From: Paracoccaceae bacterium
GTDB lineage: Bacteria; Pseudomonadota; Alphaproteobacteria; Rhodobacterales; Rhodobacteraceae
Assembly: GCA_030066175.1 (NCBI GenBank)
Contig: JASJCC010000022.1
Span: 1 to 35,674 of the forward strand
DNA length: 35,674 nt
Reading direction: 5' to 3'
The position numbers were made by a program, and so were the translations under genes. Below the pieces are notes generated by a model that worked only from the letters and a program-made list of their open reading frames with translations, searched no databases and had not been told where the DNA came from. Below are positions 1 through 35,674 of the stretch, piece after piece (position 1 is the first letter of the stretch; every line of letters starts with the position of its first letter).

Positions 1-191
1 ACGTCACAGGCCACTGCGATCGCGTTGCCCCCTTTTTGTTCAATTTCAAACGCGATCGCCTCGATACGGCTCAGGCTCCGCGCCGCTAGCACAATTGTCG
101 CGCCGAGATCGCCCAAGTGCCGAGCAGCGGCTTCGCCAATACCTCTGCTGGCGCCAGTAATGATGATAGTCTTTCCTCTGATGTCCGACAT
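1..191 (-). CDS. SDR-family oxidoreductase, N-terminal part (runs off left edge)
   Basis: Only the first 63 codons lie in the window. They begin MSDIRGKTIIITGASRGIGE, which contains the TGxxxGIG dinucleotide-binding loop of short-chain dehydrogenases/reductases at about residues 12-18, followed by beta-2 and an Arg-rich loop. The start at 191 is supported by an AAAGGA Shine-Dalgarno about 7 bases upstream. The catalytic Ser-Tyr-Lys region lies outside the window, so neither substrate nor completeness can be judged. It lies on the same strand as the SDR at 407-1132, about 215 bases downstream, with an imperfect hairpin between them, so cotranscription is uncertain. Confidence 0.85.
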   Translation of the reverse strand, partial: MSDIRGKTIIITGASRGIGEAAARHLGDLGATIVLAARSLSRIEAIAFEIEQKGGNAIAVACD

Positions 192-347
192 TCTCAAGTC
201 CTTTCGATGTTGCTTGCAGCGCCGCCCAAAGCTGCGTGTATGTATCAGCGACACCCCGCTGCGCCGCGAAGCGGTGCCGTTGGGCGGACCTGTTGTACTG
301 CTTCCAACACAGCGTCCTGATCTCTGGGTTTCCTTGTGCTGAGGTGA

Positions 348-372
348 CGTCTTCACTCCACGGGAGAAGACG
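348..372 (-). terminator. Imperfect hairpin between two SDR genes
   Basis: CGTCTTCACTCC pairs with GGAGAAGACG across a 3-base loop, with a 2-base bulge. It lies just past the stop of the SDR ending at 407. There is no T-run on the minus strand, so it may be a weak terminator, an mRNA-stabilising hairpin or chance. Confidence 0.3.
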
Positions 373-406
373 CTCCCATGCGATAATTGCTGCGGGACTG
401 ATCCCT

Positions 407-1132
407 TCACCGCATGGTGGCAAACATCGCCTCAACGGCCTTTTGGTTGGCGCGCCACGCTTCAAACACCTCCGCGGCCGAAGCTGGATAGATGTCTTCA
501 TCGCCAGCCTCGACGCCGTTCAAAACGTCGCGCACAACATCGGCGGGCAGGTCCTTTGGCGCGTCGACGCCCGCGAGCATGTCCGTATCGATGCCTGCGG
601 GAAAGGCGTTGATCACGCCGATACCTTTCGGCCGGAGGTACGCTCTGAGCGACATCGACATGGACCAAGCCGCAGCTTTGGATGCGTTGTAGCCAGAGAA
701 CCCGGGCGCGCTGACAAACGAAAGCAGCGTCAGCATATTCACCACAGCGCCGCCGCCATTCGCCGCGATGACTGGCGCGAAGGCCCGGGTAACCTCCCTG
801 AGCCCGTCGTTGTTCACCGCCATGTCCCGATCGAGACCATCCTGCGCGACATCCAAGGCCCCGCCGAAGGTCAACGAGCCGGCGTTGTTGATCAAAAGCG
901 TGACATCCGAAGCCTGCGCTGCGGCTGCAGTGATCTGCCGGGACGACGTAACGTCGAGTTCCACAGGCACGACCCTTCCGGGATCAAGAGATATGGTGCT
1001 GGTCAGTGCCGAGACGTTGCGCGCAGATGCGTAGACCTTGCCTGCGCCCCGCGTCAGAAGAGCCTGGACATAAGCGCGGCCGACTCCGCGATTAGCGCCC
1101 GTGACGAGAGCAACTGAGTCCTTGAGTTCCAT
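407..1132 (-). CDS. SDR-family NAD(P)-dependent oxidoreductase
   Basis: A classical short-chain dehydrogenase of 241 residues, the usual length for the family. Visible motifs are TGANRGVGRAY near the N terminus (cofactor loop), a cofactor-region Asp in VELDVTS, INNAGS (NNAG motif) and the catalytic YNASK pair, with upstream Ser residues in the LLSFVSAPG stretch. An upstream start at 1219 is possible, but the ATG at 1132 is preferred: it has a GGAG ribosome site nine bases before it and the protein then starts MELKDSVALVTGA as family members do. The gene is divergent from the LysR gene at 1235, which probably controls it. The substrate cannot be told from sequence. Confidence 0.9.
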   Translation of the reverse strand: MELKDSVALVTGANRGVGRAYVQALLTRGAGKVYASARNVSALTSTISLDPGRVVPVELDVTSSRQITAAAAQASDVTLLINNAGSLTFGGALDVAQDGLDRDMAVNNDGLREVTRAFAPVIAANGGGAVVNMLTLLSFVSAPGFSGYNASKAAAWSMSMSLRAYLRPKGIGVINAFPAGIDTDMLAGVDAPKDLPADVVRDVLNGVEAGDEDIYPASAAEVFEAWRANQKAVEAMFATMR

Positions 1133-1216
1133 GTGGTCAATCTCCTGTGAGCCGTAAACTAGGCCAACGCTACACATGCAGAATCTCTCGATAAATGGCT
1201 TGCTTCGAACTGCAGT

Positions 1217-1233
1217 CATGCGAATTATGCATG
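1217..1233. promoter_or_regulatory. Inverted repeat at the LysR start, candidate operator
   Basis: CATGC-N7-GCATG lies immediately before the ATG of the LysR gene and within the 102-base divergent intergenic region shared with the SDR gene. LysR regulators commonly bind such shared regions and autorepress. The repeat has only 5-base arms, so the assignment is tentative. Confidence 0.35.
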
Positions 1234-1234
1234 A

Positions 1235-2128
1235 ATGGACCTCGAAGCCCTCAGAACAATCACCCTGGTCGCACAGCAGGGCAGTTTTGCGGCCGCTGCG
1301 CGCGTGCTCGACATGGATCCCTCATCGGTGTCGCGAAGCGTTGCCAACACCGAGGCCGAGCTAGGCCTGAGGATATTCCAACGCAGCACGCGGGCGCTTT
1401 CGCTCACCGAGGAGGGCGAAACTTACCTTCGGCGGATAGAACCTCTAATTGACGAGTTCGAGCATGCCCGGGATATTGCCCAAGCTTCGTGTAGAAGGCC
1501 GTCGGGGACTCTCAAGATGACAGCTTCGGTGGCTTTTGCGCACGAGTGTATAGTTCCAATCTTGAGCGCGTTCCACGAACGCTATCCTGAAATGACGGTA
1601 GAGCTTTTGCCTACTGACATGACCATGGACATCGCAGCAAACTCGATCGACCTGGCGATCCGCCTGGCCCCGGCGCCGAAAGGCGACCTGATCAGCACCC
1701 GACTAATGACGACGCGCTATCGTGTTTGCGCAAGCCCCGCATATTTGGAAGAGCATGGGCCGATTGTGAAACCCGGCGACTTGATTGATCACAATTGTCT
1801 TCGCTTTGCTCTGCCGGATTTCCGCACACGGTGGCGCTTCAAGCTTAACGACAATCCAGCATTCGATGTGCCGGTCTCTGGTCACACGATCATTGCGAAC
1901 GCTCTGTCGCTGCGACAGGCGGCAGTCGACGGTATGGGAGCTGTGCTTCTAGCTGATTGGCTGATCCGCTCCGAAATCCAGACTGGCAGTCTTGTTGACG
2001 TGTTCCCTGAGTACGAATGCACGGCCACGGAATTCGATACGGCTGCGTGGATGCTCTATCCAAGCCGCTCTTACCTGCCGCGCAAGGTTCGCGTAATGAT
2101 CGATTATCTGCGGGAGAGGTTGGGGTAG
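1235..2128 (+). CDS. LysR-family transcriptional regulator
   Basis: A 297-residue protein of normal LysR length. The N-terminal winged HTH is clear: GSFAAAARVLDMDPSSVSRS, followed by LGLRIFQRSTRALSLTEEG, the typical recognition helix and wing. The remainder is a periplasmic-binding-protein-like effector domain, and its N-terminal part (MTVELLPTDMTMDIAANSIDLAIRLA, broken here by position) resembles regulators of the AaeR/DhlR branch. It is divergent from the SDR gene ending at 1132, and LysR proteins usually control the divergent neighbour. No effector can be assigned. The only in-frame start fitting the HTH spacing is 1235; its ribosome site is weak. Confidence 0.93.
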   Translation: MDLEALRTITLVAQQGSFAAAARVLDMDPSSVSRSVANTEAELGLRIFQRSTRALSLTEEGETYLRRIEPLIDEFEHARDIAQASCRRPSGTLKMTASVAFAHECIVPILSAFHERYPEMTVELLPTDMTMDIAANSIDLAIRLAPAPKGDLISTRLMTTRYRVCASPAYLEEHGPIVKPGDLIDHNCLRFALPDFRTRWRFKLNDNPAFDVPVSGHTIIANALSLRQAAVDGMGAVLLADWLIRSEIQTGSLVDVFPEYECTATEFDTAAWMLYPSRSYLPRKVRVMIDYLRERLG

Positions 2129-2501
2129 TTGGCGTCCACCGCTGATCAACCCACCCTCAAACCGTGCTCAGGTTGGCGAAGTCAGCCCGGACTGGCGTAG
2201 TTTGCATTCACGACAATCCAATGATCACACTGCAGCGGAGTCGACCTATCGTAGTATACGCTACTCCTTGCTCCACAAGTGTTCTCGCGTTTTCCCGAAG
2301 TACTCTACGGTCTCCGGTTTCCACGATGCGGACATCGGCCACATGGCCGCTGTGTCCGCGATATGAACCTTGATGCATTTTGCTCACAACGCCAGTTGGT
2401 ACCCGACGCACTCGCCAATTGGGAAACAGCGAAACTCTCAAACAAACCGTGTCCTCGAATCCGCATTTTCCGGTCGCGAAATGAAGCAGTCAAACCAGTA
2501 C
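2129..2501. other. 373-base gap between LysR genes, no confident gene
   Basis: The two LysR genes converge here. A minus-strand open frame (2441-2208, 77 codons) reads somewhat protein-like (RIVETGDRRVLRENARTL) but matches no family I recognise and has no good ribosome site. It may be the tail of a lost gene. I see no strong terminator hairpin. Confidence 0.4.
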
Positions 2502-3425
2502 TCAGCCAGCATCTATCCCATCAAGGAAAAGGCTTAGACACCAGGACAACATTGGGTCTCTTACGTTCCGGCGATGTCGTAGAATGGAGATATCAAAACT
2601 GCGGATGCCCAGCGGCGGCGCCACCCAGCACAGTCCAAAACGCTTGCCAAACTTGTGCGCAATGGATTCGGGCACTGTGGCGATCAATTCGCTTTCTGAC
2701 AGGATCGAGAAGGCCGAAAAGAAACTTGGGATTGCCAAGGCGACAGTCCGCTCATGGTTTGTCTTGGCAAGTGTCTTATCAACGATTCCAGACATGTCGC
2801 CGTCTCTTGAGACAAGCGCATGGCGCTGTTGCAGATAGGCTTCAAGGGTGAGTGGTCGTTGGAATACTTGATGGTCCCGATGCGCTACAACCACATAACT
2901 CTCTGTTCTAAGCTTGATGCGCTCAAAATTCTCTCCGGGGTCATTATGAAACCCAATGGCGAAATCTGTTGTCCCCTCGACCAGGCCGCGGATCGCGTCG
3001 GCATTTCGAAGGGACTGAACGGAAAACCGTATGCCAGGGGCCTCCGCGGTTGCCTTGGACAGAACACGCGGGAACAGGGTTGCCGTTTCATGTTCGCGCG
3101 CAGCCAGGCGAATTAGGCCTGTCGCAGTTGCAGGTGCAAAACCGCTCGGGCCTGCAAGAGCGGACTGAACCGCATCTATCGCTCTTCGGACGTCCGGTTC
3201 AATTTGGAGTGCAAAGGCCGTCGGATCCAATCCGTGAGGCTTTCGGATAAACAGATCATCTTGGAACACATCACGCAGACGGCGGATGGCATGACTGATG
3301 GAAGAGTTGGTCAAACCAAGCTCACTTGCGACGTCAGCGGCCTTTCTTGTTCTGATCAACCCAAGGAAGACCAGAAGCACCGTCAAGTCCAGACGCCTGA
3401 TTTTAGTCTTATCATAATCAGTCAT
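2502..3425 (-). CDS. LysR-family transcriptional regulator
   Basis: 307 residues. The HTH is visible at about residues 20-65 (RKAADVASELGLTNSSISHA, then LRDVFQDDLFIRKPHGLDPT), followed by a substrate-binding-like effector domain. The arrangement SSISHAIRRLRDVFQDDLF is that of the NodD/SyrM-like LysR branch. It is divergent from the glutathione S-transferase gene, with only 76 bases between the starts, so a shared control region is likely. The start at 3425 has no strong Shine-Dalgarno but gives the usual short N-terminal extension before the HTH. Confidence 0.92.
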   Translation of the reverse strand: MTDYDKTKIRRLDLTVLLVFLGLIRTRKAADVASELGLTNSSISHAIRRLRDVFQDDLFIRKPHGLDPTAFALQIEPDVRRAIDAVQSALAGPSGFAPATATGLIRLAAREHETATLFPRVLSKATAEAPGIRFSVQSLRNADAIRGLVEGTTDFAIGFHNDPGENFERIKLRTESYVVVAHRDHQVFQRPLTLEAYLQQRHALVSRDGDMSGIVDKTLAKTNHERTVALAIPSFFSAFSILSESELIATVPESIAHKFGKRFGLCWVAPPLGIRSFDISILRHRRNVRDPMLSWCLSLFLDGIDAG

Positions 3426-3501
3426 TATTCGTTTTCAGTATCATTCTATTTGAGCTCTGACTACCCGTATGTCCGCAACGCTGCAAAACGGAGGAAGCGA
3501 C

Positions 3502-4122
3502 GTGGAACTCTACTATTGGCCGATGTCTCATAACGCCCGAAAGACCCGTGCTCTGGCCAAACACCTCGGCATTGATGTGACCGAGATCGTCTTGTCGATG
3601 CAGGAGAAAGACCACAAGAAGGCAGACTTTCTGGCCATAAACCCGATGGGGCAGATCCCGGCTATCAAAGATGGCGACTACACTGTTTGGGAGGCCAATG
3701 CCGTCCTGATCTATTTGGCAGGACAATCTCCAAATGACTTGCTTGGGCAAAGCGCGCAAGAATGGGGCTCGATCACGCAATGGATGCTTTGGCAATCCAC
3801 GGAACTGTCTCCCATCGTCCCGACCCTACATGTCGAAAACTACTTCAAACGCGTGCGCGGCCTCGATCCTGACAGCGACAAGGAAGCGGCGGCAATGATG
3901 CGCTTGAAGGAGTTGCTTGCGGTCCTCGACGACGCGTTGATGGGGAAGACATTCTTGGTTGGTGGGCGCCTGACGGTTGCGGATTTCGCCGTGGCTGGAG
4001 ACTTCACGCAGTCAAGAAACGCCGCATTCCCGATGGACTCATTCGACAATGTAAGCCGCTGGCTATCGCGCATCGAAAGCTTGCCGGCTTGGCAAAGCAC
4101 CAGCCCGCCGAACATCGGATGA
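3502..4122 (+). CDS. Glutathione S-transferase family protein
   Basis: A 206-residue cytosolic GST-like protein. The N-terminal thioredoxin fold starts VELYYWPMSHNARKTR and contains NPMGQIPAI with the cis-Pro, and WEANAVLIYLA (the E/S-S glutathione-binding turn is here EAN). The helical C-terminal domain carries LVGGRLTVADFAVAG, the GST capping-box region. GTG at 3502 is chosen over the ATG at 3469 because GGAGG sits 7 bases before it and homologues start at this ELYYWP strand. It is divergent from the LysR gene at 2502-3425, its likely regulator. GSTs of this type act on electrophiles or dechlorination substrates; which one is not visible. Confidence 0.9.
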   Translation: MELYYWPMSHNARKTRALAKHLGIDVTEIVLSMQEKDHKKADFLAINPMGQIPAIKDGDYTVWEANAVLIYLAGQSPNDLLGQSAQEWGSITQWMLWQSTELSPIVPTLHVENYFKRVRGLDPDSDKEAAAMMRLKELLAVLDDALMGKTFLVGGRLTVADFAVAGDFTQSRNAAFPMDSFDNVSRWLSRIESLPAWQSTSPPNIG

Positions 4123-4320
4123 AACGGGTATTTGGGCGCCGACCACCGAAATGCTTGTGAAACCTACAGCCGCGCATGGCAGGCGGCAAAGTGGCGCCGG
4201 CATGCACGGCGCTAGGGTCGCTTCCGGATTCCCCTGCGCATGCTGCCCATGTGTTAAAGTGCTCTTGCCGGACTGTCTTTACCGGCGTGACATTTAGACA
4301 AACACTAGGGAGGACAAATC

Positions 4321-4608
4321 ATGTTTGCACGTGTGACCAAATACAAAATGAAGCCCGGATCACGCGACGCCGCAACCGCGTTGCTGAACCAGCTGAAAAC
4401 CCAGATCATGGCGATGAACGGCATGCACAACTTCGTCAACGTGATGAACGAAGATGGCAGCGGATATGTGATCTCAGTTGTGGAAAGCCAGGCAACCTCG
4501 GATGCCAACGCTGAGCAGGTTGCAGCACTATGGGGCCAGTTTGCCGACCATCTGGAAAGCCCGCCGACACCCGAAGGCTACGACGTGATCGCGAATTGGG
4601 CGAACTGA
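4321..4608 (+). CDS. Small antibiotic-biosynthesis-monooxygenase (ABM)-like protein
   Basis: 95 residues, opening MFARVTKYKMKPGSRDAATA. This is the ferredoxin-like beta-alpha-beta fold start of ABM-domain proteins, with a second half ending in a strand and amphipathic helix (AALWGQFADHL). The ribosome site is strong (AGGGAGGACAA before the ATG). ABM proteins are dimeric and include cofactor-free oxygenases and heme-degrading enzymes, but most of these stand-alone 95-residue members have no known reaction. It appears monocistronic, preceded by about 200 bases of untranslated DNA and followed by a strong hairpin. Confidence 0.8.
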   Translation: MFARVTKYKMKPGSRDAATALLNQLKTQIMAMNGMHNFVNVMNEDGSGYVISVVESQATSDANAEQVAALWGQFADHLESPPTPEGYDVIANWAN

Positions 4609-4620
4609 GAGTGCACGGGA

Positions 4621-4645
4621 CTTCGGCGGGATATGCCCGCCGAAG
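4621..4645 (+). terminator. Perfect hairpin after the ABM-like gene
   Basis: CTTCGGCGGG and CCCGCCGAAG form a perfect 10-bp stem around a 5-base loop, 12 bases past the stop codon. No T-run follows, so it is terminator-like rather than a canonical intrinsic terminator. Confidence 0.6.
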
Positions 4646-5062
4646 CAACCTGCGCCACAACCCAACGCGTCTGGATTGCGAACGCGGATCGCTATTTGGG
4701 AACTGCGACATGCCCACCTCAAAGTGCATTGCGCAGGCGTAGAACCGTCGCAGATCAAAACCTCGTGCGCGAAGGGATAAATGATCTCGTCAGCGTCAGA
4801 TTTCTTTCACTTCGAACACGGAGATCCACCTAAACAACTGATTCATATATGGTTTCCCAGAGCACCCGAGTTAGCAGAACCCGACCAACCGACGTCGCCG
4901 CGAAATCACCGTTCTACGGGAAAAAAATCTGCGCGTTAGAGAAGGACGGGTTGCGCCGCATCGTTGCTCTAGACTTTGGACCCACCCCCTCCCGATTGTA
5001 CCCGTGCCACCGGAACTGCTCCCAGTTGCCGAACCCAAAACCGCCTCACCAAGCATTGGTTT

Positions 5063-5292
5063 GTGACAGCCGGGACAATCACGGTACAGTCGATTGTCCC
5101 GGCTAACTCTTTGATTAACTTCCTTTGTGACAGGGTGACAACGAGAACTGGGGTAGAACGACTGTTGGGAGAGAGCAGCCTTTTCTCCCTATTGAAGTTC
5201 TCAGCCGGGGTTAGTTGTCACAGTCGTCACAAGGTCGGTTTCATGAGTCCTTTCAACAGCATAGCCGTGACGGCACGTTGTACCTCTGTGAC
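5063..5292. repeat. Cluster of seven GTGAC motifs, candidate iterons
   Basis: GTGAC occurs at 5063, 5127, 5135, 5267 and 5288 on the plus strand and at 5217-5221 and 5226-5230 on the minus strand. Two pairs are closely spaced (GTGAC-AGG-GTGAC and the minus-strand GTGAC-GACT-GTGAC). Chance would give fewer than one in this length. The cluster lies just beyond the 3' end of the replication-type gene 5317-7092. An iteron array at an element origin, or a regulator-binding cluster, are both possible. Confidence 0.45.
5068..5104. repeat. 13-bp perfect inverted repeat
   Basis: AGCCGGGACAATC and GATTGTCCCGGCT are perfect complements separated by 11 bases, embedded in the GTGAC cluster. It follows the end of no gene directly, so a replication-origin hairpin or a recombination site fits as well as a terminator. 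Confidence 0.6.
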
Positions 5293-5316
5293 GTCTTATG
5301 TGATCAATAGCTCGGG

Positions 5317-7092
5317 TCAAAGGCCAAAACAGGCGTAGTTTGCGAGAAGGACACGTTTCTGGCGTCCATAGATGCGAACCGCATTCTTCGGTTCCTCCAC
5401 ACCGTCAAGCTGCTTCAGGGCCGTCTTGCATGCGCCGTCGGCCCATTTGCTGCCGCTGAACACCTTCGTCAACTGCGAGCTTGTTGAGCACCAAAGAGCG
5501 ACACGCGACTTACGCTTTAAAACGTAGATGCCATACCGATCAAGGAACGAGACCGGATCCACCACACCGTCTATGCTTTTACCTTTGATAGCGGCAGTTA
5601 TCAGCTCCTGCACACTCCGTTCCAAGCCATGATCCACCCTTACCAAACGGCTGAGCAAAAAATCGAGCGCTTGCTGACCTTCCGACTCCTCTTCTGCCTC
5701 GTCTGGATCGCCGATCAATACGCTTAACGGCTCCATCAAGTCCTCAAGACGAAGCTCGTCGATGTCGCCTTTGAAGAGCGCGAGATCCAGACCAGCGAGT
5801 ATGGCAGCGGCAGTTTCAGCTTGGCGTGCATCCGCGCCCAGGGACATTGCGCGCGCTTTTATCTTAGCGACAGTCCGGTCCCAACGACTGCTCTGCTTGA
5901 GCATGTGGCCGCGGAATCTCGCCGAAAGATCTCGAAGCTTTTTGAGCAATTGTTCGAGTTTGAGCTGCGATTGCTCGGGATGCCCGGTCTTTGGCAGTGC
6001 GTTCAACTGCAGAATTGCAAAACGAGACCGGTCCTGCGGTTCAAGCTGGATGTGGTTGATCGACGTAACATAGGTCGCACCAACCATTCGAAATGAGACG
6101 GCCGAGTGATCAGCACTGCCGCGTGCGATGCGGCCCCCGGAACCGCCGGACATCGCACGAGCTAAAGCGATTAACGCCTTTTGCTTGGCGGAAGTCGTCG
6201 ACGACCCGTCCGGCTCAAACTCGTCAATCAGTAGTGGCCGCGCTTGGTTGTTCCGCGCCTGCCGGAGGCCGGCGCTGGTGGCATCATTCCACGGCTCGCC
6301 GGAGAGATCCCCCAGAAGACAAGCAGCGGCTTCCAACAGGGTCGATTTCCCACTTCCGCGCTTGCCGATCACATACAAATGCGGCCGCCATTAAGGAAAT
6401 CCGCCGAGACACGCCATCGCGACAAAGCCGAGCCAAATATCTGCATCGGCATCGCAATTCCAGCCCCAACCCTCGCGCAAGCTATGGAGAACATCATTCA
6501 TGACGTTCGGCCGAAGGCCGCGTATATCGGGTTTCGAGATGCTTGGTGCCGCTATCATTATCCGCGGCGGTCGGCTTTTCGAGGGAGGCAATGACGTACC
6601 GTCAGGATAGACCAACTTATCCCCGCAATGTGCAACCGCCGCGTCATCTTCATCCCGCCAAACCCCAACTGACCGAATATCAAGGTTGCTTGGGTCGAAG
6701 ATCCCTTTGATATTGCACTTCTCAATGATCCATTGGCCGGCTTTCTTGGTGCACCATTCGCCATTCCCGTCCGGAAACATCTCGCGACACTTCTTCTTGA
6801 CTTCATCGGGCGCTCCAGAGAAGAGCGCGCGTACACCGCGGCCGGTTTCGAGCTTTTCCGCAGGAAGGTCGAGAAGCTGCCCGCATAACCTGATGAAGTA
6901 GTACTTCCCCTTTTTGTGGCCCAGCGGATGTACAAACTCCATGTCGTCAGAACTTTGGCCATCGGGATCTTCGTCATATGGATCTGCCAAAGAGACACTC
7001 TCTGCATTGTCAAACGCCTTCTTTACCAACGAGGTCTCTTGCTGATTGGCGAGATCTGAATGCTCGACTTGGCTTGACAGGGTTTTAGGCAT
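5317..7092 (-). pseudogene. Phage/plasmid primase-helicase-like replication protein, split by an in-frame TAA
   Basis: Two open frames lie in the same reading frame, 7092-6391 (233 residues) and from about 6390 to 5317, separated only by TAA at 6391-6393. Read through, they give one protein of about 590 residues. The first part has a conserved-looking WRDEDDAAVAHCGDKLVYPDG-like segment (shown here split: about residues 150-170) seen in alphaproteobacterial element primases. Immediately after the stop comes WRPHLYVIGKRGSGKSTLL with a Walker A motif, then LLIDEFEP as Walker B. The protein would be an ATP-dependent helicase/primase for element replication. Its ATG overlaps the end of the HTH gene by 8 bases, showing translational coupling. 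The ATPase half could only be made by readthrough or reinitiation, so I call it a recent pseudogene. Confidence 0.75.
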
Positions 7093-7285
7093 TGCGACCT
7101 ACCTCCAAGCGTTCGGCAATCCACGCCTGGATGTCGCAAACACGATACCGCACCGAACGACCCAAGCGCACGATGGCCGGCCCGTCGCCTCGCGCAACTG
7201 CAAGCTCGAGGAAGCGCCGCGGAATGCCAAATTCCTTTTCGACCTCATTGCGGCTCAATAGCCGCACTTCCTTTTCATTCTTCAC
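7085..7285 (-). CDS. AlpA/excisionase-like helix-turn-helix DNA-binding protein
   Basis: A small protein with LLSRNEVEKEFGIPRRFLEL followed by GPAIVRLGRSVRYRVCDIQAW, the MerR-like HTH and wing typical of AlpA-type regulators and excisionases of integrative elements. GTG at 7285 is chosen because GGAGAG lies five bases before it and the resulting 66-residue length matches the family. An in-frame GTG at 7396 would add 37 residues with no ribosome site. It lies upstream of and overlaps the replication gene by 8 bases. Expected roles are Xis-like assistance of excision or control of the element promoter, perhaps through the GTGCA sites upstream. Confidence 0.8.
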   Translation of the reverse strand: MKNEKEVRLLSRNEVEKEFGIPRRFLELAVARGDGPAIVRLGRSVRYRVCDIQAWIAERLEVGRNA

Positions 7286-7735
7286 CACTACTCTCCGTGA
7301 CTTGAATTCAACGAGGTCGGCATCACATATCTCCGCTGGGGCATGGGATAGCTTCTCCCATTTGCGCAACGGCCCACCACCTTTTGAGACCAACACATGT
7401 AAACTGGCTCAGATGAATTTTTGAAGTCAACCGTCTCTTTCGCTGCACCCTAGCAGTTCGCCACGCAAAATCTGACATAAATACATGATATAAATGAATT
7501 ATTTTCATGTCCAGATTCTGAGAATTTATTTTCCCCGTGCAGAGTATCTTTTTTCCAAGATTTTTGTCTGCACGTTATATCGTGCATTGCACTTTCTTAA
7601 TGTGAATTGCACTTTTTAGCGTGCAACAATTAGATCAACAAATTGCAATTCTCAACCTTCTCGCAGGTGATTCGCACCAGACAAACCGAGGTATCATTCT
7701 GCTTTCGGTAATTGCTTACCATTGGGATTTGGCGA
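7286..7735. other. AT-rich control region between HTH gene and integrase
   Basis: About 450 bases with no gene, clearly richer in A+T than the surroundings from about 7400 to 7720. It carries the GTGCA/TGCAC site cluster listed separately and probably the minus-strand promoter for the HTH-replication operon. I see no other coding frame. Confidence 0.6.
7537..7625. promoter_or_regulatory. Cluster of GTGCA/TGCAC palindromes, candidate operators
   Basis: Six GTGCA or TGCAC pentamers occur within 89 bases. Four of them form two palindromes of identical design, TGCAC-N8-GTGCA, at 7569-7586 and 7608-7625, 39 bases apart. A third tight palindrome GTGCA-T-TGCAC spans 7582-7592, and TTGCACTTT is directly repeated at 7587 and 7607 (20-base period). 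The first spacer contains TATAAC on the minus strand, so a bound dimer would cover a -10-like hexamer. This looks like an operator set for the element's own regulator. Confidence 0.6.
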
Positions 7736-8812
7736 TCATGCAGAGAGCCTGACAGTGAGTTCATTGCACACGACCTCCATCGACGGGCGCAACGCGTCCA
7801 GACTTGGCTTCACGTAGCGCTGCCCCGTGATCGACAGGGGTGTGTGATTGAGCAGTCTGCCGACGATCTCTTCAAGCACACCGGCCTCCATCGCGACAGT
7901 TGCAAAGGTGCGCCGATGCGCATGCGGGTTCCATTGGATCCGACATGGGTTGGTGACATGACCCGTGACTGATTTCGGCGACGGAAACACCCATTGCCGA
8001 CCCAGACCCCGCATAGGCGCCAGGATCTCGTGATGTTTCTGCAGGATGGGGAGGTCGAAGCTCCTGCCGTTCTTGGTCATCGGCAGGTGAATATGATCTT
8101 CGTGGACGTTCTTCCACTCAAGGGTCAGAAGCTCGGTCTTTCGAAACCCTGTGAACAAAGCCAGTTCAAAGAACACCCTGTGAATGGGGTTCTCCAAACC
8201 CTCGATCGTGGTGCGCCACGCCCGCAGATCCTCGATGATGGTGCCGTTCGGCGCCTATTCATACCACTCGATGGCCATCGTCGGGCATTCCGGCAGATCA
8301 TATGTACGGCGCGCATGGTTCCAGACGGTCCGGAAGTACCTCAGCGTGTGGTTGGCGGCAGACGGTATCTGTGCCATCTCACGATGCCGGTCGGCAGCCA
8401 TTGGCTTGGTGATCTCGTCGAGTGGCAGGCGCAGCCAGTCCATCAGGTGCCGTTCAAACAGCTTGCGCAACCCCGTGCGATGGGACTCTGAGCGCAACTT
8501 GGGCCGCGCCAGATAGGCCTCCATGGCGTCCAGCAGTGCTGGCGCGCCGATCTGGATGCGTTTGCCAGCCCCCCTGCCCCATTCAAGAGCGAAGCCCAGA
8601 GCTGTCTGCCGCGCTGCTGCAGCCGAGATCACCGGGAAGCGGCCAATCAACACACGCCTGGTCTGGCCCCCAACGTCTTTCTGAAAGTACCATGTCTTCG
8701 ACCGCTTGCCGACGAAGAGCACGAGGCCCTTGATCTCGCTATCCCAATACTTGTCGGTGCCGGTTTTTGTCGGCGGAAGTTTCTTTGCATAGGTCTCTGT
8801 AAGCTTCGGCAT
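7736..8812 (-). pseudogene. Tyrosine-type integrase, interrupted by an in-frame TAG
   Basis: Two same-frame open reading stretches, 8812-8255 and 8254-7736, are divided only by TAG at 8255-8257. Together they give about 358 residues. The first half is an N-terminal DUF4102-like arm domain (MPKLTETYAKKLPPTKTGT, then GLVLFVGKRSKTWYF) plus a SAM-like core-binding domain. The second half has the recombinase catalytic residues: Arg in FTGFRKTELL, HAHRRTFATVA for the H-x-x-R box, and Tyr in SITGQRYVK. ATG at 8812 is preferred over 8854 because it begins the canonical arm domain. All catalytic residues lie downstream of the stop, so without suppression the protein is inactive. Confidence 0.85.
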
Positions 8813-8851
8813 TTTGTCAGTTTTTTGTCGGGAGCTGCACGATACTCGGCG

Positions 8852-8928
8852 CAACTGGATGCAACTAGATGAAAGACATTATTGAGCTATATGAAACTAT
8901 TAGCAACTGCACGAAGCTAGATGAAACT
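8852..8928. repeat. Direct repeats CTAGATGAAAC, candidate integrase arm sites
   Basis: Four related direct repeats lie just upstream of the integrase start: CTGGATG at 8855, CTAGATGAAA at 8865, CTATATGAAACT at 8887 and CTAGATGAAACT at 8917. Spacings are 10, 22 and 30 bases, close to one, two and three helical turns. Tyrosine integrases bind arm-type direct repeats near the attachment site with their N-terminal domain, and this position and phasing fit that role. Confidence 0.5.
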
Positions 8929-8988
8929 CAAGCAATTTGCTTGGAAGGCTCGTGTGATACCATTTCACCATGCCCGCACGCGCGTATT

Positions 8989-9029
8989 CGTGCATATTTG
9001 AAGGGGTTTTGAACTTCAAGATATGCACG
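8989..9029. repeat. 15-bp inverted repeat before the HAD remnant
   Basis: CGTGCATATTTGAAG and CTTCAAGATATGCACG are complementary apart from one bulged base, around a 10-base spacer. The right arm ends at the Shine-Dalgarno of the HAD reading frame (ATG at 9039). Each arm contains the GTGCA pentamer found in the element's internal operators. It may be the core-type attachment site of the integrase, a regulator site, or a hairpin in the HAD leader. Confidence 0.55.
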
Positions 9030-9038
9030 GGAGCGAAC

Positions 9039-9176
9039 ATGGTATCTGGTGTGCTTCTGGACATCGCCGGTGCGCTCTCGGAGGGCGGCCTATCGCTGCA
9101 CGGAGCGGTCAAAGCAGTGGAACGCCTGCGCGAAAGAGACCCCCATAGGTTTGTGGTCACAAGCACACCAAGCTGA
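9039..9176 (+). pseudogene. HAD-superfamily (IIA) hydrolase, 5' remnant
   Basis: The frame starts MVSGVLLDIAGALSEGG, the motif I region of HAD-IIA phosphatases of the LHPP type. The usual DxxGxL/V motif here reads DIAGALS, as in LHPP homologues. Then come a GAVKAVERLRER helix and a degenerate FVVTSTPS where the family has FVTNT. A +1 shift with further stops continues the resemblance (MERPNMLLE, YRKPGFGVA) to about 9265, then it ends. The ATG has GGGAG five bases upstream. A complete protein would have over 250 residues, so this is a truncated, decayed gene next to the integrative element. Confidence 0.6.
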
Positions 9177-9256
9177 GGCAGCAATGGAACGGCCGAATAT
9201 GCTGCTGGAATGATACCGCAAACCGGGCTTCGGCGTTGCTTAACAGGATCTGGAGA

Positions 9257-9565
9257 TCAGCATGACTTCGCGGCTTGCCAGCGCGCCAATTCTTGCTTGT
9301 CAGCATAGACCGCACCAGGCACCCGAGGCCGGGTGTCGGCCTGTATTATGCCAGAGATATTGGCGAAACATCGGCAGTTGACGTCATCCGCGTTTTCTCG
9401 ACAGCAGTCCAGCTCCGCGCGGAAAACGGCCTCATATTGAGGACCAAAGGAACTTGTCGCGCTTCCAGACCCCCCGGTCGTCAATGCAGGGAAAAAGGAA
9501 ACACCGAACACAATCAGACCGCCGGTCAAAATCACACCGAGATACAGGCGATAGTCTTGAGGCAT
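9257..9565 (-). CDS. Small membrane-anchored or secreted cysteine-containing protein
   Basis: 102 residues. The N terminus has one hydrophobic segment (LYLGVILTGGLIVFGVSFF, residues 7-25), which would be an anchor or uncleaved signal. A soluble domain with five cysteines follows, four of them clustered in CC and CRC arrangements at about residues 54-67, with a sixth-type Cys at the C terminus. I recognise no family. A weak GAGAG ribosome site precedes the ATG. It lies between a HAD remnant and a CHAT pseudogene, so it may itself be a survivor in a decaying region. Confidence 0.55.
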   Translation of the reverse strand: MPQDYRLYLGVILTGGLIVFGVSFFPALTTGGSGSATSSFGPQYEAVFRAELDCCRENADDVNCRCFANISGIIQADTRPRVPGAVYADKQELARWQAAKSC

Positions 9566-9912
9566 AGCAGCGGCTCTCTTTTCGTTGATTAGCGCCCCTT
9601 CTAGGACTTAAGATTCGTCTGAAAATGGCTCCGAGCTTGCGGCCGCTCTTTGGCCGTCGAATGTCTGGCTCTACGCATGATTTGCTGAGCGGCGACGCTG
9701 GAGCCATCCACAGGTCCAGAAATGAGGTGTCACGAACAGCTGCACCGAAGCAAACCAAATCTACCTGCAATTCACTGCATTTTGTACTCTGGGCGGTACG
9801 CGGAACTTTGCCGCAACTGCGAGATGTTGTTTGAATGGGACCAAGCAGACGTGCCGCACAGCGAATTCGGAAAGGCCTCGGCGGCTTATTCGAACCATCC
9901 AATTCTTTCAAT
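9566..9912. other. 347-base stretch, nothing recognised
   Basis: No reading frame on either strand resembles a protein family. It lies between a small membrane-protein gene and the CHAT pseudogene in a region that otherwise contains decayed genes. Confidence 0.5.
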
Positions 9913-10593
9913 CTACAGACCGACGATTCCGACGGGCGCCCAATATGCCAGGTGTTTTGTGCGGTTATCCCCGCTAGCGTCGTCAAGCAAACCCACAACT
10001 ACTCCCTGCAGTGCGCAGGCGCTGGACTGATGGCCATTTGCGAATATTGATCTCGAAAAGCGTGCCGACACAAAGGCCGAAGCATCCGAATAAACTGCCC
10101 GGTGCGTGACCATTACGGACCGCGCGACGGCATGAAAGAAACCGCTGGCCAACCCAGACAGCCCTTCATCGCGCGCGGATCGCCCGGCAGCCGTGTTGTA
10201 TGCCGAAAGGATCACCAAGCGTGCTGACAAATCCAGTCTGGCCACTTCTGCCGCCGTCAAAAGACCGTCTTAATGCAGCCCCGCATGGGCGGGCGGCGTC
10301 ATGACAAGGTCAGGTGCCACCGCGCTTGTTTCTCCAGCAACAACACCGTGTGTGGCAATGACCAGGAGGTTATAGTCGCGCAACTTCCCCGAGGCATCCA
10401 GCCTCTTCAGCGTCGTTTCCGATGCGGCCTCTTTGAGCAGCACGTCCGCCCGTTTAAACCCCACCGCCGCCTCGATCGCACGTAGCACGCAAGTCGTGGC
10501 CGGCAGACGTGACAATTTGCGTAGCTGATCCACGTCAGCAAGGCGAACGCCATCGACACGGTTCGCCGCGCGCAATGCTCGGCATCGCGCCAA
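9913..10593 (-). pseudogene. CHAT-domain (caspase-like) protein, C-terminal remnant
   Basis: Two same-frame pieces are separated by TAA at 10270-10272. The first piece has RLADVDQLRKLSRLPATTCVL, ASETTLKRLDASGKL and then IATHGVVAGE, which holds the catalytic His of CHAT proteases. After the stop, DGLLTAAEVARLDLSARLVI leads to SAYNTAAG, where CHAT proteases have SACNTAAG with the catalytic Cys, and then AYWAPVGIVGL, a typical CHAT ending. The N-terminal part (usually TPR repeats) is missing. It is truncated, carries a stop and has Cys replaced by Tyr, so it is inactive as a protease. Confidence 0.8.
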
Positions 10594-10677
10594 GATTAGG
10601 GTGTAGCCTGCTAGGGCTTAACGCCGAAATCAGGGCATTCTAGCCGGATCATCGGCTACAAGAAGACAACAACGGGA

Positions 10678-12174
10678 TCATGAAACCTCTTTCAGGAAGC
10701 TATTCACTTCGCTTGTAAACACGTCCAAGGCAGGTTCAGTCTCGACGAGAATGTGGTTGCGGCTTTCCAGTGGGACCAACCTCGCGTTGGGTATGTTCTG
10801 CGCCAAGAACAAGCCATCCTCCAGAGGAATGCGCTGGTCGTTTCGTGAGTGGAACACGATCGTCGGCGCTTTCACCTGTGAAAGCCGGTTGCGCACGTCG
10901 ATGTGACCAAAGGCTTCTTGGAACATGGCCGCGTTTTTTGGTGACGTGGTTTGCCGTTGAAAGGCATCGAACCAGTTCAGGTCCTCGGGTCGGGCGTCAG
11001 GCATGAAAGTCTGAGAAAAGATATGTCGGTAAGCTGCGTTATCGGTACCCCACCCAAGTTCCGTGAGCGTCAGGACGGCCTCGCGCCGCGCCTGTTCTTC
11101 GGGCGATGCGCCGATGCGCCAGCCCGCCGCATAGCCGCTGACCAGGATCAGCGCGCTGACCCTTTCGGGATGGCGCACGGCATATTCGATGGAGACAGCG
11201 GCGCCTTGCGAAATGCCGATCAGTGGAAAGCGGTCGAGATCCAGCGCGTTGGCCACGGCCTCCAGATCTTCGACGAAGGCGTCGAAGCTCAGGTCTTTGA
11301 CGTCCCAATCCGACAGGCCGCAGCCGCGTTCGTCGTAGCGGATGAAGGTGTGGTTGCGGGCTAATTCGGCAAAGGCGCGACCCCAGATCGGCACCGACCA
11401 GTCAAATTCCAGGTGCGTCAGCCAATTCGCGGCCTTGAGGATCGGCGGGCCAGAGCCGACCTTGGCATAGGCGATCCGCGTACCATCGCCGACCCGGCAG
11501 AAACCGATCTTTTGCGCCCGGAGCGCGCTGCTCGTCGCCTTGGTTTTCTGGGCGTGTTCGGCGGTGATTGCTGGCCGGTCGGGCGCCCGCTGTGGGCTGT
11601 GCGCAGGGGCGGCGTCAGGAGCGATCTCACGCAGGGTTCGGTCCCATTTGCGCCGCGCGCTGTCGGTGACGTCTGGATGTGCCAGCAGGGCCTTCAAGAC
11701 TGCGATCCGCGTGTCCTGCAGATCCTCGCGCTCAGACAGCAGCCAGGATGTGAACTCGGTTCCACCAGCCCCTTCGAGACCTTCGAGAAAGACGTGCTCG
11801 AGATCGCGTGCAAGGCTTTCGAGATGTGCCACAGCGAGCGGTTCGGCGGCCTCCAGCGCCCCGCGGATGCGTTTGACGTCTACGTCCACGGACACCTCAT
11901 CAAAGGCCACGCGTTCGCGGTCGGCGACGATGCGGCGCTGCTCGGGTGTGTCGACGATTGCGCGCAATTTGGTCAGCGCCCAGCGCAGCGACGCCCGGGG
12001 ATCGTCGGGCAAATCCCAAAAGAGCTCACACAGCCGTTCGCGCCGATGCGGGCGACCGGTGGCAACCAGATAGGCAAAGAGCGCCCGCGCCTTGCGCGAG
12101 GCGGGAAAGGTGGCCGGCGCCCCGTCCACCCGAACTTCCAATTCGCCCAGCAGCGAAATCTCCAGCGTGCTCAT
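10678..12174 (-). CDS. SARP-type DNA-binding domain fused to alpha/beta hydrolase
   Basis: 498 residues. The first 100 or so form an OmpR-like winged helix as in SARP/AfsR activators (MSTLEISLLGELEVRVDG, RKARALFAYLVATGRPHRRE, LFWDLPDDPRASLRWALTKL). A helical BTAD-like segment follows, then a linker of about 40 residues and a full alpha/beta hydrolase domain. The hydrolase has the nucleophile elbow GISQGA (Ser at about residue 325), an Asp in NDQRIPLEDG and a His in SRNHILVE. ATG 12174 begins the canonical SARP strand; 12210 is an alternative. Such fusions resemble cyclase-free homologues of adenylate-cyclase-type regulators in proteobacteria. Ligand sensing or hydrolysis by the C-terminal domain could control DNA binding; that is inference. 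Confidence 0.85.
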   Translation of the reverse strand: MSTLEISLLGELEVRVDGAPATFPASRKARALFAYLVATGRPHRRERLCELFWDLPDDPRASLRWALTKLRAIVDTPEQRRIVADRERVAFDEVSVDVDVKRIRGALEAAEPLAVAHLESLARDLEHVFLEGLEGAGGTEFTSWLLSEREDLQDTRIAVLKALLAHPDVTDSARRKWDRTLREIAPDAAPAHSPQRAPDRPAITAEHAQKTKATSSALRAQKIGFCRVGDGTRIAYAKVGSGPPILKAANWLTHLEFDWSVPIWGRAFAELARNHTFIRYDERGCGLSDWDVKDLSFDAFVEDLEAVANALDLDRFPLIGISQGAAVSIEYAVRHPERVSALILVSGYAAGWRIGASPEEQARREAVLTLTELGWGTDNAAYRHIFSQTFMPDARPEDLNWFDAFQRQTTSPKNAAMFQEAFGHIDVRNRLSQVKAPTIVFHSRNDQRIPLEDGLFLAQNIPNARLVPLESRNHILVETEPALDVFTSEVNSFLKEVS

Positions 12175-12369
12175 GTGCTTGCTCGACCTAGAAAAGGTAT
12201 GTGGCCCCATCGCCCTAGAGAGTTAGCCAGAGCCATGTGCGCAATTCAACGCATGCGTGCAGGATGGCGACGATTGGTGGCAACCGCGTTGGGATGTTGC
12301 CGGTCAATGCGGCGTGAGGTGCGCGCCTGAGCCTGCCGCAAAGGGCTTCGGAATTGTGTGCTCGGCATG

Positions 12370-13101
12370 TCAGCTGCGTTTCGACATGTAGGCCAGGTGA
12401 TCGGAAAACCGGGCGGTATAGCGCTGCGTGCCCATATGGCCCACATCGGCATCCGCGAGGGCCCATACTGTGAACCCCGCCTGCGTGGCCTTCACGCAAA
12501 ACGAAAAATCTTCGCTCATCCGCGCGCCGTCCGGCTTTGAAAGCGGGCCGAAGAAGTCATAAAGCGGCCCACCCTCGGGCAGGCTGGAGGCGATCTGCGC
12601 GACCTGCCCCCCCGACGCCAAGGCCTCCAGCACGTTTCGTTTGATCAACAGGCAGCCAGTCCCCAGGACAGTGGCCTTGCACCACCCGGACTGGACCGTG
12701 ATCTGACTGGAGGAAAAGCCCACGACAAATTCCGAGCTTGCGGCACGCGCTTGTTCGGGGCGCACACCCTCGCGGATCAGCTGTGTGTAGCGGTCGAGAT
12801 CCAGCTGCCGTTTGGGATAGATCGCGCCGGCCAGATCGTGACCCGCCTCCAACAGTCGCTGAAACACCGCGCGCGGCACATCCATATCGCTGTCGAGGAA
12901 CAGGACATGGGTGCAGGCCGGGTCGGCCAGCGCCTCTGACGCGATGATGTTGCGGGCCTTGATGATGTCCGAGCCGTCGATCATCGCCAACGCGTACGCC
13001 GCCTTCAGGCGGGACAATTCAAGCGTCAGATTGGTCAGGCTGCGGGCATAGGCGGTGGTGACCGTGCCGCCGGCCGTGGGTGTTCCGATGATGATCTTCA
13101 T
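12370..13101 (-). CDS. GT-A-fold glycosyltransferase-like protein
   Basis: 243 residues. It opens MKIIIGTPTAGGTVTTAYAR and has VLFLDSDMDVPRAVFQRLL, where DSDMD serves as the metal-binding DxD motif of GT-A enzymes, followed by GAIYPKR and GTGCLLIKR, which line the acceptor side in related family 2-like enzymes. The C terminus contains EDFSFC and HMGTQRY. No membrane segment is visible, so it should be cytosolic. The ATG at 13101 has GAGGG four bases before it. It is divergent from the large RTX gene, separated by 195 bases carrying direct repeats. It could glycosylate a surface polymer or the RTX protein, but nothing in the sequence decides this. Confidence 0.75.
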   Translation of the reverse strand: MKIIIGTPTAGGTVTTAYARSLTNLTLELSRLKAAYALAMIDGSDIIKARNIIASEALADPACTHVLFLDSDMDVPRAVFQRLLEAGHDLAGAIYPKRQLDLDRYTQLIREGVRPEQARAASSEFVVGFSSSQITVQSGWCKATVLGTGCLLIKRNVLEALASGGQVAQIASSLPEGGPLYDFFGPLSKPDGARMSEDFSFCVKATQAGFTVWALADADVGHMGTQRYTARFSDHLAYMSKRS

Positions 13102-13117
13102 GCGCCCTCACGGCAAA

Positions 13118-13170
13118 AACAACGCTTCGCTCTGCAAAATACAACGATGAATACAACGCTGGCTACAACG
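13118..13170. repeat. CGTTGTA direct repeats at 12-base period upstream of the glycosyltransferase gene
   Basis: On the plus strand TACAACG starts at 13140, 13152 and 13164, an exact 12-base period. A fourth related ACAACG begins at 13119, 21-22 bases before the first. Read on the minus strand these are GCGTTGTA units 17-70 bases before the glycosyltransferase start. OmpR/SARP-type activators bind head-to-tail heptamers at 11-12-base spacing, so this is a candidate activator site. Confidence 0.5.
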
Positions 13171-13296
13171 CAAGCCCTCCATATAGCGCGCAACACCGCA
13201 TGGGTACGGATTCGCCGAAGAATTCGACCCGTGCGCTCAATTCGGACGGCCAGATGCCGTTCTTTATGCGGCATATGACAGAGTGAGCTTTGAACA

Positions 13297-16200
13297 ATGG
13301 CACTGACCAACGATACTTTCACCTTCAGCGGTTCGATCGATGACTACGATATCGTCAAGACAGGCCCTGATACATGGACGGTTGCCGGTATCGACCCGGC
13401 GCTGGGGGTGGAGACGCTGACCGGCGTTGCCTTCATCCAGTTCGACGATACCGGGCCGCTGGACATCACCCAGTTCACCGACACGGTTGGCCAGACCGAG
13501 GCGACGGCGGTGACGCTGGAAGTGGGGCAGTCGATCACCAGCACCATCGACAGCGACGGCGATCTGGATTTCTTCGCCATCAATGCGGATGGGCTTGGCC
13601 GCTACCTTGTGACCATCGAGGGCGTCTCGACCGGGGGCGGCACGCTGGAAAACCCGGTTGGCGAGTTTGGCATCATCCCCGACTTTAGCGCCCCCGAGTT
13701 CGGCTTCTTTCCGGGCGAATTGTTCACGAACCGCGAAAACAACGAGCTTTTCTTTCCCGGGGCACCAGCAGACCCCTTAAACGAAGCCTTCGACTTCTCA
13801 GGGCGCGGCTTCGGGACGAATGCGGCTTTTGAACTCAATCGCGAGAGTTTCGGCGGTCAGGGATTCATTTCCGTCGGATCGCTGGGTGGCTTGGGCACCG
13901 GGACCTATACGATCACGCTGGAAGAACTTGCCTTTGATCAAGGAGAGATCGTCACCGTCGACGAGCCGCATACCGCCAGCCTGGCGCACGGGCTCGACAC
14001 CGACATCACCTTGGTCAATCTCGAAGCGGGCAAGCACTACGTGATCGAGGTCGAAGGGGCTGCGGACTCGGCCACTCCGATGGGCGATGCGCAGATCTCT
14101 TTCGGAGCACGCGACAGCGACGTTCCGGAGTTCTTCCGCAGTGACGAGGCGCGCGCGCCCGGCGAGAGCACCCAGATGGTGGTGACCGGCAACCTCGATG
14201 GCCGCCATTTCATTCGTGTCCGTAGCGCCAGTGGCGAGGACCCCGGCGACTACACGCTGACCGTGACCGAGATCGAAGACGACTTCGGCACAACACGGAG
14301 CACCATGGGCGTTCTGGATCGCGGCGAAACGCTGTCGGGCAGCATGGACCTGCTGAGCGACATCGACGCCTTCACCGCGCAGGACAACGGCAGTTTCCCA
14401 AGCAGCAATGGTCGCTATGCCGCGCGGGTCGATGCCGTGGGCGACACGGGCGCGCCCTATGGCCAGTTTGAGATCGAGGCCGGGCATTTCGACAGTTTCC
14501 GGGCCGATGACGGCGGCGGCACAACGGATGACATCTTCGTCGGCAGCGGACAGGCCGCGACAGACTTTGTCACCTTCGAGCAAATCGATTTGGGCAACGG
14601 CTTTTCAGCCTCGCCCCGGGCCTTTGCGGTGCGCTTGGCGGACGATGTGAACACTGAGCTCGACTACACAGTCACGTTTCTGGAAAGCACCGACACCGCC
14701 GACGAGGCCGCGAATTTCATCGAGCTGTCTGAGACCGGCGCACCGCAGGTTCTGGACGGGCTCGGCGGTGACGACATTCTGATCGGGGCCGCGACCGATG
14801 ACGACATTTCCGGCGGAACCGGACGAGACATCATCTCGGGCGGCGCTGGCAACGATTCCTTGACCGGCGGCCAGGACGCCGACCGCCTCGATGGCGGTGC
14901 TGGCAATGATGAGATTGACGGTGGCGCCGGCAATGACTTCATTCTTGGCGGCGAGGGCAGCGACATCCTCGACGGTGGCGCTGGCGTGGACACCGCGACT
15001 TACGCCGGCTCCGCGGCTGGCGTCACCGTTGGCCTTGATGGGTCCGCCGGAACTGGGGGCGACGCGGAGGGCGACCTTCTCTTCAACATCGAGAACCTGA
15101 TCGGCTCGGGTTTCGATGACCGGCTGGAAGGTGACGGCGGCGCGAACCGGTTGCTTGGCGGCGCCGGCAACGACACGCTGAGCGGCGGCGCAGGTTTTGA
15201 CGTGTTTGTGCTGCAAAACGGCGGCGGGCAGAACACGATCACCGACTACACTGTGCAGGTTTTGCCGGAGAACTTCGAGGCCACGCCGCTGCTCGGCAGC
15301 CCGATGTTCGCGGGCGACGTTCTGGACGTCTCCGGTCTAACGCCGCAGCAGCGAGAGGCCATGACGTTCACGGCAGACGGCGCGGGCAACACGGTCATCA
15401 CGCTGACAGACGGGACCGCCTACACCTTGCTGGGGAACCCAGAGCATATCGTGCTGACGGCCACCGAGGCCAATGGCGATCAATCCACCAAGGTTTTGAC
15501 CAACACCGGGCAAAGCGTCCTGGACGTCTTGATCACAGCGGATGGAAACGCATCGGTTGTGTATTTCGACGACAACGGGGTGCGCACAAAGGCAGTCACC
15601 GAGGATTTCGGCGACACGCAAGACTTCACAACCAAAACTGAAACCTTCGACGCGGCGGGCGGGTTGGTGAGCGAAACCATCGACTTTGACGATGGCAGCA
15701 GCACGACGACCACGTTTGTCGACGGTCAGCCGGCCCAACGGGTTGTCACCGAGGCCGATGGCACGGTCCGCGCGTTCACCCTCATCACGGGCACGGACGG
15801 CGATGACAGCCTTGTCGGCGGCAATGACAGCAACCTGCTCGACGGCGGTGCTGGTGACGATACTCTGGACGGCGGAACCGGCGACGATACGCTAAGCGGC
15901 GGCGCAGGGGCAGACCAGTTTGTCTTGCGGGCAGATGGCGCGCAGAACACGATCACAGACTACAATCCTGCAGAGGGCGATGTCCTCGATGGGTCCAGCC
16001 TGACGGACGCGCAGTGGGACACTGCGACCGTTGCCCCGGATGCGTCCGGCGCCCTACGGCTGACCCTTGAAGACGGTACGACCTATACGCTGGAAGGCAA
16101 CACCGGGTTTGTGGTCTCGTTGGCAGAGGGACGGTCGGCTGAGGTTGTTTCCAACGACCTGGGTGACATCACCACGACGACCTTTGCCGCCGACGGGGTG

Positions 16201-18144
16201 CGCCAGAAAGTGGTCTTTGAGGATATCAGCGATTCGGCAAACTTTACCACGCAAACGCAGACCTTCGACGCGGCCGGGGATCTCGTGACCGAGACCTTCG
16301 ACTTCGACGATGGAGGTCGCGAGACAACCACTTTTGAGGGAGGTGAACAGGTCCAATTGGAGATCATTGCGCCCGACGGCACTGTCCGCACGTTTGACTT
16401 CGTCACAGGCACAGTCACAGAGGAATCCCCCAACACTGGCACGGATGGCGATGACAACCTCGTTGGGAGCGATGGCGACGACACGCTCGATGGCGGCGAC
16501 GGCGACGACACGCTGGACGGTGGTCTGGGCGATGACACCATCAACGGCGGCGCGGGCGATGACGAGATAGAGGGTGGCGCAGGCGATGACGACATCGACG
16601 GTGGCGAAGGGAACGATTTCGTTCTCGGAGAGGACGGCGACGACGAGATGCGGGGTGGCAGCGGCGACGACATCCTCCATGGGGGGGACGGGAATGACCG
16701 GCTAGCGTCAAGCCAGGGCAATGACCAGCAGTTTGGCGGCGCTGGAGATGACATTTTCGGCTACTTCCTGGACACCAGTCATGGCCTTTTTGGTGGCGAG
16801 GGCACCGATACGCTGGATATGAGCAGCAGATCGACGCACGACCTGACGGACGATACGATTGAAAGCATCGAAGTCCTTGAGGTCTTCGATGTTGGCGATC
16901 GCGTTGAAGTCACGTTGACAGCCGCGCAGCTCTTGGATTTCGAAGTCATCTCGCTGTTTCAATTCGAAGACACTGACACGCTGCAGTTCAATGTCGTGGG
17001 CGATGACACCGATGAAATCGACCTGTCCGGGCTGAACATTACCGGAACACCAGACATCGTCAGGTTCGACGTGATCGGCAGCGCAGAGGCCGAGACAATC
17101 ACCGGTACGTCCTTTGACGACACGATCGACGGCGGTTCTGGCAACGACATCCTGCTTGGCGGCGAGGGCGGCGACTTTATGCAAGGTGGCGACGGCGCAG
17201 ACGGCCTGTCGGGTGGGTTGGATAACGACTCGCTCTTGGGCGACGCCGGCAACGACACGCTGAACGGAGGCAATGGCGCCGACGAGATGCGAGGCGGCAC
17301 CGGCGACGACACCTATACCATCGATGACGCGGGCGACGTGGTGGTGGAGAATGCCGGCGCAGGCACCGACCACATCAACGCGTCGATCAGCTACGAGATG
17401 TGGAGGCAGTCCCAACACACCGAGAGCCTCACCCTGACCGGCAACGCCGATATCAACGGCACCGGCAACGGTCAGGACAACACGATCACCGGCAATAGCG
17501 GCAACAACGTGCTGAACGGCGCCAATGGCAACGATACGCTGATCGGCGGTGCCGGCAACGACACGCTGAACGGCGGCAATGGCGCCGACGAGATGCGAGG
17601 CGGCACCGGCGACGACACCTACACGATCAATGACGCGGGCGACGTGGTGGTGGAGAATGCCGCCGAAGGCTCTGACCATATCAACGCGTCGATCACCTAC
17701 GAGATGTGGAGGCAGTCCCAGCACACCGAGAGCCTCACCCTGACCGGCACTGCCGATATCAACGGCACCGGCAACGGTCAGGACAACACGATCACCGGCA
17801 ACAGCGGCAACAACGTGCTGAACGGCGCTAATGGTAACGACACGCTGATCGGCAGAGCCGGCAACGACACGCTGAACGGCGGTGCCGGCTCAGATGAATT
17901 CGTCTTCGCCGATGGGTTCGGAAATGACACGATTTCGAGTTTCGATGCGACCGACAATGATGAGGTCATCAACCTCGCCGGGGTCACATCAATCACAAGC
18001 TGGACCGATCTGTCGAATCCCGCCAATGGACACCTCTACGCCAACGCGGCGGGCAACGTGGTCATCGACGATCTTGCCGGCAACACGATCACGCTCACGG
18101 GCGTTTCGGTGACCGACCTCGGCGCGGACGATTTCCTATTCTGA
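13297..18144 (+). CDS. Large RTX (hemolysin-type calcium-binding) secreted protein
   Basis: 1615 residues, rich in Asp and Gly and lacking a Sec signal, as expected for a type I secretion substrate with a C-terminal signal (it ends DLGADDFLF). Residues 60-340 hold repeated PPC-like beta domains (DSDGDLDFFAINADGLGRY and two later copies). Calcium-binding nonapeptide blocks GGxGxDxLx lie at about 488-566, 832-880, 1048-1140 and 1269-1530. Between them, two copies of a module with FDAAG and FDDG signatures lie at about 730-830 and 945-1045. No protease or lipase active site is visible. A cell-surface or released adhesin or S-layer-like role is likely. No HlyB/HlyD genes are in the window. The ATG has a GAGTGAG site about 10 bases before it. 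Confidence 0.93.
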   Translation: MALTNDTFTFSGSIDDYDIVKTGPDTWTVAGIDPALGVETLTGVAFIQFDDTGPLDITQFTDTVGQTEATAVTLEVGQSITSTIDSDGDLDFFAINADGLGRYLVTIEGVSTGGGTLENPVGEFGIIPDFSAPEFGFFPGELFTNRENNELFFPGAPADPLNEAFDFSGRGFGTNAAFELNRESFGGQGFISVGSLGGLGTGTYTITLEELAFDQGEIVTVDEPHTASLAHGLDTDITLVNLEAGKHYVIEVEGAADSATPMGDAQISFGARDSDVPEFFRSDEARAPGESTQMVVTGNLDGRHFIRVRSASGEDPGDYTLTVTEIEDDFGTTRSTMGVLDRGETLSGSMDLLSDIDAFTAQDNGSFPSSNGRYAARVDAVGDTGAPYGQFEIEAGHFDSFRADDGGGTTDDIFVGSGQAATDFVTFEQIDLGNGFSASPRAFAVRLADDVNTELDYTVTFLESTDTADEAANFIELSETGAPQVLDGLGGDDILIGAATDDDISGGTGRDIISGGAGNDSLTGGQDADRLDGGAGNDEIDGGAGNDFILGGEGSDILDGGAGVDTATYAGSAAGVTVGLDGSAGTGGDAEGDLLFNIENLIGSGFDDRLEGDGGANRLLGGAGNDTLSGGAGFDVFVLQNGGGQNTITDYTVQVLPENFEATPLLGSPMFAGDVLDVSGLTPQQREAMTFTADGAGNTVITLTDGTAYTLLGNPEHIVLTATEANGDQSTKVLTNTGQSVLDVLITADGNASVVYFDDNGVRTKAVTEDFGDTQDFTTKTETFDAAGGLVSETIDFDDGSSTTTTFVDGQPAQRVVTEADGTVRAFTLITGTDGDDSLVGGNDSNLLDGGAGDDTLDGGTGDDTLSGGAGADQFVLRADGAQNTITDYNPAEGDVLDGSSLTDAQWDTATVAPDASGALRLTLEDGTTYTLEGNTGFVVSLAEGRSAEVVSNDLGDITTTTFAADGVRQKVVFEDISDSANFTTQTQTFDAAGDLVTETFDFDDGGRETTTFEGGEQVQLEIIAPDGTVRTFDFVTGTVTEESPNTGTDGDDNLVGSDGDDTLDGGDGDDTLDGGLGDDTINGGAGDDEIEGGAGDDDIDGGEGNDFVLGEDGDDEMRGGSGDDILHGGDGNDRLASSQGNDQQFGGAGDDIFGYFLDTSHGLFGGEGTDTLDMSSRSTHDLTDDTIESIEVLEVFDVGDRVEVTLTAAQLLDFEVISLFQFEDTDTLQFNVVGDDTDEIDLSGLNITGTPDIVRFDVIGSAEAETITGTSFDDTIDGGSGNDILLGGEGGDFMQGGDGADGLSGGLDNDSLLGDAGNDTLNGGNGADEMRGGTGDDTYTIDDAGDVVVENAGAGTDHINASISYEMWRQSQHTESLTLTGNADINGTGNGQDNTITGNSGNNVLNGANGNDTLIGGAGNDTLNGGNGADEMRGGTGDDTYTINDAGDVVVENAAEGSDHINASITYEMWRQSQHTESLTLTGTADINGTGNGQDNTITGNSGNNVLNGANGNDTLIGRAGNDTLNGGAGSDEFVFADGFGNDTISSFDATDNDEVINLAGVTSITSWTDLSNPANGHLYANAAGNVVIDDLAGNTITLTGVSVTDLGADDFLF
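17245..17856 (+). repeat. Tandem duplication of a 306-base unit inside the RTX gene
   Basis: Units 17245-17550 and 17551-17856 align end to end with about 18 differences by eye (roughly 94% identity), and a third partial copy starts at 17857. Each encodes 102 residues: an RTX block, the TYTI(D/N)DAGDVVVENA segment, SYEMWRQSQHTESLTLTG and another RTX block. This is the M10/serralysin-type C-terminal calcium module. Confidence 0.9.
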
Positions 18145-18241
18145 TCGTCGCGTCACCGAGATCAGCTCAAAACTAAAGGCTTCCAGAAGCTGACCGATCG
18201 GGCGCCCCTTTTCGTGCGCCGGTGGGTCGGATCTTCGCTGA

Positions 18242-18545
18242 GTGTCAGTCCATGGCAACCAGTGCAATGACAGGCTCACTGGTGGCCATGGCAACGACCT
18301 GCTACCGGTGGCCTTGACGTGGATACGTATGTCTTTGCAGACACCACATTCGACGACGACGTTATCACCGATTTCATTCCCGCGGTGGACCGGCTGGAGA
18401 TCGATGACGCGTTCTGGAGTGGCCGTCAGACCGCCGCCCATTTCGCCGGGTTAGAGCGCATCTCTATCGATCAGAACGGTGGCGACCCAACCGCCTTGAC
18501 CCGCATTGAGATGCAGAAGCGCGTCAATCGTCGATGGGGTGCCCC
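18242..18545 (+). pseudogene. Frameshifted C-terminal remnant of a second RTX protein
   Basis: In one frame the DNA reads GNQCNDRLTGGHGNDLL, an RTX block. About 60 bases later the adjacent frame takes over with LTGGLDVDTYVFADTTFDDD and VITDFIPAVDRLEIDDAFW, the usual end of RTX proteins before the secretion signal. The frame changes near 18300-18306. The 3' end is cut off by the IS element, so the normal C-terminal signal is lost. It lies about 100 bases past the intact RTX gene and may be the tail of a duplicated or longer ancestor. Confidence 0.75.
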
Positions 18546-18590
18546 ATCTGAATTGGTCCACCGTTACATTTAGGAAACGGAGGGCTGAGA

Positions 18591-18959
18591 ATGGCGAACA
18601 AGCGGCACAAGCCCGAGGAAATAGTTCAGAAGTTGCGGCAGGTTGATGTGCTTGTCGGTCAGGGGATGCAGCGCGTGGATGCGATCCAAGAAGTACGCAT
18701 TACGGAGCAGACCTACTACCGGTGGCGTAAGCAATATGGCGGGATGGGGACCGACCAACCTAAGGGACCCAAGCGGCTTCAGAGTGAGGCAGCGAACGCG
18801 ATCCGTCTGAGAGAGATGCCGAACAATGAGAGGCTCCGAAAGGCGGTCTCAGACCTGATCCTAGACAAGCTCATTCTGAAGGAATCCGCCCGGGGAGCGA
18901 GAGCCGTCTTGGCAGCGTTCCGATGGACCGTTTCAGGCCTGAACAGGCGGAGGCCCTGA
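18591..18959 (+). pseudogene. IS3-family transposase OrfA, altered
   Basis: It begins MANKRHKPEEIVQKLRQVDV and has VRITEQTYYRWRKQYGGMGT (HTH) and RLRKAVSDLILDKLILKES, the leucine-zipper region of IS407-group OrfA proteins. Compared with the family pattern (QxENERLRKAVSDL) there is an extra segment of about 12 codons around 18786-18822. The normal ending shortly after KEAARG is replaced by a 20-residue extension. The Shine-Dalgarno GGAGGG lies just upstream. It could still be translated, but OrfA alone does not transpose. Confidence 0.7.
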
Positions 18960-18977
18960 GCCCCGCCCGCCGTACTA

Positions 18978-19016
18978 CTGCCCGGCAGTTGATTGCGGAG
19001 CAATCGACAAGAGGGG
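18978..19016 (+). repeat. Palindromic repeat copy A
   Basis: CTGCCCGGCAG, then the hairpin GATTGC-GGA-GCAATC, then a degenerate GACAAGAGGGG tail. It splits the OrfB pieces LSPARR and ACIDLIRSEMK, so it is an insertion rather than original IS sequence. Confidence 0.75.
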
Positions 19017-19054
19017 GCTTGCATCGATCTGATCCGAAGCGAGATGAAGGGCAA

Positions 19055-19129
19055 GTCCATTGCGGCGGTTGCCAGTGGATTGCGCTACTGGTTCGAGCAA
19101 CCACTGGCGACGGTTCCAGCCCAATGGAC
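19055..19129. repeat. 75-base nested inverted repeat inside OrfB
   Basis: Outer arms GTCCATTG (19055-19062) and CAATGGAC (19122-19129), middle arms GCCAGTGG (19071-19078) and CCACTGGC (19101-19108), inner TTGC and GCAA around the loop. It separates the IRSEMK and RVLGHHRST pieces of OrfB, so it is another insertion, different from the 40-base family. Confidence 0.6.
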
Positions 19130-19260
19130 GGCGAGCGCTGGATTTGCCGGGTGTTGGGGCACCATCGTTCAACGCAAAGGTATCAGCCCAGAGGTCGAGA
19201 AGATGAAGACCGGCTTGTGTTGGACATGATCGAACTGGCGAAGCAATACGGCGGCTCCCA

Positions 19261-19300
19261 CTGCCCAACAGGGCATTGCGGAGCAATGTCCCGAGAGGGG
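19261..19300 (+). repeat. Palindromic repeat copy B
   Basis: CTGCCCAACAG, hairpin CATTGC-GGA-GCAATG, then CCCGAGAGGGG. It is inserted after KQYGG of OrfB; the coding sense resumes directly behind it with FAALLRDAGW. Confidence 0.8.
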
Positions 19301-19341
19301 CTACAGCAGTTTTGCCGCACTTCTGAGAGACGCGGGCTGGC

Positions 19342-19384
19342 CCCCTCTCGGCAGATTTGGCCTTGCCAAATCGCCTGCCGGGCA
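19342..19384 (-). repeat. Palindromic repeat copy D
   Basis: Minus-strand copy: TGCCCGGCAGG, then the complementary arms GATTTGGC and GCCAAATC around AAG, then GCCGAGAGGGG. The stem sequence differs from copies A-C but pairs perfectly. It is inserted right after LLRDAGW of OrfB. Confidence 0.75.
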
Positions 19385-19444
19385 AAAGGTCAGCGTCGGT
19401 CGTGTCGAAAGACTGTGGAGACGGGAGCGGGGTGAGGAGGATGA

Positions 19445-19469
19445 GCAAGGCGTCCAGTGGACGGCTTGC
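19445..19469. repeat. 25-base hairpin inside OrfB
   Basis: GCAAGGCGTCC and GGACGGCTTGC pair with one mismatch around AGT. It lies in the extra sequence between LWRRER and PLKQPKRG of OrfB, so it is part of a further insertion of about 50 bases. Confidence 0.55.
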
Positions 19470-19520
19470 CCGACGAACGGTGCCACTGAAACAACCGAAG
19501 AGAGGAAGGCTCTGGCTGAA

Positions 19521-19559
19521 CCCTCTCGGGACACTGCTCCGCAATACCCTGCCGGGCAG
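19521..19559 (-). repeat. Palindromic repeat copy C
   Basis: Minus-strand copy: CTGCCCGGCAG, hairpin TATTGC-GGA-GCAGTG (G-T wobbles), then CCCGAGAGGG. It sits exactly at the junction where the OrfB catalytic core has been lost, between RLWLN and HYNTKRP. Confidence 0.8.
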
Positions 19560-19828
19560 TGGAAAGCACTACAACACAAAACGGCCTCACAGTGCATTGG
19601 GCTACCGCCCGCCGGCACCCGAAACAATCGTCCCGATGGAAACCACGCCAACCATCCACTAACAATCAACCCGGACCAGTCAGATTAGGCTCCCGAGCAA
19701 AAGCTCCGCTTAAGAACTTGTTTTTGAGGTGGCTATGCGCAGGCGGGTCACGCAAACGGCAGGTTTTGGCCTGTCACGGCAGTTTCACATTATCGGGTGA
19801 CAAGAACGCCGTTAGCGTTGAACAAAAA

Positions 19829-19846
19829 TTTGACCAAATGGTCCAA
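19829..19846. promoter_or_regulatory. Inverted repeat upstream of the ABC transporter operon
   Basis: TTTGACCAAATGGTCCAA, two 7-base arms (6 of 7 positions complementary) around AAAT, 49 bases before the binding-protein ATG. The size and symmetry suit a GntR- or TetR-type repressor site. No such regulator is in the window. Confidence 0.5.
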
Positions 19847-19894
19847 CGCGCGCATTCTGACTGAAATAGAATAAGACAACAGAGAGGATACATC

Positions 19895-20956
19895 ATGACA
19901 CGATCCATTTTATTGGCCAGCACCATGTTGGCGGGTCTCGTTTCCGCGGCGCAGGCTGACACGCTGCGTCTTTTGACTTGGGGCGGATATGCGCCTGACG
20001 ACGTGGTCGAGATGTTCGAGCAACAGACCGGCCACACTGTCGAAGTGACGAAGTCCAACAATGAGGAAATGATCGCCAAGCTGCGTGCCACCGGTGGAGG
20101 TGGCTTTGACCTTGCCCAGCCCTCGCAAGACCGGGTCATGGGCCCGCAGATGGAGTTCGGCATCTACAAGCCGATGGATGTCTCGAAACTGAACCAGGAC
20201 CTGTTCATCCCGTCGATGCTGCAAGCCACGATGGAGAACACCACTGTGAACGGCGACGTCTACGGCGTGCCGCATGTCTGGGGTACCTCTGGCCTTGTGA
20301 TGAACACTGCCAAGGCAGGGGATGTTGTGGCAGATTACACCGACCTCTGTGACCCCGCGCTCGCCGGCAGCGTGTCTTACCGCCTGAAGCGTCCGACGCT
20401 GATCGGTTTTGCCTTCGCCATGGGTGAGGATCCCTTCGCAGCTTATGGTGACGAAGCGAAATACAAAGAGATCATGGGCATGGTCGAGGCCAAGCTGATC
20501 GAGTGCAAACCCAACGTCAAAACCTATTGGGGTGGCGGCGACGAGCTGATGAACCTCGTACGCTCGGGCGAGGTGACGGCGTCCATGGCGTGGGATACCG
20601 GTGGCTGGAAGCTGAACGACGACAACGCCGACATCACCTTTGTCGCGCCCACATCCGGTGCTTTGGGCTGGATCGACACCTTTGTCCTGCCCGCCAAGGG
20701 CCAGGCCGACGACGTGGCCTATGAGTGGATCAACTTCGTGATGCAGCCGGAAATTGCCGCCATGATCACGGCCGCGGCGGGCAACTTCACGGCCTCTGCC
20801 GGGGCAGACGAGTTTGCAGAAGACAGCTTGAAGGCCAAGTACCAGGCCAGCTTCCCGCAAGAGGACATCGACAACATCAAGTGGTATCCGCCGGTCCCCG
20901 CCGGGCTGGAGGCCATCGAGGGTGAAGTGCTCGACCGCGTTCAGGCCGCCAACTGA
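19895..20956 (+). CDS. ABC transporter periplasmic binding protein, spermidine/putrescine (PotD/PotF) type
   Basis: 353 residues with a Sec signal peptide (MTRSILLASTMLAGLVSAAQ, cleavage after AQA). The mature start DTLRLLTWGGYAPDDVVEMF is typical of PotD/PotF-like extracellular solute-binding family 1/8 proteins. VYGVPHVWGTSGLVMNT and AWDTGGWKLND line the cleft in this family. It captures a small cationic or amine-type substrate in the periplasm for the ATPase and permeases that follow. AGAGAGGA precedes the ATG. First gene of a four-gene operon, with a hairpin after its stop that may give it extra mRNA. The true ligand is not determined; proximity to a gamma-glutamyl ligase cluster hints at an amine. 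Confidence 0.92.
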   Translation: MTRSILLASTMLAGLVSAAQADTLRLLTWGGYAPDDVVEMFEQQTGHTVEVTKSNNEEMIAKLRATGGGGFDLAQPSQDRVMGPQMEFGIYKPMDVSKLNQDLFIPSMLQATMENTTVNGDVYGVPHVWGTSGLVMNTAKAGDVVADYTDLCDPALAGSVSYRLKRPTLIGFAFAMGEDPFAAYGDEAKYKEIMGMVEAKLIECKPNVKTYWGGGDELMNLVRSGEVTASMAWDTGGWKLNDDNADITFVAPTSGALGWIDTFVLPAKGQADDVAYEWINFVMQPEIAAMITAAAGNFTASAGADEFAEDSLKAKYQASFPQEDIDNIKWYPPVPAGLEAIEGEVLDRVQAAN

Positions 20957-20963
20957 CCATCCA

Positions 20964-20987
20964 GGCGGCAGCCTTCGGGGTGCCGCC
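20964..20987 (+). terminator. Intercistronic hairpin after the binding-protein gene
   Basis: GGCGGCA and TGCCGCC form a 7-bp stem around a 10-base loop between the binding-protein and ATPase genes. In ABC operons such hairpins commonly stabilise or attenuate the transcript, so that more binding protein than membrane complex is made. Confidence 0.55.
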
Positions 20988-21007
20988 GCTTTGTCTACGG
21001 ATTTCGC

Positions 21008-22093
21008 ATGACCCCTGATCTGGAATGCGTCGACCTCGTAAAGCGGTTCGACGACACGGCGGCTGTCGACAATGTCTCGTTTTCGGTGTCACCGGGCAGC
21101 TTCTTTTCCATTCTGGGGCCATCTGGCTGCGGCAAAACCACGATCATGCGGATGATCGCAGGGTTTCTCGACCCGACCTCGGGCGACATCAAAATCAAAG
21201 GCGGCTCGGTGCTGGATACCCCGCCAAACAAGCGCCCGGTGAACATGGTGTTCCAGCATCTTGCGTTGTTCCCGATGATGACCATCGCCGACAATATCGG
21301 CTACGGGCTGCGCCGCCGCGGCATGGCCAAGGACGACATCGCCCGCAAAGTGGGCGAAGCGCTGGATCGCATCGGCCTGCCGGGGATCGGCGAGCGCAAG
21401 GTGGACGAGCTCTCTGGCGGGCAAAAGCAGCGCGTGGCTATCGCCCGCTGCATGGTGCTGGAGCCGGACGTGTTGTTGCTGGACGAACCGCTGGGCGCGC
21501 TGGACCTGAAACTCCGCGAGCATATGAAGGTCGAGCTCAAGGCACTGCAGGCCGCGTTCGACACCACGTTCCTCTACATCACCCATGACCAGTCCGAGGC
21601 GCTGGTCATGTCCGATCAGATCGCCGTCATGAACGCCGGACGGTTCGAGCAAGTCGGCACCGGGCAAGACCTGTACTACCGGCCCGACACACCTTTTGTC
21701 GCCGGGTTCATCGGTGACTCGAACCGCTGGACAGGCCGGATTGAGCGGGCTGAGGGGGGCAAGATACAGTTGCGCACCGACACCGGTCTGGCGATGTTCG
21801 CCACCGGCGCGGCACTGTCGCAGGGCGACAGAGCCGAGATCTTTGTCCGCCCGGAATCGATCCGTCTTGCCGCAAGCGCCGAGGCACTGCCGGATTGTGA
21901 AAACCAGCTGAAAGGGATTGTCACCAGCCTCTTGTTCAACGGCGCCGCATCGCGCGTGTTGGTCCGCGACGACGTTGGTGAAACGCTGGAGGTTACCCTG
22001 CCGCAATCCGGGGAATTCGCCGCGCTTCAAAGCGGCGATACGGTGCATATCGGCTGGGGCAGCGCGCAGGCCACCTGCTTTGGGTCGGCCTGA
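21008..22093 (+). CDS. ABC transporter ATP-binding protein, PotA type
   Basis: 361 residues. Walker A GPSGCGKTT, Q-loop in MVFQHLALFP, signature LSGGQKQRVAIAR, Walker B VLLLDEPLGALD and switch His in YITHDQSEAL are all intact. The C-terminal third is a TOBE-type domain (GRIERAEGGKIQLRTD, IFVRPESIRL), as in PotA and MalK-class importers. It powers import by the permease pair that follows. Its stop overlaps the next start as TGATG, indicating coupled translation. Confidence 0.95.
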   Translation: MTPDLECVDLVKRFDDTAAVDNVSFSVSPGSFFSILGPSGCGKTTIMRMIAGFLDPTSGDIKIKGGSVLDTPPNKRPVNMVFQHLALFPMMTIADNIGYGLRRRGMAKDDIARKVGEALDRIGLPGIGERKVDELSGGQKQRVAIARCMVLEPDVLLLDEPLGALDLKLREHMKVELKALQAAFDTTFLYITHDQSEALVMSDQIAVMNAGRFEQVGTGQDLYYRPDTPFVAGFIGDSNRWTGRIERAEGGKIQLRTDTGLAMFATGAALSQGDRAEIFVRPESIRLAASAEALPDCENQLKGIVTSLLFNGAASRVLVRDDVGETLEVTLPQSGEFAALQSGDTVHIGWGSAQATCFGSA

Positions 22094-22950
22094 TGCGCCA
22101 CGAATCCCGGATCGCGTTTATCCTTTTGCTGACACCGCTGATCCTGTGGCTAAGCTTGCTCATCGTCATTCCGCATATCGACATGCTGCTGATAAGCCTG
22201 CGGGAACGCATCAGTTTCGGCGTCTATGAGCGCAGCCTCGTGCAATACGAAAAAGCGCTGACCGAGCCGCTCTATCTGCGCACGTTCTGGCGCACAGCGG
22301 TGATGTCGGTGCTGGCCACACTGATCACGCTGCTGATCGCCTTTCCCGTGGCGTATTACATCGCGAAAATGGCGAAGGGGCGCTTGCAGCAGGTGCTTTT
22401 TATGCTGTGTCTGATCCCGTTTTACGTCTCCGAATTGGTGCGGACCTTTGGTTGGATGATCCTGCTGCGCGAGACCGGTCTCATATCGAACCTGCTGCAA
22501 TGGACGGGTCTCGCCGATCAACCGGTCGAACTGCTCTATACCGACGCCACAATGATGGTCGGGCTGGTCTATACCTCGATGCTGTTCATGGTTGTGCCGC
22601 TGGTGACCACGCTTGAAAGCCTCGACGATAGCGTGATCGAAGCGGGTTATGATCTTGGCGGCAATGGCCTTTCCGTCCTGCGCGAAATCATCATCCCCCA
22701 CGCCATGCCCGGCATCGTTTCGGGCTGTATCGTGGTCTTCATGCTGTCGCTGGGCAACTACCTGACCCCAACGATGCTAGGGGGCAAGGACAGTCTGTGG
22801 TTCACCGAGATGATCTACAACCAGTTCATCGTACGCTCGAACTGGGAGCTGGGGGCAGCGTTCGGCTTTATGCTCCTGGTGCTGTCTTCGGTGATCGTCT
22901 GGGGGATGCTATGGCTGACCGGTCGGACGCTGAAAGAGACGATGGGGTGA
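22093..22950 (+). CDS. ABC transporter permease, PotB type
   Basis: 285 residues with about six hydrophobic segments, the first at residues 10-30 (FILLLTPLILWLSLLIVIPH). The cytoplasmic EAA loop that contacts the ATPase is visible as EAGYDLGGNGLSVLREIIIP followed by HAMPGI. It forms the heterodimeric inner-membrane channel with the next gene. Its ATG overlaps the ATPase stop. The start is unambiguous. Confidence 0.95.
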   Translation: MRHESRIAFILLLTPLILWLSLLIVIPHIDMLLISLRERISFGVYERSLVQYEKALTEPLYLRTFWRTAVMSVLATLITLLIAFPVAYYIAKMAKGRLQQVLFMLCLIPFYVSELVRTFGWMILLRETGLISNLLQWTGLADQPVELLYTDATMMVGLVYTSMLFMVVPLVTTLESLDDSVIEAGYDLGGNGLSVLREIIIPHAMPGIVSGCIVVFMLSLGNYLTPTMLGGKDSLWFTEMIYNQFIVRSNWELGAAFGFMLLVLSSVIVWGMLWLTGRTLKETMG

Positions 22951-22954
22951 CGCC

Positions 22955-23806
22955 ATGATCCCGACGATCCCGCAATCCCGTGCCTTCCGCACCGTTTATG
23001 GCGGCTATGTCCTGCTGTTCTTCATCTACCTGGCGTTGCCGCTGACCGTTGTGGCCGTCTTTGCCTTCAACGACAGCCAATTCCCCTCGCTGCCATGGGA
23101 AGGGTTCACGTGGAATTGGTTCTTTGGTGACGCGCGGCCACAGATCGGTGTCTTTCACGAACGCGGCATCTTGCGCGCGGTGGGCACCTCGGCCTTTGTC
23201 GCGGTCTGCGTGGCGGTGCTGTCGGTCGGTGTTGGGACCACCAATGCCTTCCTCTTCAACCGCTATGAGTTCCGAGGCAAAGGGCTGCTTTATGTGCTGA
23301 TGCTCTTGCCGCTGGTGATCCCCGGCATCGTGCTGGGCATCTCCATCCTTGTGTTCTCATCAACGCTGGCCAACGGCATCTGGGATCTGGCGCAGATGGA
23401 TATCCAGGCGCTGAGACCCGGCTTGCTGCTGGTGATCCTCGGGCAGTTCAGTTTCATCACGACAATCGCCACGCTGGTGATCTCCGCGCGCTTGCAAAAG
23501 TTCGACCGGACGCTGGAAGAGGCCGCGCTGAACCTTGGGGCAGACCGATTGACCGCGGTGCGCACAATCACGCTCCCCTTCCTCGCGCCGGCGATCATCG
23601 GCGCGCTGGTTGTGGCCTTTCTGATGAGCTTTGAGAACTTCAACACAACGCTGATGCTGGTGGGCTCTGACGCTCCGCTGACCATCGCCATGTTCGACCG
23701 GCTGAAAGAAGGCTCAACCCCGCTGCTCAACGCCGTATCGCTGCTGTTGATGCTGGGGTCGTCGCTGCTGGCGTTGCTGGTGATCCTGTTCCAGCGCCGC
23801 CCGTGA
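22955..23806 (+). CDS. ABC transporter permease, PotC type
   Basis: 283 residues with an N-terminal membrane segment (YVLLFFIYLALPLTVVAVF) and further transmembrane helices. The EAA loop reads EEAALNLGADRLTAVRTITL followed by PFLAPAI. It is the second permease of the importer and the last gene of the plus-strand operon. It converges on the minus-strand secreted-protein gene 83 bases away, with no strong bidirectional terminator visible. Confidence 0.95.
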   Translation: MIPTIPQSRAFRTVYGGYVLLFFIYLALPLTVVAVFAFNDSQFPSLPWEGFTWNWFFGDARPQIGVFHERGILRAVGTSAFVAVCVAVLSVGVGTTNAFLFNRYEFRGKGLLYVLMLLPLVIPGIVLGISILVFSSTLANGIWDLAQMDIQALRPGLLLVILGQFSFITTIATLVISARLQKFDRTLEEAALNLGADRLTAVRTITLPFLAPAIIGALVVAFLMSFENFNTTLMLVGSDAPLTIAMFDRLKEGSTPLLNAVSLLLMLGSSLLALLVILFQRRP

Positions 23807-23888
23807 AAGCTGCCGCGCGACATACAGTGGCGCAAGAGGCCAGTTTATCCTGCAGCTGATGCGATTGTGAGCCGACCGAAGCTCTCGT

Positions 23889-24710
23889 TCAGTTGTTCTG
23901 AACCGCCGAGACAGAGATCTCTGTATCAGGATTCAGATCCTCGTTCGGATCGGTGAGAAAGCCGCCGGGGAAAGACACGCTAAACGGCTCCCCTTCAACA
24001 TCCAGGCAAAGCTCATGGTTGTTGTCGTTGTCCATCAGGTCGCCGACGGCCATGGGCGTAACCTGGACCACCGTGCCGTGTGGCTGGCGGAGCGTGACGC
24101 GGTAGCGCTTTGTTTCATTCTCATCAATTTCATCGCCCCCGGGTTTGGTGATCCCGCCAACCCAGACCGCGCGAACGATGCCGCGCAGTCCGGATCGCGG
24201 GCAATCACCCTCTTGCACAAGGCTTCAGTGGTTTGGCGGCAGGTCTTCGGCGAGGATCATCGTCGGGCCGCTGGCCAAGGGAATAACCTCTGCCACCGTA
24301 CCTTTGAAGTTCAGCGACCCGTCGAGCGACATCACATCCCCCACGATCTCCACCCTTGCCGGGGGATCGTCTGCCGATCCGTACTGGCCAACAACAAGGG
24401 CGGTGCGCAGCTCGCCAAAGTCGTCAGCAGGCCGAAGCGTGACGCAGCCGACGCGCCCCGTATCCCCCGAGGCGCGTATGACCCGGAAATCCTCGGGGTC
24501 GAGCGTGTCGGAGTCGACCTCGTGAGAGAAGATAACCGGCATGCCATCGCGCCCGGACACGCCTTGGCAGACCAAAGCGGTGCGCACCGCGATCTGGCGC
24601 GAAACGTCGAGACCGAAAAAGGCGGAAAGGAGCGATGGGGTATCCTGCGCCATCGCGATTGTTGGAACAAGGGCCATCAGGGCAATTGCGGCGGTGACTT
24701 CTTTGAACAT
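23889..24710 (-). pseudogene. Secreted protein of unknown function, interrupted by an in-frame TGA
   Basis: ATG 24710 has a GGGAGAG site and begins a signal peptide (MFKEVTAAIALMALVPTIAM, cleaved after MAQ). The domain after it has pairs of spaced Cys (LVCQG, VGCVT) and ends at TGA 24225-24227. The same frame continues at once with SLVQEGDCPRSGLRGIVRAV and ends DPNEDLNPDTEISVSAVQNN. Both parts read like one periplasmic beta-rich protein of about 270 residues, a family I have seen in Rhodobacteraceae without a known function. A GTG at 24218 could reinitiate the second half, but that half has no signal peptide. It has its own promoter-like region, with an inverted repeat. Confidence 0.65.
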
Positions 24711-24764
24711 GTTTTCTCTCCCGCTTGTCACCCTATCCGCTCCGATGGGCAGGGTATGCGGATG

Positions 24765-24788
24765 GTTCAAAGCGTCAAGCGTTTGAAC
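24765..24788. promoter_or_regulatory. Inverted repeat over the promoter of the secreted-protein gene
   Basis: GTTCAAA and TTTGAAC (7-bp perfect arms, 10-base spacer) lie 55-78 bases before the start at 24710. On the minus strand the spacer and right arm contain TTGACG, and a TACCCT hexamer follows 16 bases later, so a bound repressor would cover the -35 element. Confidence 0.5.
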
Positions 24789-24837
24789 TGTTCAGGCCAA
24801 CGTCCTTCGGTGAGGTGATCTTCACGATGCCCAGGAT

Positions 24838-25983
24838 TCAGAGCAACGCCACAAGCAGTGCCTTGGTGTTCTCCTCCGTCATTTCGACCGGATTACCGCC
24901 AACTGAGGGATCTCGCAGCGCAGAGGCGACCAGCGCATCGATATCGGGATCGGAAACGCCCAGGTCGGTCAGCGTCTTCGGGATGCCAAGGCTATTGTTG
25001 AGGTCGTCCACGAACGCCCGGAACCCGGCAAAACCGCCCTCGATCCCCAAATACGCCGCCGTGGCATCGAAACGCCCGGCGATGGCAGGCGCGTTGAACT
25101 TCAGCACTTCGGGCATGCAGACGGCATTTGTCGTGCCGTGATGCGTATGGTGCACAGCGCCAATCGGGTGGGACAAGGCGTGAATGGCGCCAAGACCCTT
25201 TTGGAACGCGGTCGCGCCCATGGCTGCCGCGCTCATCATATTGGCGCGCGCCTCCAAGTCAGCGCCGGCCGCATAGGCCCGCGGCAGGTAGTCTTTCACA
25301 AGGCGCATCCCCTCCAGCGCGATGCCCTGGCTCATTGGATGGTAGTGCGGTGAGGAATAGGCCTCGACGCAATGGGCAAAGGCATCCAGCCCGGTTCCCG
25401 CCGTGATGGCTTTGGGCATGCCCACGGTCAATTCCGGGTCACAGATGACAATTGCCGGCAGCATTTTGGGGTGAAAGATAATCTTTTTCTCGTTCGTATC
25501 GGCGTTGGTCAGCACCCCCGCGCGGCCCACCTCTGAGCCTGTTCCGGCCGTTGTCGGCACGGCGACGATCGGGTGAATGCCGTCTGGATCGGCACGGGTC
25601 CACCAATCGCCCACGTCCTCAAAATCCCAGACCGGCCGGGTTTGCCCCGCCATGAAGGAGATGCATTTGCCCAGATCGAGCGCGGAGCCACCGCCAAAGG
25701 CGACCACCCCGTCGAACCCGCCGTCGCGGTACATCTGCAACCCATCGGTCAGGTTGCCGCCGTTTGGGTTTGGATCGACGTTGGAAAAGAGGGCGCGCCC
25801 TAGGCCTTGAGCTTCCAAAAGGTCCAGCGTCCGACGTGTGATCTGCATGTCAGCAAGGCCGCGATCGGTGACCAGAAGCGGACGGTTGATCCCAGCCGCC
25901 ATACAGGCGTCGCCAATCTCCGAAATCCGGCCAGCTCCGAAACGGATTGTCGTCGGATAACTCCAGTTCGCCGTGAGTGTCAT
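24838..25983 (-). CDS. Iron-containing alcohol dehydrogenase
   Basis: 381 residues, the usual length of group III alcohol dehydrogenases. The NAD-binding loop GGGSALDLGK, the TAGTGSEVGRAGVLT segment, GTGLDAFAHCVEAYSS and the metal-ligand HPIGAVHHTHHG region are all intact. It would oxidise a primary alcohol or reduce an aldehyde with NAD(P). It is the last gene of the TRAP-ligase-ALDH-ADH operon and starts right after the aldehyde dehydrogenase stop. Next to the gamma-glutamyl ligase it could oxidise the hydroxyl end of a gamma-glutamylated amino alcohol; that is inference. Confidence 0.93.
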   Translation of the reverse strand: MTLTANWSYPTTIRFGAGRISEIGDACMAAGINRPLLVTDRGLADMQITRRTLDLLEAQGLGRALFSNVDPNPNGGNLTDGLQMYRDGGFDGVVAFGGGSALDLGKCISFMAGQTRPVWDFEDVGDWWTRADPDGIHPIVAVPTTAGTGSEVGRAGVLTNADTNEKKIIFHPKMLPAIVICDPELTVGMPKAITAGTGLDAFAHCVEAYSSPHYHPMSQGIALEGMRLVKDYLPRAYAAGADLEARANMMSAAAMGATAFQKGLGAIHALSHPIGAVHHTHHGTTNAVCMPEVLKFNAPAIAGRFDATAAYLGIEGGFAGFRAFVDDLNNSLGIPKTLTDLGVSDPDIDALVASALRDPSVGGNPVEMTEENTKALLVALL

Positions 25984-25984
25984 G

Positions 25985-27361
25985 TCAGGCCTTTCGCAGG
26001 TGGTAGGATTTCGGACGGGTGAGCGCCTGGTAGCCCAGATGCGACAAGCCCGCGCCCCGGCCCGTATCCTTGCAGCCAGTCCAGCACAGCGCCGGATCGA
26101 GGTAGTCGCAGCGGTTCATGAACACCGTGCCGGTCTCAAGCCGGTCGCCGATCTCCTCAGCCTGAGACGCGTCGCGCGTCCAGACGCTGGCGGTAAGGCC
26201 AAAGCGGCTGTCATTCATCAGACGCACCGCCTCATCGTCACCGTCCACGGGCATGATGCCAACCACGGGTCCAAAGCTTTCGTCGCGCATTACCCGCATG
26301 TCATGGGTGACACCGGTCAGGACTTGTGGAGTGACGTAGGTCCCCGCACCGTCATCGGCGGGCATCCTGGCCACATGCGCGGTTGCACCGTCAGCTATCG
26401 CCTCGTCGATCTGCGCGCGCACCTCGCGGGCAAACCGGATATGCGCCATCGGTCCCATCGTGGTATCCGCATCGAGTGGGTTGCCAAGGACCTGCGCATT
26501 GGCCCAGGCGACGGCCTTTTCGGTGAAGTCGTCATAGAGCGCCCGGTCGACATAGATCCGCTCGATCCCGCAGCAACACTGCCCGCTGTTGAACATCGCC
26601 CCGTCCATAAGCGTATCGACCGCGGCGTCGAGATCGGCATCAGCACGGACATAGCCCGGGTCCTTACCCCCCAGCTCGGTCGCGACGGGGATGAAGGTGC
26701 CTGCGGCGGCGCGTTCCATAGCCTGCCCACCGCCGACAGAGCCTGTGAAGTTCACGAAATCCACCTGCCGTTCCGCGATCAGCGCGGTTGTCGTGTCGTG
26801 ATCCAGTACCACGTTGCGCATCACCGCCTCGGGCACACCTGCGGCCTGAAACGCCTCGGCCAGCCGTTCGCCCACCTGCAGTGTTTGCCGCGCGTGTTTG
26901 AGTATGACGGCGTTACCCGCAATCAAGGCAGGCGCAATCGCGTTGATCGCGGTCATGTACGGGTAGTTCCAGGGGGCGACGACCAGCACGGTGCCCCAAG
27001 GCACCCGCTTGATCAGGCGCCGGAACGTGGCGCTGTCTTCGATCTCGTCCGGGGCAAGCGCGTCAGCCGCGATACCGGCCATGTAGGTCACTCGTTCCGA
27101 AAACCCGCCATATTCGCCGCCATAGCGCACCGGGCGGCCCATCTGGTGGGCCAGTTCAGTCGCCATGCGATCTGTGGTCTCACCGACGATGCGGTTGGCC
27201 TCCAGAACGCGGTCGATCCGCTCCTGAAGCGGGCGCGCCGCCCACTCGGCCTGCGCCGCGCGTGTTTCCTTTGCCGCCGCAAGGGCCGCGTTCCGATCCA
27301 TTACCTCGCGAGTGAGGTAGACGGAGCCGTCAATTGGCGAAATGAGGTCGATCGTTGCCAT
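25985..27361 (-). CDS. NAD-dependent aldehyde dehydrogenase
   Basis: 458 residues of the aldehyde dehydrogenase superfamily. VVAPWNYPY holds the oxyanion Asn, ATELGGKDPGYV the general-base Glu, and GQCCCGIERIYV the nucleophile Cys. FTGSVGGGQ is the cofactor loop. It oxidises an aldehyde to the acid. Its product step fits after the adjacent iron alcohol dehydrogenase. ATG 27361 lies just past the ligase stop; a GTG two codons earlier overlaps that stop. Confidence 0.93.
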   Translation of the reverse strand: MATIDLISPIDGSVYLTREVMDRNAALAAAKETRAAQAEWAARPLQERIDRVLEANRIVGETTDRMATELAHQMGRPVRYGGEYGGFSERVTYMAGIAADALAPDEIEDSATFRRLIKRVPWGTVLVVAPWNYPYMTAINAIAPALIAGNAVILKHARQTLQVGERLAEAFQAAGVPEAVMRNVVLDHDTTTALIAERQVDFVNFTGSVGGGQAMERAAAGTFIPVATELGGKDPGYVRADADLDAAVDTLMDGAMFNSGQCCCGIERIYVDRALYDDFTEKAVAWANAQVLGNPLDADTTMGPMAHIRFAREVRAQIDEAIADGATAHVARMPADDGAGTYVTPQVLTGVTHDMRVMRDESFGPVVGIMPVDGDDEAVRLMNDSRFGLTASVWTRDASQAEEIGDRLETGTVFMNRCDYLDPALCWTGCKDTGRGAGLSHLGYQALTRPKSYHLRKA

Positions 27362-27363
27362 CG

Positions 27364-28731
27364 TCACGCCCTTTCGAAACCGCGGGCGATTTCGTAATCG
27401 GTCACCACCGCATCGAACGCCTCTTGCTCGACCTCTGCCGCGCGGGTGTAGTGATCGACCACCCAGTCCCCCATGCGTTTGCGCAGCATGGCCGAGTTGC
27501 GAAGCGTTTCCGTGGCTTCGCGCAGCGTGTGCGGGAACTCTGCAATCTCATCCATCGCGTAGACATCGCCGCTGGTGGGCGGCGACAGATCGAGCCCCTC
27601 CTCGATGCCCGACAGTCCCGCGGCGAGTTGCCCAGCGCAGGCCAGGTAGGGGTTGATGTCGGACCCAGGCATGCGGCACTCGATCCGCACACCCTTGGTG
27701 CCGTCGCCGACCAACCGATATGCGGCCGTGCGATTGTCGACCGACCACGCAATCTTGGTGGGTGCAAAGGTGCCCGGCAGGAAGCGTTTGTAGCTGTTCA
27801 CATAGGGCGCCATGAAAAACGTGATGTCCGGGGAATACTTCAGCAACCCGGCGACATAGGCCCGCATGGTGGATGACATCGCAAGCTCGGCGTCGCCATC
27901 GAAGAAAGCGTTCCCACCGGCGCCATCCGCCAGAGATTGATGGATATGGGCGGCGGATCCAACCTTGTCATGGCGCCATTTGGCGATGAAGCTCGCGGCG
28001 TGGCCGCGGCTGTCGGCGATCTCTTTCACAGCCTGCTTGGCGATGACGTGGTGATCTGCCGCCAGCACGGCGTCGGCGTAGCGGATGTTGAGCTCTTCCT
28101 GCCCCGTCTCGGCCTCGCCTTTCGAATTTTCGACAGGCACCCCGGCGGCGACCAGCAGGTTCCGCACCGGCCGCATCACGTGCTCTTCCTTGGAGGTCTG
28201 CAGGATGTGGTAATCCTCGTTATAGCCCGAGATCGGCGCGAGGTTGCGAAAGCCTCCGCGACGAATCTCGTCAAAGCTGGCCTCGAAAAGGAAGAACTCC
28301 AGCTCGGTCGCCATCATGGGCGTAAACCCAAGCTTTTGCGCCCGCGCGACCTGCGCTTTCAGGATTTGCCGGGGCGAATGCGCCACCGGCTTATGCGTAT
28401 GGTGGTCGATGAGATCGCAGAGCACCATCGCCGTGCCGTCAAGCCACGGCACGCGCCGCAGCGTCGACAGATCCGGGCGCATGACATAGTCGCCATAGCC
28501 GGACTCCCAACTGGTTGAGGCATAGCCGTCAGGCGTTGCCATCTCGATATCGGTGGCCAGAAGATAGTTGCAGCAATGGGTCTCTTCATGCGCGCTCTCG
28601 ATGAAGTTCGAGACGTGAAACCGCTTGCCCATGAGCCGGCCCTGCATATCAACCATGCACACCAGGACAGTATCCAGCTCACCGCTTTTGGCGGCCTCTT
28701 GCAGGGCATCGAAAGGTAGGTTGGCGGTCAT
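27364..28731 (-). CDS. Glutamine-synthetase-family gamma-glutamylamide ligase (PuuA-like)
   Basis: 455 residues. GS-family motifs: ATELEFFLFE (metal-binding Glu), AAHIHQSL (His and ATP region), NSYKRFLPGTFAPTKIAWSV and DNRTAAYRLVG (glutamate and ATP site), and the adenylylation-type tail is absent. Length and the shortened N-terminal domain match the PuuA, GlnT and IpuC class, which use ATP to join glutamate to an amine, polyamine or amino alcohol rather than to ammonia. A GGGAG site precedes the ATG. It lies between the TRAP receptor and the ALDH, so it is likely the entry enzyme of a catabolic pathway. The amine is unknown. Confidence 0.9.
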   Translation of the reverse strand: MTANLPFDALQEAAKSGELDTVLVCMVDMQGRLMGKRFHVSNFIESAHEETHCCNYLLATDIEMATPDGYASTSWESGYGDYVMRPDLSTLRRVPWLDGTAMVLCDLIDHHTHKPVAHSPRQILKAQVARAQKLGFTPMMATELEFFLFEASFDEIRRGGFRNLAPISGYNEDYHILQTSKEEHVMRPVRNLLVAAGVPVENSKGEAETGQEELNIRYADAVLAADHHVIAKQAVKEIADSRGHAASFIAKWRHDKVGSAAHIHQSLADGAGGNAFFDGDAELAMSSTMRAYVAGLLKYSPDITFFMAPYVNSYKRFLPGTFAPTKIAWSVDNRTAAYRLVGDGTKGVRIECRMPGSDINPYLACAGQLAAGLSGIEEGLDLSPPTSGDVYAMDEIAEFPHTLREATETLRNSAMLRKRMGDWVVDHYTRAAEVEQEAFDAVVTDYEIARGFERA

Positions 28732-28754
28732 TTTGGTTTCTCCCGGGCCATGCG

Positions 28755-28780
28755 CGCGCCCCCTTTACAGAGGGGGCGCG
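28755..28780. terminator. GC-rich hairpin between TRAP receptor and ligase genes
   Basis: CGCGCCCCCT and AGGGGGCGCG form a perfect 10-bp stem around TTACAG, just after the receptor stop. No T-run follows on the minus strand; TTTTGTCTTA follows on the plus strand. It probably protects the upstream receptor mRNA or attenuates transcription into the enzyme genes. Confidence 0.65.
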
Positions 28781-28790
28781 AGGTTTTGTC

Positions 28791-29831
28791 TTATTCGAAG
28801 TTGTAGGGCACGCCGGCCTGGTTGATGACGCTGTTGTATTCACGGAAGATGCCGACGATCTTTTCGTGCACTTCGCCTTCCTGCGCGATCTCGTCCCAGA
28901 ACACCTTGGCCGCGTTCTCAACCTCGGCCCATTCCGAGGGCGGCACCGAGCGCAGCTCAAGCTTGTCGCCATTGGCGCGCAAAGCCGCTTCGCCGCCCCA
29001 ATACCACTGGTTGCGGTAGGTATGGCCAGCCTCGATCCCGGCCATCACAACCGATTTCAGGTGATCGGGAAGCTCGTTCCAGCGTTCCTGGTTGGCAAAC
29101 CAAGACCCGATCCATGCGCCCGAAATATTGTTGGTCAGGAAGTAGTCGGTCACGTCGGCCCACCCGACGGTGTAATCCTCGGTGATCCCGGACCATGCCA
29201 TACCGTCAAGCTCACCCGTCTGCACGGCGACCTCGGCATCTTCGTAAGGAATGTTCACCGGAATCACGCCAAATTGCGCCAGGAAGCGGCCTGCCGTTGG
29301 GAAGGTGTAGAGCTTCAACCCGTTGAGATCGGCGACCGACGTGATTTCCTTTTTGGTGTTGAAGTTGCACGGATCCTGCCCAGCGGCCGACAGCCACTGA
29401 ACGCCGACCTTGGCGTATTCCTCACGCCAGATATCGGCCAAGCCGTACTGATTGAAGAGCACCGGCACATCCAGGATGTGTTTGGTCGCGAACGGAAAGT
29501 AGCCGCCGAACACGCGCAATGGTGTCGGAGAGGCCATGGAGTCGTCGTCCGAATGCACCCCATCGATGGTGCCGCGCTGCAGCGCTTGGAAGAGCTCGCC
29601 CGTTGGAACAATTTGGTCGGCAAAGAACAGCTCGATCTCCAACTCGCCATTGGCATTTGCGTTGATGTAATCGATGGCGGGCTTGGTCACATGCTCGCCC
29701 AAGGCCCCGCCGGCATAGGTCTGAAACCGCCAGCGAATGGGCTGCTGGGCATGCACAATGGCCGGCGCCGCCAGCGTGGCCGGTGCTGCCAGCGCGGCAC
29801 CTTTGAGAAATCTGCGTCTTGAAGTGGTCAT
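28791..29831 (-). CDS. TRAP transporter substrate-binding protein (DctP family)
   Basis: 346 residues with a Tat signal (TSRRRFLKGAALAAPATLAA, cleavage after VHA). The mature part carries the DctP features VTKPAIDYINANANGELEIE, DLNGLKLYTFPTAGRFLAQF and the Arg region that would bind a carboxylate, followed by VAVQTGELDGMAWS. The strong site AGGAGA precedes the ATG. It delivers an organic acid or amine-acid to the DctQM membrane pair upstream in the operon. The Tat signal implies folding in the cytoplasm before export. The ligand cannot be told from sequence. Confidence 0.93.
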   Translation of the reverse strand: MTTSRRRFLKGAALAAPATLAAPAIVHAQQPIRWRFQTYAGGALGEHVTKPAIDYINANANGELEIELFFADQIVPTGELFQALQRGTIDGVHSDDDSMASPTPLRVFGGYFPFATKHILDVPVLFNQYGLADIWREEYAKVGVQWLSAAGQDPCNFNTKKEITSVADLNGLKLYTFPTAGRFLAQFGVIPVNIPYEDAEVAVQTGELDGMAWSGITEDYTVGWADVTDYFLTNNISGAWIGSWFANQERWNELPDHLKSVVMAGIEAGHTYRNQWYWGGEAALRANGDKLELRSVPPSEWAEVENAAKVFWDEIAQEGEVHEKIVGIFREYNSVINQAGVPYNFE

Positions 29832-29895
29832 GTCGTCTTCTCCTGTTGGTCGAAGTCAAATCAGCGCCGGTTGACCCGGCCCGCTCTTTTTGTGC

Positions 29896-31224
29896 TCAAT
29901 TTCCGTACACAATACCTGGAAGCCACAATGCAATTTCGGGGAACGCCATCACCAGCCCCAAGGCCAAAGCCATCACCCCGACAAAGGGTATGATGGACCG
30001 GTAGATATCGCCAATAGTGATTTCGGGTGGTGCCATCGCCCGCATCAGGAACAGGTTGTACCCAAAAGGCGGGGTCATGTAGGCGATCTGGCAGGTGATC
30101 GTGTAAAGCACGCCGTACCAGATCAGATCGAACCCAAGCGCGCCCACTAGCGGCACATAAAGCGGCGCAACGATCACCAGCATCGCCGTATCGTCAAGGA
30201 ACGTGCCCATGACGAGAAAGCTGAGCTGCATCAGGATCAGGATGATCCACGGGTTCAACCCAAGCTGAACCGTGAACAGGTTTTCAATCGCCTTCACTGC
30301 TCCCAAACCGTCAAAGACCGCGCCAAAGGCCAGCGCGGCGAGGATGATCCACATGAACATGCAGGTGATGCCAAGCGTCTGCTTGACCGAGGTTTCGAAC
30401 ACCTGCCAGGTCATGCGGCGTTTCAGCACCGCGGCGAGGAAGGCCGCGATGGCCCCCAAGGCCGAGCTTTCCACCAGCGAGGTCCAGCCATTGACGAAGG
30501 GCACCATCATGACGGCAAAGATACCCAGCGGCAAAAGACCCGCGCCAAGCAGACGGATCTTTTCGCTCCAGGTGATCTCGGCACGTTCTTCGGCGCTCAT
30601 CACCGGGCCGAGTGATGGGTTCAGCCGGCAGCGAATCGCGATGTAAATGACGAACAGGGCTGCCATCATCAGACCGGGGACGACCCCGGCCAGCCAAAGC
30701 TGGCCCACCGGCTGACGCGCGATCATCGCGTAGAGCACCAGAACGACTGAGGGTGGGACAAGGATCCCCAATGACGACCCGGCCTGTATAACCCCGGTCA
30801 CCATACGTTTGTCATAACTGCGCCTGAGCAGTTCCGGCAAAGCGATGGTGGCGCCGATGGCCATGCCTGCAACCGAAAGGCCGTTCATCGCTGAAATCAG
30901 GACCATCAAGCCGATTGTGCCAATGGCCAGCCCGCCCGAAAGCCCGCCCATCCAGACGTGAAACATCCGGTAGAGATCGTCGGCAATCCTCGATTCAGAC
31001 AGGATGTAGCCCATGAAGATGAACATCGGCAGCGTCAAAAGCGGGTACCAGCGCATCACCTTGATCGCGGCAGCGAAGCCAAGGTCATACCCGCCGCGAT
31101 CCCCCCAGAGAAAGAACGCCGCGATCACAGCCACAAAGCCAATCGCACCAAAAACCCGCTGGCCGGTCAGCAGCATCAGCATCATGGTCGAGAACATCAG
31201 CGCCGCGATCAGCTCGTAACTCAT
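29896..31224 (-). CDS. TRAP transporter large permease (DctM family)
   Basis: 442 residues, almost wholly hydrophobic, with about 12 membrane helices. The DctM motifs LRTP-like GYIL, GLSVAGMAIGATIALPELLR, AGSSLGILVPPSVVLVLY and the second-half TMLVIVAPLY and YMTPPFGYNLFLM are seen. It is the sodium-coupled transport subunit, working with DctQ. Its start overlaps the DctQ stop by 4 bases (ATGA). Confidence 0.95.
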   Translation of the reverse strand: MSYELIAALMFSTMMLMLLTGQRVFGAIGFVAVIAAFFLWGDRGGYDLGFAAAIKVMRWYPLLTLPMFIFMGYILSESRIADDLYRMFHVWMGGLSGGLAIGTIGLMVLISAMNGLSVAGMAIGATIALPELLRRSYDKRMVTGVIQAGSSLGILVPPSVVLVLYAMIARQPVGQLWLAGVVPGLMMAALFVIYIAIRCRLNPSLGPVMSAEERAEITWSEKIRLLGAGLLPLGIFAVMMVPFVNGWTSLVESSALGAIAAFLAAVLKRRMTWQVFETSVKQTLGITCMFMWIILAALAFGAVFDGLGAVKAIENLFTVQLGLNPWIILILMQLSFLVMGTFLDDTAMLVIVAPLYVPLVGALGFDLIWYGVLYTITCQIAYMTPPFGYNLFLMRAMAPPEITIGDIYRSIIPFVGVMALALGLVMAFPEIALWLPGIVYGN

Positions 31225-31781
31225 CCGCGCCGGCCCCCGTCGAGGTCTTCCGGGGCCATGTGCACAGGCTCGTCATCCTTCGGCCCCATGTCATGGCCTT
31301 GCAGGCGCAGGATGTCTTTGAACAGTTCCGAAATGGCCTGCAGCAACATCAGGAGGATGCCAATCACCATGATCGTCTTGATCGGCCAGATATAGGGGCG
31401 CCAGGCCGAGGGCGATCGCTCTCCCCCGTATTGGAACGAATACATCAGGCTGTCCCAGCCTCCCCAAAGCAGGAACGCCAGATAGGTGATGAGAAAGAGC
31501 ACCGTGAGGGCATCAATCTGGCTCTTCTTGCGGTCGGACCATTCGCCATAAAGCAGGTCCATACGCACATTCGCCCCCATCTGCATCGCATAGGGACCGC
31601 CGAGCATATAGTAAGCAACCATCGCAAACTGCGCCATCTCAAGCGTCCAGAGCGACGGCACAAAGAACGTCTTGGAGATCGAGGAATAGAGCAGGATCCC
31701 CATGAGGACAAAGATGCCATACATGACAATCCGACCCAACATCCGGTTGCTGCGATCCACCCAGTGAACATAGGCCTTCAT
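31221..31781 (-). CDS. TRAP transporter small permease (DctQ family)
   Basis: 186 residues from ATG 31781 (GTG 31793 is an alternative start adding four). Four hydrophobic segments with the DctQ signature EMAQFAMVAYYMLGGPYAMQ followed by GANVRMDLLYGEWSDRKKS. It pairs with DctM. It is the first gene of the six-gene minus-strand operon. Its C terminus is charged and cytosolic (PVHMAPEDLDGGRR). Confidence 0.9.
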   Translation of the reverse strand: MKAYVHWVDRSNRMLGRIVMYGIFVLMGILLYSSISKTFFVPSLWTLEMAQFAMVAYYMLGGPYAMQMGANVRMDLLYGEWSDRKKSQIDALTVLFLITYLAFLLWGGWDSLMYSFQYGGERSPSAWRPYIWPIKTIMVIGILLMLLQAISELFKDILRLQGHDMGPKDDEPVHMAPEDLDGGRRG

Positions 31782-31793
31782 CACACCGGTCAC

Positions 31794-32639
31794 GGGGCGA
31801 TCACCTTTGGACTGCGCGCGGCGAATGGCAGGACGGAAATGAGTGTTCTGGGAATTGCTGCCCAGATTGGCGATTTGGCGGTCGCCAAAATGGCGCGGGT
31901 GATCCGGTTATCTGGTTCGCGCTGGTAAACAGCCCCAGAACTCAGTTGTTGGCTTACCCGCGTTGGTAAGTTGCCTCGCACTCTTGGCTGCATTGATGAA
32001 CCAATTGTGCGGACAACGGATTGCGGTGCCAAGTCGCTGCACGGCACCCTGATACCCTGACTTACGCGGAGGTAGCTCAAACCCGCGTCGATCAGGTCTT
32101 TGGCATGTGCATGCCTACTGGGCATCAAAGCGATACCGTACGGTTTAGCGCCCGCAACGGAGTGCCGACAATGTGCGTCCGAGTTTACCACAATGGCATC
32201 AGATGCCCCTGCGTTCTAACTGTCAAGCGCGAGCCCTTCGCAGGTGTTCCTGCGCTATAGTGAGCAGCCTTTCCTTTGTGCGTTATCGCCAACATAAAGC
32301 CCCGCGATTTGAGCGTCTCAGGGTTTTCGGAGGGCGGCAGGTCCAGCGAAGAACGCCAAATTGCCGCCATCGCAATCGCATTCGCAAGTTGGAAGTCTGG
32401 CTGCGGTTCAAAACACAGATACACAAGTGTAAGCATCGCCAGCTTTCATGCCGCTACTTAGAGATGCCCGACGAGATGGCTGATCTTGAACGAAACTTTT
32501 GGCGCAGACTGAGCGATCTTCCCGCCATTAGGAGACCGGCAGTCTTCCAGCAGAGGACCAAAATCCGGGCGAACACAACCATTCGGTAGGCGAGGACTTG
32601 CGGATCTTGTGATGCAGCGTAGCTGATTAACCGCCAGCG
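31794..32639. other. 846-base gap upstream of the TRAP operon, no recognised gene
   Basis: Reading frames exist on both strands (the longest are about 130 codons), but none has a domain, a good ribosome site or codon pattern I can support. The base composition is less GC-biased than neighbouring genes. It should hold the promoter of the TRAP operon near 31800-31900 and perhaps remnants of lost genes. Confidence 0.5.
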
Positions 32640-34550
32640 TTATCGTTCATGCCGCGCCATGATCGCAGAGACGTCCTTTAGTCCCTGATTGTTGGACAAC
32701 TCCGCGGGGGCGAGGCGGAGTCGGCGGCGCCAGTTGGGGTGTTGATGGACTGTTCCAGGCAGATTGGGCTGTTCGCCCTCACCGAGGATATCCTCGATCT
32801 GGACCGCGGCCAGCCGGGCACTGCTGCGAGCGAGGAAGTCGATCATTCCCGACATCGAGCCGCTGGTGTCGCCGCTGGCTTTGTCGAACCCTGCGACCTC
32901 GCCATCACGGTGTGTACGGGCATCCTCAGCCGCCTCCGGCGTCATGTCGCCCACCCGCTGTCGCCAATCGATATCGCGACCGGCACGCCATCCCCGCCAG
33001 AGCGGCAGGTCATGTGAGCCGAAGCTGGCAATGGCGTTTTGCGGATAGTTTTCCGGCGCAAGAAAGCGGCCATCCCCGCCCCAGTCACGCTCGAACATGG
33101 CCACGCGGCACCCCAGGATGCCCGATTGATCCATATCCTCACGCAGCCTATCCGGAACCACACCCAGATCTTCGCCGATGATCACCGCACCCGCCCGCGC
33201 TGCTTCGATCCGGGCTACCGCCAGCAGAGCGGCTTTGGGCATGGTCACATAGACGCCAGGCAGGCCCTCGGGCACCCAAAAAGCGCGGTCAAAGCCCAGG
33301 ATGTGGTCGATCCGCAAGATGCCGGAAAAGCGCAGTTGGTGGCGCAGGATATGGGCGATGGGTGCAAAACCGCGCGCGCTCAGCACGTCGGGGCGCATCG
33401 GCGCAAGGTTCCAGACCTGCGCCTGCGGGGAAAAGCCGTCTGGCGGCGCGCCTTGCGAAACGCCGCGCGCAAAGAGATCGGGATCAGCCCAGGTTTCGGC
33501 CCCATGCGGATGTGTGCCGACCGCGAGGTCGAGATAAAGCCCGTGCGCCATACCGGCCGCGAGGGCGACAGTCTGGGCTGCCGCCAACTGGCATTCGGCC
33601 TGCCATTGCAGCCAGGCGTGAAAGGTGATCTCTGAAGCGTTGGCGGCGGCGAACTCGGCGACGGCGTCGCTGGTGGCGTCTTGCAGGTCTGCGGCCCAGT
33701 CCCGCCAATAGGGGCCTTGCACGGCAGAAAGCGCCTGATGCGTTGCAAAGACCTGCAGGCTGTCGCCTTGTTCGGTCCACCAGCGCTGAAACACCGGGTC
33801 TTCGCTGGCTTGCGTTTGGGTATATGCGGTCTCCAGAGCCCGTTTCTGTGCCGCCAAAGCCGATGGGTAATCGATCAGCGGCCCATCTGCGGCGGGCTCG
33901 GCACCGTCGGCCGCCACATGCATCGTGGCGAACCATTGCCGGCTGGTGGGGGAATAGGGGCTGAAGGCCTGCGGGTCTTCGGCAAAGCCGGCATGCACCG
34001 GGTTAATACCGAGGAACCCGGCGCCGTGGCGCCCCAGCGTCTCTGCCATGGCAGCAAGATCGGCGTAATCCCCGACGCCCCCACGCCCGACGGGTCGCAT
34101 GCCGTAAAGCGGGGCCATCACCCCCCATCCGCGCCGGACGGGGGGAAGGCGTTCCGGGGCCGAGAGGATCGCCATGCGGACACCGCCCACCATCAGCCAG
34201 TGATACCCCATCGGCAGGGGGGCGAGGTCAATACGACCCTCGGCGCGGCCGTTTTGCGTGGTGCCGTCTTCGCAAGTCAGCTGCCAGTCAGTCGCGCCAC
34301 TGGTGATCGGGACTGAGACCGGTTGGTCTGCGGTCACCACCATCCACTCTGGTACCGGGCGGGCCGCGCGGGTCTGTTGCAAGGCGACGAGGCTGTCGGA
34401 GGCGGCCTGGTCGTTCTCAGCAGAAATGCCAAGTGCGGCTAACACGGCCTGCAGGCTTTCTGGAGGTGCCTCATGCTCGCGGCCGGCGCCATCCCGGTAG
34501 CGCCAGACCAGACCACTAGCCTCGGCCAGCGCCTCAAGCGCACCGATCAC
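32640..34550 (-). CDS. malQ: 4-alpha-glucanotransferase (amylomaltase, GH77)
   Basis: 636 residues. An N-terminal accessory region (residues 1-140) precedes the GH77 barrel, which begins GWGVMAPLYGMRPVGRGGVG. The nucleophile Asp is in ILRIDHILGFDRAF, the acid/base Glu in VIIGEDLGVVPDRL, and the third carboxylate follows SFGSHDLPLWRG. It disproportionates maltodextrins, in step with glycogen debranching. The start overlaps the glgX stop by 4 bases, so the two are one operon. The C terminus ends in HPNWRRRLRL, typical of the family. Confidence 0.93.
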   Translation of the reverse strand: MIGALEALAEASGLVWRYRDGAGREHEAPPESLQAVLAALGISAENDQAASDSLVALQQTRAARPVPEWMVVTADQPVSVPITSGATDWQLTCEDGTTQNGRAEGRIDLAPLPMGYHWLMVGGVRMAILSAPERLPPVRRGWGVMAPLYGMRPVGRGGVGDYADLAAMAETLGRHGAGFLGINPVHAGFAEDPQAFSPYSPTSRQWFATMHVAADGAEPAADGPLIDYPSALAAQKRALETAYTQTQASEDPVFQRWWTEQGDSLQVFATHQALSAVQGPYWRDWAADLQDATSDAVAEFAAANASEITFHAWLQWQAECQLAAAQTVALAAGMAHGLYLDLAVGTHPHGAETWADPDLFARGVSQGAPPDGFSPQAQVWNLAPMRPDVLSARGFAPIAHILRHQLRFSGILRIDHILGFDRAFWVPEGLPGVYVTMPKAALLAVARIEAARAGAVIIGEDLGVVPDRLREDMDQSGILGCRVAMFERDWGGDGRFLAPENYPQNAIASFGSHDLPLWRGWRAGRDIDWRQRVGDMTPEAAEDARTHRDGEVAGFDKASGDTSGSMSGMIDFLARSSARLAAVQIEDILGEGEQPNLPGTVHQHPNWRRRLRLAPAELSNNQGLKDVSAIMARHER

Positions 34551-35674
34551 GCCCGCGCCTCAAGCACCAGAACAACAACCGAGTCCTTGGAAACCGGCAG
34601 CGTTTTCTCCGTCGAGCGGTCTGGCGGACGTTCGGGCGCATCCGTGTCAACGTGGCGGACCCAGACCTGCCCCTCAGCAGGCGGCGGCAGAACGGCATCG
34701 ACCGCGCCCCCCGCATTGAACACCATCAGAATCGCATCCTCGCGCGCGGCGTATTCGGGGGTTCCGCGCGCAGTGCGCAGCTCAGCGATCACGGTCCTCA
34801 GGCCCGGCTCTTGCCAGTCTTCGCTGGTCATCGGACCGCCACCAACCCGGTGCCAGAAGAGATCGGCGATGCCGTCCGTACCGCGCGCCTGGCTGTGCAG
34901 AAAGAGGTTCTGCCGCAGGATCGGGTGCGCCTTGCGAAAGGCGATCATCCGTCGCGTGAAGGCGAGGAATTCGTGATCGGCCGCTTGCCAGTCCAGCCAG
35001 GTGATCTCGTTATCCTGGCAATAGGCGTTGTTGTTGCCTTGCTGGGAATTGCCCAGCTCATCCCCGGCCAGCAGCATCGGCGTGCCCTGCGACAGCAAGA
35101 GCGTCGCCATCATGTTGCGTTTGCGCCGGGCGCGGGCCTTGAGGATGTCGGGGTCGCGGGTCAGCCCTTCAGCGCCCATATTGTCGGAAAAGTTCTCATC
35201 ATGGCCGTCGCGGTTGTCTTCCTTGTTGGCGTCGTTGTGCTTTTGCGCATAGCTCACCACGTCTTCGAGGGTGAAGCCGTCATGCGACGTCACAAAGTTG
35301 ACGCTCGATACGGCGGGACGGCCGGAATGATCGAATTGCGAGGCCGAGCCGACAAGACGCTCGGCCAGATCAGGCCCCTGCCCAGCATCGCCGCGCCAGA
35401 AGCGGCGCACGCCATCGCGGAACTTGTCGTTCCATTCGCTGAAGGGCGGCGGGAAGGCCCCCAGCTGGTAGCCACCGGGACCAACATCCCAGGGTTCGGC
35501 AATCAGTTTGACGCCGGAGAGAACCGGGTCTTGCCGCAGGGCATCAAAGAACGCCGCGCCGGATTCGAACCCCTGTTCGGTGCGTCCCAGGGTGGTGCAG
35601 AGATCAAAGCGAAAGCCGTCCACATGCATGACCTCGACCCAGTAGCGCAGCGAGTCCATCACCATGCGCAGCAC
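34547..35674 (-). CDS. glgX: Glycogen debranching enzyme GlgX, C-terminal part (runs off right edge)
   Basis: 375 residues are visible, starting inside the GH13 barrel. DGFRFDLCTTLGR carries the nucleophile Asp, KLIAEPWDVGPGGYQLG the acid/base Glu, and NFVTSHDGFTLEDVVSYAQK the transition-state Asp, as in isoamylase-type GlgX. GEGNDAN-like repeats of the family appear as KHNDANKEDNRDGHDEN. It cleaves alpha-1,6 branches of limit-dextrin glycogen. About half the protein lies beyond the window. It is cotranscribed with malQ. Confidence 0.92.
   Translation of the reverse strand: MLRMVMDSLRYWVEVMHVDGFRFDLCTTLGRTEQGFESGAAFFDALRQDPVLSGVKLIAEPWDVGPGGYQLGAFPPPFSEWNDKFRDGVRRFWRGDAGQGPDLAERLVGSASQFDHSGRPAVSSVNFVTSHDGFTLEDVVSYAQKHNDANKEDNRDGHDENFSDNMGAEGLTRDPDILKARARRKRNMMATLLLSQGTPMLLAGDELGNSQQGNNNAYCQDNEITWLDWQAADHEFLAFTRRMIAFRKAHPILRQNLFLHSQARGTDGIADLFWHRVGGGPMTSEDWQEPGLRTVIAELRTARGTPEYAAREDAILMVFNAGGAVDAVLPPPAEGQVWVRHVDTDAPERPPDRSTEKTLPVSKDSVVVLVLEARA

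Follow-up and report, generated by a model that had tools for sequence, protein, structure and literature searches.

Ethanolamine is a headgroup of membrane lipids. The closest described system for its catabolism is an operon of Phaeobacter sp. MED193 arranged as RpiR-GGAH-EtoV-EtoW-EtoX-ETAGA-GAADDH-GETADH. The proteins of this operon increase when phosphorylethanolamine is supplied; for EtoX, a Kd of 7.9 uM was measured with ethanolamine, and four further compounds were not bound (PMC10132767). The structure 4UAB is that of Csal_0678 from Chromohalobacter salexigens with ethanolamine bound and Glu220 acting as a platform (PMC12410723). The arginine to which TRAP binding proteins owe their carboxylate selectivity is missing from Csal_0678 (PMC4646407). 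The GlnA4 pathway of Streptomyces coelicolor is proposed to use the same ethanolamine chemistry, which a review also describes as proposed for C. salexigens (PMC9397018). As outlined in the parts of its description considered here, that pathway consists of a ligase, an alcohol dehydrogenase, an aldehyde dehydrogenase and a gamma-glutamylglycine amidohydrolase, and ends in glycine and glutamate; those parts name no TRAP importer (PMC6529630, PMC9397018). The Puu pathway for putrescine is similar in that a ligase of the glutamine synthetase (GS) fold provides gamma-glutamyl protection and oxidation follows, but the amine oxidase PuuB is found where the eto operon has an alcohol dehydrogenase.

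The window examined here is a stretch of 35,674 nucleotides from a Paracoccaceae bacterium (contig JASJCC010000022.1, positions 1 to 35,674). Six genes lie on its minus strand between 31793 and 24838 in an order identical to that of MED193 from etoV to the alcohol dehydrogenase, and the probability that the locus is an eto-type ethanolamine catabolic operon is put at about 0.92. Since the same operon is present in Phaeobacter sp. MED193 (PMC10132767), the system is already known and no new mechanism is involved. The locus is unusual only in the absence of the neighbouring hydrolase and regulator genes. Unlike MED193, it has no GGAH and RpiR genes upstream; in their place there is an 846-bp stretch without recognisable genes (31794-32639), and then a gene for a 4-alpha-glucanotransferase (malQ-type, PF02446).

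The first three genes encode a TRAP transporter: EtoV, the small permease or DctQ (31221-31793; PF04290, 2e-20), EtoW, the large permease or DctM (29896-31224; PF06808, 3e-64), and EtoX, the solute-binding protein or DctP (28791-29831; PF03480, 6e-23). They are followed by the GS-fold ligase, a predicted gamma-glutamylethanolamide synthetase (27364-28731; PF00120, Gln-synt_C, 1e-93), an aldehyde dehydrogenase (25985-27367; PF00171, Aldedh, 1e-112) and an iron-type alcohol dehydrogenase (24838-25983; PF00465, 2e-46, and PF25137, 3e-43). Matched by gene order, the last two are the GAADDH and GETADH of MED193, and their positions are kept in relatives; by position they would be the gamma-glutamyl-aminoacetaldehyde dehydrogenase and the gamma-glutamylethanolamide dehydrogenase, respectively. 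Overlaps of four bases at DctQ/DctM and ligase/aldehyde dehydrogenase, together with a gap of one base between the two dehydrogenase genes, fit one translationally coupled unit. The first-pass annotation had placed the transporter, ligase and both dehydrogenases in a single operon, and the six minus-strand reading frames, all with clear Pfam assignments, bear this out. The span that it gave, 24838-31781, was correct overall except for the start of DctQ, which is really a GTG at 31793. Curated models give the pathway no name, because NCBIfam matches of the ligase (228 bits for GlnA, TIGR00653, where the cut-off is 429; 205 bits for gamma-glutamylputrescine synthetase, GGputSyn, where it is 650) and of both dehydrogenases all fall below threshold.

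The substrate is indicated by the binding protein and the ligase, the two proteins by which the gammaproteobacterium C. salexigens was compared. EtoX, which has a twin-arginine-like N-terminus (RRRFLK), is 64% identical to Csal_0678 (4uab/4xf5) over 317 residues with a score of 480 bits; the next PDB match scores 66 bits. This orthologue of Csal_0678 likewise has no TRAP carboxylate arginine and keeps a putative acidic platform residue. In an alignment, Tyr175 takes the position of the carboxylate arginine, where 4yzz has Arg, and neither Tyr175 nor the acidic Glu218 varies among 81 sequences. Judging by the numbering offset, Glu218 would be equivalent to Glu220 of 4UAB. With 5dm3, an entry from C. 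salexigens, the ligase shares 65% identity (662 bits), and it scores 527 bits with 11zs; ordinary glutamine synthetases reach at most 192 bits. It is thus an orthologue of 5DM3 that is distinct from GlnA.

These similarities favour the earlier suggestions that an amine is guarded as a gamma-glutamylamide and then oxidised and that the amine is an amino alcohol. Ethanolamine, alaninol, 3-aminopropanol and putrescine had been put forward for trial. With both proteins orthologous to those of a characterised ethanolamine system, ethanolamine is the substrate expected among these amines. A second entry with the Csal_0678 sequence, 4XF5, holds a related amino alcohol, so that the specificity of the binding protein may not be strict.

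It is improbable that the operon applies this gamma-glutamyl chemistry to other small amino alcohols, such as L-alaninol or 3-aminopropanol, or to a wider set of them. Enzymes of these classes would suffice for that purpose, and the isopropylamine/alaninol pathway uses IpuC, a ligase of the same superfamily. Against this wider role are the 64-65% orthology to an ethanolamine-binding protein and to 5DM3, the link of the MED193 operon to ethanolamine, and the invariance of the putative ligand-site residues.

Gamma-glutamylation of a polyamine (putrescine) by a puu-type pathway is hardly credible. The ligase belongs to the PuuA superfamily, as its sub-threshold GGputSyn match reflects, and a PotDABC-type transporter adjoins the operon, but the operon contains an alcohol dehydrogenase instead of a PuuB-type oxidase. 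In addition, contig C55 of the same genome (L096) carries a separate puu-like cluster made up of an ABC permease, two PuuA-type ligases, a class I amidotransferase and a PuuB-type FAD oxidase. Its two ligases are just 30-32% identical to the window ligase. Given this separate cluster, putrescine is unlikely as a substrate of the eto operon.

The ligase also differs from GlnA at one flap position. The glutamate of the GlnA flap motif (NSYKRL-x-PG-x-EAP), which shapes the ammonium site, has given way to Phe322 in the ligase of the window, and 74/74 orthologues have Phe as well; the GlnA of the same genome keeps Glu. The substitution speaks against an ammonia-fixing enzyme. That the ligase is an ordinary glutamine synthetase standing beside functionally unrelated dehydrogenases is very unlikely, since the common fold and the PF00120 and sub-threshold TIGR00653 matches that would allow it are outweighed by the genome's own GlnA, by the Phe found in all eto ligases compared and by the strict conservation of the operon.

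For the preferred reading, a catabolic route for ethanolamine, the following steps are predicted in this organism from homology and gene position. EtoX would capture ethanolamine in the periplasm, and EtoVW would import it. The GS-fold ligase would then use ATP to join the amine to the gamma-carboxyl of glutamate, forming gamma-glutamylethanolamide. The iron-type alcohol dehydrogenase would oxidise the alcohol group of this compound to an aldehyde, and the aldehyde dehydrogenase would convert the aldehyde to gamma-glutamylglycine, from which a hydrolase would free glycine and regenerate glutamate. The closing hydrolysis may depend on an enzyme acting in trans, or on a dedicated gene that lies in sequence missing from the assembly. 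The EutBC route for ethanolamine was also considered and was rejected, as no ethanolamine ammonia-lyase EutB was found in the genome (an 84%-complete assembly).

With EtoX as the query, 80 related loci, nearly all from Rhodobacterales, were retrieved from a genome collection, and most contain the full six-gene set in the same order, which is not expected by chance. EtoV is 49-88% identical to the proteins in the same position in relatives, and EtoW 81-97% identical to its counterparts there. In DNA, the relative that matches the operon over the greatest length in one piece is a Silicimonas MAG (L013), with 80% identity over 6.95 kb. There is some variation in gene content. For example, a Marivita locus (L033) has an extra 133-aa reading frame between the ligase and aldehyde dehydrogenase genes that is absent from the window. 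In Paracoccus pantotrophus, bhcBCD, which handles glyoxylate, follows the eto enzymes; this fits a route for glycine via glyoxylate, which is plausible. A few relatives, e.g., two Ruegeria (L005 and L007), have etoVWX without the enzymes and the ligase elsewhere in the genome, so transporter and enzymes may move separately. The detached copies (L005, 8038-11038; L007, 8033-11032) encode proteins 88-97% identical to those of the window, and the one in L005 adjoins a xylose-type gene set. In L007, a 53% identical hydrolase is found beside the detached ligase.

Of the 78 relatives with enough upstream sequence, 70 have a gene of the PF05013 (N-formylglutamate-amidohydrolase) family immediately before etoV, and a divergent RpiR-family regulator occupies that spot in 66 of 73. 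The layout of hydrolase, regulator and operon also occurs on annotated plasmids of Qingshengfaniella and Paracoccus denitrificans. By its position, the PF05013 gene would be the GGAH of MED193. Eight relatives are also without it, so it is a usual companion and not a defining part of the eto operon. Neither the hydrolase nor the regulator is present in the window. The first-pass annotation had remarked that the final gamma-glutamyl hydrolase was missing, and within the reach of Pfam and blastx searches this holds. It had expected a class I amidotransferase, to be sought elsewhere in the genome; that expectation was wrong as to type, given the PF05013 gene that precedes etoV in related loci, and the class I amidotransferases that were found sit on other contigs. 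Location also led to the rejection of an operon-linked enzyme of either this type or the C26 hydrolase type.

The 846-bp stretch that replaces these genes gave no blastx or blastn match. It is single copy in its own genome and was therefore rejected as a repeat element. No hydrolase or regulator remnants were detected in 31794-32700 or 23807-24838 by blastx with all reading frames of related loci (E<=0.01), nor did blastn match these stretches to relatives. The assembly (3.74 Mb in 253 contigs, 84% complete) contains one PF05013 gene, on contig C143, which shares 35% identity with the GGAH query and adjoins a gene that reads as pyruvate-kinase-like. Several other genomes have a similar PF05013 paralogue of 33-36% identity, besides the dedicated hydrolase or replacing it, and the C143 gene is for this reason probably a separate gene. 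The RpiR regulator has no clear counterpart elsewhere in the assembly, where the best match is just 25% identical. The Silicimonas MAG, too, is without either gene, hydrolase or regulator, at this position, and has a distant PF05013 paralogue only. Loss or relocation of the two genes in this lineage is likely, a claim kept short of firm by the incompleteness of the assemblies. Candidates for a hydrolase acting in trans are the C143 paralogue, a PF07722 (C26) hydrolase on contig C196 and three gamma-glutamyltransferases; neither the C26 hydrolase (one strong match) nor the transferases are linked to the operon.

Downstream, the eto operon converges with a PotDABC-like ABC transporter (19895-23806, plus strand). 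In 12 of the 60 relatives whose downstream sequence is long enough, orthologues of this transporter come right after the alcohol dehydrogenase gene and are read in the same direction; at the DNA level, two versions from Roseovarius share 82-83% identity with that of the window. The binding protein of the transporter distantly resembles the polyamine-binding PotD/PotF (about 95 bits). A functional tie to ethanolamine is possible. The fuller proposal is rather doubtful: that the lineage of the window and the Silicimonas MAG has genuinely lost both regulation by RpiR and a gamma-glutamylglycine hydrolase of its own, relying on one in trans, and that the PotDABC-like transporter is a second eto uptake module in part of the family.

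Other features of the window were noted in passing. Between the two convergent operons there is a 181-aa reading frame (24225-24770) with a signal-peptide-like stretch, no Pfam match and no counterpart in related loci. A 1615-aa protein (13297-18144) has 15 stretches of RTX calcium-binding repeats (PF00353) and no further Pfam domain. A reading frame with a transposase-type helix-turn-helix (PF01527; 18591-18959), followed by one without a Pfam match (18923-19435), is likely the remnant of an insertion sequence. On the minus strand, adjacent reading frames for a phage-integrase catalytic domain (7736-8197) and an Arm DNA-binding domain (8255-8854) are probably a broken tyrosine recombinase gene.

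The comparison has a consequence for annotation, in that the closing hydrolase in this group would be a PF05013 protein and not a PuuD-type amidotransferase. For the biology of these bacteria, the locus would add one more alphaproteobacterial lineage with the use of ethanolamine, and hence with turnover of the phosphatidylethanolamine headgroup.
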